A DNA stretch of 64,000 nt. Origin: Streptomyces sp. NRRL F-2580. Lineage in GTDB: Bacteria; Actinomycetota; Actinomycetes; Streptomycetales; Streptomycetaceae. Shown here in pieces: positions 1-64,000 of this stretch. Where the stretch lies: positions 310,001 to 374,000 of the forward strand of contig NZ_JOIR01000011.1 in assembly GCF_000720115.1 (NCBI RefSeq). Reading direction: 5' to 3'. Under the pieces are notes generated by a model. That model was not told the DNA's origin and searched no databases. It saw nothing but the letters and a program-made list of their open reading frames with translations. Within the stretch, counting starts at the first letter, position 1; every line of letters starts with the position of its first letter. A program made the translations under genes and the position numbers.

Positions 1-716
1 AGGCCCTTCGCCTCGACCAGGCGCCGGACGTTGCGGCGGATACGGTCGTCCGCCGGCTGCCCGCCGAGGAGCAGCCGGTTCGCCGAGTTGATCCCCGGCG
101 GACCGTCGATGGAGATGCCCACCCCGTACTCACGCTGTACGAAGTGGTCGAGGGCCTCGTCCGTCAGGCGAGCGCCGTTGGTGACGACCGTGCGCCGGAC
201 CCGCGCCACGCCGTAGCGGGCCGCGAGGGTGTCGGCGAGTTCGTCGCCGTACTGCATGAGGTCGAAGCGGATGGTCGGCTCGCCGCCGAACCACTGGATC
301 GAGACCTCCTCCTGCCCCGCGTTCTGCTCGAACAGGAACTCAAGGCCAGCGGCGAGCTCCTGCTCCGTCATGTCCGGCTTGCCGCTGTTGGTGTCGACGA
401 AGCAGTACGTGCATGCCATGTTGCAGCGGTCGGTGAGCACTACCCGGAGGCCGCTGATCCGGCGCGGCGTCGGGTCGATGCCCAGGGTGTGGAGGCGGTG
501 GCGGAGTGCTTCACGGCGGTCGGCCGCGGGGCCGTCCTGGGTGAAGCCGAGCCCGGCGAGGGCTAAGTGTGTCGCGGTCGGGGGGACCCCGGCGAGGTCA
601 GAGACCTCGCCGGAGTCGAGAAGCACACTCTCCAGCGTGACCGGGTCGAGGAGGACAGCCTCGCCGTCCCGGTCGTACTGGAAGTATTTCCCCCACAGCA
701 GCTGGGGAGTGGCCAC
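1..716 (-). CDS. Radical SAM protein, N-terminal part (runs off the left edge)
   Basis: The minus strand is open from a GTG at 716 to the window edge, about 238 residues, with the C-terminus missing. A radical SAM cluster motif CNMACTYC (Cys98, Cys102, Cys105) follows a roughly 90-residue N-terminal segment, and WFGGEPT at about residue 143 fits the SAM-binding GGEP motif. Such proteins use a 4Fe-4S cluster and S-adenosylmethionine to start radical chemistry; the layout resembles SPASM-type peptide or sulfatase maturases, but the SPASM part would lie outside the window. The start sits 5 bases after the stop of the 119-aa ORF, so the two are probably cotranscribed. Residue 51 is a rare TTA codon (564-566), which would make translation depend on the bldA tRNA. 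The ribosome site is weak, so the exact start is uncertain. Confidence 0.85.
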   Translation of the reverse strand, partial: MATPQLLWGKYFQYDRDGEAVLLDPVTLESVLLDSGEVSDLAGVPPTATHLALAGLGFTQDGPAADRREALRHRLHTLGIDPTPRRISGLRVVLTDRCNMACTYCFVDTNSGKPDMTEQELAAGLEFLFEQNAGQEEVSIQWFGGEPTIRFDLMQYGDELADTLAARYGVARVRRTVVTNGARLTDEALDHFVQREYGVGISIDGPPGINSANRLLLGGQPADDRIRRNVRRLVEAKG

Positions 717-720
717 TGGG

Positions 721-1080
721 TCAGGCCGCCGTTTCCTCTTCGGCGATGCCCAGCTCGGCCATGACAGCGCGGACCTGGTCCTCGGCGTCGGCCTGGAGCC
801 GGGCGGAGGCCGCGGGGGAACCGCCGTCGGAGAGGACGATCACACCGGGCAGCGTCGGGTTCGGCGCGATGACCGTGAGGCCGGCGGGCTCGGTGCTGAT
901 GACCATGACCGCGCCCTCCAGGTTGACCCAGTCGGTGCGGTCCTTCAGGGCTTCCAGGATGCGGCCCTGCTTCTCACGGAAGGAAGCGCGCTCCCCCATC
1001 CACACGCCCGCCTTGGACTTGGAGTCCACGACGTCCGCGTAGATCAGGTGGTTCTGCTTCTCTTTCCTGGGCTTCGGCAT
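721..1080 (-). CDS. Hypothetical protein, 119 aa, upstream of the radical SAM gene
   Basis: I do not recognise this family. I chose the ATG at 1080 because AAGGAG lies 7 bases upstream; a longer reading from 1332 has no such signal. The product starts MPKPRKEKQNHLIYADVV, has a hydrophobic middle (EGAVMVISTEPAGLTVIAP) and an acidic Ala/Glu tail. It has no signal peptide, no clear membrane segment and no cysteine. It lies directly upstream of the radical SAM gene and probably shares its transcript. It could be a substrate or partner of that enzyme, but no core peptide or leader cleavage site is obvious, so this is only a possibility. Confidence 0.6.
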   Translation of the reverse strand: MPKPRKEKQNHLIYADVVDSKSKAGVWMGERASFREKQGRILEALKDRTDWVNLEGAVMVISTEPAGLTVIAPNPTLPGVIVLSDGGSPAASARLQADAEDQVRAVMAELGIAEEETAA

Positions 1081-1253
1081 AGCTGATCTCCTTGATGGAA
1101 GGGTGACTGCCCGGGGCGGGCCGTTCTGATCCGTTCTGCTAGCCGCCGGTCCGGTGCCGTACGCACCTCGCCGGTTTCGTGCGCGGCGCCCGGGGGCGCC
1201 GTTCCCCGCCCTCTGTCGACCGATCGGCCGGCCAACGGGCGGGAAGTCTCTGT

Positions 1254-1526
1254 TCAGCTGTGCGTGCCCCTGTCCGGTACCGGCAGGGAGATCGGCCGGA
1301 GAGGCTGGAGGGTGTCCGGGTCGGCGGTCCACTCCCGACCCGAGTGGTCCATCGGGCGCATGTGCGCCACCTCCCTGACCTGCCTACCGGTGATCTTCGA
1401 TACGTAGATCAGGACTGCGCCCACGGTTCCGTGACGTCCGCTGGCGGGGTGTGCGACTGCCTGGCCGAGGAGCCGGTGCCCGGTGTCCTCCGTGACCCAG
1501 AGGTTCGCCTCCATGGTCGCGATCAT
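1254..1526 (-). CDS. Hypothetical protein, 90 aa
   Basis: A small ORF whose start overlaps the stop of the preceding 71-aa ORF in an ATGA arrangement, which supports translational coupling. The sequence (MIATMEANLWVTEDTGHRLL...) shows no known motif, membrane segment or signal. It belongs to a row of small minus-strand ORFs between the XRE/TPR regulator and the radical SAM gene. Function unknown. The coupling and normal codon bias are the reasons to keep it. Confidence 0.45.
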   Translation of the reverse strand: MIATMEANLWVTEDTGHRLLGQAVAHPASGRHGTVGAVLIYVSKITGRQVREVAHMRPMDHSGREWTADPDTLQPLRPISLPVPDRGTHS

Positions 1527-1738
1527 TGAGCTCCCCCGAGGCCGAGGAAGGCGTCGAACTGGGCGGAACTCCAGGTGGAGGGGTCGCCGTTCCGGCTACG
1601 GAACGCCTCGGCGGCCTTGGGCAGATCCCGGCGGTTCGACGTAGTGCCGGCGTCCGCCTCCGCGTACGGGGCCACCACGGCCTCGTAGCGCGTGCTGGTC
1701 TCTCCGGGGGTTCGTCGGGGAAGCCGGGGGCTGCTCAC
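1523..1738 (-). CDS. Hypothetical protein, 71 aa
   Basis: I use the GTG at 1738 because a purine-rich AAGGGAG stands about 6 bases upstream; the longest reading would begin at 1855 without a good ribosome site. The product is hydrophilic (SSPRLPRRTPGETSTRYEA...) and ends WSSAQFDAFLGLGGAQ. No domain is recognised. It overlaps the next small ORF by four bases and starts about 235 bases from the divergent XRE/TPR regulator, so it may be the first gene of a minus-strand unit controlled by that regulator. Confidence 0.45.
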   Translation of the reverse strand: MSSPRLPRRTPGETSTRYEAVVAPYAEADAGTTSNRRDLPKAAEAFRSRNGDPSTWSSAQFDAFLGLGGAQ

Positions 1739-1973
1739 GGTCCACTCCCTTTCGCTGGGGTCTTTGAAGTGGCGTAAGAATCCCCCTGGTGCGGGTGTCA
1801 CGGCCACGACGTAGGCGGTGTCATCTGGCGCTCGCCAGGGTGACCGGGGTGTCATGGAGGTGGCGCCGCCATGTCATCTGCACGGATTCCATTGCGCAGC
1901 AGGGGTGTTGGCCAGTAGGCACGAAGTGGAGCGGGGCGATGTGGCCCGTCTCCTGACCTTGAGGGAGCGACCG

Positions 1974-3296
1974 ATGGGCGATCAGACCACGCTGCTGCGG
2001 GTGTTAGTTCAGCAACGGCATTGGCGTTACAGGGACTTCGTTACGGCGTTCGAGCGTGCAGCCGCACAGGCAGGCGTGCACGGCATGTCGGTATCGGAGG
2101 CACAGTTTCGGCGGTGGACGTCGGGCCGGATCAAAACCATGCCGGGGCCGGACACCTGCCGGGTACTGGAGCAGCTCTTCGACGTGGAGGCCTCGGCACT
2201 GTTCGGGCCACCGCCTGCGCTGTCGACCTCGGCATCGGATCCTCCCACTGCGTACAACCTCGAAAGTGAAATTGCCATGACCGCACGTGACGCCGCTGAT
2301 GAGGCGGGTGCTGCCGCCGCGCAGTCCGTATCCGACACGACCATCGATCAGCTCCGCGATGACGCCCTGTCCCTCGCCCGCTCGTACGGCGCCGCGAGCG
2401 CCTTCGAGATGTTCCGGCGGGCCAGGGTCCTCCGCTCGGAGGCGGAGCACCAACGCGGACTCACCAAGGTGCCCGTGCAGCAGCAGGACCTGCTGATCGT
2501 GGCGGGGCAGGCGTGCGCGTTGCTGTCGACCGCCGCGTTCGACCTTGGTGCCCTGGATGACTCGGCTCGTCTCGCCCGTTCGGCGGCCCTGTACGGAGAG
2601 ATGGCGCGGTTCGATCCGCTACGGGCCTACGCCACTGGCTCCTTGGCGATCTGCGCGTATTTCACGGGTCGGCCTTCGGAGGCCGTACGGCATGCGCGGA
2701 GTGCGCTGGCGTACGCCGGTCTTGGTGACATGGCCAGGCGGCGGCTGTTGTCCATCGAGGCCCGCGCTCACGGGCACCTCGGGGACCGAGAGCGGGCCAC
2801 CCGGGCGCTTGTCGCATCCACACGTCAGGACAGCGGCGAGCGGGACGCCCTGCATGACGACATCGGCGGTGAGTTCGCCTTCAACGAGGAGCGACTGCTG
2901 ATGTCCAACGGCACGACCGCCCTGCTCGTCGGCGACGGGGCGGGGGCGGAGGCGACGGCGCAGCGGGCGCTGGATCTGGTGGCGTCCCGGCCGCCGGCCC
3001 GGCAGTCAGTATCGGTACGGGGCAAGGCCGCGGCCGACCTCGCCGCGGCGCAGGTGCTTCGGGGCGACCTGGACGCGGCGGCGACCACGCTGGAGACGGT
3101 GTGGCTCATCCCGGCGGAACAGCGCGTGGCGGGGCTGTTGGAGCGCACCGGCGGCTTGCGGCGGGCTCTGACTGCCCCCGCGTTCAGGGGGACGCGGGTG
3201 GCAGTGATGCTCGGCGAACAGATCGAGGAGTTCGGGCGTCTCTCGGCGCCGCGGCAGCTGGGCACGGGGAGCGGAGTCCTCGCTCTCGAGCCCTGA
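1974..3296 (+). CDS. XRE-type regulator with TPR-like C-terminal region
   Basis: 440 aa from the ATG at 1974, preceded by GGGAG. The first 80 residues look like a divergent helix-turn-helix (VSEAQFRRWTSGRIKTMP, then a cell on LEQLFDVEASALFG). The remainder is Ala/Leu-rich paired helices typical of TPR-like sensor regions in Streptomyces XRE regulators (LARSAALYGEMARFDPLRAY, AVRHARSALAYAGLG). It is cytoplasmic and probably binds DNA in the divergent interval at 1739-1973. Codon 11 is TTA (2004-2006), so expression may be tied to development through bldA. It is divergent from the small ORFs and the radical SAM gene, which makes them its likely targets. The signal it senses is unknown. Confidence 0.75.
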   Translation: MGDQTTLLRVLVQQRHWRYRDFVTAFERAAAQAGVHGMSVSEAQFRRWTSGRIKTMPGPDTCRVLEQLFDVEASALFGPPPALSTSASDPPTAYNLESEIAMTARDAADEAGAAAAQSVSDTTIDQLRDDALSLARSYGAASAFEMFRRARVLRSEAEHQRGLTKVPVQQQDLLIVAGQACALLSTAAFDLGALDDSARLARSAALYGEMARFDPLRAYATGSLAICAYFTGRPSEAVRHARSALAYAGLGDMARRRLLSIEARAHGHLGDRERATRALVASTRQDSGERDALHDDIGGEFAFNEERLLMSNGTTALLVGDGAGAEATAQRALDLVASRPPARQSVSVRGKAAADLAAAQVLRGDLDAAATTLETVWLIPAEQRVAGLLERTGGLRRALTAPAFRGTRVAVMLGEQIEEFGRLSAPRQLGTGSGVLALEP

Positions 3297-3320
3297 CGCT
3301 GCCCCCGCCCCCACCTGTGT

Positions 3321-4346
3321 CTACGAGTGGCCGAGGGCGGCGAGGATTTGGGCTTCCTTGACGGGGTCCACTCCGTGCTCGTCCCACCGCGGGTGTTCGA
3401 CCGGCCGGCCGTCTGCCTGCATCCACGCCCAGGTGTCAGCAATGGTGTCGGCGAGTGGACGGCAGCGGAGCCCGGCCGCCACGGCACGGGAGGCGTCGAC
3501 GGACCACACCCCGGAGTGGGTGCGCCATAGCGGAAGCTCCGTCCATTGCTTCACACCGTGCGCGGTGAGCGTCGACCCATCGGCCCACACCGGGCTTCCG
3601 GTGCTACCGGTGACGGCCAGGCACCCGGCGATGAAGTCGGCCCAGCTGATGCCTGCGGGGTGGGCGATGTTGAACGCGCGGCCGGAGTCATCGGTGCCAG
3701 CAGCCTGATCGACGGCGAAGGCGGCGACGTCCCGCACGTCCACAGGCTGGATCACCTGGGCGGCCGGCGCCGGGACGAGAATCGGGCCGCCGCGCTGGGC
3801 ACGGGTGAGCCACCAGGGGAGGCGGCCGACGTACTCGCCAGGACCCAAGATCACTCCCGGCCGTAGGAACACCGCGTCGTCCCCGAAGGCGGCGCGCACG
3901 GCAGCCTCTCCGCCAGCCTTCTGGAACCCGTACTTCGTTGGGCTGCCGTCGGCGCCTGTGTGCCCGAACGACTCATCAGCGTCCGGCGGGCACTCCAACA
4001 GCGGGGAGTCCTCGGTGAGCGGGTGGTGGGGCCACCTCAGATAGACGGACACTGTGGAGACGTGCACCCACCGGGCGGCGGCCGGGCGCAGGATATCGGT
4101 GGCGAGAAGCACGTCACGGGGTGGGAACTCGCTGCTGGACGTGTCGATCACGGCATCCCACGGTCCGCGTGAGGCAAGCCGCTTCAGGTCGTCGGGGCTG
4201 GTCCGGTCACCCCGGACGGTGTCGGCGCCCTCAACCGCACCGGAGCGACCCCGGTTGAAAGTCGTTACCTCCCAGCCGCGTCGAAGCGCATCGTCAACGA
4301 TCGCCCGACCAAGGAACCAGGTGCCGCCCATCACGAGAATCCGCAT
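3321..4346 (-). CDS. NAD-dependent epimerase/dehydratase family protein
   Basis: 341 aa from the ATG at 4346; earlier in-frame starts to 4451 lack the fold. The N-terminus MRILVMGGTWFLGRAI is a classic Rossmann nucleotide-binding loop, followed by FNRG, and YGFQK at about residue 150 fits the YxxxK catalytic pair of extended short-chain dehydrogenases. The C-terminal half (GRAFNIAHPAGISWADFI, LPLWRTHSGVWSVDASRA) is the substrate-binding region. It probably oxidises, reduces or epimerises a sugar or small metabolite; the substrate cannot be told. It is convergent with the XRE/TPR regulator, ends 24 bases from that gene, and stands as a single gene. Confidence 0.8.
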   Translation of the reverse strand: MRILVMGGTWFLGRAIVDDALRRGWEVTTFNRGRSGAVEGADTVRGDRTSPDDLKRLASRGPWDAVIDTSSSEFPPRDVLLATDILRPAAARWVHVSTVSVYLRWPHHPLTEDSPLLECPPDADESFGHTGADGSPTKYGFQKAGGEAAVRAAFGDDAVFLRPGVILGPGEYVGRLPWWLTRAQRGGPILVPAPAAQVIQPVDVRDVAAFAVDQAAGTDDSGRAFNIAHPAGISWADFIAGCLAVTGSTGSPVWADGSTLTAHGVKQWTELPLWRTHSGVWSVDASRAVAAGLRCRPLADTIADTWAWMQADGRPVEHPRWDEHGVDPVKEAQILAALGHS

Positions 4347-4693
4347 GAGGACGACCCTGCCACGAACTGTCATGCAGCACCATCCCGCCCCTCGCTGCGA
4401 GCGGTTGAGCCCGGCGAAGCGTCGGGTGGCCCGGTGGAACCTGACATCCACCAGCGTAAGGAGGCCGCACCACCATGCTGATCGATGTGTTCGGGCGGCC
4501 CTCTTGTTCCATGGACCAGGGCGCTTTCGAGCACCGTGGCTAGTCGACCGCAGGCGCCTGTTTTTGAATGATCAAGAGCGGCGAAACCGAGAGTGACTAT
4601 TCGAATGCGGCGGCACCAGCCACGACGATAGGGTCACCACTTCTCATCCGCACTGGCCAACCCAGTTGGCAGACAAAGGAGCGTATCGGCGCC
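4347..4693. other. Intergenic region upstream of the tyrosyl-tRNA synthetase gene
   Basis: About 350 bases between the divergent epimerase and synthetase genes. No gene is supported here. It contains the promoters of both by position. I looked for a T-box leader (conserved AGGGTGG core and terminator/antiterminator pairing) and found none. An AAGGAG at 4675-4680 lies rather far (13 bases) from the chosen synthetase ATG. Confidence 0.4.
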
Positions 4694-6097
<1,404 letters not shown>

Positions 6098-6116
6098 CAG
6101 CAGGCCAGGCGACGCG

Positions 6117-6668
6117 TCACTGAGGAGGGACGCTGTCGGCGGCTGAAGGCCTTGCTTCGTCCCACCGATTCATTCGGTGGGACGAAGCGCTGTCTGAGTG
6201 CCGGCGGGTGGAAGCAATCTGGGTGTCGAGCACGGTCGCGATGGCCTCGACGTTGCCAGCGGCGAACTCTGCCAGCTCCGGCGGCATCAGCTTGAGCTGC
6301 CGGATAGCCTCCGCGGTGAACGGAACCCGCACGACCTCATAGCCGCCCCGCTCGGGCTTGTCGAACTCGGTGCCCGTGCGGACCTCGGTGTCCATCCGCT
6401 CCAGACGCGCCGCGAAGATGTGCTGGACACCTACGCCACCCTCCAGCGAGTCGGTGATCAGATGAACCAGCTCGGCCCTGCTCAGCTCGCCGCCGAGCTC
6501 CTCGAACACTTCCCGGTGCAGGGCGTCCTCGATGCTCGCGTCCTCGTCCTCGACGCCGCCGCCGACCGTCACCCAGTACGGTTCCCGCCCCGGCTTGGTC
6601 CGCTTGATCAGGACGAGCTCGTCGCCGTGCAACAGGATGGCCCTGGAGCTGCGCTTGATGATCGACAC
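6117..6668 (-). CDS. NUDIX hydrolase
   Basis: 183 aa from the GTG at 6668, with AAGGGG 6 bases upstream. NUDIX enzymes split nucleoside diphosphate-linked compounds. The Nudix core is visible as GGGVEDEDASIEDALHREVF followed by EELGG, with the metal-binding REVFEELG helix intact; the Glu usually found eight residues before the Arg is Ala here. The first strand (SSRAILLHGDELVLIKRTK) and WVTVGGG fit the fold. The last 25 residues overlap a strong hairpin and look non-conserved. It is convergent with tyrS, 20 bases apart, and lies 72 bases after the last gene of the conjugation operon, so it may be a late member. Substrate unknown. Confidence 0.85.
   Translation of the reverse strand: MSIIKRSSRAILLHGDELVLIKRTKPGREPYWVTVGGGVEDEDASIEDALHREVFEELGGELSRAELVHLITDSLEGGVGVQHIFAARLERMDTEVRTGTEFDKPERGGYEVVRVPFTAEAIRQLKLMPPELAEFAAGNVEAIATVLDTQIASTRRHSDSASSHRMNRWDEARPSAADSVPPQ
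6154..6188. terminator. Perfect 15-bp hairpin between convergent tyrS and NUDIX genes
   Basis: GCTTCGTCCCACCGA (6154-6168) pairs exactly with 6174-6188 around a 5-base loop. It lies just past the tyrS stop and inside the 3' end of the NUDIX reading frame. It has no long T-run, but its strength and position between convergent genes suggest a bidirectional terminator. Confidence 0.6.
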
Positions 6669-6740
6669 CGCTGGACCCCTTCGATTGCTGATGGGAGAGG
6701 CTGTTGCCTTGGGTCAACTGACGGACAGCACGGATGCCGG

Positions 6741-7178
6741 TTAGATGGCCGGGGGCTCGGGGGTCTCTGGCGCGACGGGGCTCTGTGAAACCGCTACGTC
6801 GCCGTACGCCGACCGCCGCGATTCGGTCCTACCGGTGTGAGCATTTTGATCGTCCGTGTCAGGTCGAGCCTCAGAACTCTCCCGTCTGGTGACCTTCGTG
6901 AACACCTGTTCCGCGCGGTCCAGGGTCAACCGCATCGTGCCGTACGGCCCCACGCTGTACCCGGTGCGGTGACCGTGCAGGTGCAGTTCCTCCACCGCCT
7001 GAAGCCCGGCGTCGACCTCCGGCACGTCGTCCGGCGGGATGAGAGCGTGCAGCTCCTCTGCCCACTCCCAGCCAAGATCACGGAGCACGGTTCGGGCTTC
7101 CTCCTGCTCCCAGCCGCTTCGCGCCACCAGTCCGTGACGAGGGTCCGTCGAGAAGACCATGTTGGGGTCCGCCATCAT
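6741..7178 (-). CDS. Hypothetical protein, 145 aa, conjugation operon
   Basis: Start chosen at the ATG at 7178, which overlaps the previous stop and has GAGGAGA a few bases upstream; a second ATG follows immediately. The protein (MMADPNMVFSTDPRHGLVAR...) is soluble and acidic, with a predicted alpha/beta part (WEQEEARTVLRDLGWEWAEE, YGTMRLTLDRAEQVFTKV) and a disordered Pro/Ser/Arg tail. No known domain. Its overlap with the 170-aa ORF places it at the end of the type IV secretion operon, so a role in transfer is suggested only by position. Confidence 0.6.
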   Translation of the reverse strand: MMADPNMVFSTDPRHGLVARSGWEQEEARTVLRDLGWEWAEELHALIPPDDVPEVDAGLQAVEELHLHGHRTGYSVGPYGTMRLTLDRAEQVFTKVTRRESSEARPDTDDQNAHTGRTESRRSAYGDVAVSQSPVAPETPEPPAI

Positions 7179-7687
7179 CCGGCCATCTCCTCGACTCGTC
7201 CCGCAGGCCCCGACTGTTCGGCGGCGTCTGCCTGGGCCGGAGCGGGCCAGGCTGCGAGCTGGAAGCGCGCCGGGCGGCCTTCGTGCCGTCCGACTCGGCA
7301 TTCGTCGCCGGCCTTGCCCAGGGCCTTGTTCATCCGGGTGAGGAACCGGTCGTACTGCTCATGCCAGATCACGGATGAACCCGCGTCCGCGTACGCGTCG
7401 GTTCTGGCGAAGGCCAGGGCCACGATCTCGTACGCCAGGCCCTCGTGCTTCGTCCAGCACGGCGGGATGACGTCCTGCGGCTGCCAGGCATACGTCCAGT
7501 TCAGCCATCGGCACACGGAGTCGAGCCATGCGGGCATCGTCTCAATCAGCTCGGCTGACAGAGCACCGAGATCCCACGGGGCGGGGCCATCGACCACGGA
7601 GTCTTCCGCGCTCCGCGCCGCGATGTACTCCAAGATCAGCGCGGGCGGTTCGGGGAAGGGCGCGAAGTGAGCGAGTGGATTCGTCAT
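7175..7687 (-). CDS. Hypothetical protein, 170 aa, conjugation operon
   Basis: The ATG at 7687 overlaps the stop of the coupling-protein gene (ATGA). The protein is helical and tryptophan-rich (AWLDSVCRWLNWTYAW, SSVIWHEQYDRFLTRMNKAL) and soluble. No domain is recognised. Tight overlap on both sides shows it is translated with the coupling protein and suggests it is a small accessory of DNA transfer. Confidence 0.65.
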   Translation of the reverse strand: MTNPLAHFAPFPEPPALILEYIAARSAEDSVVDGPAPWDLGALSAELIETMPAWLDSVCRWLNWTYAWQPQDVIPPCWTKHEGLAYEIVALAFARTDAYADAGSSVIWHEQYDRFLTRMNKALGKAGDECRVGRHEGRPARFQLAAWPAPAQADAAEQSGPAGRVEEMAG

Positions 7688-9132
7688 GCGGCAGCCGCCT
7701 CCTCACGGCTGGCCCACGCAGATGCATGGGCTCTCGCCTGGTTCTTCTTCGCGGTGGCCTCGCGTGAACGCTCCGCCTCGTTGGCCGCTCGTAGGTCGCG
7801 GACGTGACCTTGGATCTCGGCCCAGGACTCCCAGGTCCACATGCCGTCGAGACGGGTGATGACAGGGGGGAGGTTGTCCGCGAGCACCAAGGCGTGACCC
7901 TCGGGCAGAGCCCTGATCTCGTCCCCGCGCAGGACCGGTTCCAGAGCCATGTGCGTGGCGGTTGAGAGGCCCCCGCGGTCTCCTCCGTTCGTGGTCTTCG
8001 TGGTGCGCTCCCGTTCGACCTGACCGCACAGGTCGGACATGTCCTTGAGGAAGGCGGGGTCCTTTGCTCCGCCGAAGACCACGACGTGGTTGGTGAACGA
8101 GGCCAGCTCGTTCGCGGTGTCTTCGCCGAAGCGGGCACGGGCCGATGCCCAGCCCTGGAGGCCGTAGACCACGGTGATGCCGCGGCCCCGACCGTCGGCG
8201 ACGCGTTGGCGAAGAGATGGGATCGGCGCGATGTTCGGCGCCTCGTCCAGAGCGGCCAGGAGGGTCGGGTCGAGCCGCCCCGCAGGGGACGCGATGGCGT
8301 GAGCCTCGGCGATGTCTAGCAGGTCCTCGGCTATCGCCGTGGTCAGCGGCGCGACGCTGTTCACCTCCGAGTCTTTGCCGAGCAGATAGATGGTGCCTTC
8401 TGCGTTGAGGAACTCGTGGAAGTCCGTAGGGTCCTCTCCGTCTCCTTGCAGAGCACGGATCACCGACTGGTGCATGAGGGGTTCGAGGGCCGCGTCGAGG
8501 GTGCTGGCGGTGTTGCCGACGGTACGGCTGTCGCCCGTGGTGGCGGTCCGGAGCATGTCGGCCCAGCCGGGGCCGGCGCCGGGGTGGGCGTTGAGGATGC
8601 CGAGAGGGGCAGGGTCGGTCAGCTTGCGGGCCCACTTCAGCACCCAGTCCAGGTTGGCCCCGTCGAGAGCGGCGGCATGCAAGAACGCGGCGAGGATCTT
8701 GGACGCCTGCCCCTTGTAGAAGGCGCTGCCCTCACTGGACTGTGCCGCGGACCCGGGGGTCCGAGAACCGGCGACGAACGCCTTGGCCCTCATCATCGCC
8801 ACCTCCGTTTCGGACGCGCCGGTGATCGGCGTCCAACGGAACTTTGGCAGAGAGGGAGCGATGTTCTGCGGGTCGAAGACCATGACCGGGCGCCCGTCAC
8901 GCCGCCGTGCATCGAGGGTCAATTCGACCAAGTCAGGCTTGGTCGAGGTGGCGAGGACCGGACCGGCCCAGTTGCGGATGGTCGGGGCGAAGAACCGCAG
9001 GGTCTTTCCGCTGCCCATGGGGCCTATGACCCGGCATGCCTTGTCGGCGCGGGACCACAGCTCTACGCCCTTCGGGCGTTGCGAGGTCCCCAGCGAGTAG
9101 CCGAAATCGTGAGGATCGAGGGGGTGGCGCAT
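7684..9132 (-). CDS. VirD4/TraG-like coupling ATPase, soluble part
   Basis: 482 aa. Type IV coupling proteins bring the DNA-relaxase complex to the secretion channel and pump DNA with ATP. The Walker A motif GPMGSGKT is at residues 37-44, Walker B is LLAALDEAPNIAP near residue 300, and the later GRGITVVYGLQGWAS is typical of TraG/VirD4. The family usually starts with a membrane anchor, but here the first 36 residues (HDFGYSLGTSQRPKGVELWS) begin at the domain that follows it. The gene just upstream encodes one membrane helix and an ending (KATEIRPSL) of the sort that normally precedes this domain, so the coupling protein appears to be made in two pieces. Confidence 0.85.
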   Translation of the reverse strand: MRHPLDPHDFGYSLGTSQRPKGVELWSRADKACRVIGPMGSGKTLRFFAPTIRNWAGPVLATSTKPDLVELTLDARRRDGRPVMVFDPQNIAPSLPKFRWTPITGASETEVAMMRAKAFVAGSRTPGSAAQSSEGSAFYKGQASKILAAFLHAAALDGANLDWVLKWARKLTDPAPLGILNAHPGAGPGWADMLRTATTGDSRTVGNTASTLDAALEPLMHQSVIRALQGDGEDPTDFHEFLNAEGTIYLLGKDSEVNSVAPLTTAIAEDLLDIAEAHAIASPAGRLDPTLLAALDEAPNIAPIPSLRQRVADGRGRGITVVYGLQGWASARARFGEDTANELASFTNHVVVFGGAKDPAFLKDMSDLCGQVERERTTKTTNGGDRGGLSTATHMALEPVLRGDEIRALPEGHALVLADNLPPVITRLDGMWTWESWAEIQGHVRDLRAANEAERSREATAKKNQARAHASAWASREEAAAA

Positions 9133-9171
9133 GACGTGCTCCGGAACGAGGTGGGCGAGGAGGGGGGCGGT

Positions 9172-9435
9172 TCAGAAACCGGCGGAGCGGTCCTTCGCGA
9201 GGCTCACCGCTGATGTACGGGCGGGTTGGCCTTCACCGCGGGTGAGTGAGGGGCGGATCTCGGTGGCTTTCAGGACCGCCTGAGCCGACATCTGGCGCTT
9301 GAGCTGGGACTTGGCGGCGAACCCGGCGTTGCGGCGGCCCCGGTTGGTCAGAATCCAGAGGGTGACCAGGGCCACCGCGCACACAGCGGTGACGGCGTAC
9401 AGGGCCAGGGAGATCCCGCTGGGCATGAGGTCCAC
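9172..9435 (-). CDS. Small membrane protein, probable anchor half of the coupling protein
   Basis: 87 aa from the GTG at 9435, which overlaps the previous TAG by one base and follows GGAGG. One strong membrane helix (ISLALYAVTAVCAVALVTLW) is followed by a basic stretch and KATEIRPSLTRGEG. In full-length actinobacterial TraG-like proteins this order (helix, RPSL, then the LG...G..LW segment) occurs in one chain. Here it stops 40 bases before the ATPase ORF. It is either a natural split or an old frameshift. It probably anchors the VirD4-like ATPase in the membrane. Confidence 0.6.
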   Translation of the reverse strand: MDLMPSGISLALYAVTAVCAVALVTLWILTNRGRRNAGFAAKSQLKRQMSAQAVLKATEIRPSLTRGEGQPARTSAVSLAKDRSAGF

Positions 9436-9821
9436 TACTCGGCCCTCCGTGCGACCCGGGCCGCGAGGTAGCGCATCCGCCGGCCGCACAGCCGGGACAT
9501 CGACGCGTCGGGCCCGGCACAGCGCGGTGGAGCTGTGTGGAAGGCACTGTGGAGGTCTTCCGCCGCTCGCCAGATGTGGGTGACGGCCGTACGGACGCGG
9601 CCACCGGCAGCGGAGTAATCGCCGTGGTCCAGCACGGTGGCCAGTGCCTTCGTGCGCCGGGCGAGGTCGAGGGCGTCAGCGTGCAGCTGGTCGATTTCCT
9701 GTCGCACCGCGTGCTCGTCGGTCGGGAGCGTGGCCTCGTCGGTGGTGACGGTCATGGAGGGGGCGCGCTCCGAATCTGCGTGGAAGGGGTCTGCGGCGGC
9801 GAGGTGGCGGTAGCTGCTCAT
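9435..9821 (-). CDS. Hypothetical protein, 128 aa, conjugation operon
   Basis: A soluble, helical protein. The central stretch VRQEIDQLHADALDLARRTK could form a short coiled coil, and the C-terminus is Arg-rich (SRLCGRRMRYLAARVARRAE). It overlaps the VirB4-like gene by four bases and the small anchor gene by one base, so it is translationally coupled to both. No domain is recognised; a role in assembling the transfer machine is inferred from position. Confidence 0.6.
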   Translation of the reverse strand: MSSYRHLAAADPFHADSERAPSMTVTTDEATLPTDEHAVRQEIDQLHADALDLARRTKALATVLDHGDYSAAGGRVRTAVTHIWRAAEDLHSAFHTAPPRCAGPDASMSRLCGRRMRYLAARVARRAE

Positions 9822-11254
9822 GCGTTGTCCGGGGAGGTGCTGGTCAGGTCAGTCATCGAGCCGGAGGAGAAGCACAGGTGCTGCTCGGCTTCGACCAGGA
9901 GGTGTTGGACGCCGGGGTAGATGACCTCTCCGACCTTCCACAGTGCGATCCCGCGGCGCAGGCGCATGATGTGCTCGGCCGTCCAGGACGGCAGCCCCAG
10001 CCGGGACACTGTGGCTTCTGCCTCGGATTTCTTCTGCGAGTAGATGACGATGGTGTCGGCCATCTTCAGAGCCGCTTGCGTCTCCGGGCTGTCGTCAATG
10101 TCCGACAGGTGGTGGACGATGAAAATGCAGCTCAGCCCGTAGCCACGAGCGAACTTCAGGAACTTCTCCAGCAGGCTGGCCAGCTGGGGAGTTCCGAGGA
10201 TGTGCCATGCCTCCTCGCAGACGAGGATGCGCTTGCGCTGGGTGTAGCGGCGGCAGCCCGATTCCGGGTTCGGCCCCAGTTCCCATGCGCCGGAGTTCGC
10301 ATCGACTACAACGCGTTCGTGCTGACCCGGCTCTGTCCCGCACTCGCACAGCGGGCGCAGCCATACCTCTTCGAGGAAGACACTGATGACTGCGACGAGG
10401 ATCGTCATGGCGACGCCGCCGGACGGGACCTTGGTCAGGTCGAAGACGATCATGTCGGCGTCGAGGTCCACGCCGAGGCTGGTCGGTCCGTCGAGCATGC
10501 CGGTGAGGTCGCCGGTCGCGTCCTGTTCGCTTCCGCAGAGCCGGTCCAGTACGTAGGACGCTTCCAGGCCGTCACCGAGGAGTTCATCCCGCGTCCGCTG
10601 CTTGGCTGCGGCGTCGGATTCCTCCGGCGAGCGGAGCGCGGCGGCGACGTCCGCCAGGACGGGCGTGCGGCCGAGGTCGCTCGCCCGCTGGTGGGCCCGG
10701 CGGATCGCGATACGCAGTGCTGAGCCGGCGAATTCGTCCAGGGGCTTGCCCAGGCCGAGTTCGACGATCGTCCGAACCAGTTCGATCTGCCGCTTGCCCG
10801 CGATGGCGGGGTCCATCGGGTTGATGCACGAGGCACCGCGACCGCCGCCCGGGGCGAACTTCACCGGGGCCTTGCCGGTGAGCGAGCGGCCGAGCGCGGC
10901 CCACTCGCCCTCTTCCCGCTCCTTCTGTTCCTTGGTGTCGAGCACGACCACCTGACGGCCGAGGCGGATCTGTCGCGCGGTGTAGGTCTTGGTGAGAGCC
11001 GACTTTCCACGGCCGGTGTCACCCATGACGATCATGTTCCCGCCGGGCAATCCGTCGCCGAACGCCGAGAACGGGCAGTAAATGAACGCCTTCCCTGAAT
11101 ACAGCTCCCGGCCGATGATCGCGCCCGCGGTCCCGAGGGTCGGGGGGGCGATGGGCAGGTACAGGGCTTGGCTGGTGGTCGTCTCCGTGTAGAGCGGGCG
11201 GCGCACCGTCTCGTGCATAGGGGACAGCGGGGCGAGGTCGAGCAGGTCAGTCAC
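9818..11254 (-). CDS. VirB4/TraC-like conjugation ATPase
   Basis: 478 aa from the GTG at 11254, which overlaps the upstream stop (GTGA). VirB4 ATPases power type IV secretion at the inner membrane. After PFSAFGDGLPGGNMIVMG comes Walker A GDTGRGKS (residues 78-85), then VVVLDTKEQ, and Walker B KRILVCEEAWHIL near residue 355, followed by ARGYGLSCIFIVHHLSDID. This matches the C-terminal motor half of VirB4; the N-terminal half found in longer relatives is missing and may be supplied by the gene just upstream. Central position in the operon. Confidence 0.87.
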   Translation of the reverse strand: MTDLLDLAPLSPMHETVRRPLYTETTTSQALYLPIAPPTLGTAGAIIGRELYSGKAFIYCPFSAFGDGLPGGNMIVMGDTGRGKSALTKTYTARQIRLGRQVVVLDTKEQKEREEGEWAALGRSLTGKAPVKFAPGGGRGASCINPMDPAIAGKRQIELVRTIVELGLGKPLDEFAGSALRIAIRRAHQRASDLGRTPVLADVAAALRSPEESDAAAKQRTRDELLGDGLEASYVLDRLCGSEQDATGDLTGMLDGPTSLGVDLDADMIVFDLTKVPSGGVAMTILVAVISVFLEEVWLRPLCECGTEPGQHERVVVDANSGAWELGPNPESGCRRYTQRKRILVCEEAWHILGTPQLASLLEKFLKFARGYGLSCIFIVHHLSDIDDSPETQAALKMADTIVIYSQKKSEAEATVSRLGLPSWTAEHIMRLRRGIALWKVGEVIYPGVQHLLVEAEQHLCFSSGSMTDLTSTSPDNA

Positions 11255-12777
11255 TTGATGCCTCCGGCGAGGGGGAGGGTGGTGGCGAACGCCCTGGCGT
11301 GTTCGAGGTCGAGCCATTCGATCCGGAGGTGGGCGTTACGGGCCCGGGACGCGGTCGTCCGCTTCGTGCGCTCCAGCTCCTCGGCGCTGCGAGCCGAGAT
11401 GGTGATGTAGCCGACGACGGCGGAGCCGGCCGCGCCTGACGAGGCCAGGGCCATGCCCCGCGAACCGGTGGCGCTCGCGGCGATCTGGTCGCGGGGGTCG
11501 ATGTTCCTACCGCGCTGACGGTCGCGGTGCATCTCTGCCTGGTTGTTCGTGTCCTCCGCGAGCATCCGTTCTACGGCCTTGTCATTCGGCTCCAGCTGCT
11601 GGGTGATCGAGATGGTGCGGATCACGTCGGGCATCCCGATCAGCAGGGGCGACAGGAAGTCGGGGCCCACAGGCGTGGTGGGCCACCCGACGACGGCGGC
11701 TGTGGCGTGGAACCAGCTGTCGGTGGAGCCCGCTGCGCGGGTGGCGACGTGGGCCCCGTTACGGACGTCGACATTGCGGGGGAAGGCGTGCGCCTGCGGC
11801 AGGTCGGTGTCCCAGATGGCGTGGTCAGGGTCGTAGGAGTTGCGGATGAACGCTGCCATCCGCCCCTCGTCCAGAGGCGCGATCACCGAGAGGTCAGCGT
11901 CCTCCGCGCGGGACCACAGTTCCTCCAGGTAGGCGGCCATCGCGGCGGCGACCCCTTCGTCACCGGTACCTCGGGCCGCGCCTTCGGCCGCCAGGTCGCG
12001 GGTGAACTTCGCGTGGATGGTGATGTAGTACCGGTGTTCCTCGGCCGAGGTGGACACAGCGTTGGCCAGCACGTCGTACGACTGCTTCAGCCACTGCGGA
12101 GCGTCGGCCGTGGCCGCCGACTCGTCGCGCTGGGCGATGAACCGCTGATGGGCATAGGGGTCGGACTTCATCTGCCGGGCGAGGACTTGAATCCGCTTCA
12201 CCGGGTGTTCCTCGACGTTGCCGAAGGCGTCGAGGAGTTCGCCCCAGCGCTCCAGGGCGACGATCTGTTCCCCGACCTCCTTGCCGCCCAGGCCGGGGGA
12301 GGCGATCTCCAGGGTGGCCGTGACGCAGCGGGCCTCCGGCTGGAGGACCACGACGGCCTGCTGCCCGCGGACCGTGACCGGTACCCACGTCATGCCCGTG
12401 ATGCCCTCGGGTTCCGCCAGGGCTGCGTCCGGCGGGGTGCCGCCGCGGCCCACGCCGGCCTCGAAAGCCGGGGAGACCCACACGCCGCCGGAACGGCGGA
12501 GAGCCGTGCGGTGGTAGCGGTTGATCCGCCACCAGCGGTAGAGGGTGCGCCGCTGTGAGGTGCCCTTCGGCCGGTACGGGGCGTACACGATGACGAGGGC
12601 GAGCAGGATCGGCAGGACGAGGCAGGTCGCGGCGATAGCCGTCACGCCGTTGAAGAGGTAGCCGAACAGGATGCCTGCGGCGGCACCGCCACCGAGGACG
12701 ACCTGTTCGCCGAGGTCACGGCGGCCCACCAACCCCGTGGGGCGGTGCTTTCCGAATTGATACGTACGAGTCGCCAT
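11251..12777 (-). CDS. SCO6880-like type IV secretion membrane protein
   Basis: 508 aa. Two membrane helices near the N-terminus (VLGGGAAAGILFGYLFNGVT, IAATCLVLPILLALVIVYA) are followed by a large cytoplasmic region. The layout (short basic start with YQFGKHRP, helices, then RGQQAVVVLQPEARCVTATLE) matches what I recall of the SCO6880 family found beside VirB4 in actinobacterial conjugation clusters; its N-terminus is PrgI-like and the rest resembles the N-terminal half of VirB4. It probably forms part of the inner-membrane complex with the ATPase it overlaps. The family name is from memory. Confidence 0.75.
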   Translation of the reverse strand: MATRTYQFGKHRPTGLVGRRDLGEQVVLGGGAAAGILFGYLFNGVTAIAATCLVLPILLALVIVYAPYRPKGTSQRRTLYRWWRINRYHRTALRRSGGVWVSPAFEAGVGRGGTPPDAALAEPEGITGMTWVPVTVRGQQAVVVLQPEARCVTATLEIASPGLGGKEVGEQIVALERWGELLDAFGNVEEHPVKRIQVLARQMKSDPYAHQRFIAQRDESAATADAPQWLKQSYDVLANAVSTSAEEHRYYITIHAKFTRDLAAEGAARGTGDEGVAAAMAAYLEELWSRAEDADLSVIAPLDEGRMAAFIRNSYDPDHAIWDTDLPQAHAFPRNVDVRNGAHVATRAAGSTDSWFHATAAVVGWPTTPVGPDFLSPLLIGMPDVIRTISITQQLEPNDKAVERMLAEDTNNQAEMHRDRQRGRNIDPRDQIAASATGSRGMALASSGAAGSAVVGYITISARSAEELERTKRTTASRARNAHLRIEWLDLEHARAFATTLPLAGGIK

Positions 12778-12784
12778 GGGTCAG

Positions 12785-14422
12785 TCACTGGTCCTTGCTG
12801 GGAGTCGGCCGTCCCGGTGCCTGGCCGCCCGACGGCCGCGACGGCGGCGGGGGCGTGACCGAGGGCCCGGAGCCCGAGGTGGTTCCTGATGCAGAAGAGG
12901 GGGAGGTAGGCGGCGTCGGAGTGGGCGCCGCCGGGGCGGAGGTCTGTGGCGGAGACGATGGCTGTGCCGTACTCGGGGCTTCGCTGGTTCCCGGTGGACG
13001 TCCGGACGCTGCGTGGCTGCCCGCAGAGGACCAGTCCGGCGGAGAGCTGACGACCGGGTCGGAGGTCGCTCCCTCGGGACGCGCAGCGGCCGGAGCACCG
13101 GATGAACCGGCCTGGTCGTCGCTGCCCTGCTGGCTCTGCGGCTGTTCGGAGCCGCCGCCGCTGGCGGCGTCGGCGCCCTGCATGCCGGGTGAGTTCGCGG
13201 CCTTGTTCTTCGCCACGTCGACGCCGGCCTTCGCCACGGCCAGCCCTGCGGCGACCGGCCCGGCCACGGCCGTTCCGCCGCCCATCTTGGCCCCAGCCGC
13301 CTTGGTACCGGCCGCCTTTGCGCTGCCGCCGACCAAAGAGTCCTGCACGTGCGAGTTGATCGCACGATTCGCATGCTGGCCGGGACCGTCGATCGCGGCG
13401 GCCGGGCCCGAGGACTGGGCAGTCTTCCGGTCGTTGTGGAGCTGGGCCATCTCGTCGCCGAAGGCGGGCACCCATTTGTAGAGCGTGGCGCTCGCGAAGA
13501 CGGCGAGCAGGAGGATCAGCGCACCGACCAGCGTCTTGGAGACCGCGTCGGACATGCTCCCCGAGGTGTCGCTGAGGATCGCTCCACCGAGGCCGAGCAG
13601 GGCAAAGAGCACGGGTTTGCTCAGGCCGATCGCGAAGAGGGCACCGAACCACTTCTTGCTCTTGCCCCACAGATCACGGTCAACGAGCCCAGCGTTCACG
13701 ATGGGTCCGAGCGCGACGGCCACGTAGATCGCCGCGCTGCGGATCAGCAGCTCGATCCACATCAGCAGCGCGCCGCACATCATGATCAGGTTGACGACCA
13801 GCAGCTGACCCACGCCCTCCGTGGGGTTCCCTGCCATCACCTTGAGGATGTTCTCCAGGAAGGGCTTGAAGTTGCTTGTCGCGTACGGCTCGAACACTGC
13901 CGTGACTTCGTCAATCGCCTTCATCAACAGGGCGATCGCGCCCGGCGTCATCGCGTTGACCACGAACTGGAGGAGCAGGAAGCCGATTGCCTCGGAGACG
14001 GCGGTGGTCACGGCGACCCCCCGGACCGCCCGCTTGGCCACGGCGATCAGCCACAGGGCCACGGTGAGCAGGCTGGAGGCCGCGAAGATGATCGCGTACT
14101 GCTTCAGGAAGCCGGCCGACGTGAGGTCGATCTTCGTTGTGTTCTGGATCAGCTCCAGCATCTTGCGCAGGAACCAGATGTTGGCCTCGGTGAGCTTCTG
14201 GAGAAGGAAGCCCAGCGGGTCCTTGACGAAGTCGATCGCCGCCTTCGCCTCGCACACCATCGGGATGTAGCAGAACGGATTGGCGACCGCGGACGGGACG
14301 AAGACGAACCCGATGATCACGTTGACCATGGCCACCGTCTGGAGGCGACGCCTCCAGCGGCCCGGGGTGCCCCGCTCGATGGTCAGCAGACCAGGGGCGT
14401 CCTCACGCAGTCGCAGGCGCAT
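12785..14422 (-). CDS. VirB6/TrbL-like polytopic membrane protein
   Basis: 545 aa from the ATG at 14422, preceded by GGGGGG at good spacing; the frame is open to a GTG at 14431. Six or so membrane helices occupy residues 30-320 (for example VAMVNVIIGFVFVPSAVA, IIFAASSLLTVALWLIAVA, TLVGALILLLAVFASATLY), matching VirB6/TrbL channel proteins. The last 200 residues are low-complexity Pro/Ser/Gly/Ala and probably disordered. It overlaps the TcpC-like gene by 20 bases and precedes the SCO6880-like gene by 7. It should form the inner-membrane pore of the transfer channel. Confidence 0.82.
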   Translation of the reverse strand: MRLRLREDAPGLLTIERGTPGRWRRRLQTVAMVNVIIGFVFVPSAVANPFCYIPMVCEAKAAIDFVKDPLGFLLQKLTEANIWFLRKMLELIQNTTKIDLTSAGFLKQYAIIFAASSLLTVALWLIAVAKRAVRGVAVTTAVSEAIGFLLLQFVVNAMTPGAIALLMKAIDEVTAVFEPYATSNFKPFLENILKVMAGNPTEGVGQLLVVNLIMMCGALLMWIELLIRSAAIYVAVALGPIVNAGLVDRDLWGKSKKWFGALFAIGLSKPVLFALLGLGGAILSDTSGSMSDAVSKTLVGALILLLAVFASATLYKWVPAFGDEMAQLHNDRKTAQSSGPAAAIDGPGQHANRAINSHVQDSLVGGSAKAAGTKAAGAKMGGGTAVAGPVAAGLAVAKAGVDVAKNKAANSPGMQGADAASGGGSEQPQSQQGSDDQAGSSGAPAAARPEGATSDPVVSSPPDWSSAGSHAASGRPPGTSEAPSTAQPSSPPQTSAPAAPTPTPPTSPSSASGTTSGSGPSVTPPPPSRPSGGQAPGRPTPSKDQ

Positions 14423-15716
14423 TGCTGGCACCCCCCACGTCAGCGAAGCTGTCGGCCGAGTCGGCCTCCTGCATGGCGGGCGGCGACGGTACGAGCGGTT
14501 CGGACGGCGTGACGGCCGTCGTCTTCCAGGTGCCGTCCTCCCAGACGAGGTCCACGGTCATCCGGAGGAAGGCGATCTGCGGGCGCTGTGTCTCGTCCTT
14601 GCCCGCGACTCCGCCCACCGACGCGGTCCACAGCTCGACGCTGGCGGCCTGGTCGGAGTGTGAGATCGCGCGGGTGGCGAGTGCTGCCGTCCGCGTGATC
14701 AGTTCGCTGCCGTCGGCTGTCTTGCCGTCGGCACCGACCCCGCGGTTCTGCATTACCAGGCGGGCCGTCGAGTCGGTGTCCGAGATGACCGAGCGCAGCA
14801 CGCTTGGCGCTGCGGTGGCCTTCAGCATCCGGTGTCGCCAGTCCTCATCGGTGAAGAACCTCGGATCGCCATAGAGCATGGTGGCGCTGACAGCGGCGGC
14901 GCGGGCGCCCTGCTCGTTGTGCCCGTACGGCGTGGGGAATCCGTCCTGACCGGCCGCGCCGCTCAGGACGGGGTCTTCTGCAGCGGCCGGGACGTAGCCG
15001 GCGAAGTCACTCGTGACGTTGGACGCCTGCCTGGCGTCGATCGGGGACACCAGTCCGGTCGAGCTCGAACTCTCCTTCAACTTCCAGTCGTTGGACTCCC
15101 ATGTGAGCGTGACCGTCACCGACTGGAAGCCCGCCTTCGGCGTCGCGTGCCCGGCCGCGCTGCCGCGAACCGTCGTCGTCCACAGTCGGACCATCGCCCC
15201 GTGAGCGTCGAAGCCCAGAACGTGAGCCGAGAGGACACCGGTACGGGCGATGGCCTGCTTGGCGGAGACCTTGGAGTCGTCGCCCCGGAGTGCGCTGACT
15301 GCCCCAGCGGCGGCGTGGTCGGCCTTCTCCGTCGCCGTGGCGGCAGTTCCCTGGGCCGCCATGACCGACACGGCGCGGTGTCGAAGTTCCTTGTTCGTGA
15401 GGAACTCGGCACTGCCACTGACCGTCGTGTAGTTGGCTGCCGCAGCCTTGGCGCCGGCCTGCGTGTGCGGGTATCCCACGGGGACGCCATCCACCGCACG
15501 CACGGCCCCTTCGCTCGCCTGCGGTGCCGAGTGGGCGGGTGCTGATGAGGCGGGGGCGGGGGCGGTCGGGTTGCCCGTGGCCAGGCTGACGATCACCCCG
15601 GCCGCGGTGACGACCGCTGCCCCGCCGACGGCAATGCCCCAGAGCTTCGCCGAGGGCTTGCGTGCTCCGCCTGCCTTCGGGGAGGAATCGTTCTTGCGTC
15701 GAGATCGCCAGGTCAT
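14403..15716 (-). CDS. VirB8/TcpC-like conjugation protein with two tandem domains
   Basis: 437 aa. A basic start and one membrane helix (LWGIAVGGAAVVTAAGVIVS) are followed by an outside region with two similar units. Unit 1 starts GVPVGYPHTQAGAKAAAANY and ends in VTLTWESNDWKLKE; unit 2 starts GFPTPYGHNEQGARAAAVSA and ends in VDLVWEDGTWKTTA. This internal duplication fits the tandem NTF2-like folds of TcpC, the Gram-positive counterpart of VirB8. The protein would scaffold the secretion channel outside the membrane. The ATG is three bases after the stop of the pilin-like gene. Confidence 0.7.
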   Translation of the reverse strand: MTWRSRRKNDSSPKAGGARKPSAKLWGIAVGGAAVVTAAGVIVSLATGNPTAPAPASSAPAHSAPQASEGAVRAVDGVPVGYPHTQAGAKAAAANYTTVSGSAEFLTNKELRHRAVSVMAAQGTAATATEKADHAAAGAVSALRGDDSKVSAKQAIARTGVLSAHVLGFDAHGAMVRLWTTTVRGSAAGHATPKAGFQSVTVTLTWESNDWKLKESSSSTGLVSPIDARQASNVTSDFAGYVPAAAEDPVLSGAAGQDGFPTPYGHNEQGARAAAVSATMLYGDPRFFTDEDWRHRMLKATAAPSVLRSVISDTDSTARLVMQNRGVGADGKTADGSELITRTAALATRAISHSDQAASVELWTASVGGVAGKDETQRPQIAFLRMTVDLVWEDGTWKTTAVTPSEPLVPSPPAMQEADSADSFADVGGASNAPATA

Positions 15717-15719
15717 GGG

Positions 15720-16058
15720 TCACACACCCATGCCGTACGCGATACCGACGAGGGTGCCGAGCGATGCCACCAGGAAGATGCAGGCCAGGCCGCCGACCAT
15801 CATGCCCTTGCCGCGTGAGCTGTCCATGGTGCTGTGGCCCTCGCCGAACCAGCCCTTCGACTTACCGACACCGATGAGGAATGCGCCGACGCCGACGGCG
15901 AGAATGACGGCGGCAATGACGCTGAGGACCACTTTCGCGGTACCGCCGAGCTTCCCGAAGGGGCCCCAGTCCGGCTTCACGCCGGTCACGACGTCGACCC
16001 CGGCCGCGATAGTCGTGTGCATGGCGGGATCGGCAGCGGCAGACAGGAGGTTGTGCAT
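15720..16058 (-). CDS. Small pilin-like (VirB2-type) membrane protein
   Basis: 112 aa from the ATG at 16058 with AAGGGG 7 bases upstream; the longer frame to 16271 lies inside the wall hydrolase gene. Two membrane helices (VVLSVIAAVILAVGVGAFLI and GGLACIFLVASLGTLVGIAY) are separated by a short polar loop, the layout of VirB2/TrbC-type pilins and of small proteins at this position in Gram-positive conjugation operons. No obvious cleaved signal peptide. It may form a channel lining. The assignment rests on size, topology and position. Confidence 0.65.
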   Translation of the reverse strand: MHNLLSAAADPAMHTTIAAGVDVVTGVKPDWGPFGKLGGTAKVVLSVIAAVILAVGVGAFLIGVGKSKGWFGEGHSTMDSSRGKGMMVGGLACIFLVASLGTLVGIAYGMGV

Positions 16059-16107
16059 GTTGAAGCCCCTTGGTGCTTTAGGTAGTAAATGAGATGGTTT
16101 ATGGCGG

Positions 16108-17085
16108 TTAGCCGACGTGCCGCATCGCGATGATCTGCGGCTTCCAGTAACTGAGCGGCTTGATCCGCACCTGGGCGCCCGTGTGCGGGGCGTCGATGAC
16201 CTGGCCGTCGCCGATGTACATGCCGACGTGCTCGGGGCCAGCGCTGCCGGGGACGCTGAACAGCAGGTCACCGGGCTGGAGTTGGGACACGCTTGTGACA
16301 GCTGTCCCGGCGTGGACCTGGTCGTAGGTCACCCTCGGCAGGTTCACGCCCGCCGCGGCCCAGGCCATCTTGGTCAGCGAGGAGCAGTCGCATCCGCCCG
16401 CGCCCTTGTATGGCGAGACGCAGTCGCCGCCCCACTGGTACCAAGTCCCGAGAGCCGTCTTCGCCGCGGAGATCGCGCGGGCGGCCCCCTTACCGGCCGG
16501 AAGGTTCGGCTGGACCGCGTCCGCCCATTTCGCGGCCAGTTCGCGGATGTCCTTTACGTAGCCGCGCGTCTCGGGGTACGGCGGGACGCCCTCATACTTG
16601 ATCACGGCCCCACCGCCCGCGTTGTACGCGGCCAACATGTTGTCCGTGGAGTCCCCCGGAACACCCTTGACCTCTTTGGCCAGAGTGCAGTCGTACTTCG
16701 CCTGTGCCGCGATGGCGTCGACCGGGTTCCAGATGTCCTTGATGCCGTCGCCGTCGCCGTCCACGCCGTGCTCAGCCCAGGTCGCTGGCATGAACTGTGC
16801 GATACCTAGGGCGCCGACAGGCGACTTGGCGTCGCGGTCGAATTTCGACTCGGTGTAGAGCTGAGCCGCTAGTAGCGAGGCCGTGACTTGTGGGCACTCG
16901 CCCGCGTGCTTGTTGATGAGTTCCCGGACCCAGCCGGGAACGGGAGCGTCCGTCTTGATGCCGCCGCCAGGGCCGGTCTCCTGTGCGGAAGCGCTGTCGG
17001 CCCCGCCGAAGGTGGTCAGCAGGGCGACACCCGAGACGACGGCAGCCGCGATAAGGCCCAGGCCAACTTGCGTGCCCTTGTTCAT
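16108..17085 (-). CDS. Bifunctional cell-wall hydrolase (lytic transglycosylase + NlpC/P60), VirB1-like
   Basis: 325 aa, exported by an N-terminal helix (LGLIAAAVVSGVALLTTFGG). An SLT domain covers about residues 50-190: catalytic Glu79 in LYTESKFD, GALGIAQFMPATW, and LAAYNAGGGAV. An NlpC/P60 peptidase covers about 200-325: WYQWGGDCVSPY, catalytic Cys234 in CDCSSL, PGDLLFS, and His286 in EHVGMYIGDG. One domain cuts glycan strands and the other peptide stems, opening a hole in peptidoglycan for the conjugation channel. Such fusions are usual in Gram-positive conjugative elements. It lies between the lipoprotein gene and the pilin-like gene. Confidence 0.92.
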   Translation of the reverse strand: MNKGTQVGLGLIAAAVVSGVALLTTFGGADSASAQETGPGGGIKTDAPVPGWVRELINKHAGECPQVTASLLAAQLYTESKFDRDAKSPVGALGIAQFMPATWAEHGVDGDGDGIKDIWNPVDAIAAQAKYDCTLAKEVKGVPGDSTDNMLAAYNAGGGAVIKYEGVPPYPETRGYVKDIRELAAKWADAVQPNLPAGKGAARAISAAKTALGTWYQWGGDCVSPYKGAGGCDCSSLTKMAWAAAGVNLPRVTYDQVHAGTAVTSVSQLQPGDLLFSVPGSAGPEHVGMYIGDGQVIDAPHTGAQVRIKPLSYWKPQIIAMRHVG

Positions 17086-17094
17086 CGCACCCCG

Positions 17095-17697
17095 TCACGC
17101 CCAGGGCAAGGCGGTGACGCGCCAGCCCTCAGAGGTGTGCTCCAGGCGGAGGGCGAGCTGTTCGCTGCTGCGCCGTTCCTGCCCGGACTCCGGGGTCGTC
17201 GTGAGGGTGTAGCCCACGCGAACCAGCGCGGAGGACTCCGTCACGGCCGGTGCGCCGTCGGGGACCACAGCAGATGCGATCTTGACTGACTGGCGGGCCT
17301 TTTCGGCGCGCAGTGCGGCCCACGCGGCATCCTGGCTCGGCCGCTTCTGGCCCAGGATGCCCACCAGCTCACCCGCTGCGAGCTTGGCCGCGCGAGCGCC
17401 GGCATCGGCGTACGAGCTGTCCTTGCCGTCGCGTGCGTCGTGCTCGGCATAGGTCGTGGTGAAGGCCCGCGCTGTGCGCTCAATGTCATTCGGCAGGGCG
17501 GTGCTTGGTGGTGGTGCGGTGCTGCCCGCGCTCGGCGTGGCCGCGGCGGTGATGCCCGCCGAGATGGAGTGCGGTTGCGCGGTCGCGGTCTTGGACTGGC
17601 TATCTGTCGAGGTGGAGCAGCCGGTCGACAGGGCAGCCAGGGAACCGACTATCCCTATTGCGGCAGATATCGGTATGAAACGGCTGGATCGAGGCAT
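17095..17697 (-). CDS. Lipoprotein, first gene of the conjugation operon
   Basis: 200 aa with a lipoprotein signal: basic MPRSSR, hydrophobic segment (ISAAIGIVGSLAAL) and lipobox LSTGC. A Thr/Ser/Ala/Pro-rich linker follows, then a compact domain (RTARAFTTTYAEHDARDGKD ... VRVGYTLTTTPESGQERRSS) ending LALRLEHTSEGWRVTALPWA, which resembles small NTF2-like or VirB8-like extracytoplasmic domains. It should sit outside the membrane attached by lipid. It starts the type IV secretion operon, 10 bases before the wall hydrolase. Exact role unknown. Confidence 0.75.
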   Translation of the reverse strand: MPRSSRFIPISAAIGIVGSLAALSTGCSTSTDSQSKTATAQPHSISAGITAAATPSAGSTAPPPSTALPNDIERTARAFTTTYAEHDARDGKDSSYADAGARAAKLAAGELVGILGQKRPSQDAAWAALRAEKARQSVKIASAVVPDGAPAVTESSALVRVGYTLTTTPESGQERRSSEQLALRLEHTSEGWRVTALPWA

Positions 17698-18113
17698 GCG
17701 GGAACCACAACCTTGGTGCAGGAGGTTTCGAGAGATCGGGTGTTGCGGTCCCGTGGAGGCGGGGACCGCAACACCCCTTCGCGGGAGGAGGGGGAACTCC
17801 TCCCGCGGGCTTTACCGGCGACTGCCGGACAATTCGAGGACTGGACCGGGGCCTGTGCGACCCCTATCCGGAGTTTTTCTATTTGCGGGATGGTTCGGCC
17901 GAAGGTCCGCATCGGCGCTGAATCCCCGCGTTCATTCTCAACCCGCGCCGTAGCGCATCAGGGCCGAGTTCGGCAGAGCTGTATCTCATATCAAGGCCAT
18001 CAACCCCTCACTCGATTAAGGGAGATGGTTAAGCGAATCTCCATCGGCCAAGAAATGCCTTGTGGCGTTGGCCGTGCCTGAATCTTTGCAGGGGTTCGCG
18101 GACAACTCGAATC
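17698..18113 (-). promoter_or_regulatory. Leader/promoter region of the conjugation operon with two strong hairpins
   Basis: No gene is supported here. Two perfect inverted repeats stand close to the operon start: 17738-17752 pairs with 17762-17776 (15 bp, 9-base loop) and 17780-17790 pairs with 17797-17807 (11 bp, 6-base loop). They lie 40-110 bases upstream of the lipoprotein start on the transcribed side, so they may form structures in the operon leader, or act as a terminator or attenuator, or as protein-binding sites. The rest is lower in GC than the neighbouring genes and should contain the promoter. Confidence 0.45.
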
Positions 18114-18158
18114 AACAAAAAAAGTCGGAACCTAATTCTAGGAATTAGGTTCCGACTT
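18114..18158 (-). terminator. Rho-independent terminator of the replication/maintenance operon
   Basis: AAGTCGGAACCTAATTC (18122-18138) pairs perfectly over 17 bp with 18142-18158 around a TAG loop. On the minus strand the hairpin is followed by a run of T residues (A-run at about 18117-18123 on the plus strand). This is a textbook terminator placed just after the gene at 18194-18742. Confidence 0.9.
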
Positions 18159-18193
18159 CTGTGATGGGGAGGCCCTTTCGGGCGGTCTGATCC

Positions 18194-18742
18194 CTATACG
18201 GCCGTGCGGCGAAGGTGCTCGATCGCTACGCCGAGCCACTGCGCGGCCGGTCCGGCGAGGAGCAGCGGCGCGCACACGGTGTACGAGAGCACGACTTCGG
18301 GTTGCCCTGTCGTGACCCCGGCCAGAAGGGCGTGGTCGAACGGCAACCAGCCAGGCGACCCGGACGGCTTGAGTCGCACTCCGGCAGAGGTCAGGACCAC
18401 CCGGGCCACGGTGTGATCGCGCCACTGCGGCTCAGCGGCGGCCTCCGCCTCTTGGAGCCGCCGGGCGTCGAGCCGGCGGTTGGGCACCCAGCGTCGGCCG
18501 AAGGTCGGATGGTTCTCGAAGTAGCCGGCCGGGCGCGCGTAGACGACCTCGGTTCCGTAGAAGCGAGCCACCGAGCAGGCCACATCCGCGAAGGCAACTT
18601 CTCCGTCCGCGAGAGGAAGGTCGTCCGCCTGGACCGGCGCAAGTTCGCCTCCGCTCTGGAGGTGAAGCGCGAGCGCAGATGCTGCCTGCACGGCCTCGGG
18701 CCGGGCTGTCTCCTCCGCCCGGTCTCGTTGGCGAAGCCACAT
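18194..18742 (-). CDS. Hypothetical protein, 182 aa
   Basis: Start chosen at the ATG at 18742, six bases after GGAAGGA; the frame stays open to 18829. The protein has an acidic N-terminal part and a core with alternating strands (VARFYGTEVVYARPAGYF, EPQWRDHTVARVVLTSAGVR, GWLPFDHALL, EVVLSYTVCAPLLLAGPAAQ). The pattern recalls a small beta-rich PH-like fold, but I cannot name a family. It is the last gene before the strong terminator and lies downstream of the DUF2637 gene, in the element's maintenance operon. Confidence 0.6.
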   Translation of the reverse strand: MWLRQRDRAEETARPEAVQAASALALHLQSGGELAPVQADDLPLADGEVAFADVACSVARFYGTEVVYARPAGYFENHPTFGRRWVPNRRLDARRLQEAEAAAEPQWRDHTVARVVLTSAGVRLKPSGSPGWLPFDHALLAGVTTGQPEVVLSYTVCAPLLLAGPAAQWLGVAIEHLRRTAV

Positions 18743-18825
18743 GGTCATTCCTTCCTGATCAAGCGGACCGTCCAGGGCATCTACGGCCAGAGCCGCAGAG
18801 GTCCTGGGGCACTCATGCGATGAGA

Positions 18826-19941
18826 TCACCAGAGGGCACTGGAGGCAGCGGCGGGTGTCCTCCCTACCCCTTCCTCCTCTTCCTTCAGCCGGGCCAGCAG
18901 CACGCCCAAGCGGTCGTTGCTGATCGCCTGGTGTGCGCGGACGGCACCTGCCACTGCGTCACGGCTGATCCGTCCGGCCTTCTCGGAAGCGGACCGTGCG
19001 ATCGGCAGCAGGTCCGCCAGCCACTCGTCGTCAGCCTCCCGGTCCTGCGGGAGCTCGGCATCGTCCGGGACGGGCGGCTGTTCGCCGTCCGCAGGTGCGC
19101 GGACCGCCGCCGGAACGGACGGCTCGGCCGCCGCGGAGGGCACCGTCGGCTCCCCGCGGTCCGCGAGGCCTACAGACGGTCCGTCCGCTTCGCACCGGTC
19201 CCCGTCCGCGCCGTCCGCACCAGCGGACGAATCCGGGTGGGGATCTTCCGCACGCGAGCGACCGGCCCGGTCAGCCATGCGTTTGCACAGGTCAACAGGA
19301 GTATCAGGAGAGCTTTCCGCAGCGGACGGACGGACGGCGAGGGCCTGTGTCGCGGCCGCTGCCGTTGTCTCCAGCGGGCGGGGCTCCGGCTGTGCCACGA
19401 TCCTTTCGAGCCGCGAAACCTCTTGGCGGACCGGTCCGGGACCGTTGTCTGCGCCGTCCGGGACCGACAATTCGGCGGTCCGCGCCATCAGGATGTAGAG
19501 GTGTACGGAGCCCGCCAGTGCCAGCGGTGCGAGCGTCGACAGCACGCCGACGACGCTGTCCGTGAGGTGCAGTGCGGACCGTCCGGCCTGCGGACCGTGG
19601 TTCAGCGTGATGGCGTGCAGGGCGTTCGCGCCGAGACTCGCTCCGGTGGCCGCGAGGAAGAGAACCCAGGCGTACAGACGGGCGCTGAAGCGCTCGTGGC
19701 GAAGGAGCACGATCGCCCGGACGCCGTACGCAATGAATCCGTCGATGAACACGGGGAACAGGTAGCTCAGGGTCTCCCGTGCGTGGATCGCAATGGCGAT
19801 CTGCCGCAGCGCGTCGTAGGAGAACGCGAAGCCGGCCGCGCCGAGCAGGATGATCGCGGAGCGGTCCCAGGCCGTCATGCCGCGGAGGCTGTAGACACCC
19901 TGTGGTTCGCTCGCCGTCGACGTTATGTGCACGTGAGACAT
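18826..19941 (-). CDS. DUF2637 membrane protein (plasmid Spd-like)
   Basis: 371 aa. Four membrane helices occupy residues 25-150 (AIILLGAAGFAFSYDALRQI, LFPVFIDGFIAYGVRAIVLL, LYAWVLFLAATGASLGANAL, VLSTLAPLALAGSVHLYILM), the arrangement of the DUF2637 family common on Streptomyces plasmids and integrative elements. The C-terminal half is disordered and rich in Ala/Asp/Glu/Pro, ending in a helical part (SASEKAGRISRDAVAGAVRA). DUF2637 proteins are associated with Spd functions, the spread of plasmids within mycelium. The start overlaps the upstream TGA by one base. Confidence 0.75.
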   Translation of the reverse strand: MSHVHITSTASEPQGVYSLRGMTAWDRSAIILLGAAGFAFSYDALRQIAIAIHARETLSYLFPVFIDGFIAYGVRAIVLLRHERFSARLYAWVLFLAATGASLGANALHAITLNHGPQAGRSALHLTDSVVGVLSTLAPLALAGSVHLYILMARTAELSVPDGADNGPGPVRQEVSRLERIVAQPEPRPLETTAAAATQALAVRPSAAESSPDTPVDLCKRMADRAGRSRAEDPHPDSSAGADGADGDRCEADGPSVGLADRGEPTVPSAAAEPSVPAAVRAPADGEQPPVPDDAELPQDREADDEWLADLLPIARSASEKAGRISRDAVAGAVRAHQAISNDRLGVLLARLKEEEEGVGRTPAAASSALW

Positions 19942-20360
19942 CAGAGGTTGCCTCCGTCACGCGGGTCGATGGACTGCCAGGCCGGGGTCTGGGAGAGCAA
20001 CTGTCCGAGCCGTTCCAGGGACGTCACTTCGTGCACGTGCTGACTCGGGCAGCTCACGCACGACACCCGCAGCAGGATGCGCTCCGTGCCTCCTTGGTCG
20101 GTGTAGTACAGCTCCAGGTGCTGGCCCCCGACGGTGTCGAGCGAAGCGAAGGCTTGCAGGTGTTCTTCGAAGGACAGGAGCCCCAGGACCTCCCAGTCGA
20201 GGGTGACCGCCTCGTCGCCCAGGAGGCGGCGCGCGTACTTCGACGCCGCCGTGATGGACCTCGGCCCCCAGGTGCGGAAGGCGTTCTCCCGAGCGGCCGT
20301 GCGCCGCTCTTCGGCGGTCGTGAGGTGCTTGGCCGCAGCGAACATGATCGGGTGACTCAT
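19941..20360 (-). CDS. Hypothetical protein, 139 aa, with CxxC motif
   Basis: ATG at 20360, overlapping the DUF4326 stop. The protein starts MSHPIMFAAAKHLTTAEERR and has an alpha/beta core (VTLDWEVLGLLSFEEHLQAF, HLELYYTDQGGTERILLRVS) followed by CVSCPSQHVHEV, a possible metal site. No domain is recognised. It is translationally coupled to neighbours on both sides in the replication/maintenance operon. Confidence 0.6.
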   Translation of the reverse strand: MSHPIMFAAAKHLTTAEERRTAARENAFRTWGPRSITAASKYARRLLGDEAVTLDWEVLGLLSFEEHLQAFASLDTVGGQHLELYYTDQGGTERILLRVSCVSCPSQHVHEVTSLERLGQLLSQTPAWQSIDPRDGGNL

Positions 20361-20713
20361 CGGGGGCCTTCCAGGAAATAGCGGGTGCGGATCGTGTTGA
20401 CGTCGCCGGAGTCGTTGGCGAGGCGGAGGAGGACGTCTGCGTGGCACGGCACGTCGAGAGGACATGTGCACATCAGGTCGAGGCCGCGCAGTGCTCGGGC
20501 GTACCGGGCGGCGTAGCAACGGCCCACCGGGCCTCGGAGCGTGGCGGCGAAGAGGTCCACGGCCTCCGCCGCGTCCATCGGAGGGCCGAGCTGAGACGGA
20601 GATCGGTCACCCGCCTTGAACGGGTTCGCGTAGCGACTGCGAGGACCGACGTATTCACAGGCTGTGGGCAATGCTGCGGCGTCTTGGGACGCTCCGCGAA
20701 GACGGACGGGCAT
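20357..20713 (-). CDS. DUF4326 domain protein
   Basis: 118 aa. It carries the DUF4326 signature: EYVGPRSRYANPF near residue 21, then the cysteine-rich CTCPLDVPCHADVLLRL near residue 82. The family is common in phages and plasmids; its biochemical role is not established as far as I know. It overlaps the DnaC-like gene upstream by one base (TGATG) and the 139-aa ORF downstream by four, so it belongs to the replication operon. Confidence 0.75.
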   Translation of the reverse strand: MPVRLRGASQDAAALPTACEYVGPRSRYANPFKAGDRSPSQLGPPMDAAEAVDLFAATLRGPVGRCYAARYARALRGLDLMCTCPLDVPCHADVLLRLANDSGDVNTIRTRYFLEGPR

Positions 20714-21438
20714 CAGGCTGCCCTCCCGCCGCGGCGCCGGTCAGCGCCGATCATCGGGACGAGGCTCGTCACCATCTCGGCCAGGCGACTCGCCACCCGG
20801 GCCCCGACGAAGTCGGTCAGGTCCGGCCCGTTCTCATCGCGGGCAGGCAGGTTGGACGTGATGATCGTCGGCAGGCAGTGGTTGTACCGGTAGTTGATGA
20901 GCCGATACGTCACCTCCTCGGTCCACTCCGACGTTTTCGCCGTACCGAGGTCATCGAGCAACAGGTACTGGACTTCGCTGAGCCGCCGCAATTCTCGTTC
21001 CGCCGCGCCCATGACCTGTGAGGGGCGCAGGTTGCCGTACATGTCCGCCGAGTTCACGGCGATCAGCTCGAACCGGTCCGGGCCGCCGGCCGCGATCCTC
21101 CGCAGGGCTCCGTACGCTTGGTGGGTTTTGCCCGTCCCCGTAAGGCCAGTGAGGAGCAGAGCGCCAGCGGCGGCGTTGTCCGCAAGAGCGCGATCGGCCC
21201 AGGCGGTGACCTCCGGCATCGTCGCTTCAGCGTCGCTGAACCGGGGAGGGGTGGCGGTGTGCCAGCGGTTCAGTGCGTACTCGGCCCGAGCGCGGCGGTG
21301 CCACTCGCGGTCTCCCGGGTTCTCTTCCGATGACTCGTCGGCGAGATTGTCGGGCACGGCCTGAATTCCTTTCGCGGCGAGTATTCGTTCCATAGCACGC
21401 ATTGACTTGGCGCTCCCTGCGCGTTCCGGCTCTGCCAT
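20713..21438 (-). CDS. DnaC-like ATP-binding protein (helicase loader)
   Basis: 241 aa from the ATG at 21438. Walker A GLTGTGKTH is at about residues 103-111 and Walker B YLLLDDLGTAKTSEW at about 160, followed by LINYRYNHCLPTIITSNLPA, the sensor 1 region with the Asn-Leu typical of DnaC/IstB AAA+ proteins. DnaC-type loaders place the replicative helicase on single-stranded DNA. It lies directly after the HTH replication protein, a pairing usual in phage and plasmid replication modules. Inference: together they replicate the excised element. Confidence 0.82.
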   Translation of the reverse strand: MAEPERAGSAKSMRAMERILAAKGIQAVPDNLADESSEENPGDREWHRRARAEYALNRWHTATPPRFSDAEATMPEVTAWADRALADNAAAGALLLTGLTGTGKTHQAYGALRRIAAGGPDRFELIAVNSADMYGNLRPSQVMGAAERELRRLSEVQYLLLDDLGTAKTSEWTEEVTYRLINYRYNHCLPTIITSNLPARDENGPDLTDFVGARVASRLAEMVTSLVPMIGADRRRGGRAA

Positions 21439-21440
21439 GA

Positions 21441-22304
21441 TCAAAATCCGTTCTGGTAAGCGCTGGGTTCGGCAGTGTTCTGGAAAGGCACCCAGCCGCC
21501 GGAGTGCCGACGCAGGGGAACGACGTTTCCTTGGGGTGCCGCTGCGGGGGCGTGCGACGGAAGGTCCGCCCAGATACGGAGGAGATAGCGGGCCGACTGC
21601 GGCGGGCGGTCGGCGTTCCACCGCCGCGCGACCATTTCGACCAGCCGGTCATGTCCCCAACGGGCCGCGAGAGCTGTTACCCGATCCCACTCCGATTCGG
21701 TCAGCCGCCAACCGACGAGCATTCCCGCACTCGTTATGGCTGTTACCAGAGCCTTGGCGCCTTCGGGCACCCTGACCGAGTCCTGGGCGACAGGCCGGTT
21801 CTCTCGGCTCGACCCAGGCAAGCTAGCTTGCTTTTTGGTGGTGGTAATACTCCCGTAGGGAGTATTACCACCACGTGCACGCGAGGAAGAAACTTCCGAG
21901 TTGCCGTGCGGAGACTTCCCACTTTCAGCCGTCGACTCGGAGTTCAGGGGAGAGATTTCCTGGAACTTTCTTCCCTCTCCTGACGCTTCGGGAGGTGGAG
22001 TAGGAAGTTCCTTCTCTGAATCGGTAGAGTGCGTGGCACCCATGTTGAACAGGAGTATCGAGTAGCTGTTGGGGTTCGAGGGCCCCCCTCCGCGCTCATG
22101 GCTGAGTTCACCGAGTGTCGCCAGCTCCCCCAGGCACTTCGTTATCGAGCGAGCCGTGAGTCGGGTAAGCGTGGATATCTCGTCCAAGGTCAGCGTGGCC
22201 CTGCCCTTATCGTCCGCCTCTCGGGCGAGTGCGAGCATGACGAGACGCGAGCCCCTGCACGACTTGGACTGTGACCAGACCACTTCTGTCGCAATGTCGC
22301 TCAT
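21441..22304 (-). CDS. Helix-turn-helix replication protein (DnaD/initiator-like)
   Basis: 287 aa. The N-terminus is a winged helix (SCRGSRLVMLALAREADDKG, TLDEISTLTRLTARSITKCL), followed by a disordered Ser/Pro/Glu linker, and a helical C-terminal domain (LTESEWDRVTALAARWGHDR ... LLRIWADLP). This two-domain form with a DnaC-like gene next to it matches phage and plasmid DnaD-like initiators or loaders. The linker-coding DNA contains two large perfect palindromes that could be the replication origin. It overlaps the 120-aa ORF by four bases. Confidence 0.7.
   Translation of the reverse strand: MSDIATEVVWSQSKSCRGSRLVMLALAREADDKGRATLTLDEISTLTRLTARSITKCLGELATLGELSHERGGGPSNPNSYSILLFNMGATHSTDSEKELPTPPPEASGEGRKFQEISPLNSESTAESGKSPHGNSEVSSSRARGGNTPYGSITTTKKQASLPGSSRENRPVAQDSVRVPEGAKALVTAITSAGMLVGWRLTESEWDRVTALAARWGHDRLVEMVARRWNADRPPQSARYLLRIWADLPSHAPAAAPQGNVVPLRRHSGGWVPFQNTAEPSAYQNGF
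21818..21874. repeat. Two perfect palindromes inside the replication gene; candidate origin
   Basis: GCAAGCTAGCTTGC (21818-21831) is a 14-bp perfect palindrome. Six bases further, GTGGTGGTAATACTCCC (21838-21854) pairs perfectly over 17 bp with 21858-21874 around a GTA loop. They fall in the part encoding the unstructured linker, where protein constraint is weak. Origins inside the initiator gene are well known for plasmids and phages. Function is inferred. Confidence 0.55.
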
Positions 22305-22663
22305 CGGGATTCCCCATCGGATATCGCTATGCGACGGATGCGGGAGAGGCCAAACGAGTGATCGTCTTCCGGGATGTACCCGTTCTGATGTGGCTCGGGA
22401 GTGAGGTACAACGTACCGGTGGGGAGATAGAAATCATGGGCGCGGCGCCAGTCGGCAGCGTCACCGAAGTTGCGCCTGATCATGTGTGCAACTCTTTCTT
22501 CGGTTCGGCGGTCAATGAGCATGCGGTAAAAGTCCGATTCGAAGAGGTGGGTAACAGACCGGCGCACTGGATAAACTCGCGCGAGGACGGCCGTGGGCGC
22601 TATCTCGCTGATTGCTGTACTGAGATGTAGGCACGGCGCAGCGGCGGGGTCGTTCTGGGGCAT
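22301..22663 (-). CDS. Hypothetical protein, 120 aa
   Basis: Starts at an ATG at 22663 and overlaps the replication protein gene by four bases. The sequence is mixed alpha/beta (YRMLIDRRTEERVAHMIRRN, DFYLPTGTLYLTPEPHQNGY) with no known motif. Its coupling to the replication gene suggests a role in replication or its control. Confidence 0.55.
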   Translation of the reverse strand: MPQNDPAAAPCLHLSTAISEIAPTAVLARVYPVRRSVTHLFESDFYRMLIDRRTEERVAHMIRRNFGDAADWRRAHDFYLPTGTLYLTPEPHQNGYIPEDDHSFGLSRIRRIAISDGESR

Positions 22664-22726
22664 GGGGCGAACTCCAGGAATCGCAAGGCAGCCCTGCGAG
22701 AAGAATCGTTTCTTCGTGGAGGCGTG

Positions 22727-23317
22727 TCAGGCGGCGTCAGCCCTGTGAACAGGCGGCGGGGCGGCCGGCCGGGACTTCAACTTGTGGCGGTAGCGACGCG
22801 CGAGTTTCAGCAGGTACTCGTGCGTGACGCCGAGCCCCCGGGCCACAGCGGCAGGTTCGAGTGACGGGTCTGTCGCGAATCGAGCAATTACCGCGTCTCG
22901 TTCGACCTTGCTGAGAGCCGCGGTACATCCCTGAAGAGCACTCTGCACAGCCTCTTCGTTCGCGCGCTGCTGCCACGCGGCACGCAGTGCGGACCGCTCC
23001 GAGGCAAGGAGACCAGCCCGAATACCGAACTCGTCATCGTCCCTGAGTGATTCGACCAGGCACCGGGCAGCCACAGCCAACGGGCACGATGCGCAGAGAT
23101 TGCGCGGCCTGTTGAGGGACGTACCCAGCTTGCTTTTCACGGTCTCGGGATCTTCGCGGGGGCCATCCCCGAGGGGAACGAAGATGTCGATGTCCTGGTT
23201 CGAGCACCTGGCTTCTTCGGCCCAGTGCTTCCCAGGGGCCTTCCTCGACTCTTCTATAAGAGGAGACCAATTCCCCTGATGTGCAGCCTCGATGAGACTG
23301 CGTATGTCAGTGCTCAT
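22727..23317 (-). CDS. WhiB-family iron-sulfur regulator with C-terminal HTH-like segment
   Basis: 196 aa. WhiB proteins hold a 4Fe-4S cluster on four cysteines and bind RNA polymerase sigma factor. Cys38 (EARCSNQ), Cys75 and Cys78 (LCASCP) and Cys86 (AARCL) fit, followed by FGIRAGL in place of the usual GVWGG turn. The spacing between the third and fourth Cys is seven residues instead of the usual five. A C-terminal extension (DAVIARFATDPSLEPAAVAR then GLGVTHEYLLKLARRYRHKL) looks like a sigma-4-like HTH, uncommon for a small WhiB. It probably regulates element functions in response to redox or development. Confidence 0.8.
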   Translation of the reverse strand: MSTDIRSLIEAAHQGNWSPLIEESRKAPGKHWAEEARCSNQDIDIFVPLGDGPREDPETVKSKLGTSLNRPRNLCASCPLAVAARCLVESLRDDDEFGIRAGLLASERSALRAAWQQRANEEAVQSALQGCTAALSKVERDAVIARFATDPSLEPAAVARGLGVTHEYLLKLARRYRHKLKSRPAAPPPVHRADAA

Positions 23318-23376
23318 TTGTGTCTCACGATGTTCACGGCGCCAAGCGCTTTCCAGCGCTCGAACGCAAGAGGAGA

Positions 23377-23766
23377 TCAGAAGCGCTTGCGCGAACGCTT
23401 GGAAGGCTGAAGCGACATCAATGCCGACTCGCGTTCCTTTTCAGCCGCCATGCCCGGACTCACGAAATGCATGTCCGAAATCGCGCGAAGGTCTTCCTCC
23501 GCGAACTGGACGAATTTCCCGAACTTCCGGTGGGGCAGCGTGGAGATTCGCTCCCGCAGCCACTTTTCCGGGATGTTCAGCCGCTCGGCCGCTTCGCTGT
23601 ATCCGATGTGGAGACGCTTATCGCCGGGCTCCGACTGCCGGTTGCCCAGCAGAGCGTCTAGTCCGCCGGCCTGAGCCAGCAGATTCACCACGGCGGCGAG
23701 CCCCTGCAATTCGGTGGACCCGAGGGCGGCCAGACCTGCGTTCGCCGGTGCGACGGCCGACATCAT
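23377..23766 (-). CDS. Excisionase-like (Xis) helix-turn-helix protein
   Basis: 129 aa from the ATG at 23766, overlapping the upstream stop. The core IGYSEAAERLNIPEKWLRER followed by HRKFGKFVQFAEEDLRAI is the MerR/Xis-type winged helix seen in recombination directionality factors and small DNA-binding proteins. The C-terminus is basic (SLQPSKRSRKRF). In actinomycete integrative elements a Xis usually adjoins the integrase, but no integrase is beside this gene. It may control excision or act as a regulator. Confidence 0.7.
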   Translation of the reverse strand: MMSAVAPANAGLAALGSTELQGLAAVVNLLAQAGGLDALLGNRQSEPGDKRLHIGYSEAAERLNIPEKWLRERISTLPHRKFGKFVQFAEEDLRAISDMHFVSPGMAAEKERESALMSLQPSKRSRKRF

Positions 23767-24080
23767 GCGTCCAGTCCGCGCAGCTGAGCCGTCCGCAGGT
23801 CGAAGGCGTGGCCGCCGGAGGCTGCCCATCCGGCCTGCGGGAACGAGCGGATGATCCACCGCGCGATGGTCAGCGCCTTGGCTCGGGGTACGCGCAGGAC
23901 ATGTCCGTGATCGTTCACGGCCGTGAGTCCCAGGTGGGGCCACAGGGTCCGGGGGCCCTGGAGGCGGACCTGTACGACGGCGGCCTCGGGGGGCAGCATG
24001 GACGTCAGCTGTGCGGCCAGCCGTTCAGCCGGTCCCGAAGTGATCTCAGGCTTCAGGTTGCAGTCCGCAGTAGGGGACAT
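23763..24080 (-). CDS. Hypothetical protein, 105 aa, first gene of the maintenance operon
   Basis: ATG at 24080 with GAGGAG six bases upstream. The protein has an N-terminal helix (GPAERLAAQLTSMLPPEAAV) and two strand-helix units (VVQVRLQGPRTLWPHLGLTA, HVLRVPRAKALTIARWIIRS). No domain is recognised. It is coupled to the Xis-like gene by a four-base overlap and is the first gene downstream of the operator region controlled by the divergent triple-HTH regulator. Confidence 0.6.
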   Translation of the reverse strand: MSPTADCNLKPEITSGPAERLAAQLTSMLPPEAAVVQVRLQGPRTLWPHLGLTAVNDHGHVLRVPRAKALTIARWIIRSFPQAGWAASGGHAFDLRTAQLRGLDA

Positions 24081-24426
24081 GCGACACTCCTCTATGTGGT
24101 ACGCCGCTCCGCAGTGCCGTGCGAAAGGACACGGAGTGGCTGTGCGAGTGATCTTGCGGCCCCGGAAGGGGCAACCGGATCACGAGCTGTCTGGCGTCCG
24201 GGAGCTGCGAACTCTCGGGCGCCGATGGCGTTTTGAGGGGCAGGGAAGCGCACAAGTCGTACGCGGCTTCTCCTCTCCACCAGGCGGTCCCCAGGTGGGG
24301 TTCGGTAGGTGGGCGAAGGCGGAGGGGTGCGAACGCCCTCGTTTTTCGCTAAACTGAAGCTATCGCGGTTCCCCCAAAAAGTCAACAGTCCGAGGTTTCC
24401 TCGGTTCGCCCAAAAAACGAGGTCTG
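24081..24426. promoter_or_regulatory. Divergent control region between the maintenance operon and the XRE regulator
   Basis: No gene here. Near the regulator start are two direct repeats of 15 bp with one mismatch, CGGTTCCCCCAAAAA (24366-24380) and CGGTTCGCCCAAAAA (24402-24416), 36 bases apart. Between them is a small palindrome CCGAGG-TTT-CCTCGG (24390-24404). Another CCTCGTTTTT lies at about 24342. These A-tract repeats upstream of an XRE gene are good operator candidates for autoregulation and control of the minus-strand operon. Confidence 0.55.
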
Positions 24427-25320
24427 ATGCCAGCCCGACGCTTCGATAGAGCCCGTGTGCGCGCGGTACGTCGAGCCGCCGAGATCTCGCAGTCCGACGT
24501 GGCCTCTGCCATCGGTGCTGCGGACTCGACGGTGGCGGGGTGGGAGCTGGGCGCAAGCGTCCCGGACCAGGAGAAGTTGCCAGCCCTAGCCGACGTGCTC
24601 AAGAAGCCGTTGGATGAGCTGTTCCCCCGCGACGGTTTGCCCGACCTCACCGACCTGCGGTGCGACGCCGGCCTCTACCGATACGAGATGGCAGCAGTCA
24701 TCGGTACCAAGAGCGACGGCCCAGTGGCCGGCGCGGAGAACGGCGTCCGGCGCCTTAAGGACAGATACCTCCCTGACCTGGCGAAGGCTTATCGCGTCAC
24801 CGTGGATGAGGTGAAGCGAGCGCAGGAACGGTCTATGGCCAAGGCCCGGGGCGAAGAGGTGGAGGGCGAGGTTGTCGCCGTCGCCGCGGAGGAGTCGCCC
24901 CGAACGCTCGCTGAGAAGATCACCCTCCTCCTGGAGCGCTCGTACCCGGCGGGGGCGGCCCCGGGTGACGAAGAGATCGCGGAGGCCGTAAATGCTTACG
25001 CGGGGTCGCACGTCACTACGGCCAAGCAGGTGGAAGCCCTGCGAACGGGCATCGACGAAGCCGAAGCCCCCGCACCCGTCGTCTTGGAAGGTCTCGCCCA
25101 CTTCTTCGGCGTCACCCGCCTGTACTTCGAACCGGACGACGCTGTGGCCCGGCAGGTCTACGAAGGGCTTCGCCTGATGTCGGCCGCCAAGAGCGGGAAG
25201 GTGGGCCGAGTTCGGGCCCGCGGTCTCGGCGCGGAGGGTCTGCCGGCCGACGTCCTCTCGATCCTGAACGATCTCGCGACCGAGTTCGAGAAGAAGGCCG
25301 ACCCCGACGCCAACGAATAG
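24427..25320 (+). CDS. XRE regulator with about three HTH-like segments, probable master regulator
   Basis: 297 aa from the ATG at 24427. Segment 1 (residues 10-66) is a clear XRE HTH: VRAVRRAAEISQSDVASAIG then AADSTVAGWELGASVPDQEK. Segment 2 (residues 75-140) is a degenerate copy (YRYEMAAVIGTKSDGPVAG ... LAKAYRVTVDEVKRAQ). Segment 3 (about 160-240) again resembles an XRE domain (TLAEKITLLLERSYPAGAAP ... LEGLAHFFGVTRLYFEPDD). It is divergent from the replication/maintenance operon and preceded by repeat operators, which suggests it represses or switches that operon. It ends in a perfect 20-bp terminator hairpin. Confidence 0.78.
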   Translation: MPARRFDRARVRAVRRAAEISQSDVASAIGAADSTVAGWELGASVPDQEKLPALADVLKKPLDELFPRDGLPDLTDLRCDAGLYRYEMAAVIGTKSDGPVAGAENGVRRLKDRYLPDLAKAYRVTVDEVKRAQERSMAKARGEEVEGEVVAVAAEESPRTLAEKITLLLERSYPAGAAPGDEEIAEAVNAYAGSHVTTAKQVEALRTGIDEAEAPAPVVLEGLAHFFGVTRLYFEPDDAVARQVYEGLRLMSAAKSGKVGRVRARGLGAEGLPADVLSILNDLATEFEKKADPDANE

Positions 25321-25362
25321 TGCCCTGTTCCCCTGACTCAGGGAGTCAGGGGAACAGGGCAC
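25320..25362. terminator. Bidirectional terminator, perfect 20-bp stem
   Basis: Bases 25320-25339 pair with 25343-25362 without mismatch around a 3-base loop. The hairpin starts at the last base of the regulator stop codon and ends 14 bases before the end of the convergent amidohydrolase gene, so it probably serves both. Confidence 0.85.
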
Positions 25363-25375
25363 TTAACAGCGACTT

Positions 25376-26563
25376 CTACTCGGCCGCTGCTTTCGGCTCG
25401 TGGCGCAGGCCGGAGGCGAACACAGCCCGGACGTTCTTCAGGGCGTCGAGGTCCGAGAGCGGGTCTCCGTCGACCAGGAGGAGGTCCGCGCGGTAGCCGG
25501 GAGCGATCCGCCCCGTTGTGGAGCCCAGCCCCAGCGCCGTGGCCGCTTCGGACGTCGCCATGTCGATGATCGAAGCGTTCGCCAGGCCCAGGTGGGAGTA
25601 GAACGAGAGGGCCGGGACCAAGCCGTCGAAGCCCGCGCGCTGCACTCCCGCGTCTGTTCCTGCCACCAGGCGTACGCCCGCGTCGGCCATCCGCCGCACC
25701 AGATCGAACATCGCGGCGGCAGGCTCCTCACCGAAGATGCGGGGGAGCATCTGCCAGTGGGGGCTGACCGCCGGGCAGACGGCAATTCCCCGGTCGATGA
25801 TCTGCTCCACCACGTCCGGCCGGAAGTCGAGGCCACCACTCGTCATCCATGTGCAGTGCTCGATCGTGTCCACACCGGCCTCCACGGCCGCGGTGATGCC
25901 GTCGGCACCGTGCGCGTGGGCTGCGACGGGGACACCTGCCTTATGGGCTTCGTCCACCAGGGCGGTCAGTTCCTCTGTGGTGAACTGGGACTGGTGGCTC
26001 TTGGGGCCGTCCTTCGTCAGGCCGCCGCCCGTGACCATGGCCTTGATGACCCCGGCCCCCGCTGCGAGGTTGCGGCGGACGAGGTCGCGGATCTCGGCTT
26101 CCCCGGAGACTTCGCCGCCAAGGAAGTGGCAGTGCCCACCCACGGTGGTCGCGGGCGTGCCCGCGGATACGATCCTCGGCCCCGGCGTACGACGATCGCT
26201 GATCTCCGCCGCCAGGCGAAGCGCCAGCCCACCCCGGTCACCGAGGTCACGGGCCGAGGTGACACCACTGAGCAGGAGCTGCTCCGCGCGACGGCGCATG
26301 TCCTCGAACAGGACCTCATCCGACGAGTCCAGGAGCGTGGAAACGGGATCGGGGCCGCCGTCGAAGGCGAGGTGGACGTGCGCGTCGATCAGCCCCGGCA
26401 GAACTGTTCCGTCGAATGCGAACTGGGGAACGTCGGAGCCGGCCTGCTCCTCGATCTGTTCGCGCGGCCCGACAGCAGTGATCGAGTCGCCCTCGATGAG
26501 AACTGCGCCGTCCTCCAGGTACGTCCCCGAGTCGACAAGCACTCGTCCACCGGTGATCAGCAT
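25376..26563 (-). CDS. Amidohydrolase family protein (imidazolonepropionase/prolidase-like)
   Basis: 395 aa from the ATG at 26563, with AAGGAG upstream; an alternative ATG at 26590 overlaps the upstream stop. Amidohydrolases hydrolyse C-N or related bonds at a metal site. The metal ligands are visible: LIDAHVHLAFDGG (HxH), the lysine in AGVIKAMVTGGG, histidines in VPVAAHAHGADG and DTIEHCTWM, and the aspartate in VAGTDAGVQRAG. APGYRADLLLVDGDPL is the usual C-terminal beta-sandwich strand. The substrate is unknown. It is the last gene of an operon with the membrane protein and the ImmA/IrrE protease, an association repeated in Streptomyces genomes. Confidence 0.88.
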   Translation of the reverse strand: MLITGGRVLVDSGTYLEDGAVLIEGDSITAVGPREQIEEQAGSDVPQFAFDGTVLPGLIDAHVHLAFDGGPDPVSTLLDSSDEVLFEDMRRRAEQLLLSGVTSARDLGDRGGLALRLAAEISDRRTPGPRIVSAGTPATTVGGHCHFLGGEVSGEAEIRDLVRRNLAAGAGVIKAMVTGGGLTKDGPKSHQSQFTTEELTALVDEAHKAGVPVAAHAHGADGITAAVEAGVDTIEHCTWMTSGGLDFRPDVVEQIIDRGIAVCPAVSPHWQMLPRIFGEEPAAAMFDLVRRMADAGVRLVAGTDAGVQRAGFDGLVPALSFYSHLGLANASIIDMATSEAATALGLGSTTGRIAPGYRADLLLVDGDPLSDLDALKNVRAVFASGLRHEPKAAAE

Positions 26564-26586
26564 CTTGTCTCCTTGCTCATTGCGGG

Positions 26587-27699
26587 TCATGCGGCATCGC
26601 GCAGCGCGTCGGACACCGCAATCAGTTGTTTCACATCCGACTGCCGGTCGCTTCCCAGAGCCATGGCGAGGGGGACCGCTCGACGTGGTGCAGGGACGCC
26701 CTCCCCGATCCGGGCCGAGGCTCGGCGGAGCCGGGCAGCCAGCTCCGTCGAGTCGATGCCGAGGACCGCACTGTCGTCCTCATCGAGCAGGTAGGGGCTG
26801 ATGTCCACCAGGCCGTCGCGGCACTCCACGATGCGGCGGTGGTAGCGCCGGTGCACGCCGCGGGCCCGCCAACGATCCAGCGCAGCCGGGGACGCCGGCC
26901 TCAGCACGTTCTCGGGATACGCCTCCGCCAGCAGCTCCCACAGCGGGGCAAGCCGACGATGATCACGCCGGTGCCGGAGCCAGAGCCGCAGGGAGGAGAT
27001 CCGGGCTCGCGCACCGGAGTACGTGATACCCGCAGCGAACAGCAGGATGGACGCCACCAAGAGGAAGGCCACGGCCGCCATAAGAGGATGTGGTACGTCC
27101 ACGTCGGCCCAGCGAACTGCGACGATGACGGCGCGGATCGCGCAGGCCACAGCCATCGCTCCGAGGGCGACGGCGGTCATCCAGAGCCCGGTGGAGTGCG
27201 GGCGCCGAGACATGCGTGCGTAGCGGCGAGTCCACCTATACGCCATGCCAAGGGCATACGTGAGGTAGAGACCGGCTCCGCCGTAGAAGAAGGCGAGCTG
27301 CGGAATCGTCATGTCGGCCGTACTGAAGCTGCCTGCGAAGACCTCGTGCGGCACCGACTCCGCAGCCACGGTGATCGCGAGCGCGACGGCCCCGACGACG
27401 ACGGCTTCCCTGCGTGCTCGTCGGCGCCCCGCCTTTTCGTCAGCGGCGGAGTAGAGGTAGAAGCACATGAGGAAGTAGACCGTCAGAAGCAACAGCACGT
27501 TTTGGATCAGCTTCGCCGTCCCGTGGCCGGCGACCGTGTCGACGCCGGACGCGCCGCCCGGCATGGCCACGGGGTACGAGAGCGCAGCACAGAAAAGGCA
27601 GAGGGTGACAGAACGCAGCGGTCCGTCATGAGGGGATCGCTTCAGCTGGTAGAGCTTCCAGACGAGAGCTGCGACGAGCCCCAGGAGTAGCAGTTCCAC
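26587..27699 (-). CDS. MAB_1171c-type putative transporter (DUF6545-like), seven membrane helices
   Basis: 370 aa. The N-terminal 230 residues carry about seven membrane helices (LLLLGLVAALVWKLYQL, KLIQNVLLLLTVYFLMCFYL, REAVVVGAVALAITVAAESV, LAFFYGGAGLYLTYALGMAY, LWMTAVALGAMAVACAIRAV, LMAAVAFLLVASILLFAAG). A cytoplasmic C-terminal domain (LAPLWELLAEAYPENVLRPA ... RGVHRRYHRRIVECRDGLVD) is typical of what is annotated as MAB_1171c family, with DUF6545. The real activity is not known. In many actinobacteria it sits with an XRE regulator and an ImmA/IrrE protease, as here. Confidence 0.75.
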   Translation of the reverse strand: MELLLLGLVAALVWKLYQLKRSPHDGPLRSVTLCLFCAALSYPVAMPGGASGVDTVAGHGTAKLIQNVLLLLTVYFLMCFYLYSAADEKAGRRRARREAVVVGAVALAITVAAESVPHEVFAGSFSTADMTIPQLAFFYGGAGLYLTYALGMAYRWTRRYARMSRRPHSTGLWMTAVALGAMAVACAIRAVIVAVRWADVDVPHPLMAAVAFLLVASILLFAAGITYSGARARISSLRLWLRHRRDHRRLAPLWELLAEAYPENVLRPASPAALDRWRARGVHRRYHRRIVECRDGLVDISPYLLDEDDSAVLGIDSTELAARLRRASARIGEGVPAPRRAVPLAMALGSDRQSDVKQLIAVSDALRDAA

Positions 27700-27702
27700 G
27701 GG

Positions 27703-28386
27703 TTACAGCCATCCTCGCCGGTCACCGAGAGCCGACTCCACGCGACGAAGCGACGGGTCGTCCGACAGCGGAGTAGAGCCGTCCAGCACTGACGACCACT
27801 CCAGAATGATGGTGGCGACCAGTTCGACGGAGCATTCCTCGCCGTCGTCGTACGAGCAGCGGCGGGCGACACGCTTGATCGTCTCGGGCGCGAAGACCGG
27901 CAGCATGGTGGCCCAACCCTCGACGAAGACCGCCGTCTCCTCCTCGGAGTCGAACGTGCAGACTTCTTTCGTCGGCTCGTCTGCGTTCTTCTCTGCGGCC
28001 TCTTCGTTCTCCGCGACGAGGATGTGCCCTATCTCGTGGAGCTTGATGTGATCTTGATGCAGGCGGGTTGTCTCCTGCTGGTACAGGATCACGTCGTAGT
28101 CGTCGTACTCGACCCACATCCCGGAGGGCCCCGGCTTCGGCAGCGGAGCTTCCCGCAGGTACAGGGGGCGCCCACGCCGTCGGCTGAGCGCCTGGCAGAG
28201 TTCTTCGACATCAAGCGGGGGAGTCACCCCGAGGTCTTGCAGCTCATGCCGAATCAGACGGTGCAGATCCCTCTCCACGGTCCGGGTCGCGGCTGCACGC
28301 CAGCGCCCGAGGCGCCGACGGCTGGCTCCGCCCTGTGCGGGAACCGTCGGCCCCGCAGCGTCTCGGCCACTCTTCTCTGACCACAC
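27703..28386 (-). CDS. ImmA/IrrE-family metallopeptidase
   Basis: 227 aa from the GTG at 28386, with GGAGGAG upstream at good spacing; the frame opens at 28425. The zinc protease motif HEIGH (HExxH) occurs in DHIKLHEIGHILVAENEEA near residue 135. N-terminal residues 40-110 (VERDLHRLIRHELQDLGVTP, PLDVEELCQALSRRRGRPLY) match the family. ImmA/IrrE proteases usually cut a partner XRE repressor; the nearest XRE gene is the one at 24,427, three genes away. It is the first gene of the operon with the transporter-like protein and the amidohydrolase. Confidence 0.85.
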   Translation of the reverse strand: MWSEKSGRDAAGPTVPAQGGASRRRLGRWRAAATRTVERDLHRLIRHELQDLGVTPPLDVEELCQALSRRRGRPLYLREAPLPKPGPSGMWVEYDDYDVILYQQETTRLHQDHIKLHEIGHILVAENEEAAEKNADEPTKEVCTFDSEEETAVFVEGWATMLPVFAPETIKRVARRCSYDDGEECSVELVATIILEWSSVLDGSTPLSDDPSLRRVESALGDRRGWL

Positions 28387-28964
28387 TGAGTAACTCCTCC
28401 AACCGGCAGGTGATGGCTCCCCCAAGCCGAGGCGACATCGCGTCCGTGTCGATGACGTCCGGTTTCCCGACGCCGCGCCGGAAACGATCGCAGTCGGGCA
28501 TGCCTGGGTGCCTCACCAAGCCCCATGTAGGGGCCCGGACGCCTGGCCTCCAGATCGCCTCGGACGGCACAGATGTCACGTACGCGAACACGCAATGAGG
28601 CAAACGGCGAGCTGCCGCACTCGAGCCTCGGGAACCTCTTTGGACAGTACGTGACGCTTCAGACAAGACATGGCTTGAAAAGCATGATCAATTCGTGTAA
28701 TCGGCAAGTAAATCTAATCCGTCAAAGCGATCCAAATTCGGACATCTCCGCCCTGGAGTGTGCTCCTGAGCTGCCCCTTTGTGTTCTGGCGTGAACGCTT
28801 CAAGCTCTCGGCTTGGATGTCGAGTCCGTTATTAATCTGAGATATTTACGCTTGAACGACGCACGACAAACAGCACCGAATCGTACGAATCGCCTGTTCG
28901 GGTCGCGTGTGGTCGCGGTCACCTTGGGGCAGTTCGGGCAACTAGAGCCATTACGCTCTCCGTC
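28387..28964. other. Intergenic region upstream of the ImmA/IrrE operon
   Basis: I find no supported gene. Short ORFs on both strands show no family resemblance and lack ribosome sites. The part around 28,650-28,750 is more AT-rich than its surroundings and should hold promoters for the divergent ImmA/IrrE operon and the PPOX-type gene. Confidence 0.4.
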
Positions 28965-29402
28965 ATGTCGAACGCGATATCTAGCCAAGCTGATGACTAC
29001 CTTGAGTTTTGGAATGAGTACCATCTGTGCACACTGACGACGCTGCGGCCTGACGGCCGCCCGCACGTTGTGCCTGTCGGCGTGACTGTTGACGCTGCCG
29101 CCGGAGTCGCCCGAGTTATCACCCGCAAATCCAGTCGGAAAGTCGCCAATATCCTTGCGGGCGGTAGTGCGGCCCGGGTCGCGGTGTGCCAAGTCGACGG
29201 GGGCCGGTGGGCCACGCTCGAAGGCGTCGCGGAGGTCCGCACCGACGCAGCGGTGGTCGAAGACGCGGTTGCCCGCTACGGGCAGCGATACGGGCGTACG
29301 CCGGCGCCGGACCCTGAGCGCGTCGTACTTCTGATCTCGATTGAACGGGCGATGGGCCAGACGTTCCGCGCTCGACCTCAGACGACCCAGGCCGCGGCGT
29401 AG
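28965..29402 (+). CDS. PPOX-class (pyridoxamine oxidase fold) F420/flavin oxidoreductase
   Basis: 145 aa. The start (DDYLEFWNEYHLCTLTTLRP then DGRPHVVPVGVTVDAAAGVA) is the split beta-barrel signature; VITRKSSRKVANILAGG contains the K-x-x-N binding segment typical of F420-dependent members; RWATLEGVAEVRTD is the next strand pair. These enzymes use F420 or FMN to reduce small organic substrates. The ATG at 28965 has no strong ribosome site, so translation may be leaderless. It stands alone between the ImmA/IrrE operon and decayed DNA. Confidence 0.82.
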   Translation: MSNAISSQADDYLEFWNEYHLCTLTTLRPDGRPHVVPVGVTVDAAAGVARVITRKSSRKVANILAGGSAARVAVCQVDGGRWATLEGVAEVRTDAAVVEDAVARYGQRYGRTPAPDPERVVLLISIERAMGQTFRARPQTTQAAA

Positions 29403-30228
29403 CGTCAGCAGGAGCCCCAGCCACAGCGCGCCGAGTCCGACACAGCCTGGCTCTTTAACACCGTCAACGTGTGGACGCCCGAGCCCACAGGTGCGGCGCT
29501 ACGCAAGGTAACTGCTCGCAGTGGGCGAACACGGGTCAGGACGTGGGGATGGCTTCCACGGCTCTGCGCCTGGTCGACGAGACGTTTCTGGTCGTCCCGC
29601 GCCCTCGGCGCTCCCTGCCTGCGGGCGCCGGGGGACGCTGGTGAGCGGGAGGCCGGCGATGGCGGCTGGGTCCAGCTGTGGCGTTGATGGCGTGGCCCCT
29701 GTGCTCGCGGGTCTTCCAGCGCGAAGTGACGCTGCGGTGTCCGAAGCCCAGATCTCAACTGCCCGCCTCTCTTACAGTCAGCGGCACGTCTCATACGTGA
29801 ACTTCGTTGTGTCCGTGCCGATGCGCACGGAGTAGCGGCCTGGTTCGAAGCGCAGTCGGGTGTTCCAGTGGGCGGAGTGCCGCGTCCCGACACCGCGATT
29901 CGAGATGTCCGCGGGGCTGTGCCTACGGTGACAAGACCGCAAGGCCAGCGAGGCCAAGCAACTCCCGCCACCAGTCGACACACTCGCACGCGAAACCCGA
30001 AGTAGCGCACGACGGCCAGCACCCGGGCGGCAACGTCCTGACTCCATCGAGGGGGCGGCCAAACGTCGCGTATCTCCCCGAACGCCATCCGCCTTGGGCT
30101 CAAGAGGTAGTGGCCGACCAAGCCCAGTGCGTAATGACGGCTTGCTCCACGACGCCGTCAACGTCGACGCAAGCTCGTCGCCAGGGCAGCCGCCTTGAGA
30201 GCCCCGCACCACACATGAGGGTCCAGCT
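29403..30228. other. 826-base stretch without a supported gene; possible decayed coding DNA
   Basis: ORFs on both strands here are of mixed composition and match nothing I know. One short piece on the minus strand (about 29,778-29,880) reads HWNTRLRFEPGRYSVRIG followed by TDTTKFTYETCR and a stop, which looks like the genuine C-terminus of a small secreted protein, but the upstream part is not coherent. I treat it as remnant DNA. The first bases of the stretch may terminate the PPOX-type gene; no clear hairpin is seen. Confidence 0.35.
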
Positions 30229-30600
30229 ATGAGCACCGCCCCCAATCCGCCGATGCCTAACCCCCGTCAGTGCAACGGCTTCCTTGTCACTGTCAGCCTG
30301 CCGTCTCAGGTCATAGCAGCCCGCCTCCGCCGAGGTGACGTCTTCGCACTCCTAGAAACCCCCACTGAGCAGCTGGAGATTGAGGCCATTGCGCCCCATC
30401 CGGAACTCAGCTCACAACTGATCATCACGTCCACTGGGAGGACGGCTCAGCTCACGTTGCACGTCTACGACCACGTACGGCCTGTGCGCATGCCACGTAC
30501 CGTCCAGGTCACGTGCCAGCTGTGCGGAGAGGGCACTATGACGGACCTTGACCTCGTAGCCCAGGGGGAGCCAAAGACCTGGGTCTGCAACCGGCACTAG
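30229..30600 (+). CDS. Hypothetical zinc-finger-like protein, 123 aa
   Basis: ATG at 30229 with GAGGG upstream. The N-terminal 80 residues form a strand-rich domain (GFLVTVSLPSQVIAARLRRG, LIITSTGRTAQLTLHVYDHV). The C-terminus VTCQLCGEGTMTDLDLVAQG followed by EPKTWVCNRH has CxxC and CxxH about 20 residues apart, a plausible single zinc site. It lies about 200 bases upstream of the Dnd-associated methyltransferase on the same strand, so it may belong to the phosphorothioation locus. Family not recognised. Confidence 0.55.
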   Translation: MSTAPNPPMPNPRQCNGFLVTVSLPSQVIAARLRRGDVFALLETPTEQLEIEAIAPHPELSSQLIITSTGRTAQLTLHVYDHVRPVRMPRTVQVTCQLCGEGTMTDLDLVAQGEPKTWVCNRH

Positions 30601-30806
30601 GTAGCCACGGATGACACCTGGGACGACCGCGGCGGTCGAAAGTGGGGCGCTGACCGTGATCGACAACAGCGGACGGCGAAGTTTCGCGGTAGTCCGCGGT
30701 GCGCAGAACCCAATCAGTTTGGACGACGTCTTCGTTTCGTGTCTCTCGCAGGGGGGCCCGCCGATACTCTCCGGTTGTCGTTCGGCTGGGTGAGGGCGTG
30801 GTCATC

Positions 30807-32243
30807 GTGCAGCGGGTATGGAGCAGCGATCGCAGACTGACCGCGATCAGCAGAGCAAGTCTCTCAGTCCCCGCACGCCAGGCCATGGTCGATAAGCAGC
30901 TGCTCCCCGGGCGGTCCGTCCTTGACTACGGCTGTGGCCGTGGGGGCGATGTGCGTGTACTCCAGCAGCTGGATTGCCAAGCGGTCGGCTGGGATCCGTT
31001 CTACCAAGCCGATACGAGGCTGGAGCCGGCGGAAGTCGTGCTCCTCACCTACGTCCTCAACGTCATCGAAGACCCACAGGAGCGCTGCAAGACCCTGAAG
31101 GAGGCGTGGGGCCTCGCTGAGACAGTCCTCATCGCCTCCGCACGATTGACGTGGGAGAAGTCGAAGGTTAAGGGAGAGGCATTTGGCGACGGCCTCCTCA
31201 CCCGCCGGCAGACGTTCCAACACCTCTTCGGTGCTAGCGAGCTGCGGGCCTATGTCGAGGAAGTGACCGGGGTGCGGACAGTCTCCGCCGCGCCAGGGGT
31301 TGTCTATGCCTTCAAGGACGACCGAGCCCGGCTGAGTTACCTTGCCCGGCGGATCGTTCCCGATGCGGAGTGGCTCGCATCCGAGGACAGGACCTCAGCG
31401 ATCGCAGCAATCGTCGACTACGTCGAGCGTCGAGGTCGGCTGCCACATATGGAAGAAGTCCCGCAGCCAATGGCCGAGTTACTCGGTCACCTGCGCCCAA
31501 ACGAGGTCCGTCGGCTCGTACGGGACTCTGCCGACTCCAACAAGGTTGAAGAAGGGGGCAAGCGAACCACGCTCAACACCCTGCTGTTTCTCGCCGTGGA
31601 GCTCTTCAACGGCCGCGGCCCCTTCAACAGCCTCCCCCTCAGCGTCCAACTCGACGTCCGCGCCTTCTTCTCCTCCTACGGGGAGGCATGCAAGCGATCC
31701 GACCGGCTTTTGCTCAAACTGCGTGACGACGCGTATGTCCGAGGAGCTATGCACGCGTCCGCAGTCGGGAAGCTGACCCAGACCGCCCTGTACGTACATC
31801 AGCGAGCACTCGACCGAATGCCTACAGTGCTACGCCTCTACGAGCACTGCGCCTCGATCGCCGCTGGCCGCCCGCAAGAGTGGACCCTGGCCAAGCTCTG
31901 CCACCAGGGCCGGGCAGTGAGTTGGCTGGACTACCCAGACTTCGATACCGACCCACACCCCAAGATCCTGACCTCCTACCAGGTCGAGATGAAAGCCCTC
32001 AAAACGTCCCACACGTCCTACGTCGACTCCAAGAACCGGCCGCTGCTCCACCGCAAGCACGAGTTCCTTGCCCCCGACGATCCTGACGTCGATAGGTACA
32101 AACGGCTGACGACATCAGAGGTGAAGGCGGGACTATACGAGCACCCTCACCTCATCGGCACAGAGGAGGGCTGGGAGAGGGAGCTCCTCCGGTGCGGCCG
32201 GGTCCTTCGCGGACATCGGCTGGTGCGCCGTACACCAGGCTAA
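30807..32243 (+). CDS. DNA phosphorothioation-associated putative methyltransferase
   Basis: 478 aa from a GTG at 30807 (GAGGG 10 bases upstream); other GTG starts nearby are possible and the frame opens at 30699. The N-terminal third is a SAM-binding Rossmann fold: GRSVLDYGCGRGGDVRVLQQ, then AVGWDPFYQAD and VVLLTYVLNVIEDP. The long C-terminal part (KVEEGGKRTTLNTLLFLAVE ... GRPQEWTLAKLCHQGRAV) has no assigned role. This length and layout match the putative methyltransferase repeatedly found beside dnd genes (TIGR04096, from memory). Whether it methylates DNA is unproven. Codon 225 is TTA (31479-31481), hinting at bldA control. It is convergent with dndA, ending three bases away. Confidence 0.8.
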   Translation: MQRVWSSDRRLTAISRASLSVPARQAMVDKQLLPGRSVLDYGCGRGGDVRVLQQLDCQAVGWDPFYQADTRLEPAEVVLLTYVLNVIEDPQERCKTLKEAWGLAETVLIASARLTWEKSKVKGEAFGDGLLTRRQTFQHLFGASELRAYVEEVTGVRTVSAAPGVVYAFKDDRARLSYLARRIVPDAEWLASEDRTSAIAAIVDYVERRGRLPHMEEVPQPMAELLGHLRPNEVRRLVRDSADSNKVEEGGKRTTLNTLLFLAVELFNGRGPFNSLPLSVQLDVRAFFSSYGEACKRSDRLLLKLRDDAYVRGAMHASAVGKLTQTALYVHQRALDRMPTVLRLYEHCASIAAGRPQEWTLAKLCHQGRAVSWLDYPDFDTDPHPKILTSYQVEMKALKTSHTSYVDSKNRPLLHRKHEFLAPDDPDVDRYKRLTTSEVKAGLYEHPHLIGTEEGWERELLRCGRVLRGHRLVRRTPG

Positions 32244-32246
32244 AGA

Positions 32247-33389
32247 TCAGGCGGAGTCGGGCTGCAACCGCGCGATCAGGTCCGCCAGCTCCTCAACATC
32301 AAGGTCAGCCGTTTGGTTCGGGAACCAGGACATGCGGAGCCCGTTCTCTGCTGCGTCCTCGGGCAGCCCCATGGCGGTGAGTACGTGGCTGGGGGTGTAC
32401 GAGGCGCTTGTGCATGCGGAGCCTGTGGCGACGGCTACATAGTGGTTCAACTGGACGATGAGCGCCTCGGCATCCACGCCATCGAAGGACACGTTGAGGA
32501 TGTGTGGGACGGTGTGGTCCTGGTCTCCATTGATCTGGAATCGGGTCTTCGCGAGCGCGTTCAAGAGCCGTGAGCGGAGATCGGCTGCGCCCTTGCTCCA
32601 CTGCTTGTGTTCCTTCTGGAAGATCTTCGCCGCCTCAGCCAGGCCCATGATCAGCGGCACTGGCAATGTTCCCGGGCGCAGCTTCCGCTCCTGACCGCCA
32701 CCAAACATGATCGGCTGCAGTGGCAGCCTGCCCGAGCGCCGGCGTCGGGTGACCAGCATGCCGACGCCCTTTGGAGCACCGATCTTGTGACCGCTGACGC
32801 TGATCATGTCGATCGGCGCCCTCAAGTCCTCAGGTACTTTCCCGTACCCCTGCGCGGCATCCACATGCAGATACGTCGGGGTCTCCCGCAGATGTCCAGC
32901 GAGCTCGGCGACAGGCTGGACGACACCCGTCTCGTTGTTTACGTGCATCAGCGAGACGAGAAGCGTGTCGGGACGTAGCCGCTCCATCACCGCCTCGATA
33001 GAGACCCTGCCCGATGAACCAGGCTTGATGAAGTCGACCTCGAAACCACGAGACTCCAGGTGCTCCAGGGGCTCGATCACCGCCTTGTGTTCGATCGCCG
33101 AGGTGATGATGTGACGCCGACCACTCTGCTCGCCGTGGGGAGCAAGGCCGAGCAGCGCAATGTTGTTGCTCTCAGTGGCCCCGCTGGTAAAGATCAACTC
33201 GTCCGGTTCTGCGCCGACCGTGTTGGCGAGATACTCGCGCGCCTGCTGCACCGCGCGCTTCGCTCGGGTCCCGTACTCGTGGGTCCGCGAGCCGGCGTTC
33301 CCGAAGTCCTCGGTCATCCAGTGCATCACCACATCGGCCACACGCGGGTCCACGCGCGTCGTAGCCGCAGCATCGAGATACGTCACCAC
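32247..33389 (-). CDS. dndA: Cysteine desulfurase DndA
   Basis: 380 aa from the GTG at 33389, the length I recall for Streptomyces lividans DndA; the frame opens at 33401. DndA is a PLP enzyme that takes sulfur from cysteine and passes it to DndC for phosphorothioation of DNA. It shows YLDAAATTRVDPRV, FTSGATESNN, HVNNETGV, HVDAAQGYGK, the PLP lysine in SGHKIGAPKG and the sulfur-carrying cysteine in GSACTSASYTPSHVL. It is divergent from dndBCDE across a short interval with a palindrome, so one regulator (DndB) could control both directions. Confidence 0.95.
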   Translation of the reverse strand: MVTYLDAAATTRVDPRVADVVMHWMTEDFGNAGSRTHEYGTRAKRAVQQAREYLANTVGAEPDELIFTSGATESNNIALLGLAPHGEQSGRRHIITSAIEHKAVIEPLEHLESRGFEVDFIKPGSSGRVSIEAVMERLRPDTLLVSLMHVNNETGVVQPVAELAGHLRETPTYLHVDAAQGYGKVPEDLRAPIDMISVSGHKIGAPKGVGMLVTRRRRSGRLPLQPIMFGGGQERKLRPGTLPVPLIMGLAEAAKIFQKEHKQWSKGAADLRSRLLNALAKTRFQINGDQDHTVPHILNVSFDGVDAEALIVQLNHYVAVATGSACTSASYTPSHVLTAMGLPEDAAENGLRMSWFPNQTADLDVEELADLIARLQPDSA

Positions 33390-33429
33390 TAGCCCCACCA
33401 CACCTTTGTGCGTTAATCCTGCACGTCCT

Positions 33430-33451
33430 GTACGTCTTATCTCTGACGTAC
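33430..33451. promoter_or_regulatory. Palindrome in the dndA-dndB interval, candidate DndB operator
   Basis: GTACGTC (33430-33436) and GACGTAC (33445-33451) form a 7-bp inverted repeat with an 8-base spacer, 15 bases upstream of the dndB start and about 40 from dndA. In Salmonella DndB has been reported to repress dnd genes through a palindromic TACG...CGTA site; this one has that general form with a spacer of 12 between TACG and CGTA. Position and symmetry make it the best operator candidate. Confidence 0.6.
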
Positions 33452-33466
33452 GATACCGTTACACGC

Positions 33467-34597
33467 GTGGGATCATCTTCATCTTCGCAGCTCGTCGACA
33501 GCGCCACGTCCGCCGGTTTTGACTACATCTTCCCAGCCATCCGGGGCGTTCAGGCGGGTCGAGAGTTCTACGTGTCCATGTGCCCCCTGCGGCTCATCCC
33601 GAAGATCTTCCTCTTCGACGAGGATGAGCTAGCGCCGGAGGTTCGAGCCCAGCGCGTCTTGAACAAGGGGCGGCTCCCAGCGCTCACTCGGTACATCGTC
33701 GACAACCCGGACGACTACACCTTCAGCGCGCTCACTGCATCCGTCGATGGCGAGATGTACTTCGAGAGCATCGCCGACACCGGCATGGGGATGCGTGCCG
33801 GCCAAATCCGTATCCCGATGGCTGCCCGCTTCTTGATCAACGATGGGCAACATCGGCGGGCGGCCATTGAGCAGGCCCTGAAGGAGAACCCCGACCTCGG
33901 CGAGGAGACGATCGCCGTCGTCTTCTTCCATGACGCTGGGCTGGAACGCTGTCAGCAGATGTTCGCCGACCTCAACCGGCATGCGGTGCGTCCGCCGCGT
34001 TCGATCGGCGTGCTGTACGACCACCGAGATGACCTGGCGATCATGGCTCGCCTCTTGGCAATGAAATCCCCTGTCTTCAAGGGGCATGTCGAGATGGAGA
34101 GCAGCACCCTTGCTCAACGCTCCCGCAAGCTGTTCACCCTGAGTGCCGTCTACTCCGCTACCCAGTCTCTCCTGCAAGGGCTGGAGACCAAGAAGGAGAA
34201 GGCTCAGGAGCTGGCGGAGGCATACTGGGAGGCTGTCGACCTTGTGGTCCCCGACTGGGGGATGGTGCGCAAGCGTGAGCTTGCAGCTCCCGAGGTCCGC
34301 AAGGACTACATCCACAGTCATGGCATCGCCTTGCACGCACTTGGCCGGATCGGGAACTCGCTCGTGCGGAATTCCGATTCGCCCCAAGTTTGGCATTCGA
34401 GGCTAAAGCTACTGACCTCGGTTGACTGGTCCCGGACCAACCCAGATTGGGAGGGTCGTGCGCTGATCGGTGGACGTGTGTCGAAGAGCCACCAGAACCT
34501 GACCCTGACTGTGAACTACCTGCGCCGTCACATGAAGCTCCAACTCAGCCCAGAGGAGCAGCGTGTAGAGGACGCATACCTGCGAGGAGATGCATGA
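33467..34597 (+). CDS. dndB: DndB, DGQHR-domain regulator of phosphorothioation
   Basis: 376 aa from the GTG at 33467. The family motif DGQHR is at residues 126-130 (LINDGQHRRAAIEQAL), followed by VVFFHDAGLERCQQMFADLN. DndB is not needed for sulfur insertion itself; it modulates modification and acts as a negative regulator of dnd expression in studied systems. The first gene of dndBCDE, it overlaps dndC by four bases (ATGA). A second, longer DGQHR protein is encoded 7 kb downstream. Confidence 0.93.
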   Translation: MGSSSSSQLVDSATSAGFDYIFPAIRGVQAGREFYVSMCPLRLIPKIFLFDEDELAPEVRAQRVLNKGRLPALTRYIVDNPDDYTFSALTASVDGEMYFESIADTGMGMRAGQIRIPMAARFLINDGQHRRAAIEQALKENPDLGEETIAVVFFHDAGLERCQQMFADLNRHAVRPPRSIGVLYDHRDDLAIMARLLAMKSPVFKGHVEMESSTLAQRSRKLFTLSAVYSATQSLLQGLETKKEKAQELAEAYWEAVDLVVPDWGMVRKRELAAPEVRKDYIHSHGIALHALGRIGNSLVRNSDSPQVWHSRLKLLTSVDWSRTNPDWEGRALIGGRVSKSHQNLTLTVNYLRRHMKLQLSPEEQRVEDAYLRGDA

Positions 34598-36087
34598 GCA
34601 CCCCGAAGCCGTCGGCCCCCTTCCAAGGGAGGGCCCTCGCCGAAGTAGTCACTGAGCTCACGGAAGAGATCCGTGAGCTCTACACGGCTGACGAGGTGCC
34701 CTGGGTCATCGGCTATAGCGGCGGCAAAGACTCCACCGCTGTACTCCAACTTGTCTGGCTTGCCCTCCAAGGGTTGCCGGATGAGCAGCGAACCAAGCCC
34801 GTGCATGTCATCAGCACCGACACGCTGGTTGAAAATCCAGTGGTGGCTGCCTGGGTCACCCAGTCCCTTGACACGATGGGGAAGGCGGCCAAGGAGCAAG
34901 GGCTGCCTATCGAGCCGCACCGCCTGATCCCCGAGGTGAAGGACACGTTCTGGGTCAACCTCATCGGCAAGGGCTATCCAGCCCCTCGTCCCAAGTTCCG
35001 GTGGTGCACGGAACGATTGAAGATCAAGCCGTCCAACGCGTTCATTCGCCGTGTCGTGCGCCGACACGGTGAGGCGATCCTCGTCCTCGGCATTCGAAAG
35101 ACCGAGAGCCAGGCGCGTGCCCGCGCCATGGCGAAGCACGAGAAGCGTCGCGTGCGAGACCGTCTCTCTCCCAACGGCAATCTGCCGAACTCCCTCGTCT
35201 ACAGCCCCATCGAAGCCTGGGGCACAGAAGAGGTCTGGATGTTCCTGATGCAGTACTCCAACGCGTGGGGGCATCGGAACAAGGACCTGCTGACCATGTA
35301 CCAGGGTGCCTCCGAGGACTCAGAGTGCCCCTTGGTGGTGGACGACACCACGCCTTCCTGTGGTGACAGTCGCTTCGGATGCTGGACTTGCACCCTTGTG
35401 GACAAGGACAAGTCGATGACTGCCATGATCCGCAACGATGACGAGAAGGAGTGGATGCGCCCCCTCCTGGAACTCCGCAATCTGCTCGATGACGTGTCGA
35501 CGGAGAAAGAGGACCGAGACTTCCGGCGGATGAACGGCAACGTTCAACTCTTCCATGATGGCGTGATCCACGGCCCGTACACGCAGGAAGCACGTCAGAA
35601 GTGGCTGACAAAGCTCCTGGAGGCACAGACCCTCGTGAGGCAGACCGCACCGGAGAGCGTCCGGGGCATCGAGCTGATCTCGGAGGCAGAGCTGCACGAG
35701 ATCCGCCGTATCTGGGTGTTCGACAAGCACGAAGTCGAAGACACGCTGCCGGCTATCTACGAGTCGGCGACGACCGAGAGGTTCCCCGGACGACCTCTTG
35801 ACGAGCAGCTGGTGCTCGGTGCCGAGGAGATCGACCTCCTCAAGGAAGTATGCGACGGCGATGACATCCACTTCACGATGACGCGTGAACTCCTCGCAGT
35901 CGAGCGGCAGCACCGGACCATGACGCGGCGTTCTGGCCTCTTCAAGGAGCTGGAAAAGACGATCAAGAAGGGATTCTACGAAAACGAAGACGACGCCCTT
36001 CAGTTCGCGAAGCGTAAGCAGGAGATCCGCGAATCTGCCCCGACCTACGTGACGCTGAACGAAGAGAACTCCGATGCTCCTTCATAA
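34594..36087 (+). CDS. dndC: DndC, PAPS reductase-like sulfur transfer enzyme
   Basis: 497 aa from the ATG at 34594. The PP-loop SGGKDS (residues 42-47) binds ATP to activate the DNA backbone phosphate. RWCTERLK and CGDSRFGCWTC supply cysteines for the 4Fe-4S cluster expected in DndC. The C-terminal part (IRRIWVFDKHEVEDTLPAIY ... FTMTRELLAVERQHRTMTRR) is typical. Works with DndD and DndE in the modification complex and receives sulfur from DndA. Overlaps dndD by 14 bases. Confidence 0.95.
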   Translation: MSTPKPSAPFQGRALAEVVTELTEEIRELYTADEVPWVIGYSGGKDSTAVLQLVWLALQGLPDEQRTKPVHVISTDTLVENPVVAAWVTQSLDTMGKAAKEQGLPIEPHRLIPEVKDTFWVNLIGKGYPAPRPKFRWCTERLKIKPSNAFIRRVVRRHGEAILVLGIRKTESQARARAMAKHEKRRVRDRLSPNGNLPNSLVYSPIEAWGTEEVWMFLMQYSNAWGHRNKDLLTMYQGASEDSECPLVVDDTTPSCGDSRFGCWTCTLVDKDKSMTAMIRNDDEKEWMRPLLELRNLLDDVSTEKEDRDFRRMNGNVQLFHDGVIHGPYTQEARQKWLTKLLEAQTLVRQTAPESVRGIELISEAELHEIRRIWVFDKHEVEDTLPAIYESATTERFPGRPLDEQLVLGAEEIDLLKEVCDGDDIHFTMTRELLAVERQHRTMTRRSGLFKELEKTIKKGFYENEDDALQFAKRKQEIRESAPTYVTLNEENSDAPS

Positions 36088-38056
36088 CATTTCACTTCAT
36101 GACTTTGGCGCCTATCGCGGTAAGCAGTCCCTTGACTTGAGCGTTAAGCCCGGGAGGCCGATTATCCTCATCGGCGGTCTGAACGGATGCGGCAAGACAA
36201 CCCTGTTGGATGCCATCCAGCTGGTGCTCTACGGCCGTCGGGCACGGTGTATCAACCGCCCCTACGAGTCCTACCTGCGCGAGAGCATCAACCGCAAGGC
36301 CAACTCGGCCGAGGGTGCGGAGATTGCCCTGGAGTTCTCAGTCGTTGTAGATGACCAAGAGCGGCACTACCGGGTTACCCGGAGCTGGCACACCAGCGGC
36401 AAGCAGCTCAAGGAATTCCTGAACGTGATCGTCGATGGCCAGTTTGACCGGATCCTCAGTGATGGCTGGGCCGACCACGTAGAGGACATCCTTCCGCTCG
36501 AAGTAGCCTCGCTCTTCTTCTTCGACGGCGAAAAGATCGAGTCGCTCGCAGACCCCGAGCGGGCAGCCAACGTCATCGAGTCCGCGGTCCACTCGCTCCT
36601 CGGCGTGAGCACGGTGGAGCAGCTCCGTACTGATCTTGTCGCGCTAGTACGACGACAGAGACTCTCCAACGAGGACCAGGCCGTCCTCGACCAGATCCGC
36701 GCCCAGGAAGCCGAGCACGAATCGGCAAGGCAGGAAATCGCGGACCGGACGCAGACCTTGAGCAGTGTCCGATCGAGATGTGACCGGCTGCAGGTAAAAC
36801 TCGACAAAGTGGAGAAGGAATTCGAGCGGGCCGGCGGAAAGCTCTTTGAACGTCAGAAGGAACTCGAGAGCAACCACAAGACCATTAGTGAGCTTCTGGC
36901 GGCCCAGCGTGCTTCCCTACGGTCTCTTGCTGCAGGGCCGTTGCCTCTTCTGATGCTCCCGCAGCAGTTGGCCAGGCTCCGCGAACAGGCCAGGCGGGAG
37001 AAGGACGCTGACGACGCCACACGAGTCGTCGGCGTCCTGGAGGATCGCGATGCGTGGCTTCTTGACCAGCTTTCTGCGTCGGTGCCAGCTGCCGCGCGTA
37101 CGGCTTTGAAGAAAAAGCTGGCAGCGGATCGCGAGCGGCGCGAGAGCGCAGCAGAACTCAAGCAGAGCCTCGACCTGCCGCTTGACGCGCTTGAGCAACT
37201 CTCGGCTCTAGATGAAGCGCTCTCTCGGGATGCCTCTCGAGCTCGCGAGCTCCTCAAGGAGTCCGCGGAGACCTCCGACCGTCTCGATGACGCCGATCGT
37301 CTCCTTGCTGGTGTGCCGGACAAGAAGCTGATCAAGGATCTTATTGAGAAGCGGAACGAGGCGATCGACGAGCTCGCCGTCGCGAATGATGAACTCAGGC
37401 GTGGCGAACAGCAGTTGGAGGAGGTCAAGAGTCGGCGGGACCGCATCGGCGCCGATCTGGAACGAGCGCAGCAGAAGCGAGTCAAGACGCTCATCGAGAT
37501 CGAGGAGCTCGAGCGAGTCGTCACGTTCGCAGGTAAGGCACGAGACACGCTGGAGAGGTTTGGCGAGGCTCTGCTGCGGCGCCACATCAGCCGGCTGGAA
37601 GTCGCTGTCCTTCAGAGTTTCAAGGCCTTGATGCGTAAGAGCGGCCTCATTCACGATCTGCGGATCGACACTGTCAAGTCCAATCTCATTCTTGCGGACT
37701 CCGAAGGTGAACCTATCGATCCCGGACGGCTCAGCGCGGGCGAACGGCAGCTGCTTGCCATCTCGCTGCTCTGGGGCCTGGCCAAGGTTGCCGGAAACAG
37801 GCTGCCAAGCGTGATCGACACGCCTCTGGGGCGCCTCGACAGTAGGCACCGCCAACACCTGGTCGACCGGTACTTTCCGAACGCCGGTCGGCAGGTGCTT
37901 CTGCTGTCCACGGATGAGGAGATCGACGAGAACCTCCTCAGCCGATTGAAGCCCTCCCTCGCACACACCTACACCCTTGTCCACGACGACACGTCGTTCA
38001 CCACAACCGTCGAGACTGGCTACTGGTGGACCGCAGGAGCCCCGCATGTCGCTTGA
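36074..38056 (+). CDS. dndD: DndD, SMC/RecF-like ATPase
   Basis: 660 aa. An N-terminal ABC half carries Walker A GGLNGCGKTT (residues 34-43); the long middle is coiled coil (residues 190-490, rich in Glu/Arg/Lys heptads such as LQVKLDKVEKEFERAGGKLF); the C-terminal half has signature LSAGERQ (about 553-559) and Walker B LPSVIDTPLGRLDS. I see no CxxC zinc hook at the tip. DndD hydrolyses ATP, probably to nick or open DNA for sulfur insertion. Overlaps dndC and dndE. Confidence 0.94.
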   Translation: MLLHNISLHDFGAYRGKQSLDLSVKPGRPIILIGGLNGCGKTTLLDAIQLVLYGRRARCINRPYESYLRESINRKANSAEGAEIALEFSVVVDDQERHYRVTRSWHTSGKQLKEFLNVIVDGQFDRILSDGWADHVEDILPLEVASLFFFDGEKIESLADPERAANVIESAVHSLLGVSTVEQLRTDLVALVRRQRLSNEDQAVLDQIRAQEAEHESARQEIADRTQTLSSVRSRCDRLQVKLDKVEKEFERAGGKLFERQKELESNHKTISELLAAQRASLRSLAAGPLPLLMLPQQLARLREQARREKDADDATRVVGVLEDRDAWLLDQLSASVPAAARTALKKKLAADRERRESAAELKQSLDLPLDALEQLSALDEALSRDASRARELLKESAETSDRLDDADRLLAGVPDKKLIKDLIEKRNEAIDELAVANDELRRGEQQLEEVKSRRDRIGADLERAQQKRVKTLIEIEELERVVTFAGKARDTLERFGEALLRRHISRLEVAVLQSFKALMRKSGLIHDLRIDTVKSNLILADSEGEPIDPGRLSAGERQLLAISLLWGLAKVAGNRLPSVIDTPLGRLDSRHRQHLVDRYFPNAGRQVLLLSTDEEIDENLLSRLKPSLAHTYTLVHDDTSFTTTVETGYWWTAGAPHVA

Positions 38057-38423
38057 GACAGTTCGCCTCTCGCAGACGGCGAAGGATCAACTCATCTGGT
38101 TGAAGCGCAACACCGGTCTGACCCAGTGGAATGAACTTTGCAGGTGGGCCCTGGCGCTGTCGCTCCGAGACTCATCCACGCCACTGGTGAAGGAGGTCGT
38201 GACCGACTCCAACGTCGAGATGTCGTGGAAGACCTTCACCAGCCCGTACGGAGACATCTACCTGGCTCTGCTCAAGCAGCGGTGCCTCATGGACGGCGAG
38301 GAGCTCTCGGACGAGGCCATCGCCCGGACGCTGACGGTGCACCTGCACCGCGGCATCGGCTACTTGCACGGCCGGCCCGACCTTCGGTCCGTCGAGCAGC
38401 TCGTCTCCACCGCCACGGGATAG
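38046..38423 (+). CDS. dndE: DndE, DNA-binding subunit of phosphorothioation complex
   Basis: 125 aa from the ATG at 38046, overlapping the dndD stop by 11 bases. It has the DndE pattern: VRLSQTAKDQLIWLKRNTGL, WNELCRWALALSL, FGSPYG-like FTSPYGDIYLALLKQR, then LTVHLHRGIGYLHG. DndE is a small helical protein that binds nicked DNA and works with DndC and DndD. Last gene of the dndBCDE operon, followed by a perfect hairpin. Confidence 0.93.
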   Translation: MSLETVRLSQTAKDQLIWLKRNTGLTQWNELCRWALALSLRDSSTPLVKEVVTDSNVEMSWKTFTSPYGDIYLALLKQRCLMDGEELSDEAIARTLTVHLHRGIGYLHGRPDLRSVEQLVSTATG

Positions 38424-38446
38424 CTCCCAGCGGATGGATGATGTCG

Positions 38447-38474
38447 GCCCGCCCCACCGATCGGTGGGGCGGGC
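38447..38474 (+). terminator. Perfect 14-bp hairpin after dndE
   Basis: GCCCGCCCCACCGA (38447-38460) is directly followed by its complement (38461-38474), a 28-base perfect palindrome ending GGGC then TTCTG. It lies 24 bases after the dndE stop and separates dndBCDE from the next same-strand cassette. The remaining bases up to 38,724 carry no supported gene. Confidence 0.75.
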
Positions 38475-38724
38475 TTCTGCATGCTGGCCTGGCGAATGCC
38501 GCCGCTGGATGCTGCTAGCGGATCTCCTCAGCAACGGCTGCAACAACAGGGGCAGTTGCCCGACCTCTGTAAGTGAGGCATAGTCAGGCGCCGTGCAGAT
38601 CACATCGATCCGCCAACGCCTGTCTGTGGCATCCAGTACCCTCGCAAGACAACTGAATGAGCACCGCTTCAACCCGGACGCGAGCCACCGTATGGGGTTC
38701 GCCACCAGACCTCCTGGAGCGATC

Positions 38725-39195
38725 ATGATCAGCCACCCCGTCGAGGGGGCTATTGTCGCGCTGCAACAGAGCGCGCGCGCCACTTTCGACACCTACCAGC
38801 TCGACAGGATCGATCGAGCCCTCGACGAGCTTCTGCGAAACCCTTCTGACGAGTCGACGCCGGCGGAGCACCGCGTCCGGTCAGCCATGGGGCACGCCTA
38901 TGAGGTACTCGAACGCCGCAAGACCATCGCCCCTCTCGTCCACCTCGGTGCAGAGCACACCGAGCAGGGTGAGAGCGACCGGGACTATCCGCTGGTTGAG
39001 ATCAACGAATGGCTGCGCTGTGAACCCGGAATCTCGCAGGAGCAGCGATCCCTGCTCCAGGCGCTCGCACGTGGTGAGGATGCAGCCAGTCTCGCGCATC
39101 GTGAGGGCCTACCCGTAGCCCGAGTGCGAGAACGCATCAGCCGCGCCCGGAGGGCAGCCCGCGAGAGCTGGAAGGCATCGGTGCCGGCTGCATGA
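38725..39195 (+). CDS. Sigma-region-4-like helix-turn-helix protein, first gene of the dnd-adjacent cassette
   Basis: 156 aa from the ATG at 38725 (GGAG upstream); the frame is open from 38593 but the earlier part has no ribosome site. The N-terminal 80 residues are helical (AIVALQQSARATFDTYQLDR, RVRSAMGHAYEVLERRKTIA). The C-terminal 60 (ISQEQRSLLQALARGEDAAS then LAHREGLPVARVRERISRAR) match the HTH of sigma region 4, but region 2 is missing, so it is unlikely to be a full sigma factor. It probably binds DNA and controls the cassette, or guides the nuclease. Overlaps the GIY-YIG gene by four bases. Confidence 0.65.
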   Translation: MISHPVEGAIVALQQSARATFDTYQLDRIDRALDELLRNPSDESTPAEHRVRSAMGHAYEVLERRKTIAPLVHLGAEHTEQGESDRDYPLVEINEWLRCEPGISQEQRSLLQALARGEDAASLAHREGLPVARVRERISRARRAARESWKASVPAA

Positions 39196-39596
39196 ATCCG
39201 AGACTCCTCCGACTTCGCCCGTGGCTCGTACGAGCACTCATCCCACCGCAGTACATCGGAACTTACGTGCTCTACACGTCGACAGGCGTCCCGAGTTACG
39301 TCGGCCGCAGCGACACAGACCTCCGGCGACGGCTTCTCCGACACTGCACGAACCGGCGAGGCGCGTACTTCACGTACGACGTCCACAACAGTCCGCTGAA
39401 CGCCTACGAGGTCGAGTGCGCACTGTTCCACACGCTCACGCCCGGGGTCACTAACCGCATACACCCGGACCATCCCGCCTACCAAAAGGCCATCTGCGTG
39501 TACTGCCGGGCCGTACAACGCACTGTGCGGAGACTTCGCCTCGCACCCCAGGCCTTCAAGATCGATCCCGCTACCAGTTCGAGTGAGGACCACTGA
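39192..39596 (+). CDS. GIY-YIG superfamily nuclease, 134 aa
   Basis: The fold motifs are visible: GTYVLY (residues 23-28) for GIY, YVGRS (36-40) for YIG, the Arg helix DLRRRLLRH (43-51) and the metal-binding Glu in AYEVECALFH (71-80). Length and motifs fit a single-domain GIY-YIG endonuclease with a short N-terminal helix and a C-terminal basic part (CRAVQRTVRRLRLAP) likely to bind DNA. It overlaps the sigma-like gene by four bases and the GHKL gene by one (TGATG), so all three are made together. A DNA-cutting role next to dnd is the obvious inference. Confidence 0.75.
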   Translation: MNPRLLRLRPWLVRALIPPQYIGTYVLYTSTGVPSYVGRSDTDLRRRLLRHCTNRRGAYFTYDVHNSPLNAYEVECALFHTLTPGVTNRIHPDHPAYQKAICVYCRAVQRTVRRLRLAPQAFKIDPATSSSEDH

Positions 39597-41338
39597 TGAC
39601 GACAGCCCCTCTGTTCCAGGCCCCCGGCGACCAGCGCGCCAGCATCATCCAGATCGACCGCGCCCTGGAATCAATGCGTGACGCCGGCTTCGACCTGACG
39701 GCCGCCATTGGCGAGCCTCTGGACAACTCCATCCAGGCCGAGGCCACCTTGATGCGAGTCCTCCCGGTGTACGGAGCTCGCAAGAAGACCATCGAGAAGT
39801 TCATCATCTCGGACAACGGCGTCGGCATCGACCCTGCGATCATGCACAACGTGCTGTCCATGGGCTACAGCGCACGCTACAACGAGCGCGACGGCCTGGG
39901 CCGTTATGGGATGGGACTGAAGCTCGCCGGACTGAGCATTGGCGAGCGCATCGACATCTACAGCAAGCGCGCCAACAGCCCGAAGATCCACCACAGTTAC
40001 GTCGACCTTGAAGAAGTCAGGGACGGCAAGCAGGAGTACATCAGCACCGACGAGGTCCAGGAGTGGCCTGAGGAAGCCGCAAAGCAGATGGTGGGCAGGG
40101 ACGGCCGCCCACTCGCCTCTGGAACCGTAGTGATCTTCAGCAAGATTGACCGGCTGTCTACCGGCGGCACCTACGGTACGTCCCTGGATGAGAAGATCGC
40201 CGATCTCCGCAAGTTCATCGCGCGCGCATTTCGGACCTACATCGACACGGGCCGCACCATCGAACTTGAAGGCAAGCCGGTCACACTTCACGACCCCCTC
40301 TTCCTGAGGGACAACCCTCGCATCATCGCACGGTACAAGTCGCAGAAGCTCGACCCCCGCGGCGTTCTCGTCGAGGAAGGCGACATCGAGATCGACGGCC
40401 ACAAGGTCCACGTAAAGGTCGGTCTAGTACCCGTTGAATTCCGCCCCTACGCCATGGCAGGTGGACATGTGGACCACCAAGGCCATGACATCACGGAGTT
40501 CCAAATCAACCCGGAGAATGCCGCAAAGATCAGCATCCTGCGTAACGGCCGAGAGATCTTTTACGACGGCATCCCTCGTCTCCTGGAGGCGACACGGACA
40601 GATAAGGCCATCCGGTACGTGGCCATCGAGGTCTCCTTCCCTGCGGAGTTGGACGAGTACTTCCAGGTGCGCAACGTCAAGCGCGGAGCTGAGCCCGTGA
40701 CGAAGCTCCGGAATCAACTGAAGGAGTGGCTGAAACGACCCATGCGGCAAGCTCGCAGCCAGATCCGCGAATACTGGACCGAAGTCGATACGCGAAAGCG
40801 TCTTGAGAGCGGTCCGCATGACGGAAGCATGGCTACCGCAGAGCGGGCTAACCGCAACCTTCCGCAGGGTATTGCGGGACGGACTGTGACTCCGGAGCAG
40901 GAGGAACAAATCGTTCTGGACGCGGCAGAAGATATGGGGCTTGACCCAGTAGTCGATGCTGTAAAGGTCGATGCACTACGCGAACAGATCCTGACCAAGC
41001 CCATTACTCTCTTCGATGCGAGCTGGCCTGGTAAAGAGTTCATCGTGGTTCAGCACCTCAACGGCAAGGCCGTCGTGAAGTTCAATCTTCGACACACGTT
41101 CTTCCGTGAGGTCTACGTGCCGTTGAAAAAGCTCGCTGACCAAGGCACGGACGGCCTCACGCCAGAGGACATGCTCGACCTCGCCCGTCGTGCCGAGGCA
41201 GCGATCGATCTCCTGTTCATGGGCTACGCACGCGCGGAATCCATGTCCCCGAACGCAGAAGAGGACTACAGCCAACTGCGCACGCATTGGGGCATGTTCA
41301 CCGAGGCCATGCTGAAGGAAGAGCTCAAGGACGAGTGA
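39596..41338 (+). CDS. GHKL (MORC/MutL/Hsp90-like) ATPase, 580 aa
   Basis: The Bergerat ATP fold is clear: N box EPLDNSIQA (Glu40 catalytic, Asn44 Mg2+ ligand), G1 box SDNGVGID (72-79), and G2 box GLGRYGMGLKLAG (100-112). A transducer-like region follows to about residue 380 (ITEFQINPENAAKISILRNG then REIFYDGIP), and the C-terminal 200 residues are helical (EQEEQIVLDAAEDMGL ... FREVYVPLKKLADQG). Such ATPases dimerise on ATP and clamp DNA; prokaryotic MORC/MutL-like versions have been described in restriction-modification contexts (Iyer, Abhiman and Aravind). Here it follows a GIY-YIG nuclease with one-base overlap. Confidence 0.85.
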   Translation: MTTAPLFQAPGDQRASIIQIDRALESMRDAGFDLTAAIGEPLDNSIQAEATLMRVLPVYGARKKTIEKFIISDNGVGIDPAIMHNVLSMGYSARYNERDGLGRYGMGLKLAGLSIGERIDIYSKRANSPKIHHSYVDLEEVRDGKQEYISTDEVQEWPEEAAKQMVGRDGRPLASGTVVIFSKIDRLSTGGTYGTSLDEKIADLRKFIARAFRTYIDTGRTIELEGKPVTLHDPLFLRDNPRIIARYKSQKLDPRGVLVEEGDIEIDGHKVHVKVGLVPVEFRPYAMAGGHVDHQGHDITEFQINPENAAKISILRNGREIFYDGIPRLLEATRTDKAIRYVAIEVSFPAELDEYFQVRNVKRGAEPVTKLRNQLKEWLKRPMRQARSQIREYWTEVDTRKRLESGPHDGSMATAERANRNLPQGIAGRTVTPEQEEQIVLDAAEDMGLDPVVDAVKVDALREQILTKPITLFDASWPGKEFIVVQHLNGKAVVKFNLRHTFFREVYVPLKKLADQGTDGLTPEDMLDLARRAEAAIDLLFMGYARAESMSPNAEEDYSQLRTHWGMFTEAMLKEELKDE

Positions 41339-41559
41339 CTGTGTGCCCGGCCCGGCTCGCCCCTGCCGGCGCCGGCATCACGCTCCAGCCAGGCTTGGCT
41401 GATTCCTGCAGCCGGAACCCCTTGTTTCAGGCATCGGGCTCCGCGGATGCGTTGTGACCTGCAGGATGCCGTAAGGGGCGAACTCAAAAGTCACCAGCGA
41501 TGCGGTCGTCCAACGGCCGTCGACACCAGGTACAGATCACAGTGGGAAGGCAGTGAAGG

Positions 41560-43734
41560 ATGTTCGGCTCGGGCGGCAGGCTCACGTTCCGCGACTATGC
41601 GCAAGGCACCTGGGGGAGCTTCGATACCCCCGCGGGACGGGTCGACTACATCATGACCAAGGCCCGCCTTGGCGGGGATGCCGACACGCCTGAACGTCAG
41701 CTGACGAAAAGTCTGGCCCCAGTACGTGAGGTTATGGACGCTGGCGACCTGGACTTCAACCAGCTCTTGCAGCGCGATCTCGATGACCACCGAGTGGCGG
41801 TCAAACTGATCCCCTATCTACTCAAACCCCAAGCAACTGGTCCGGCATTCTTTCCCCCCATCGTCGCAGTACTCCTGCCGTTTCGGAACAAGCAGCCGAC
41901 GTTCTTCCCCGTACTCGGAGAGGGCACAGCGGTCGCCGCGGACGAAGCCGAGTGGGAACAGCAGCAGGCCGGAAACGCGTTCCAGACGCAGCGCCTGCTC
42001 GGCGCCGACGGCAAGCCCCACGGAGCGAACGTCGGCAAGCTGTGGTGGAACAACACCGAAGCGCGCCTGGTCGTGCTGGACGGCCAGCACCGAGCCATGG
42101 CCCTGCTCGCCATCGAGCGGACGCTGACCAAGTCATGGCAGGAGTCGTCCGCCGTCAAATTCCGTTCGTTCTATGAGCACCAGGTTCTTCGTGCGCTCGA
42201 GGAGTACGGTGCCGGCGAGCCTGACCTGTCGAAGGTCGAGGTCCCTGTGACCGTGTGCTGGTTCCCCGACCAGACTGGTGAAGGCGCTCGCCCCCACGAA
42301 GCCGCGCGGAAGTTGTTTGTCGACGTCAACAAGGAAGCTCGTCCGCCGAGCGAGTCTCGCATCATCCTCCTTTCGGACGCCGAGCTGTCCAACGTCCTCA
42401 CACGAAGCATGCTCAGCGAGCTGCGCAGTCGCAGCGAGGACTCCTACCTCCCTCTGTACGCGGTGGAGTACGACAACCCCGAGGTCAACAGCTATCGGCC
42501 GGCCCGCTGGTCGGTGCTCACCAACATCAACTTGCTGAAGATGGCCGTCAACCGGTGCGTATTCGGCCCGCAGAAGTACCTCACCAACGTCGCGCAGCAA
42601 ATCTCCGGCAGGGAAGGTGATGAGGCGCGTGACAAGTTCATGCGCGCCCAGCTCGACCTTCCCTCGCTCCTGCCGAAGTACTTCGAAGATGGTGGCCGGA
42701 CCTTCGACCGAGACACCGTCGGTGACAAGCAATTCCCGCTCGGGAAGTTGGACGCGCTGAGTGACAGGTTCAGGGAGACCTGGGGCAAGGCAATCTTGAC
42801 GCTCTTGTCCAGCACGGCCCCCTACGCTGCACACGCCTCGGCCTTGACCAACCTCAAGAACGACTGGCTCACCGCGGACACCTTCGCGGCCCTCGCTCAT
42901 GATGCGCTGTTTGGCGGGGTGGGCGTCTTTTGGACCCTCCGCGACAGCTACGAGCACTACAAGGACCACCGGGACATTGGTAGCAGCCGGCAGCCCAAGT
43001 CGGATGTCATTCGCGCCTGGGAGGCCCTCAAGGGCAAGGAAGGCGACTTCGACGAGTACCGGGCATTGGAATACTTGGGGTCGAGGCGGCCTGAACGGGT
43101 CAAACGGTGCAGGGAAGCGTATTCCGTGCTGAATACCCACGCCTGCCAGCTTGGCCTCGTCATGACCTTGGGGTCGCTCTGGGAGTTGCGCAAGGTACAG
43201 CCGGGGGATGTGGACCTCAATGATCTGCCGGCCTTCGCCGAGGCCCTCGTCGGTGGATGGAATTCCTTCTTCCAGATCGAGAGCGGAAAGGCGCGCGACC
43301 GGAAACTTGCCTTCAACAAGGTGGGCATCTCATATCCGATCAACCAGATCGTGAACATGGAATCCCCGCAGGCTATCTATTTCCGATACTTCTGGATGCA
43401 GGCGCTCGCGGTGCCTGATGCCTGGTCTCACGTGGCTACTTGGTTGCCAGACCGGGATGCCTTCGACCACACGCTAGACCAGGCACGACGAACGTACCTG
43501 GAGCTGTGCATCAAGCAGCAGTTCAAGGCTCTGAAGACGAACCGCCCGACCGCGGACGATAAGGACCTTAAGCATGATGCGGAGAAGCAGGCGACCGGGG
43601 CGCTCCGGAGCGCGCTGAAGAACTGGTTCCAAGTAGATGAGGAAGACTTCGCAGAGTGGCTTAGCCGCCCCGTCCCGCGGCAGCGCAAGACTGGCGAGCC
43701 GGTACTCGACGATGCTTTGACTGAAGCAGAGTAG
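41560..43734 (+). CDS. Large DGQHR-domain protein (DndB paralogue), 724 aa
   Basis: ATG at 41560 with GGAAGG eight bases upstream. The DGQHR motif is at residues 174-178 in RLVVLDGQHRAMALLAIERT, and RKLFVDVNKEARPPSESRII (about 250) matches the segment after the motif in DndB. The protein is almost twice as long as DndB, with a helical C-terminal half (WKTLRDSYEHYK-like, KNWFQVDEEDFAEWLSRP). It lies 221 bases after the GHKL gene on the same strand. DGQHR proteins are known as DndB regulators and in nuclease contexts; here it could recognise phosphorothioate marks or regulate the cassette. The 221-base gap has no gene I can support. Confidence 0.8.
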   Translation: MFGSGGRLTFRDYAQGTWGSFDTPAGRVDYIMTKARLGGDADTPERQLTKSLAPVREVMDAGDLDFNQLLQRDLDDHRVAVKLIPYLLKPQATGPAFFPPIVAVLLPFRNKQPTFFPVLGEGTAVAADEAEWEQQQAGNAFQTQRLLGADGKPHGANVGKLWWNNTEARLVVLDGQHRAMALLAIERTLTKSWQESSAVKFRSFYEHQVLRALEEYGAGEPDLSKVEVPVTVCWFPDQTGEGARPHEAARKLFVDVNKEARPPSESRIILLSDAELSNVLTRSMLSELRSRSEDSYLPLYAVEYDNPEVNSYRPARWSVLTNINLLKMAVNRCVFGPQKYLTNVAQQISGREGDEARDKFMRAQLDLPSLLPKYFEDGGRTFDRDTVGDKQFPLGKLDALSDRFRETWGKAILTLLSSTAPYAAHASALTNLKNDWLTADTFAALAHDALFGGVGVFWTLRDSYEHYKDHRDIGSSRQPKSDVIRAWEALKGKEGDFDEYRALEYLGSRRPERVKRCREAYSVLNTHACQLGLVMTLGSLWELRKVQPGDVDLNDLPAFAEALVGGWNSFFQIESGKARDRKLAFNKVGISYPINQIVNMESPQAIYFRYFWMQALAVPDAWSHVATWLPDRDAFDHTLDQARRTYLELCIKQQFKALKTNRPTADDKDLKHDAEKQATGALRSALKNWFQVDEEDFAEWLSRPVPRQRKTGEPVLDDALTEAE

Positions 43735-44086
43735 ACCGCGGACCAAGCGCCCGATGGTCGGCCGCTGCTTTGGCACACCAGGTGTCTCCAGCTACGTGCT
43801 GGGGGCACCTCCTCACGGAGTCCCGTGCCGCCACGAGAGGATCGGCAACGCCCCTGCGGCGCAGCCTGAAATTGCAAGGATTTCAGCGGGCAACGTGCCG
43901 CTTCTTCAGTTCTGATGGCACCGTGCGGTTTCTCGCACAGGTCGAGCCCGGGGTCGGTTCCCGCGACGTGGTGTATGGGATCAAGCGCCTTGGCGCGGGA
44001 CGCCATCGACCTCGGGACTTGGCTGCGGCCGTTGGGCAAGCACCTGAACCAAGCGGGCACCCGAAGGTGAACCCCCGGCGATACGG
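43735..44086. other. Intergenic region after the DGQHR gene
   Basis: About 350 bases between the convergent DGQHR and OGG-fold genes. ORFs here have no coherent protein character and I see no strong hairpin. Probably non-coding or remnant DNA. Confidence 0.4.
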
Positions 44087-44884
44087 TTATTCCGGGTCCC
44101 AGACAGCGCTGAAGAGGGCCAGCTCGAGCACGTCTGGGGCTGCGGGCCAGTCGATCGCCGCGGCCGCGAGTCGATCGTTGGCGGCGTACATCCACCGGAG
44201 GTAGACGTCGTAACGGTGGGAACTCCAGCCACTGTCGCGCCAGATCCGCTTGGCGATCGCCTCGGACCACTCGTAGCCAACCGCACGTCCAGCCCTCATA
44301 GCGTGCCGGCGCAGGACCCCGGCCAGCACGCTGTCGAGGATCAGGGGGCGCGGACCCTTCACCTCTGGCAGCGCGAGGCCCGCGAAGTAGAGGAATTTGG
44401 TCAGGAACGCCGGCCCGAGGCCATGGAGAGTATTCAGCACCTCGTAGGCGGCGACCGCGCCCTCATCGACGAGCAGGGACACCGCCTCGGTGATGACGGC
44501 CTCAGCGCTGGGCTGGGCGAGCACCTGACGAGTGCGGTACGGGCCGTAGCCCGTAACACCGTAGCCCCACACCTGCGTGGCCACGAATGCCTGTGCCCAG
44601 CTCTCGGACTGCTCCGCGGCCTGGACTGCGGCCACGACCTCAGCTCGACTCACCGAGGCCGAATCGGCCGCCGCCCGGTCGGCGAAGGTCTTGGGCCAGG
44701 GCGCTACGGCCATCCACGTGGATGGCGCGTACGCGATGGTGTGAGCGCCGCTTCCGTTCGCGTACCGCTGGCCGCGCTCAGGGTCGGCTAGCCACTGCCC
44801 CAGCGACTCCACTGCGCTTTCCGGCAGCAGCAGTTCGAGCATCGTCTCATCGAGCTTGTCCGCCCGGCTCTGGTCGTACCTCAT
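44087..44884 (-). CDS. 8-oxoguanine DNA glycosylase (OGG)-fold protein
   Basis: 265 aa from the ATG at 44884; the frame runs to 45217 but the upstream part overlaps the divergent gene and is not conserved-looking. A helix-hairpin-helix-like stretch (AAYEVLNTLHGLGPAFLTKF then LYFAG) is followed by RPLILDSVLAGVLRR, matching the Lys and Asp placement of OGG/HhH-GPD glycosylases. The family is usually annotated as OGG-fold protein and is often in accessory DNA. It may recognise a modified base or backbone. Divergent from the membrane Mrr-like gene. Confidence 0.65.
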   Translation of the reverse strand: MRYDQSRADKLDETMLELLLPESAVESLGQWLADPERGQRYANGSGAHTIAYAPSTWMAVAPWPKTFADRAAADSASVSRAEVVAAVQAAEQSESWAQAFVATQVWGYGVTGYGPYRTRQVLAQPSAEAVITEAVSLLVDEGAVAAYEVLNTLHGLGPAFLTKFLYFAGLALPEVKGPRPLILDSVLAGVLRRHAMRAGRAVGYEWSEAIAKRIWRDSGWSSHRYDVYLRWMYAANDRLAAAAIDWPAAPDVLELALFSAVWDPE

Positions 44885-45109
44885 GGCTAACGTCGCCCCC
44901 GTCTCCTCATGTGACGCGTCATCGTGGCATGTAGCGGTGGCTGAGGCGCCCCGCCGACCCTCGCACTGCTGGCTTTGCCCGCTTCCCACTCCTGCGGTCA
45001 CCACGACACCGCATACCATGGGACAGCTCGGCGCCGGCCTGCTATACCTCCGCCAGGTGTGCGTTCTGCTCTGCCTTGCGCAGTGATCTGCCGAGCCGGG
45101 AGCGAGGAC

Positions 45110-46039
45110 ATGAGGGGGAACGTGGCCGAGATGCCGCCAAGGACTGTGCCGCCGCAGCCGATGCAGATTTCGTCGTGGCAGCAGGCCGAGCTCAACGCAG
45201 CCCGCTGGATGCGCCACTGGGGCTATACCGATGCCACCGCACGCCCCGGAGGCCCGGACTCAGGCATCGATGTCCGCGCTACCGGCGCACTGGGACAGGT
45301 CAAGTACCAGGCCGCCCAGGTCGGGCGTCCGGAACTGCAACGTTTCGTGGGATCGCGCCCCTACGGGTCGACCGCACAGCTGATCTTCTTCACCGGCAGC
45401 GATTACGCGCCCACCGCCGTGGCCTACGCCCAGGAGTGGAACATTGCGCTCTTCAGGTACCGCCTGGACGGCGCGATGACGCCGGTCAACAACACGGCCC
45501 GCCGCGTCCACCGCTCCTCCGCATCCACCGTGCCAATAACAGCTCGGAACCCCGAAACGGTCGGAGAACAGACATTCTGGCGGCGGAACTGGCGTGTGGT
45601 CGTGGGTGTTTGTCTCCTCATGGCACCGTTGGGCTCGATCGGAGACGAGAAGACCTACACCGGCCCGCTCGTCCTGGACATCCTGGAGCTCATCGGCATC
45701 CTCCTGGTGTGCTGGTCGCTCGGTACGTTTCTGATAGCCGCACGGTTCGGCATCCGCATCTCCCTCCAGATCCGGCCCTTCCGGGCGGGCGTCGCTTCCC
45801 GGCCAGAAACGAGCCCAGCGACAACGGTGGGCAGGACTCGTATGCCACGCCCCACGCACGACCGCGCCACAGCGGCCTCCACAACCCAGCAGGATGGCTT
45901 GGTGGCTGAGGCCGCACGTCTACTCCGTACCGGCGGCAAGCGGCATCACGTCGACAAGATCCTTAGAGATCGCGGCGTCGGATTCATGGATCGAGGCCGC
46001 ATCCTTATCGAAGCCAAGAAACTCAACAAACGTTCCTGA
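45110..46039 (+). CDS. Membrane-associated Mrr-like restriction endonuclease
   Basis: 309 aa from the ATG at 45110 (GGGAGCGAGG upstream); the frame opens at 44975. The N-terminal domain has the PD-(D/E)xK nuclease motifs of Mrr: Glu27 in WQQAELNAARWM, Asp54 in GPDSGIDVRATG and QVK (63-65). Two membrane helices follow (RVVVGVCLLMAPLGSI and ILELIGILLVCWSLGTFLIA) and a C-terminal helical domain ends KRHHVDKILRDRGVGFMDRG. Mrr-type nucleases cut modified or foreign DNA; a membrane-bound form could meet DNA at entry. Divergent from the OGG-fold gene with 225 bases between starts. Confidence 0.82.
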   Translation: MRGNVAEMPPRTVPPQPMQISSWQQAELNAARWMRHWGYTDATARPGGPDSGIDVRATGALGQVKYQAAQVGRPELQRFVGSRPYGSTAQLIFFTGSDYAPTAVAYAQEWNIALFRYRLDGAMTPVNNTARRVHRSSASTVPITARNPETVGEQTFWRRNWRVVVGVCLLMAPLGSIGDEKTYTGPLVLDILELIGILLVCWSLGTFLIAARFGIRISLQIRPFRAGVASRPETSPATTVGRTRMPRPTHDRATAASTTQQDGLVAEAARLLRTGGKRHHVDKILRDRGVGFMDRGRILIEAKKLNKRS

Positions 46040-46265
46040 GGACCTTCCACCCGTTACATGGAGGCTGGCCTTCCCGTCCCCGGCTACGATCGCAGACGAC
46101 AAGATGGGCTGCGCCGGGGTGTCGAACTGGGGCAACGCCGGCGCACCCCTCAGCTCAGGATCAGCCCGTGCCGGATGATGGACACCTGAATGCCCTTCAT
46201 CGAAGACTACCGGGCTAGCTTTGCCTAATAACGGGCCCCAAAGCTGCTGCTGGAACTCAACGCCC

Positions 46266-46790
46266 CTACGGCTTTGAAGCGACTACTTCCGCGAGCTTTC
46301 GCTTGGCGATTGCTTCGTCGAGTTCCTGCTTGAAGATCCGCAGGAACGTCTCCAGAGACCGTGGCCTATCGTCGAACCACTCGTCACGAAGCACTTCAAA
46401 CCCTCCGTGCGCGTACTTGTTGAACTCCTTGACTCCCTCTTCGCTGAGGTGGTGTCCGGAGGAATTGGGCTCTAGGAGCTTCTTGATCTTCGCGTGAACG
46501 TCCTTCTTCTCGCTCATTTTGATTCCAAGGTCCTCCAGCTCCTGAGTCAGGAATAGGGCAACGAGGACTTGCTTCCGCGGTGCGTATCTTTCTGGGAAGT
46601 ACGAAATGAGCTCAGGCGCCGCGCTGTTGGGTGTTGATACCTTCTTTCCGGTGGCGATCCCTGCCATGAAGCAGAAGTAGAAGGCGTCAAAACCGATGCG
46701 AAAATCCTTCTCGTATAGCGCCTTAAACCATTCCTTGGCGTCGTCGCGAAGTCGGAATGGCTGTGGCGCCCGTGTCGGTTCACTCGTCAT
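46266..46790 (-). CDS. Hypothetical protein, 174 aa, partner of SMC-like ATPase
   Basis: A helical, charged protein: DDAKEWFKALYEKDFRIGFD, then AFYFCFMAGIATGKKVS and QVLVALFLTQELEDLGIKMS. The pattern (short helical start, FDAFYFCFMAGIATGKK) recalls small proteins found with dnd-type and SMC-like ATPase defence genes, but I cannot assign it. Starts two bases after the end of the ATPase gene, so it is the last gene of the four-gene operon. Base composition is lower in GC than the surrounding genes. Confidence 0.65.
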   Translation of the reverse strand: MTSEPTRAPQPFRLRDDAKEWFKALYEKDFRIGFDAFYFCFMAGIATGKKVSTPNSAAPELISYFPERYAPRKQVLVALFLTQELEDLGIKMSEKKDVHAKIKKLLEPNSSGHHLSEEGVKEFNKYAHGGFEVLRDEWFDDRPRSLETFLRIFKQELDEAIAKRKLAEVVASKP

Positions 46791-46792
46791 AG

Positions 46793-48775
46793 CTACACCT
46801 CCTCGCTTTCCATCTGGAAGTCATCGAAGAAGGCCTCATCCGCGATCACGAATCCATCGGAGCTTTCCATGGTGCCATCAAGCTTTCGCGCCTCGTCTTC
46901 GTATCTTTTGGTTCTGGGGCCTTTGCGGAAGATGGTCAGGAACTGAATCTCGTCGCTGCTTGACTTCTTCAGGGAGGATACGAAGCCGGGACGCTCGGTG
47001 GAGATGATGAAGGTGATGAACTGACTCGTGAGCGTGGGAATGAGCTCGCCGATTCGCCGGCGTACATCCAAATCGATCGCGCCGGCAGGGCTGTCCACCA
47101 CAAAAGGAAGCTGATGCTCGGATCGATCAAAAAGGGTTGCAAGGAATGCATAGGCTACGGATAGCGTCTCGCCCATGCTGCCTGCTTCTTGATCCTTAAG
47201 CTTAAGGCATCTGTCGATTTCGGCAATGGTGATGTCGTTGTTGGGCAGAAGTTCGTGGATACGTTGATTTGCATCATCCCGCACTTCTGTGAGGATGCCT
47301 TTCCGTGCCTTGCTGTATGCACCCTCGATGATGCCGTGGAGGATGTCACGCTTCTCTCGCAGGTCGCGGGTTTCTGTAATCTCTGCAAGGCGCAGCTCTG
47401 CCTCGCTGATGCGCCCCTCGATGACCTTGATCCCGAAGGTTCGCTCGTCCTTCTCGTCCTCAGACTTGTTCTTGAATTTCTCTAGCTCTTGATCGATTAC
47501 TGATATCCGTGCGCGAAGACGCTCGATCTGTTCTTTTGCTTCTTTTACGGCTGGGTCCGCTTGCTCGACCTCTAGCCGCAGTTGATCGAGTTCATTCTGG
47601 GCATCGCGTTCCTTGCCGACGGAGACTTCGAGCGCTGCGATACTTTCGAGGAGCTCCTCCTCTGGGGTGGTGCGAGACTCTCCGACAGCTTCATGAATCG
47701 ATGACTTCATCGAGTTGAGTAGTGAAACATCGTCCGATCCGAGGTATTGGTGTGCACGTTGCTGAATTACGCTACGTACCTCGTCATCTATAGGCCGTCC
47801 ACAAATGCACTCAGGTTCAGCCGCCAGCTCTTCGAAGAATTCTCGGGCCGCGCTTTCAGGTAGCTTTACGCGATCGAGGCCGGTCTTGAGGTCGTAGAGC
47901 TTCTGAGCGAAGAATGGTGACAATGCGTGCGGGTTGCGCATGGCCTCCAGCAGGTCTGTGGCTTCCTCGCGGGCCTTTTGGGAAAGATGAGTGCAGCGTG
48001 ATTCCAGCCTGGCTACTTGCTGACCGTGCGCTTCACCCTTCTTTGTCGCCCGGTCGTAGAGGTCCACACGATCGGAAAGTTCCGCAGCGAGCTTGTCGCG
48101 TTCATCCTTGAGCTGCTTCCGCTGTGATACAAGGAAGGTTCTGCGATCGCGGAGTCTGCCGAGCCTGTTACGGCGCTGGCTGAATCCTTTTTCCTCAGTC
48201 GCCGTCACTTTGCTGGTGCGGCGATCCCAGTATTCGGATACCTTCCTTTTGATGGCAGGGAGTGAGTTGATTTGAAAAAGATTTTCGACAACTGTCTCAG
48301 CTCGGACTTGCTGTGGGTTGAGTAGGTCCTTAGCGAGCTCCCCATCAAACACAAAGAATTTTACAAATGTTTCGGTAAGGAACCTTTGGAAATCGCGAGG
48401 GGGGTGAAAGCCGTCGACCTGGCCTTTTCCGTGTGTAGTCTTGTAGGAGGCCCTTCCGTTTTCAAAATCCAGGTTCAAGATGATAGTGACAAGCTGCTCG
48501 TTAAGTTGCAGCCTCACTTCGAAAGAGCCATGACTGGGTCGACCCTCCCGCTTCTGGAGTCCTCTGACCATGTCCCGGTCCCAGCTGCCGTCGGTCGCTG
48601 AGCCAGACAAGGTTGCCCGCAGCAAGTCGATTGTCGTGGTTTTGCCAGTGCCGTTGGGCATCTGGACTAGAGAGGTACTGTGGAGCCCCCCGGCTTGGCT
48701 TCGGAAGTCCACATGGTGATCGGGGCACCGGAGCCCGGTGGCCGTCCAACCGAGAATCTGCATGACTGCCGGCAT
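46793..48775 (-). CDS. SMC/RecN-like ATPase with CxC hook (DndD-like)
   Basis: 660 aa from the ATG at 48775, which overlaps the small ORF stop by one base. Walker A MPNGTGKTT is at residues 39-47; a coiled-coil arm runs to a tip with CICG near residue 322, a CxC metal hook in place of the CxxC of Rad50; the second coiled coil (ELDQLRLEVEQADPAVKEAK ... LRARISVIDQELEKFKNKSE) leads to the C-terminal half with AGSMGETLSVAYAFLATLFD and Walker B LPFVVDSPAGAIDLD. It probably senses or holds DNA and drives the helicase/PLD partner. I recall a family name for the adjacent small protein that mentions a CxC ATPase. Confidence 0.82.
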   Translation of the reverse strand: MPAVMQILGWTATGLRCPDHHVDFRSQAGGLHSTSLVQMPNGTGKTTTIDLLRATLSGSATDGSWDRDMVRGLQKREGRPSHGSFEVRLQLNEQLVTIILNLDFENGRASYKTTHGKGQVDGFHPPRDFQRFLTETFVKFFVFDGELAKDLLNPQQVRAETVVENLFQINSLPAIKRKVSEYWDRRTSKVTATEEKGFSQRRNRLGRLRDRRTFLVSQRKQLKDERDKLAAELSDRVDLYDRATKKGEAHGQQVARLESRCTHLSQKAREEATDLLEAMRNPHALSPFFAQKLYDLKTGLDRVKLPESAAREFFEELAAEPECICGRPIDDEVRSVIQQRAHQYLGSDDVSLLNSMKSSIHEAVGESRTTPEEELLESIAALEVSVGKERDAQNELDQLRLEVEQADPAVKEAKEQIERLRARISVIDQELEKFKNKSEDEKDERTFGIKVIEGRISEAELRLAEITETRDLREKRDILHGIIEGAYSKARKGILTEVRDDANQRIHELLPNNDITIAEIDRCLKLKDQEAGSMGETLSVAYAFLATLFDRSEHQLPFVVDSPAGAIDLDVRRRIGELIPTLTSQFITFIISTERPGFVSSLKKSSSDEIQFLTIFRKGPRTKRYEDEARKLDGTMESSDGFVIADEAFFDDFQMESEEV

Positions 48776-48987
48776 CAGAAAAGCTCCTCGGCGTCGCGGC
48801 GGCTGGTGGTCGTGCTCTCGTATAGAACATCGAGTCTGCGCTCGGCTGCATCGGAGTCGTTGACGTCTTCGTTGCCCGATGTGACAGCGGTCATCCAGGC
48901 GACAAGCCGCTGTGCCAGCTTCGGATCTTGTCCAGCCTCGGCTACGGCATCTCGGATGCCTTCGGTTACCTTCGAATCTAGGCTCAT
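48775..48987 (-). CDS. Small protein of the CxC-ATPase system, 70 aa
   Basis: MSLDSKVTEGIRDAVAEAGQ is followed by a helical stretch (KLAQRLVAWMTAVTSG) and an acidic tail ending RRDAEELF. It overlaps the helicase gene by four bases (ATGA) and the ATPase gene by one, so it is a true member of the operon despite its size. From memory, NCBI has a family named for a small protein associated with CxC ATPase DNA modification systems; the position here fits that exactly. Function unknown, perhaps an adaptor between helicase and ATPase. Confidence 0.7.
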   Translation of the reverse strand: MSLDSKVTEGIRDAVAEAGQDPKLAQRLVAWMTAVTSGNEDVNDSDAAERRLDVLYESTTTSRRDAEELF

Positions 48988-50888
48988 TTACCATTCTCCT
49001 GATGACGGATGCCCGACAGATCCGTCAGCCACGTTTGTCTTTCCATGTCAGAGTTCGGCGTGTCGTTTTCCGAGGCGCGTACGAAGTCAACGATGTTTGC
49101 GACCTTTTTAAGGTTCGCAGGATCGGTTCGCAGCGACCTTCCGATTCGCTGGATGGTTTCCAGGTGGGCGCGTGCTGATGAAAACAGCACTACGGTGTTG
49201 AGGGAGCGGATGTCGATACCCTCGGACAAGCGATGGCAGGTGACCAAACACTGAAGATCACCCTGCGCGAACCGGTCTAGGGTGCTCGACTGTTCGTTAG
49301 TGAAGTAGCTGTGAAAGTCTGGCCTGTATTTATGAATGAGGTCGAGGACTTGTTGCCCGTACTCTTGTGTCTCCGTGAAGACGACGCATCTCTCCAGGAG
49401 TTCAGGGTGTACTGCTATGAAGTTATCGAACTCAGGAAGTTTGGCCTGGGAAGTTTTGTATACATTGGCCAGTTCAATTGCAACATCTTTTTCGCTCATC
49501 GGATCGCCTGCCGCTGCCCGCGCAGCCTTCTTGGCGTGAACATCCCGCAGGCGCTTTCGGTCATGCTGTGTGAGTTCGTAAGGCAACGGGAAGTAATTGA
49601 AGGGAGCAAGGATCCCGCGCTGAATTGCCTTGTCTAGGCCGAACTCCATGAGTACGGGGCCTACGTGTTCCTCAATGAAGGCGTTGCCAGCGTCATCGTA
49701 TTCCCGGTCTGGCGTGGCGCTCAATCCCAGCCGGTACCTGATTGGATCGGACAATCCGGCGAGGCGTTGCGTTGTGCCGGCACTGCCTAGCCCATGAACC
49801 TCGTCATGTACCAGCAGGGTTCGTTGGGCACGCTGTGAGGAGAGCTTGCGAAGAGCCGCTGCCAGCGGATCGCGCGTCGGTCCTTTGTCGCGAGAGACCA
49901 GCAGGATGCGGTCCTTCGTTTCGAGGGAGTAAGCCTGTAGATCCTTATGTGATCCGAAGTCTCTATACAGTCGGACCTGGCGGGGAAGGTCCCGCTGGGC
50001 TTGCAGGAGTTCTGTATGCCACTGTTTGAGTAGGTCGGTTCCTTGCATGGCTATGATGACGTTGTCGATCCGGCCCATTGCGAACAGCGCCTTCATGATC
50101 TTCAAGGCCGTTCGAGTCTTGCCCGTCCCCGTCGCCATATTGAGGACGCCGCGCTCCGCTGTGAGGAAGGCTTTGAGCGCCTCATCCTGGTGGCGCCACT
50201 TATTGCTTCGTGGCTGCTGCGTGCGCGTGTTAGCTCGGTAGGTCTGCAGGAGCCGCTGCTTGGCTGCCTCGGGGAACGAGTACACCTCGACGCCGATGTC
50301 GGTGCCGGTCCATACCTGGTCGAAATGTTGCCGCTTGCGTGCTGCCCGCACAGGTGACTCCCATGCTGGGTAGACGTCTATGCACTCGCGGTTGTTCTCG
50401 AACGCGTTCCGTGACTCGTTCGATGACCCGCTGAACGCAACATACTCGCCGTCCGTGTCCTCGAAGACCCCGATCTTTTCGTGGTAGATGCCGGACCCGT
50501 GCTTTGGAACCGCGATCCGAATCTCCAGTCGTTCCAATTCAAGTAGGCGGCTGAGCCGTGCGACGCCGTCGCCGACACCGTCTGCGAACTCTTCAGAGAC
50601 GATCTGCTCCAGTCGCTCGGCGCAGATCGTTTCCTTGGACGTACCGTTGGCTATCGCGTTGAGATCGGCTTCAGTGAGCTCGACACTCGTGACCAGGCGG
50701 ATCTTGCCGTCATTGAGGACGAACTCACCTAGAGGGGACCCGAAGGACTCCAGAGCAGTGCTCGAGAAGTAGCCGACTGCCCGCCAGTAGGTGCTCGCCT
50801 CGCGCAGGGCCGGGCGAAAGAACTCCTCGACGAGGTTGTTGTATCCGGATCTGTAGTCTTCCTGATACCGGAGGTTCCTCAAAGCCAC
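48984..50888 (-). CDS. SF2 helicase with N-terminal phospholipase D-like nuclease domain
   Basis: 634 aa from the GTG at 50888. The N-terminal PLD domain shows HEK (136-138) in YHEKIGVFED and SGSSNES (153-159), the HxK...S..N half-site of bacterial PLD nucleases. The SF2 motor follows: Walker A MATGTGKTRTA (251-261), DEVH in LLVHDEVHGLG, LGLSATPDREYD, and motif VI IQRIGRSLRTD. Such proteins unwind and cut DNA in restriction and defence systems. First gene of the operon; expression signals upstream are not obvious. Base composition is lower in GC than the dnd genes, suggesting separate acquisition. Confidence 0.88.
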   Translation of the reverse strand: MALRNLRYQEDYRSGYNNLVEEFFRPALREASTYWRAVGYFSSTALESFGSPLGEFVLNDGKIRLVTSVELTEADLNAIANGTSKETICAERLEQIVSEEFADGVGDGVARLSRLLELERLEIRIAVPKHGSGIYHEKIGVFEDTDGEYVAFSGSSNESRNAFENNRECIDVYPAWESPVRAARKRQHFDQVWTGTDIGVEVYSFPEAAKQRLLQTYRANTRTQQPRSNKWRHQDEALKAFLTAERGVLNMATGTGKTRTALKIMKALFAMGRIDNVIIAMQGTDLLKQWHTELLQAQRDLPRQVRLYRDFGSHKDLQAYSLETKDRILLVSRDKGPTRDPLAAALRKLSSQRAQRTLLVHDEVHGLGSAGTTQRLAGLSDPIRYRLGLSATPDREYDDAGNAFIEEHVGPVLMEFGLDKAIQRGILAPFNYFPLPYELTQHDRKRLRDVHAKKAARAAAGDPMSEKDVAIELANVYKTSQAKLPEFDNFIAVHPELLERCVVFTETQEYGQQVLDLIHKYRPDFHSYFTNEQSSTLDRFAQGDLQCLVTCHRLSEGIDIRSLNTVVLFSSARAHLETIQRIGRSLRTDPANLKKVANIVDFVRASENDTPNSDMERQTWLTDLSGIRHQENGK

Positions 50889-51559
50889 GGAGATGAGACT
50901 CCCTTCAGATGCGCTTGCATCAGCACCACTGGCGGTTCCTCCATCCGCAAGGCTTGCGGGTCAAAGCATGCCAGGACCTGCTGCGCCGTGTTGGGCGACG
51001 GACAAGCATTCTCTCGTGAACGCGGCTGAGTTGGCGCGCCCGGTTGAGGAATGTGGCCTTCCGTCAGCCAGGACACCGACCGCTGCCGCGTTCGACAGGC
51101 TCTCGCGCCTGGGCGAGGCCCGCGAACGCCGACCCCGAGTGGCGTGCCCTGGTGGAGGCCAGCGACGAACTGGCCTGCCACGTCTACCTGGTGGACAAGG
51201 CCAAGGAGGAGGCCCCCGTCCCGGCCACTGTGGAGGGCCTGGAGCGCCTCTTGGCGGCCCCCGCAGGAGGAGAAGGTCGTCCGCTCACCAGGAGTCGCGG
51301 AAGGCCCAGAAGCCCACGCTGAGCCAGCCGGCCAGCCCCTCCATCCTCTCGGAGGGCGGAAGTGGACCGCCTGCGGATCTGGCAGCCCAAGCCCGAGGCG
51401 CTGGCCGCGATGAAGGCCCGTCTCGGCCTCTCCGCGACCGGCCGATCCCGAGATTCCCCCACAGGGAGCCCGTCACCGCCACGGCAGGATGTCGGGGTCT
51501 TCCTCCCGGGCGTGGTGGATGATGACCCCTTAGCGCTTGCCGACGAGGGGGTAACGGCG
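50889..51559 (+). pseudogene. Decayed coding DNA before the DUF6221 gene
   Basis: Protein-like pieces appear in different plus-strand frames, for example ADPEWRALVEASDELACHVY followed by LVDKAKEEAPVPATVEGLER (about 51,124-51,255) and VDRLRIWQPKPEALAAMKAR (about 51,359-51,420), with shifts between them. This is what a small gene looks like after frameshifts. The family cannot be named with confidence. The stretch separates the low-GC helicase operon from the next gene and contains a run of degenerate GC-rich DNA. Confidence 0.4.
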
Positions 51560-51961
51560 ATGAGACGAGGCGACTTTCCGGTCATGATGGAGTTCTTCCG
51601 GGCCCGTCTGCGTGAGGATGAAACTGCTGCTCGCGCAGTGAAGCCCGGCAAGGATGAGGGCACGGCAAGGTTGCAGGCCCGGGTCCTCGCCGACGTCGCC
51701 GCCAAGCGCCGGCTCATGCACTGGGTGGAGGAGTATCCGCGGAAGGCGGAGGACAAGGGCTCCGCCTTCTTGGAGAGGGTGGTCGCCAGAACTTCGCTGA
51801 GCCTTCGTAGCCCGGTGATCTACGAACTCGTTGCGGCGTATGCCGACCACCCCGACTTCCGGCCCGAGTGGCTGCCGATCGAGGGCGAGCAGGAGTTGGA
51901 TGAGGAGTGCGAGGCCGGCGCGTACGAGAGCAGCGCCCGCAGGCGGGGCCGCACCGTCTGA
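51560..51961 (+). CDS. DUF6221 family protein
   Basis: 133 aa from the ATG at 51560, with GAGGGGG 7 bases upstream. The core VMMEFFRARLREDETAARAV then ARLQARVLADVAAKRRLMHW and the end VAAYADHPDFRPEWLP match the DUF6221 pattern (FLRARLDEDE...AKRRI...YADHPDYREEW), common in Streptomyces phages and integrative elements. Function unknown. The C-terminal tail after EWLP is acidic and variable. Confidence 0.75.
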   Translation: MRRGDFPVMMEFFRARLREDETAARAVKPGKDEGTARLQARVLADVAAKRRLMHWVEEYPRKAEDKGSAFLERVVARTSLSLRSPVIYELVAAYADHPDFRPEWLPIEGEQELDEECEAGAYESSARRRGRTV

Positions 51962-52197
51962 CCCGCAGAGGTACGAGGGCCCGTCACTGGGCCTTTTCAC
52001 TGGGGCCATTGATCGAGTGACGCCGACGGAGTGGGTTGGGGCGTGCAACGGACGGGGCTCCCGTGCCGTTGAGGGAGGTATTCGCCGGATCACGTGGTGT
52101 CGGAAGCAGGACCTCCTTGCTCAGACCCGCAAGGTGACCGAGCAGGTATGGGTGAATCTGGAGAAGGTCGGCTTCAAGGGGGCGTGATGGCTGGGTC

Positions 52198-52797
52198 TCA
52201 TGGTCGTGAGCGGCACTGGGCGTCACGTGTGAAGGGATGACACTCGCGCCCGGTTACCACGCACACCTGAGGGGGTCTGCCGCGGTACTCAGCCATCCGG
52301 GCTGCATGCTCGGCGCGGATCATTTCTTCTGTTTCGGCAAGGCTGGTGAGGCCGAAACCTTCGCTGCTTACCGCTCGCGCGACTTGGCGGATCGTCATGA
52401 AGGCGAGTTCTGGGAGCGGCTCGTCGAGCTGATCCCATGCGGCGTCCTTCCGCGCGGCTCGAGTACCGAGATTCTTGGCTGCGGGCTTTGACGCGTGGTC
52501 GTGCGCGCGCTCGCGAAGGATCTGCTCGCTGGCCCGGTCGACTGAACCGGCGACCGAGACGCCCCGAGCACCCGAGAAGAACCCGTGGTCGGCCTGTGCC
52601 ATACACATCCGGGCGGCGATACTCACTTCGCGGAGTTGATTGATCAGGGCCTCCAGCTCTTCAACGGAGCGTCCACCGGGGGAGTGGGCATGCTCAGCAG
52701 CCAGGCGAGAGGGCAGAAAGTCGCGGAGAACCGCCGCCTTCACCATCACTTCGGCCGCGCCCCGGATCGCGACCCCGTAGGGAACGATGTCAGCCAT
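52198..52797 (-). CDS. Hypothetical protein, about 199 aa
   Basis: I use the ATG at 52797, though a GTG at 52830 is possible; neither has a strong ribosome site. The N-terminal half is helical (MADIVPYGVAIRGAAEVMVK, VEELEALINQLREVSIAARM); the C-terminal half (ELAFMTIRQVARAVSSEGFG then LTSLAETEEMIRAEHAARMA) could hold an HTH. Ends in CVVTGRECHPFTRDAQCRSR with three cysteines. No family is recognised. It lies alone between the DUF6221 gene and the nuclease-STAND gene. Confidence 0.5.
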   Translation of the reverse strand: MADIVPYGVAIRGAAEVMVKAAVLRDFLPSRLAAEHAHSPGGRSVEELEALINQLREVSIAARMCMAQADHGFFSGARGVSVAGSVDRASEQILRERAHDHASKPAAKNLGTRAARKDAAWDQLDEPLPELAFMTIRQVARAVSSEGFGLTSLAETEEMIRAEHAARMAEYRGRPPQVCVVTGRECHPFTRDAQCRSRP

Positions 52798-53026
52798 GAA
52801 GTCAGGATGCGCTAGACGGCCGTACGGCACACTGGGCTGCGAGGAAGCTGGTTCATTGAAGCCGCCGCAGGGCTATCCTGTGCGGCTCATTCGTTCGGCT
52901 AGGTGATGTACAGAGTGCCTCGGGTACGGGCACATAAGTGCCGAGGCCACCATCACGAGCCGATTACACCGCGTTCTGCTCACGAACCTACGTGCTGTGG
53001 GTGAGTCCGACCGGGAGGGCTCCCCA

Positions 53027-55303
53027 TTAGGCGTCCGGCTCCTCAGGGGAGCCAAGTCTCCCCAACAACTCGGTGACTAGGGCGTCGTCACGACCGAATC
53101 CGGGCTGCAGCAACCAGCGGATGTCTACTTCAAGGGGAGGCGCCGCGGGTTGCTCTGCAGCACGCCGGGCATCGTCGAACCTTGCCACCGCGATCGACGC
53201 AGCGGCAATTTCGGGCCGCTCGGATTCTTCGTCACCAATAAATCGGAGAAGCTCACGCATCCTGTCGATATAGTACGGGTTGTCGCCGCTTTCGTCATGC
53301 GTGACGAGATTGCGGAGATCTTCGAGTGCGCCACGCATCAGCTGTTCCCGCGCATCGCCCGTGGGAAGCCCGGCGGATAGTTCTTCCAAGAAGCCATGCA
53401 GCTCAACCAGCATAAAAGCATCCGCGTCCTCTTCGGGATGCATTAGGTCGGTTCGGATTCCCTCGGACACGCGGTCGCGGAACTGTTTGACTCGGTCCCC
53501 GGATACCAAAGTACTTCCACTCAGCGCATGCGAAAGACTCACCATGTGCGAATGATGTTCGTAGGGCGTTAGGTAATATTCTGTGGCCTCCAATGTAAAA
53601 GTTGCGAGCGGGATGGAACCCAGCGTCTCAGCCGTCTCAAGAGCCCATTCCAGATGGCTGGCCCGGGATTCATCCTCCTCCGAGAGAGACGTGTCCACGC
53701 AGTCGATCGTGTTGCGGACTGCATCAACCAGGCACTGCGGGTGCGCCTTGAGCTGGGCAAGGATTCCGATGCCATCGGCCATCTCCGCTGCGGCGACAAG
53801 GCTGTGGACCTGCCTCGGCTCGACGCATGCAGCCAACAGCTCCCGGATCCGCACTCGATCGGCGTGGAGGTGGTAGCGCATATAGTCGTTGATTGACGGG
53901 TTATGAGGATATACCGCACCGTCATCAAGGCGCAGCATGGTCCCCTCCAGTAGTTGTAGCGCCTTGCGGAAGGTCCGACCGTCAGCTGTCGCGCCGAGGG
54001 CGCGACGATAGCGCGACCACGACTCCTCCAGGGTGTTCAGCTCTGCGGACTGAAACGTAAAGAGGACTTCCAGTAGATGAATCCCTTCGTCCGGAACCTC
54101 GTTTTCAACTATGCGTTCCCACACGCGCCGGGGATCCGTAAGGTTCTCCATCATCGTGGTGATCGCATCGCCACCGCCCTTTGCGCGGGGCGCGAGTCGC
54201 AGAGTCTCTTCAATCAGGCGTGGATTGAAGTTGTTGTGCTGGACGATCGGTCTCCAGGCCGCCGGGTCGGCGAATCTGGCCTTCTGATCGGGTGACAAAG
54301 AGGACCGGCGGACGTGGTTGTAGAGAATCTCGCCGCGCACCCCGAGACTCAGATCATTGAGGCAGACGACTGTGAGGGCACTTGATATCTCGGGATACGT
54401 GAGTCGGTCGTGTCTGAGGCGGGCGTGTTCGAGGATGTAGTCGCGGGTCGTCATGATCAGAGCCTTAAGGGGCGAGCGCTGGATTTCGTCGATGACCGAA
54501 AGGATCCTGGAGTCCTCGTTCTTGTTGAGTGAGGACTCCAGGGTGGTCTGGCCAAGGAAATCGTCGTAGAGAAAGACCTGCGGTACTGTCTCGTCCCACA
54601 GGTCAGTGATCTCCTTGATGTCGCTGGATACTTCATGCAGCTCGTAGCCCTGGTCCATCAGCCAGCAAGCCAGCATGAGGGCGTTCGTCGTCTTCCCCAC
54701 GCCAGGTACCCCCGCGATGACACAGACGCGTTGCTCGCTCAGGACCTCCTTGGCACGTTCGAAGCCCTCATGGGGGACGAAGCTCTCGGCGCTTCTGATT
54801 AGGCGTCGGCGTAGCCAGGAGGACTGGAGATGCTTACCTTGGTGCAGCACAGTCCTCAGGATTGCCGTGCTGCTCAACCAGAGTCGAAAATGGCGCCGGA
54901 CCAGCTCCGGGCGACTCCCAAGCTCCGCAACGATGCTCTCCAGGCCGTGAATGTCGCCAGCGCCTCGAATGTAGGGGTGGAAGGCTGCCCGCAACTTTTC
55001 CTTGCCGTCCACAGTGAGTCCCACGCTGGTGGCGATGACATACCGGTCCGGTTTCAGCTCGATGACCTTGGGCAGTTCGTGCTTGATCAGGTGTCGTGTC
55101 AACTGAGCCTGGCTGCCACGAGGCCAGTGCTTGCACTGCACGATGGTCGTCGTTCCATCGTTGGCAACGTGCCGCAGGTCGATTCCGTGATCGCGGCCGC
55201 GCGGGAAGATCTCGAGCGGCACGCCAAGCATGTCGCCGAACAGGTCGCGGCAGACCACCTCAAAGTCATGGTCCGTCAGTCGCCCTACGTCGAAAGAGTC
55301 CAT
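53027..55303 (-). CDS. Restriction endonuclease-STAND NTPase fusion (nSTAND3-like)
   Basis: 758 aa from the ATG at 55303. An N-terminal PD-(D/E)xK nuclease domain shows Glu15 (DHDFEVVCRDLFG), Asp42 (GRDHGIDLRH) and QCK (57-59 in IVQCKHW). A STAND NTPase follows, with Walker A AGVPGVGKTTNA near residue 195, Walker B QVFLYDDFLGQ and the sensor-like LKALIMTTRDYIL. The C-terminal 300 residues are helical repeats that would sense a target. Such fusions act as phage sensors that activate a nuclease (Avs-like and other STAND defence proteins). It stands alone and is the last defence gene before the attachment end. Confidence 0.85.
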   Translation of the reverse strand: MDSFDVGRLTDHDFEVVCRDLFGDMLGVPLEIFPRGRDHGIDLRHVANDGTTTIVQCKHWPRGSQAQLTRHLIKHELPKVIELKPDRYVIATSVGLTVDGKEKLRAAFHPYIRGAGDIHGLESIVAELGSRPELVRRHFRLWLSSTAILRTVLHQGKHLQSSWLRRRLIRSAESFVPHEGFERAKEVLSEQRVCVIAGVPGVGKTTNALMLACWLMDQGYELHEVSSDIKEITDLWDETVPQVFLYDDFLGQTTLESSLNKNEDSRILSVIDEIQRSPLKALIMTTRDYILEHARLRHDRLTYPEISSALTVVCLNDLSLGVRGEILYNHVRRSSLSPDQKARFADPAAWRPIVQHNNFNPRLIEETLRLAPRAKGGGDAITTMMENLTDPRRVWERIVENEVPDEGIHLLEVLFTFQSAELNTLEESWSRYRRALGATADGRTFRKALQLLEGTMLRLDDGAVYPHNPSINDYMRYHLHADRVRIRELLAACVEPRQVHSLVAAAEMADGIGILAQLKAHPQCLVDAVRNTIDCVDTSLSEEDESRASHLEWALETAETLGSIPLATFTLEATEYYLTPYEHHSHMVSLSHALSGSTLVSGDRVKQFRDRVSEGIRTDLMHPEEDADAFMLVELHGFLEELSAGLPTGDAREQLMRGALEDLRNLVTHDESGDNPYYIDRMRELLRFIGDEESERPEIAAASIAVARFDDARRAAEQPAAPPLEVDIRWLLQPGFGRDDALVTELLGRLGSPEEPDA

Positions 55304-56232
55304 GCCGCCCTCGCCCAGATCAGACAGATACCACTCACGGGGCCATTCTGCCTTCGGGTGAGTGCGCCGCCGGAGGGAGATCACCGCATAGCGTGATCAG
55401 GGCGGGTGGCGTCCGTGCCGGACGACGCTCAGCGGCCCGGCCGGCGCCACCGCAGTTTCGCCCCGTCGAGCCTCCCCTACTGCATGGACGGCAGACGTCG
55501 ACTGACTGGGGCACCGTACGACGGCCGCGTCCAGACCACCTCGACACGAGAAGAAGGGCTTTGACGGAAACAGGGTGCTCGATGGTGGGCACAGTGACAG
55601 GGGCGTACGTGCGGCATCCGGCACGGCCGAAAAGACAGCGACATGGCTGAATTCAGCCTATCGGTTGGGTAGTGGCAGTTTCGTTTCTCGGGCCACCGCT
55701 GGGCGGCGCTTCCGCGTGCCGTGGTCTGGCGGAGATGGGTGGGGAGCGACTGCTGGGGCAGAGGGTTCCGTCGCTCTAGCTGATCCTGTTGACTGTGACG
55801 CAGATCCCGCCGAATCGGTTGGCCGCGCACCCGCAGCCTGACCTAGAACCGTGAACCTATGCGGTCACGGAACTAGGCAAACCGGACGGAAGTACCGGGG
55901 GCTGCGGCCGGCAGCGGGGCCAGGGCGTTCTCACCGTCAATCTGAGGCTGTCCTCGGCCACGGACGGCGTTACGCAAAGTGACGGTGCGCGAGGCGGCCT
56001 TGTGCCAAGGCGTGGGGAACCGTAGCAACTCGTGCGGTGCTTCGGGGATGCTAGCTAGCCGGAAGAGCCGTCGTGAGCTTCGCGGGCGCGGTAGAAGTGC
56101 GGGACGCCGGGAAGTCGGTGTGGCGAACGCCTAACGACCCTCGATGGAGCAGGATCGAGGAGGATGTAGCCGGACGGAAACGGATAGATATGTCCGATCC
56201 TTCGGCATCTTCGCAGGTGAGACGCGTCACTG
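55304..56232. other. Terminal region of the element, no supported gene
   Basis: About 900 bases between the nuclease-STAND start and the tRNA fragment. No ORF has family resemblance. Short repeated words near the end (ACCGGACGGAA at about 55,880, GCCGGACGGAA at about 56,169 and a CGGAC/GTCCG inverted pair at about 56,170-56,206) could be recombinase arm sites. No integrase, intact or broken, is recognisable. Confidence 0.4.
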
Positions 56233-56259
56233 AAATGGGTTCGAGTCCCACCCGCCCCA
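56233..56259 (+). other. 3' tRNA fragment, probable attachment site at the element end
   Basis: The sequence contains a T-loop GGGTTCGAGTCCCA followed by an acceptor-strand CCGCCCC and A, the 3' end of a tRNA gene. The 5' part is absent: upstream bases do not form D- or anticodon arms, and no GGGGCGG partner lies within 100 bases. This is the usual result when an integrative element inserts at the 3' end of a tRNA gene and leaves a duplicate of that end at the far side. The tRNA type cannot be told. Confidence 0.7.
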
Positions 56260-56264
56260 CTGCG

Positions 56265-56298
56265 AGCCGCAGGTGCAGAAACGATCGCACCTGCGGCT
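56265..56298. terminator. Hairpin just after the tRNA fragment
   Basis: AGCCGCAGGTGC (56265-56276) pairs with 56287-56298 over 12 bp with a 10-base loop. This is the position of a natural tRNA terminator and supports the idea that everything to the right is original chromosome. Confidence 0.65.
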
Positions 56299-56364
56299 TC
56301 GGCGTGTTGTGGGTCACTTCGGGATTCCTGCGGGCCTGGGCGGGCCCTCCCGGGCGGGTCCGGG

Positions 56365-57522
56365 CTAGAAGTCCTCCGTTTCGTCCGCGAGGTGGCGCAG
56401 TACGTCCGTCAGGTCCTGGCGGCGGGCGAAGGCCACGCGTTGGCGGTGGGCGCCCGAGCCGTCGCGCAGGAGGCCCGCCAGGGTCTTGGCCGCGTGGTCG
56501 AGGTCGCCGGCGGCGGCCAGGTCCGGTGCGACCAGGTCCAGCAGTGCCTCCGCGAGGTCGGCCGCGGGGAGTTCCGTACCCGTGTACGGGTCGAGCCCGA
56601 AGCCCTCCAGTCCGTCATGCGCCGCCCGCCAGCGGGCGAGGCGCAGTACGTCGTCCCGTACGGCCGGTTCGGGGCGCCGCTCCTCGATCTCGCGCAGGGC
56701 CGTGGAGACCAGCGCGCGGGCCAGTTCGGCCTGGAGGATCGCCGAGTCGATGTCCGGGGACATGTCGGGCGCCCGGATCTCCAGCGTCGGCCAGTGCCCG
56801 GACGGGCGGAGGTCCCAATAGACCATCTTGGTGTCCAGGGCCGCCCCGGAGTCGAGCAGCGTCTGCACCGAACGCCGGAAGTGGGCGGCCGACGTGAAGT
56901 GCGGCGGCAGCCCCGCCGAGGGCCAGCCGGACCAGGCCATCGCCCGCCAGCTGGCATGCCCCGTGTCACGGCCGCCCCAGAACGGCGAGTTGGCCGCCAG
57001 GGCGATCAGCGTGGGCAGCCACGGTCTGATCCGGTTGGACACCGCCACGGCGGTGTCCACGTCGAGCGTGCCGATGTGGATGTGCCGGCCGCAGCTGACC
57101 AGGGTGTCGGTGAGCGCGCCGAAGCGGCGGTGCTGCTCGCGCTGGCGCGGCTCGTCGTCGGTCAGGTGCAGCGGCCCCTCCACGGCAACCACCGGCGAGG
57201 GAGCGGCCAGCAGCCGGCAGCCGTGGGCGCGGGCCGCCCGGCCGAGGGTGCGCCGCAGGGCGGCCAGTTCGGTGCGCAGCGCGGCCGCGGAATGGGCTAT
57301 CGGGGTGGAGATCTCCACCTGGTAGCGGGTGCCCTCGGGGTGCAGCTCGCCCGGCAGCCCGTCGGCCGTCGCGAGGACCAGCGGGGCGGCGGGGACCACC
57401 CGGAAGGTACGGGCGTCGACGAGCAGGAACTCCTCCTCGACGCCGACGGTGAGGGGGACGGCGGGGCGCACCGTTTTCTGCGTCGTGCCGGTGCTCGTGG
57501 TGCTGTTGCCAGGTTCGATCAC
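56365..57522 (-). CDS. YbdK-type carboxylate-amine ligase (glutamate-cysteine ligase family 2)
   Basis: 385 aa from the GTG at 57522. The family signature is strong: TVGVEEEFLLVDARTFRVVP at the start, then YQVEISTPIA, CGRHIHIGTLD, NRIRPWLPTLIALAANSPFW, GRDTGHASWRAM and TKMVYWDLRPSGHWPTLEIR. These enzymes join amine and carboxylate with ATP; the E. coli member has weak glutamate-cysteine ligase activity, and the true substrate in Streptomyces is not certain. Divergent from the MFS gene. It is the first chromosomal gene past the attachment fragment. Confidence 0.92.
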   Translation of the reverse strand: MIEPGNSTTSTGTTQKTVRPAVPLTVGVEEEFLLVDARTFRVVPAAPLVLATADGLPGELHPEGTRYQVEISTPIAHSAAALRTELAALRRTLGRAARAHGCRLLAAPSPVVAVEGPLHLTDDEPRQREQHRRFGALTDTLVSCGRHIHIGTLDVDTAVAVSNRIRPWLPTLIALAANSPFWGGRDTGHASWRAMAWSGWPSAGLPPHFTSAAHFRRSVQTLLDSGAALDTKMVYWDLRPSGHWPTLEIRAPDMSPDIDSAILQAELARALVSTALREIEERRPEPAVRDDVLRLARWRAAHDGLEGFGLDPYTGTELPAADLAEALLDLVAPDLAAAGDLDHAAKTLAGLLRDGSGAHRQRVAFARRQDLTDVLRHLADETEDF

Positions 57523-57736
57523 TACGCCTCCCTGGACATACGAGTCTTTTCATCATGAGCTGAACACGAGGTGGGGAGCGCACGTCGATTCAGTCAAATG
57601 TCCGGTGATAGTGGCGAGTTACCGGCAAGACGCCATCCGCGGCGGGACCGCGGGGCCGGATGGGGCGACTGTTGCCGGTGTGTGAGCCACGCGATAACCC
57701 CTCGGGGCGCCGAACGGCCGCCGGTTAGGATCCCCT

Positions 57737-58999
57737 GTGCTCCCGACGACCGCTCCCACCCGCCCCCGGCGGCGCATATTCGCCGACCTCACCCCGCTGC
57801 GCACGTCCGCGGACTACCGACGGCTGTGGGTCGGCGGCACGATCTCCTGGGTCGGCCAGGCCATGACGGCCCTCGCGATCTCGCTCCAGGTCTACGACAT
57901 CACCCGGTCCAGCTTCTCCGTCGGGCTCGTCGGGCTCTTCTCGCTCGTCCCGCTCGTCGTCTTCGGGCTCTACGGCGGCGCCATCGCCGACACCGTGGAC
58001 CGGCGCAAGCTCGGCCTCTACAGCTCCCTCGGCGCCGCCGCCCTGTCGGTCGCCCTCGCCGGGGCCGCGCTGCTCGACTACCACCGGGTCTGGTTCCTGT
58101 ACGGGGTCGTCGCCCTCCAGGCGGTGTGCGGCGCGCTCACCGGACCGGCGCGGTCCGCGATGATCCCGCGGCTGCTGCCGGCCGAGCAGCTGCCCGCCGC
58201 CAATGCCCTGAACTCCGTGACCATGACCTTCGGAACGATGGTCGGGCCCGCGCTGGGCGGGCTGATCGTCGCTGCCGGCGGCTACGAGACGGCGTACCTG
58301 ATCGACGCCGTGACCTTCACCGCCGCGCTCTACGCGATGTGGCGGCTGCCGTCGATGAAGCCCGACCGGGCCAAGGAGGCCCGGGGCCGGGCCTCCGTGG
58401 TCGACGGACTGCGCTTCCTCGGGACCCGGCCCAACATCCGGATGACCTTCTTCACCGACCTGTCCGCCATGGTGCTGGCGCAGCCGAAGGCGCTGTTCCC
58501 GGCCGCCGCCGTGCTCTGGTACGGCGGCGACGCGAAGACGGTCGGCCTGATGGTGGCCGCGATCGCCGCCGGGGTGCTGCTGGGCGGGCTGTTCTCCGGC
58601 TGGCAGGGCCGTATCCGCCGGCACGGGCTGGCGATCCTGCTCTCCGTCGCAGGCTGGGGACTGGCCATCGCCGCGTTCGGACTCACCCGGAACCTGTGGC
58701 TCGGGCTGTTCTTCCTGGCCCTCGCCGGGGCCGCGGACACCGTCTCGATGGTGTTCCGCAGCACGATGCTCCAGGCCGCCACGCCCGACGAGATGCGGGG
58801 CCGCCTCCAGGGCGTCTTCATCGTGGTCGTCGCCGGCGGGCCCCGGCTCGGTGACTTCATCGCCGGCAGCACCGCCGACCTGACCTCCCCGGCCCTCGCC
58901 GTGACGGGCGGGGGGCTGGCGTGCGTGCTCGTACTGGGGCTGCTCGCGCTGCGGTGGCGGAACTTCGCCCGGTACGACGCGAGGTCGCCCGAGGCCTAG
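57737..58999 (+). CDS. MFS transporter (EntS-like exporter)
   Basis: 420 aa from the GTG at 57737. About 12 membrane helices; the motif GLYGGAIADTVDRRKLGLYS is the MFS loop 2-3 signature, followed by GPARSAMIPRLLPAEQLPAA and NALNSVTMTFGTMVGPALGG, typical of the EntS-like drug/siderophore exporter group. It should export a small molecule using the proton gradient. Divergent from the YbdK gene and convergent with the broken phytase-like gene, separated from it by a GC-rich repeat. Confidence 0.9.
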   Translation: MLPTTAPTRPRRRIFADLTPLRTSADYRRLWVGGTISWVGQAMTALAISLQVYDITRSSFSVGLVGLFSLVPLVVFGLYGGAIADTVDRRKLGLYSSLGAAALSVALAGAALLDYHRVWFLYGVVALQAVCGALTGPARSAMIPRLLPAEQLPAANALNSVTMTFGTMVGPALGGLIVAAGGYETAYLIDAVTFTAALYAMWRLPSMKPDRAKEARGRASVVDGLRFLGTRPNIRMTFFTDLSAMVLAQPKALFPAAAVLWYGGDAKTVGLMVAAIAAGVLLGGLFSGWQGRIRRHGLAILLSVAGWGLAIAAFGLTRNLWLGLFFLALAGAADTVSMVFRSTMLQAATPDEMRGRLQGVFIVVVAGGPRLGDFIAGSTADLTSPALAVTGGGLACVLVLGLLALRWRNFARYDARSPEA

Positions 59000-59018
59000 T
59001 CGCTGGGACCGCTGGGCC

Positions 59019-59280
59019 GTGCGGGTTGGCTGCGCCTTGCGGGCGGGTTGGCTGCGCCGCGCTTGGCTGCGCCGCTCGGGCGGGGTCGGGTGGGGGCCGG
59101 TTGTGCGGGTTGGCTGCGCCGCTCGTGCGGGGTCGGTGGGGGCCGGTTGTGCCGGGGGCGGGCGCGCGCCGGGGCGTCTTCTCGGGCGCCGAACGTGTCG
59201 GGGGGTCGGCGAGCTGGGCGGAAGTGTGTTCGGCGCCCTGCGGGGATCACCCCGGCACACACCCGCCCCCGTCCCAACCG
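59019..59280. repeat. GC-rich intergenic repeat, copy A
   Basis: A non-coding stretch with repeated GGTTGGCTGCGCC words at its start, then GGGGCCGGTTGTGCCGGGGG and GGCGCCGAACGTGTCGGGGG. The same sequence, with about one difference per ten bases by eye, occurs in reverse at 61,022-61,275. Both copies lie between convergent genes, so they may work as transcription barriers or be mobile non-coding repeats. Confidence 0.8.
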
Positions 59281-59292
59281 GCGGACGTACGC

Positions 59293-59707
59293 CTAGCGGG
59301 CGCGGCGCGCCGGGAGCCCGACGTCCATCCGGGAGAGCCGCGTGACCTGCTGCGCCAGCTCGTTGTCGTCGCTGACCAGCAGCAGCCGTACGCCGGGAGG
59401 TGTCCTTCGCGCCCAGCGGGGCGGCGAGGTGCAACCGTGCGGTGATCTTGAACTGCTGCTTGAAGCCCCGCTTCAGGACGATCAGCCGGCCGTCGCGGGT
59501 CGGCGCGAGCTCGACGGGGCCGTGCCCCGCGTCGACCGGGCAGGCGTACTGGCGCGCCAGCCGGAACTCGCCGTTCCGGCCCCGCTCCCAGGTCTGGATC
59601 CGCTGGCGGGCGCGTCCCTGCGCGTCCTTGCCGTCCCCGGCCGGCGGCCCGGAGAGCGCGGCGGCCGCGGCCGCGGTGGTGGCGAGCGTACGAAGGCGCC
59701 CCTTCAC
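59293..59707 (-). pseudogene. Remnant of a phytase-like esterase gene
   Basis: From the GTG at 59707 the frame reads a short N-terminus, then [20 protein letters not shown] and [18 protein letters not shown] frame change follows, and the other frame gives [20 protein letters not shown] ending at a TAG at 59293-59295. The two halves match the C-terminal region of esterase-like-activity-of-phytase proteins (DGRLLVLERG ... VLVSDDN). The start and most of the middle are missing. It overlaps the end of the AraC gene. Confidence 0.6.
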
Positions 59708-60537
59708 ACGCGGCCGGATCGGGCGAACCGCGCCGGGCTGATCCCCACGTGCCGCACGAAGTGCCGGGTCAGGTGCGCCTGGTCGTAGAAGCCCGCGGCC
59801 GTCGCCGCCTCGGCCGGCCCCGTGCCCGCCAGCAGCAGCCGCCGCGCCAGCGCCACCCGCCGCCCCGTCAGGTACGCGTGCGGCGGCAGCCCGTACGCCG
59901 TCCGGAAGCTCCGGATCAGGTGGGTGGGGTGGACGTGGCCCAGCTCCGCCGAGGCCTCCTCCAGGCCGATCCCCTCGGTCACCCGCGCGTCGATCAGCTC
60001 GCGCAGCCGTACGGCGAGCCCCGCGCCCGGCGCCCCGTACGCCGCCGGGGCACGACCCGCGAGCCACCGGTGCAGCCGCTCCCGTACGAAGGCCAGCCGC
60101 GACTCCGCCTCCAGCCGCTCGACGGCCCCGGCCGGCAGCTCCCGCGTGCCGAGCGCCCGGTGCAGCCCGTGGACGCGCTCCCGCAGCACCGGGTCGAGCA
60201 GCAGCGGGGCGTCGACGGCGGCCCCGGTGAGGCTCTCGGGCAGGACGGAGGCGTCGAGGTACAGGTTGCGCTTGCGGAAGCCGGCCTCGGTGACGGTCCG
60301 CCCGTCGTGGACCACCCCCGGCGGCAGCAGGATCACGGAGTCCCGGACCCCGGCGCCGTGCCGCTCGCGGTCCAGCGCGAAGTCGACCCGCCCGCCGTCC
60401 AGGATCATCAGCGTCCAGGTGTCGTGCATGTGCGCCGGGTAGGCGTGGTCGGTGAACCGGGCGTGGAAGACCTCGGCGATCCCCGGGACCGGCGGCTGCC
60501 AGGCGGAGACCGTGCTGCGCGGACGTATCGCGGCCAT
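59704..60537 (-). CDS. AraC-family transcriptional regulator
   Basis: 277 aa from the ATG at 60537. The N-terminal half is a cupin-like sensor (HARFTDHAYPAHMHDTWTLM, VILLPPGVVHDGRTV). The C-terminal 100 residues hold two HTH units: GIGLEEASAELGHVHPTHLI and RSFRTAYGLPPHAYLTGRRV, then GPAEAATAAGFYDQAHLTRH and FVRHVGISPARF, the AraC signature. Divergent from the small cupin gene with 48 bases between starts, so the cupin is the likely target. Confidence 0.9.
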   Translation of the reverse strand: MAAIRPRSTVSAWQPPVPGIAEVFHARFTDHAYPAHMHDTWTLMILDGGRVDFALDRERHGAGVRDSVILLPPGVVHDGRTVTEAGFRKRNLYLDASVLPESLTGAAVDAPLLLDPVLRERVHGLHRALGTRELPAGAVERLEAESRLAFVRERLHRWLAGRAPAAYGAPGAGLAVRLRELIDARVTEGIGLEEASAELGHVHPTHLIRSFRTAYGLPPHAYLTGRRVALARRLLLAGTGPAEAATAAGFYDQAHLTRHFVRHVGISPARFARSGRV

Positions 60538-60585
60538 GTCAGGAACGTACAAGACCGCCCGCGCCCGCTCCGCGAGGCTGTCCGC

Positions 60586-60948
60586 ATGACGACACACAAG
60601 GTCAACATCGCCGAGAAGCTGGCCGGGTTCACCGAGCAGTGGGCTCCGCACCGCATCGCCCGCGTCAACGACTACGAGGTCAAGGCCGCGAAACTCCAGG
60701 GCGAGTTCGTGTGGCACAGCCACGAGGACACCGACGAGCTCTTCCTCGTGATCAGCGGCACCCTGACGATCCGCCTGCGCGACGGGGACGTGGTGCTGGG
60801 GCCGGGCGAGATGTACGTCGTCCCGCGCGGGGTGGAGCACTGCCCGGCGGCGGACGAGGAGACGGCGATCCTGCTGTTCGAACCGACGGGCACCACCAAC
60901 ACCGGCACCGCCGGCGGCGCCCGCACCCGCGCCCCGATCGACGCCTAG
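60586..60948 (+). CDS. Small cupin-domain protein, 120 aa
   Basis: ATG at 60586. The cupin motifs are clear: WHSHEDTDELFLVISGTLTI with His, His, Glu metal ligands, and PGEMYVVPRGVEHCPAADEE with the last His. One beta-barrel domain, no other part. Could be a small metal-dependent isomerase, dioxygenase or binding protein. Divergent from the AraC regulator, which probably controls it. Confidence 0.88.
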   Translation: MTTHKVNIAEKLAGFTEQWAPHRIARVNDYEVKAAKLQGEFVWHSHEDTDELFLVISGTLTIRLRDGDVVLGPGEMYVVPRGVEHCPAADEETAILLFEPTGTTNTGTAGGARTRAPIDA

Positions 60949-60956
60949 CCCTGGTT

Positions 60957-61020
60957 GCACCGGGGCTCCGCCCCGCACCCGCCCCCCAAACGCCGGAGGG
61001 GCTGGATTGGTGCGGCGAGG
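60957..61020 (+). repeat. Streptomyces-type short intergenic repeat (CTCCGCCCC / AAACGCCGG type)
   Basis: GGGGCTCCGCCCC, then CCAAACGCCGGAGGGGCTGG, lies directly after the cupin stop. This word pair is widespread in Streptomyces intergenic DNA. A second copy is at 63,722-63,790 inside the LysE gene. Confidence 0.7.
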
Positions 61021-61021
61021 T

Positions 61022-61275
61022 CGAACCGGCCGGTTGGGACGGGGGTGGGTGTGTGTCGGGGTGATCCCCGCAGGGCGTCGAACGCAAGGTGCCCCAGCTC
61101 TCCGACCCCCCGACACGTTCGGCGCCCGAGGAGACGCCCCGGCGCGCGCCCGCCCCCGGCACAACCGGCCCCCACAACCCGACCCCGCCCGCGCGGCGCA
61201 GCCAACCGGCGGCACAGCCAACCCGCGGCGCAGCCGACCGGCGGCGCAGCCAATCCGTACGGCGCAGCCGCCCGG
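61022..61275. repeat. GC-rich intergenic repeat, inverted copy B
   Basis: Reverse complement of the element at 59,019-59,280: it reads GACGGGGGTGGGTGTGTGTC at one end and CGGCGCAGCCAACC words at the other, with CGACACGTTCGGCGCCCGAG in between. It lies between the convergent cupin and carboxyltransferase genes. Confidence 0.8.
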
Positions 61276-61293
61276 ACAGGCCGGGCAGGCGAC

Positions 61294-62643
61294 TTAGCCC
61301 GGTTCTCTGCCGACGATGCCGCGGGCGACCCCCAGGGCCACCAGGTCCTGGGGGCGGATGCGGAGCTGGTCCGCGGTGGCCGGGGCGGCTGACGGGGGGC
61401 GCTTGAGGATGGCCGCCGCCAGTTCCGGGGCGATGACCGAGAAGTAGCTGTCCGGGGTGACCCAGGTGTTGCCCGGCGCGGCCAGCGCGAGGGCGCCGCC
61501 CGAGCCGCCCTCGCCGATCAGCAGGGTGGTGACCGGGACCGAGGCGCCCGCCAGCGCGGCGAAGGTGTCGGCGATGGCCGCGCCCGCGCCCGCGTGTTCG
61601 GCGGCGGCGTCGTTGGCCGCGCCCGGGGTGTCCACCAGGGTGAGCACGGGGATGCCGAGCCGGTCCGCGAGGCGGATGACACGGGCCGCCGTACGGTAGC
61701 CCGCCGGGCGGGTGGCGGTGCCGCACTGGGCGGCGTAGGCCACGGCCCGGCCCTCCCGCAGCCCGAGTCCGCACAGCATGCCGGGGTCGGTGCCGCCGGC
61801 CCGGTCCCCGGAGAGGGGCAGGCGGAGTTCGAAGTACGCGTCCAGGTACGCCGGCGCGTGCGGGCGGTCCGGGTGACGGGCCTGGCGGACGGCGTCCCAG
61901 CCGGTGGCCGGCGGCGCCGTGTCGGCCAGTGCGGCCGGCGGCTCCACGGGGCCTGTCGGGCGGGGCGCGGCCAGCACGCGCAGCCAGTCGGCGAGGGCGC
62001 CGGGCAGCTCGGCGGCGGGCACCACGGCGTCCACGTGGCCGGCGGCGTACTGCCCCTCGGCGCAGTAGGCCGCCGGATCCGCGTCCGCCGGGCGCACCCG
62101 GGAGCCGGCGAAGCCGACCTGCGCACTGGGCAGCGCGAGGACCACGTCGGCCCCGGCCCCGAGCGTGGCCCAGCCGCCGCCGGTGGTCGGATCGCGCAGG
62201 ACGGCCAGCTGGGGGAGGCCTGCCGCCCGGGTCAGGACGCTCTGGCGGGCGACGCGCTGGAGCTGGGTCAACGCGAGCATGCCTTCCTGCATGCGGGAGC
62301 CGCCGGTGGCGATGAGCGAGACGAGGGGGAGGCGGTGCTCGCGGGCGTGGGCGTACGCGGCTTCGAGCCGGTCCCCGGTGCGTTGGCCGAGGGACCCGCC
62401 GAGGAAGCCGAACTCGAAGGAGATGACGGTGGCTTCGCGGCCGCCGACGCGGGCGGTGCCGACGACGACGGACTCGTGCTCGCCCGTACGGTCGGCGGCG
62501 CGGGCGCGGGACTCGTCGTAGCCGGTCCAGGTCAGGGGCCCGTCGGAGGGGGACTCCCGTCGGGGGACGGGGAGTTCGGCGAAGGTGCCGGGATCGGTCA
62601 CGGAGGCGATGGCCGCGCGGGCCGAGAGCCGGGTCGTCGTCAC
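61294..62643 (-). CDS. Carboxyltransferase domain protein (fused acetyl-CoA carboxylase-type)
   Basis: 449 aa from the GTG at 62643. Two crotonase-like halves: the beta-like half (about residues 50-230) has FEFGFLGGSLGQRTGDRLEA and LIATGGSRMQEGMLALTQLQ, the alpha-like half (240-440) has VLTLVDTPGAANDAAAEHAG and IGEGGSGGALALAAPGN. It should move a carboxyl group from biotin to an acyl-CoA, or take part in a related decarboxylation. No zinc finger and no biotin domain are present, so partner subunits would be elsewhere. Single gene, convergent with the cupin. Confidence 0.87.
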   Translation of the reverse strand: MTTTRLSARAAIASVTDPGTFAELPVPRRESPSDGPLTWTGYDESRARAADRTGEHESVVVGTARVGGREATVISFEFGFLGGSLGQRTGDRLEAAYAHAREHRLPLVSLIATGGSRMQEGMLALTQLQRVARQSVLTRAAGLPQLAVLRDPTTGGGWATLGAGADVVLALPSAQVGFAGSRVRPADADPAAYCAEGQYAAGHVDAVVPAAELPGALADWLRVLAAPRPTGPVEPPAALADTAPPATGWDAVRQARHPDRPHAPAYLDAYFELRLPLSGDRAGGTDPGMLCGLGLREGRAVAYAAQCGTATRPAGYRTAARVIRLADRLGIPVLTLVDTPGAANDAAAEHAGAGAAIADTFAALAGASVPVTTLLIGEGGSGGALALAAPGNTWVTPDSYFSVIAPELAAAILKRPPSAAPATADQLRIRPQDLVALGVARGIVGREPG

Positions 62644-62652
62644 GGGGTCACC

Positions 62653-63294
62653 CTAGGGGGTGTCTCCGTGGGGGGCCGGGGCGGTGTGGAGGGGAAGGGG
62701 GGCGTCCAGGGGGCGGGCCGGGGGGACGAGCGCCGCGGCGAAGAGGAGGGCGGCGAGCGGCAGCAGGTCGAGGCTCACGGCCGCGGTGACCGTGCCCAGC
62801 ACCACCATGACGGGGCGCCAGGGGCTGACGCGGCGCCGGACGGCGAGCTGGACCAGGAGCCAGACGAGGCCGACGTAGAAGAGCATCGGGCCGACGGTGT
62901 AGACGGCGGGCTGCACCCCCGGGTGGCTCTGGACCTCCTCGAAGAGCCGTTCCATGCCCGGCCGGTCGGCGGCGCGGAAGCCGACGACGAGGTCGATGGC
63001 GGCCTGGACGACGACCGCCAGCGTGCCGGTGAGGCCGAGCAGGGTGGCGGCGGCCGCGCTCAGCCGGCCCGGCCGGGTGGTGGGCCCGGCCATCCGGCGC
63101 AGGGCCGGGAGGACCACGGCGAACAGCGACACGCCGGCGAGCAGTGCGATGTGGCCCGCGGTCCAGGCGGGGCCGGGGCCGCGGTCGGGGTCGCTGAGCC
63201 TGATGAGCCCGTAGGCCAGCATGCACAGGGGTGCGGCGATGAAGGCGGCTCGTGTGACGGTCGTACGGCGGTGTCCCTGCGCTGGATTGGTCAT
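62653..63294 (-). CDS. Integral membrane protein, 213 aa
   Basis: ATG at 63294. About six membrane helices (FIAAPLCMLAYGLIRL, WTAGHIALLAGVSLFAVVLP, LLGLTGTLAVVVQAAIDLVV, VYTVGPMLFYVGLVWLLVQL, VMVVLGTVTAAVSLDLLPLA, LAALLFAAALVPPARPL). No catalytic motif is seen. Ends ten bases before the carboxyltransferase start, so the two may be cotranscribed. Function unknown. Confidence 0.7.
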   Translation of the reverse strand: MTNPAQGHRRTTVTRAAFIAAPLCMLAYGLIRLSDPDRGPGPAWTAGHIALLAGVSLFAVVLPALRRMAGPTTRPGRLSAAAATLLGLTGTLAVVVQAAIDLVVGFRAADRPGMERLFEEVQSHPGVQPAVYTVGPMLFYVGLVWLLVQLAVRRRVSPWRPVMVVLGTVTAAVSLDLLPLAALLFAAALVPPARPLDAPLPLHTAPAPHGDTP

Positions 63295-63382
63295 GCGCCG
63301 ATCATGTTCGGCGGGGTGCCGGGCCGTATCCGGCATCACCCCGAGGGCACCCCGAGGCGTCCCTCGGTGTTCCCTGACCGCC

Positions 63383-64000
63383 TCACCCGAGGGACGGGAG
63401 GGGGAAGGCGATCTTCAGGGCGTAGGCGGCGACCAGGCCGTAGCCGAGGCGGAAGGTCCAGACGCGGGCGGTGGCGGAGATCCGGGTGCCGGCGAGCGCA
63501 CCGAGCACGACGAGGGTCTGCTGCCAGAGGAGCGAGGCGGCGCCGACACCGAGGAGGAAGGCGGCTCCGGCCGGGCCGGTGTCGAGGGTGGCGCCCTGGG
63601 CGGTGGTGAGGGCGGCGAAGTAGAGGGCGGTGGTGGGGTTGAGGGCGGTGAGGCCGATGTAGCGGGCGAAGGCCGTTGCCGCGGGGCGCGTACCGGTGCG
63701 GGTTACCGGGCCGGGTGCGGCGCCGTCGCCTGGGCTCCGCCCCGGGCCCCGCGCCTCAAACGCCGGCGGGGTTGGATCGTGTGGCGGGGTGGGGGTGGGC
63801 AGCGGGCGGGCCGAGCGGGTGAGGCCGTGGGCCGCGATGGTCAGGAGGACGGCGGCGGAGGCCAGGCGGACCCAGGCTTCGACCGGGGAGACGTGGGAGG
63901 CCACCCAGGGGCCGACGGCCGTGGCCAGGGCCGCGTAGCCGAGGTCGACCACCGCGATGCCCGCGGCCGCGGCCATCGCCGTCCGGCGGTGCCGCATGGC
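63383..64000 (-). CDS. LysE-family exporter, N-terminus beyond the window
   Basis: 206 residues are visible and the frame stays open at the right edge, so the true start lies outside. Helices match the LysE/RhtB group (AAAGIAVVDLGYAALATAV, WVRLASAAVLLTIAAHGLT, YIGLTALNPTTALYFAALTT, AFLLGVGAASLLWQQTLVVL, LGYGLVAAYALKIAFPL). LNPTTALYF is the conserved NP motif. The cytoplasmic loop (PTPTPPHDPTPPAFEARGPG then RSPGDGAAP) is encoded by an inserted short intergenic repeat, an odd in-frame addition. Exports amino acids or similar small molecules. Confidence 0.85.
   Translation of the reverse strand, partial: AMRHRRTAMAAAAGIAVVDLGYAALATAVGPWVASHVSPVEAWVRLASAAVLLTIAAHGLTRSARPLPTPTPPHDPTPPAFEARGPGRSPGDGAAPGPVTRTGTRPAATAFARYIGLTALNPTTALYFAALTTAQGATLDTGPAGAAFLLGVGAASLLWQQTLVVLGALAGTRISATARVWTFRLGYGLVAAYALKIAFPLPSLG
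63722..63790 (+). repeat. Short intergenic-type repeat inside the LysE gene
   Basis: GGGCTCCGCCCCGGGCCCCG, then CTCAAACGCCGGCGGGGTTG, is the same repeat family as at 60,957-61,020. It keeps the LysE frame open and adds a Pro/Gly-rich loop between membrane helices. Confidence 0.7.

Follow-up and report, generated by a model that had tools for sequence, protein, structure and literature searches.

Gene content and organisation of the locus

The window, i.e., the whole analysed stretch of 64,000 nucleotides from Streptomyces sp. NRRL F-2580, contained the following features:

30699-32243, + strand: putative phosphorothioation (PT)-associated methyltransferase (TIGR04096, 532 bits; cut-off 150)
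32247-33401, - strand: dndA, cysteine desulfurase (TIGR03235, 545.6 bits; cut-off 480)
33467-34597, + strand: dndB (TIGR03233, 533.8 bits; cut-off 328)
34594-36087, + strand: dndC (TIGR03183, 698 bits; cut-off 290.4)
36074-38056, + strand: dndD (TIGR03185, 702 bits; cut-off 245.85)
37977-38423, + strand: dndE open frame, whose true start may be internal (TIGR03184, 128 bits; cut-off 71.85)
38636-38729, + strand: leader with an inner hairpin (38680-38702) and a weaker outer helix (covariation, model R1)
38725-39195, + strand: HTH (sigma-4-like) protein, 156 aa
39192-39596, + strand: GIY-YIG (URI) nuclease, 134 aa
39596-41338, + strand: GHKL ATPase, MORC/paraMORC-like, 580 aa
41560-43734, + strand: DGQHR protein, 724 aa
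46266-46790, - strand: small protein, perhaps PbeB-like (weak dnd_assoc_4 match, TIGR04062, 23.9 bits; cut-off 74.25)
46793-48994, - strand: PbeC-like ABC ATPase (PADLOC PbeC models, at most 62 bits)
48984-50888, - strand: PbeA, HKD/PLD and SF2 helicase (PADLOC PDLC02703, 884 bits)

The dndABCDE genes formed one cluster (32247-38423) and all exceeded their NCBIfam cut-offs, which confirmed the complete sulfur-modification set claimed in the original prediction, i.e., the modification part of a Dnd system. The four genes predicted behind dndE (the module) were found at their expected positions, the first three with overlapping ends: the HTH and GIY-YIG genes shared 4 bases and the GIY-YIG and GHKL genes 1 base. 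The DGQHR gene began 221 bp past the GHKL gene. Between 38380 and 44100, a promoter scan detected no sigma-70-like promoter, and a terminator scan yielded terminators at chance level only. The window also contained the PbeA/PbeC-like set (46266-50888), 2.5 kb beyond the DGQHR gene, and the TIGR04096 methyltransferase, neither of which had been noted previously; the latter also lay close to the module in many of the related loci surveyed.

Conservation of the module proteins

Genome contigs were scanned with the ATPase family alone, blind to dnd, which yielded 35 loci. The ATPase matched HATPase_c_3 (67.4 bits, Pfam), and E40, N44, D73, G75, G77, G102, R103, G105, G107 and K109 were invariant in all 35 aligned rows, including the window. 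Its predicted model (pLDDT 77) had a GHKL+S5 fold and structural matches to SMCHD1, MORC3 and Topo VI-B, the first two being the best by Z; as modelled, the fold class is the MORC type, nearest by Z. The protein has the characters of the MORC/paraMORC group: its GHKL domain, in which the N, G1 and G2 motifs are intact, precedes an S5 domain. A putative methyltransferase (TIGR04096) and the PbeA helicase, which recall neighbours described for that group, lie within the island, outside the module.

The constant partner of the ATPase was the HTH gene, which adjoined it in 35/35 loci in a profile search, its assignment coming from a weak sigma-70 match (18.2 bits; cut-off 124.55). The GIY-YIG gene was present in 25 of the 35 loci and missing from ten; thus, it is either not the sole nuclease or not essential. 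The DGQHR gene, located 3' of the ATPase, occurred in 16/35 and was clade-restricted rather than obligate. In this respect, the original prediction was not supported in its stated form.

The nuclease scored 22.2 bits against the Pfam GIY-YIG family, 0.4 under the cut-off of 22.6. Nevertheless, G23-x-Y25, Y36-x-G38, R47, H51, E75 and N88 were kept in 26/26 rows (the window and 25 loci), and another alignment recovered the GIY and YIG motifs with the catalytic Arg, Glu and Asn in 20/20 rows. Judged from these residues, the active site is intact. The DGQHR protein matched TIGR03187 at 35.1 bits, under the cut-off of 58.85, and its D174-G-Q-H-R178 motif was invariant in 16/16 rows (the window and 15 loci). 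The DndB/ParB-like DGQHR part occupies the first half of the 724-aa protein, whose predicted model (pLDDT 57) did not have the quality needed for fold searching; when the DGQHR alignment was searched against the sequences of solved structures, no match was returned.

A conserved leader upstream of the HTH gene

The HTH open frame begins with a GTG at 38593, and the ATG at 38725, which had originally been taken as the start, is codon 45. Distant relatives aligned from residues 42-45 onwards, i.e., from this ATG; close relatives already aligned from residue 29, as conservation extends into the leader DNA. The region 5' of the ATG differed by 1-base indels between loci; thus, the upstream part is not coding in all of them. 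We accordingly rejected a coding reading of the leader, in which a short frame from an ATG in the loop also varied in frame and end.

A covarying hairpin leader preceded the HTH gene in 25/35 loci, nine of them outside the model-building set; covariation was computed on 17 and on 26 sequences. Model R1 scored 88.4 bits in the window, the single match in its own genome at E ≤ 1, and also matched ahead of HTH-GIY-ATPase genes on a Nocardiopsis plasmid. The leader was not found in nine loci at E ≤ 5, one more locus gave a weak match, and no Rfam family exceeded its gathering score. Folded as a single sequence, the leader from the window was no more stable than shuffled sequences (z -0.47), so that the case for a structure is one of covariation, and the leader could instead be a DNA operator. 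The outer helix would span the HTH start region; its outermost pair was unpaired in 9/26 sequences, and one stem position (columns 57/73), unpaired in 10/17, was omitted from the model. The leader offers a specific marker for locating more copies of the module. A further match in the window (52570-52652; 15.1 bits, E 0.68) was regarded as a chance hit. A partial match (27 bits) was found ahead of a different small gene at L062:19148-19189, and the element may thus occur outside the module.

Linkage of the module to dnd genes

All 35 genomes with ATPase loci carried dndC. It lay within 10 kb of the ATPase in 23, shared the contig at a distance of up to 22 kb in five more and was on another contig in six; the background in the genus was 17/343 genomes. 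In the genus sample, the four genomes with a close ATPase (E ≤ 1e-100, a threshold set after the list was seen) all had dndC on the same contig (chance, 4e-6). The linkage of the ATPase to dnd thus goes beyond chance, and the case that would have undermined the original prediction, homologues occurring mostly without dnd, was not seen among these loci. The co-occurrence expected for both enzymes with dnd was upheld for the GHKL ATPase, whereas the GIY-YIG and DGQHR genes were absent from many of the loci, as described above.

The linkage is not reciprocal. Of the 17 genomes with dnd in the genus sample, 13 had no close ATPase, so dnd does not need the module; furthermore, the only plasmid found to carry a close ATPase was not among the 39 plasmids with dndC, and the Nocardiopsis plasmid carried leader-HTH-GIY-ATPase without dndC (this search covered the plasmid only). 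Gene order and orientation varied among module loci. For the DndC tree, an AU test rejected the clade that carries the DGQHR gene in the ATPase tree (p 2.2e-5), indicating that the module switched dnd type while the linkage was kept.

Other effectors in the island and related genomes

Given the PbeA/PbeC-like set in the island, the module is not the sole restriction candidate there. PbeA was found in 15/35 module genomes and in the window; thus, the module often has company. In 18/35, neither DndH nor PbeA was detected at the thresholds used. PbeA occurred in 10/13 dnd genomes of the genus without the module (Fisher p 0.052 versus the 15/35), a comparison not counted as evidence since the taxa differ between the groups. 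It was not clearly enriched in loci lacking the GIY-YIG gene (6/10 versus 9/25 with the gene, p 0.27). TIGR03237 (dnd_assoc_2), which we take to be DndH, had no match in the own genome; no control genome matched in that search either, and this result alone does not prove absence. The family matched 2/35 module genomes at > 1200 bits and none of the 17 dnd genomes of the genus. Its absence is therefore not special to module genomes.

Proposed function of the module

The recurrence of the module beside dnd genes in distant bacteria suggests an undescribed defence weapon for which the sulfur mark distinguishes self from invader. We consider it more likely than not that the module is a restriction effector working on Dnd phosphorothioation, in which a clamp of the MORC/MutL type is combined with a nuclease encoded separately. 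The dnd linkage, the nuclease site and the MORC-like fold support this part of the original prediction, although the nuclease and the DGQHR protein are not obligate and other effectors adjoin. If true, such a clamp acting together with a mark on the DNA backbone would represent a novel means of reading DNA modification.

MORC and MutL close as ATP-dependent dimers on DNA, and the GHKL+S5 ATPase of the module would do likewise. The core would comprise this ATPase and the HTH protein, which may bind DNA and/or the module's own leader; the GIY-YIG nuclease would be an addition to it, as would the DGQHR protein in one clade. Once closed, the ATPase would recruit the small nuclease. Phosphorothioates in host DNA, sensed directly or via the DGQHR protein (a possible PT sensor, DndB/ParB-like and with a motif resembling SspE and DndI), would hold the clamp or the nuclease off self DNA, and unmodified phage or plasmid DNA would be cut. 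The conserved leader might keep this dangerous nuclease operon low. The gene content, the conserved active sites, the fold class of the ATPase, its dnd-dependent distribution, the exchange between dnd types and the covariation of the leader are results of the analysis; complex formation, cutting, the direction of the PT effect (host DNA spared, rather than the module triggered) and the role of the leader are inferred.

The opposite direction, in which PT-marked DNA (as for SspE) or Dnd damage switches the module on, with cutting of invader DNA or of any DNA as a suicide response, is less likely. The SspE nuclease requires PT and DndI is repelled by it (PMC11662687), the DGQHR protein carries a DGQxR-type motif resembling DndI, and a suicide-effector role has been proposed for stand-alone URI nucleases bordering dnd loci (PMC10853773). 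S. lividans possesses the ATPase as well as a truncated copy of DGQHR and tolerates the loss of the whole dnd locus (PMC2653506, in the part covered here); this tolerance counts against the sparing model and is expected if activity needs PT. However, according to the same source, attempts to delete dndA, C, D or E in frame directly on the S. lividans chromosome "failed for unknown reasons", which would rather fit attack on unmarked DNA. That failure cuts both ways, since early dndA and dndD insertion mutants exist; the ATPase is known in S. lividans by presence, not by linkage to dnd.

A housekeeping function for PT DNA, in which a MutL/UvrC-like HTH-GHKL-nuclease unit removes PT sites, repairs breaks there or regulates dnd, seems improbable. 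GHKL is the MutL fold and GIY-YIG the UvrC fold (UvrC was the nearest solved GIY-YIG structure by sequence, a weak match at E 0.83), and the HTH protein and conserved leader appear regulatory. Yet the module is patchy like a defence module, as the 13/17 dnd genomes without a close ATPase and the lack of overlap with the 39 dndC plasmids illustrate, and related ATPases of R-M operons accompany helicases and nucleases (PMC2292703). Least convincing, and very unlikely, is a mobile passenger cassette sharing islands with dnd without joint function: both appear mobile and the module occurs on one plasmid that lacks dndC, but dndC in every module genome and a linkage kept across the exchange of dnd type are hard to obtain from island sharing alone.

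Comparison with known systems

The view that the set is none of DndFGH, SspE, SspFGH or PbeABCD held for the four genes, although PbeA/PbeC-like genes lie separately at 46266-50888. DndFGH was rejected on the missing DndH-family match in the own genome. The four proteins lacked the HKD-SF2 helicase, ABC ATPase and DndE-like domains of PbeABCD, which is likewise a PT-linked effector cassette, and any Pfam DUF262 or DUF1524 match (SspE/DndI) up to E 1. SspE and DndI are also PT-based effectors in which a DGQxR NTPase works with a nuclease, but there the NTPase and HNH form one protein (PMC11662687); in the module, no nuclease was recognised in the DGQHR protein, and GIY-YIG and GHKL are separate proteins. 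Nor did the four proteins match the families of SspF, a Walker A protein, or the FtsK-like SspH (PMC8092258). The nearest named defence ATPase was MzaB of MZA, which was rejected at 67.9 bits against an NCBIfam cut-off of 850 (PADLOC, 44.2 bits); in the ATPase tree, an MzaB-like protein fell on a different branch.

Two further parallels were considered. The MORC/paraMORC operons of R-M systems share with the module a GHKL+S5 ATPase, a separate nuclease, a mobile operon and DNA modification; the neighbours described in those operons are DNA methylases, SF2 helicases and RE-fold nucleases, and a clamp/looping mechanism of the kind considered here was proposed (PMC2292703). The module differs in its HTH partner, GIY-YIG nuclease and phosphorothioation and has no helicase; "dnd", "phosphorothio", "uri" and "giy-yig" do not occur in the portion of PMC2292703 searched. 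Stand-alone URI nucleases at Dnd locus edges, proposed as back-up or suicide effectors, resemble the module in placing GIY-YIG near dnd genes (PMC10853773). The main text of that paper contains no "ghkl", "mutl" or "morc", and its sections consulted mention neither an HTH-GIY-GHKL module nor the leader. Text searches of the literature returned no description of the HTH, GIY-YIG, GHKL and DGQHR set.

In locus L041, a neighbouring clade of the ATPase was accompanied by an SF2 helicase, an HKD/PLD-like protein and sspABCD; by annotation, the same applies to a Pannonibacter plasmid. A broader reading, to which we give slightly less than even odds, is that a single branch of MORC-like ATPases was taken up by both kinds of PT system to drive an undescribed class of restriction effector. 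Dnd would have the combination of HTH, MORC ATPase and GIY-YIG, with or without the DGQHR sensor, and Ssp that of helicase, MORC ATPase and HKD nuclease. The ATPase would then read or relay the sulfur mark, the nuclease would be interchangeable, and the Dnd version would stand under a new structured leader RNA. A bacterial origin has been proposed for eukaryotic MORC proteins (PMC2292703, in the portion consulted), and a clamp reading a backbone mark would stand near that origin. Phage records contained two ATPase matches, both weak and partial.

Gene Organisation Behind dndE

In the window (G000:C11:310001–374000; G+C content, 66%), dndA lies on the (−) strand and dndBCDE on the (+) strand, every gene scoring above its NCBIfam cut-off. 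The surrounding features were as follows.

Upstream of the dnd genes: putative methyltransferase associated with phosphorothioation (PT)
From ATG at 38725, behind dndE: HTH gene
39192–39596, behind the HTH gene: GIY-YIG nuclease
39596–41338, behind the GIY-YIG gene: GHKL ATPase
41560–43734, behind the ATPase: DGQHR protein, 724 aa
46266–50888 (−), starting 2.5 kb past the DGQHR gene: PbeA/PbeC-like set, including a protein that weakly matches dnd_assoc_4

The HTH, GIY-YIG, GHKL ATPase and 724-aa DGQHR genes that the original prediction had located behind dndE were all present at its coordinates. The overlapping ends predicted for the first three were seen for HTH/GIY-YIG (4 bases) and GIY-YIG/ATPase (1 base); the DGQHR gene stands apart, after a gap of 221 bp. 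The PbeA/PbeC-like set, which was absent from that prediction, is encoded on the strand opposite to the module and includes, besides the weak dnd_assoc_4 match, PbeA itself and a PbeC-like ABC ATPase. Between the two restriction sets lie an OGG-like DNA glycosylase (Pfam PF21790; 44087–45217, −) and an Mrr-type protein (44975–46039, +). Further on, an Mrr_cat + nSTAND3 protein (53027–55384, −) matched the PADLOC candidate PDC-S73 (395 bits), and its relatives (56%–57%) occur downstream of the DGQHR gene in the related loci L052 and L054.

Linkage of the ATPase to dnd Genes

A single scan of genome contigs with an ATPase alignment (the window plus 34 relatives, chosen for identity spread from the best 120 of 396 matches) gave 110 stretches fitting a pattern, of which 38 encoded a relative, corresponding to 35 distinct loci. 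Searches with the window's proteins located dndC inside the 10-kb flanks of 23 of the 35 loci, and a genome search detected it above the curated cut-off in all 12 remaining genomes. Among these, dndC was 10–22 kb away on the same contig for five loci (L049, L056, L070, L071, L078) and on a separate contig for six (L059, L067, L069, L073, L075, L079); in L064, a second, more distant ATPase copy lies 20 kb from dndC. The anticipated co-occurrence of the GHKL ATPase with dnd genes was thus borne out, for dndC, in 35 of 35 genomes. That of the GIY-YIG gene was borne out in part: it stood beside the dnd-linked ATPase in 25 loci and was not detected in ten (L050, L056, L057, L064, L071, L073, L074, L075, L077, L078).

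Within the genus, dndC exceeded the cut-off in 17 of 343 sampled genomes, and the ATPase alignment matched seven genomes at E ≤ 1e-30. The strong matches (E ≤ 1e-100, a line drawn after the list was known) were G000, G097, G299 and G362, all four with dndC on the same contig (chance probability, 4e-6); the other three (112–115 bits) were not among the dndC-matching genomes. The reverse dependence failed, the close ATPase being missing in 13 of the 17 dnd genomes. Weaker GHKL relatives are common: as a single query, the ATPase protein matched 45 of 199 relatives at E ≤ 0.001, mostly far more weakly.

Quick trees of the ATPase and of DndC were built on the same 24 rows (the window and the 23 loci whose flanks contain dndC; long rows, L068, L072 and L077). 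The 15 DGQHR-bearing rows (the window and 14 loci) formed one side of an ATPase-tree branch (99, starred). For this group, the DndC tree required four changes, at least three of them through starred branches, and its placement as one DndC clade was rejected (AU p = 2.2e-5). L048 and L066 carry a window-type ATPase on another dnd type, and L061 and L074 show the opposite; module orientation relative to the dnd genes also differs between loci. Such re-assortment with kept linkage is predicted by functionally selected coupling, and not by passive hitch-hiking.

Composition of the Module

By a profile built on the window and 11 loci, leaving 24 of the 35 loci outside it, an HTH protein was found beside the ATPase in all 35 loci (weakest, L071, E = 5e-6). 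A DGQHR protein followed the ATPase in 16 loci. Gene arrangement varied: HTH and GIY-YIG lay downstream rather than upstream of the ATPase in L079, and the L077 contig carried another ATPase copy that is accompanied by a GIY-YIG gene (L033/L034). PbeA (PDLC02703, E ≤ 1e-20) occurred in 15 of the 35 module genomes, DndH (TIGR03237, which we take to be the DndH family) in two, and neither, at the thresholds used, in 18. The absence of DndH is no hallmark of the module, because DndH was found in none of the 17 dnd-bearing genomes of the genus either. The L065, L073 and L078 genomes share the window's PbeA subtype (> 700 bits), which immediately adjoins the ATPase in L073.

Conserved Leader of the HTH Gene

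The non-coding stretch 5′ of the HTH gene was highly conserved. It contains a hairpin, GCGAGCC/GGCTCGC flanking CC-GCAT-GG in relatives, at 38680–38702 of the window. In a 26-sequence alignment fitted to the structure, every cell of the eight model pairs was paired and four pairs had changes on both sides. In a 17-sequence alignment not fitted to the structure, 93.5% of cells in the nine stem pairs counted were paired, unpaired cells falling in one middle pair (10/17 unpaired), and four pairs again had double changes. Shuffles equalled the observed values of five measures in 0, 1, 0, 53 and 0 of 500 cases. An outer helix, weaker than the hairpin, would extend over the region where the HTH gene starts.

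A leader model, R1, built on the window together with 16 of these 35 loci, placed the leader directly before the HTH gene in nine loci outside the model (L049, L056, L059, L060, L061, L062, L064, L070, L074). The match in L063 was weak (E = 0.22), and no leader was found at E ≤ 5 in L068, L069, L071, L072, L073, L075, L076, L078 and L079. The window's own genome had one match at E ≤ 1; under stricter filters (E ≤ 0.05), the leader occurred in 3 of 343 genus genomes (G000, G097, G362), the three with a close module. Rfam gave no match above the gathering score. A second, partial hairpin (27 bits; L062:19148–19189) precedes a 144-aa open frame other than the HTH gene, and a further conserved stretch 5′ of the leader (about 38560–38580; CCGACCTNTATAAGTGAGG in relatives) is perhaps a promoter.

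Putative Function and Published Context

Judged from sequence, the module is most likely a PT-dependent restriction effector. The HTH protein and the clamp ATPase would form its core, and the small nuclease would act in trans. In one clade, the DGQHR protein might serve as an NTPase sensor, because DndI uses a DGQxR-type motif for ATP hydrolysis (PMC11662687). Streptomyces lividans TK24 encodes the ATPase (P0014, 71%) and a DGQHR copy (P0178, 73%; record named 'LOW QUALITY PROTEIN ... partial'). A 2009 account of S. lividans reports that attempts to delete dnd genes in frame from the wild-type chromosome, dndB excepted, were unsuccessful for unknown reasons, and that dndA and dndD insertion mutants and a whole-locus deletion exist (PMC2653506). 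This record, compatible with either direction of PT effect, offers only a lead.

Among the texts searched, no paper combined 'phosphorothioate' with GHKL and GIY-YIG, or 'phosphorothioation' with GHKL. The module appears undescribed within the reach of these searches. URI nucleases at dnd loci are mentioned, and PbeA–D explained, in PMC10853773, the main text of which contains no occurrence of GHKL, MutL or MORC. MORC/paraMORC ATPases have been described in restriction–modification operons, although without dnd or GIY-YIG in that account (PMC2292703).

Relatives at ssp Loci and on Plasmids

In five genus genomes (L036, L038, L039, L040, L041), an SspA-like desulfurase adjoins more distant ATPases, accompanied by open frames of SspBCD-like lengths. 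In L041, the sole locus checked by families, a second GHKL gene, also present in L040, comes after those for SspA, B, C and D, and a divergent operon encodes an SF2 helicase, the GHKL protein and a product weakly matching HKD/PLD (whole set, L041:3415–16973). By annotation, a Pannonibacter plasmid (L106) carries, in order, a cysteine desulfurase (opposite strand), DUF4007, an ATP-binding protein, a PAPS reductase family protein, a DEAD/DEAH helicase, an ATP-binding protein (GHKL match) and a phospholipase D family protein. The sspABCD-linked helicase–GHKL–HKD operon may represent a so far undescribed Ssp effector. A tree built on 31 GHKL proteins grouped the 13 dnd-linked proteins together (99, starred), with the five ssp-linked ones as their neighbours (88, not starred), and placed the second GHKL of L040 and L041 elsewhere.

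Six plasmid matches of the ATPase were inspected, two of which had no annotated dnd or ssp gene within the stretch. The copy on a Nocardiopsis plasmid also carries the leader (R1). This plasmid, CP054934, the sole one with an ATPase of > 30% identity among the best 20 of 52 records, was not among the 39 plasmids with dndC (E ≤ 1e-60). Its leader–HTH–GIY–ATPase copy (L102:7043–9731, CP054934.1) neighbours HNH endonuclease and tryptophan 7-halogenase genes. Two further matches, on Photobacterium and Vibrio plasmids (L104, L105), are more distant GHKL genes of about 25% identity, each beside a gene of the PAPS reductase family (about 550 aa), a pair that perhaps represents another sulfur-linked set.
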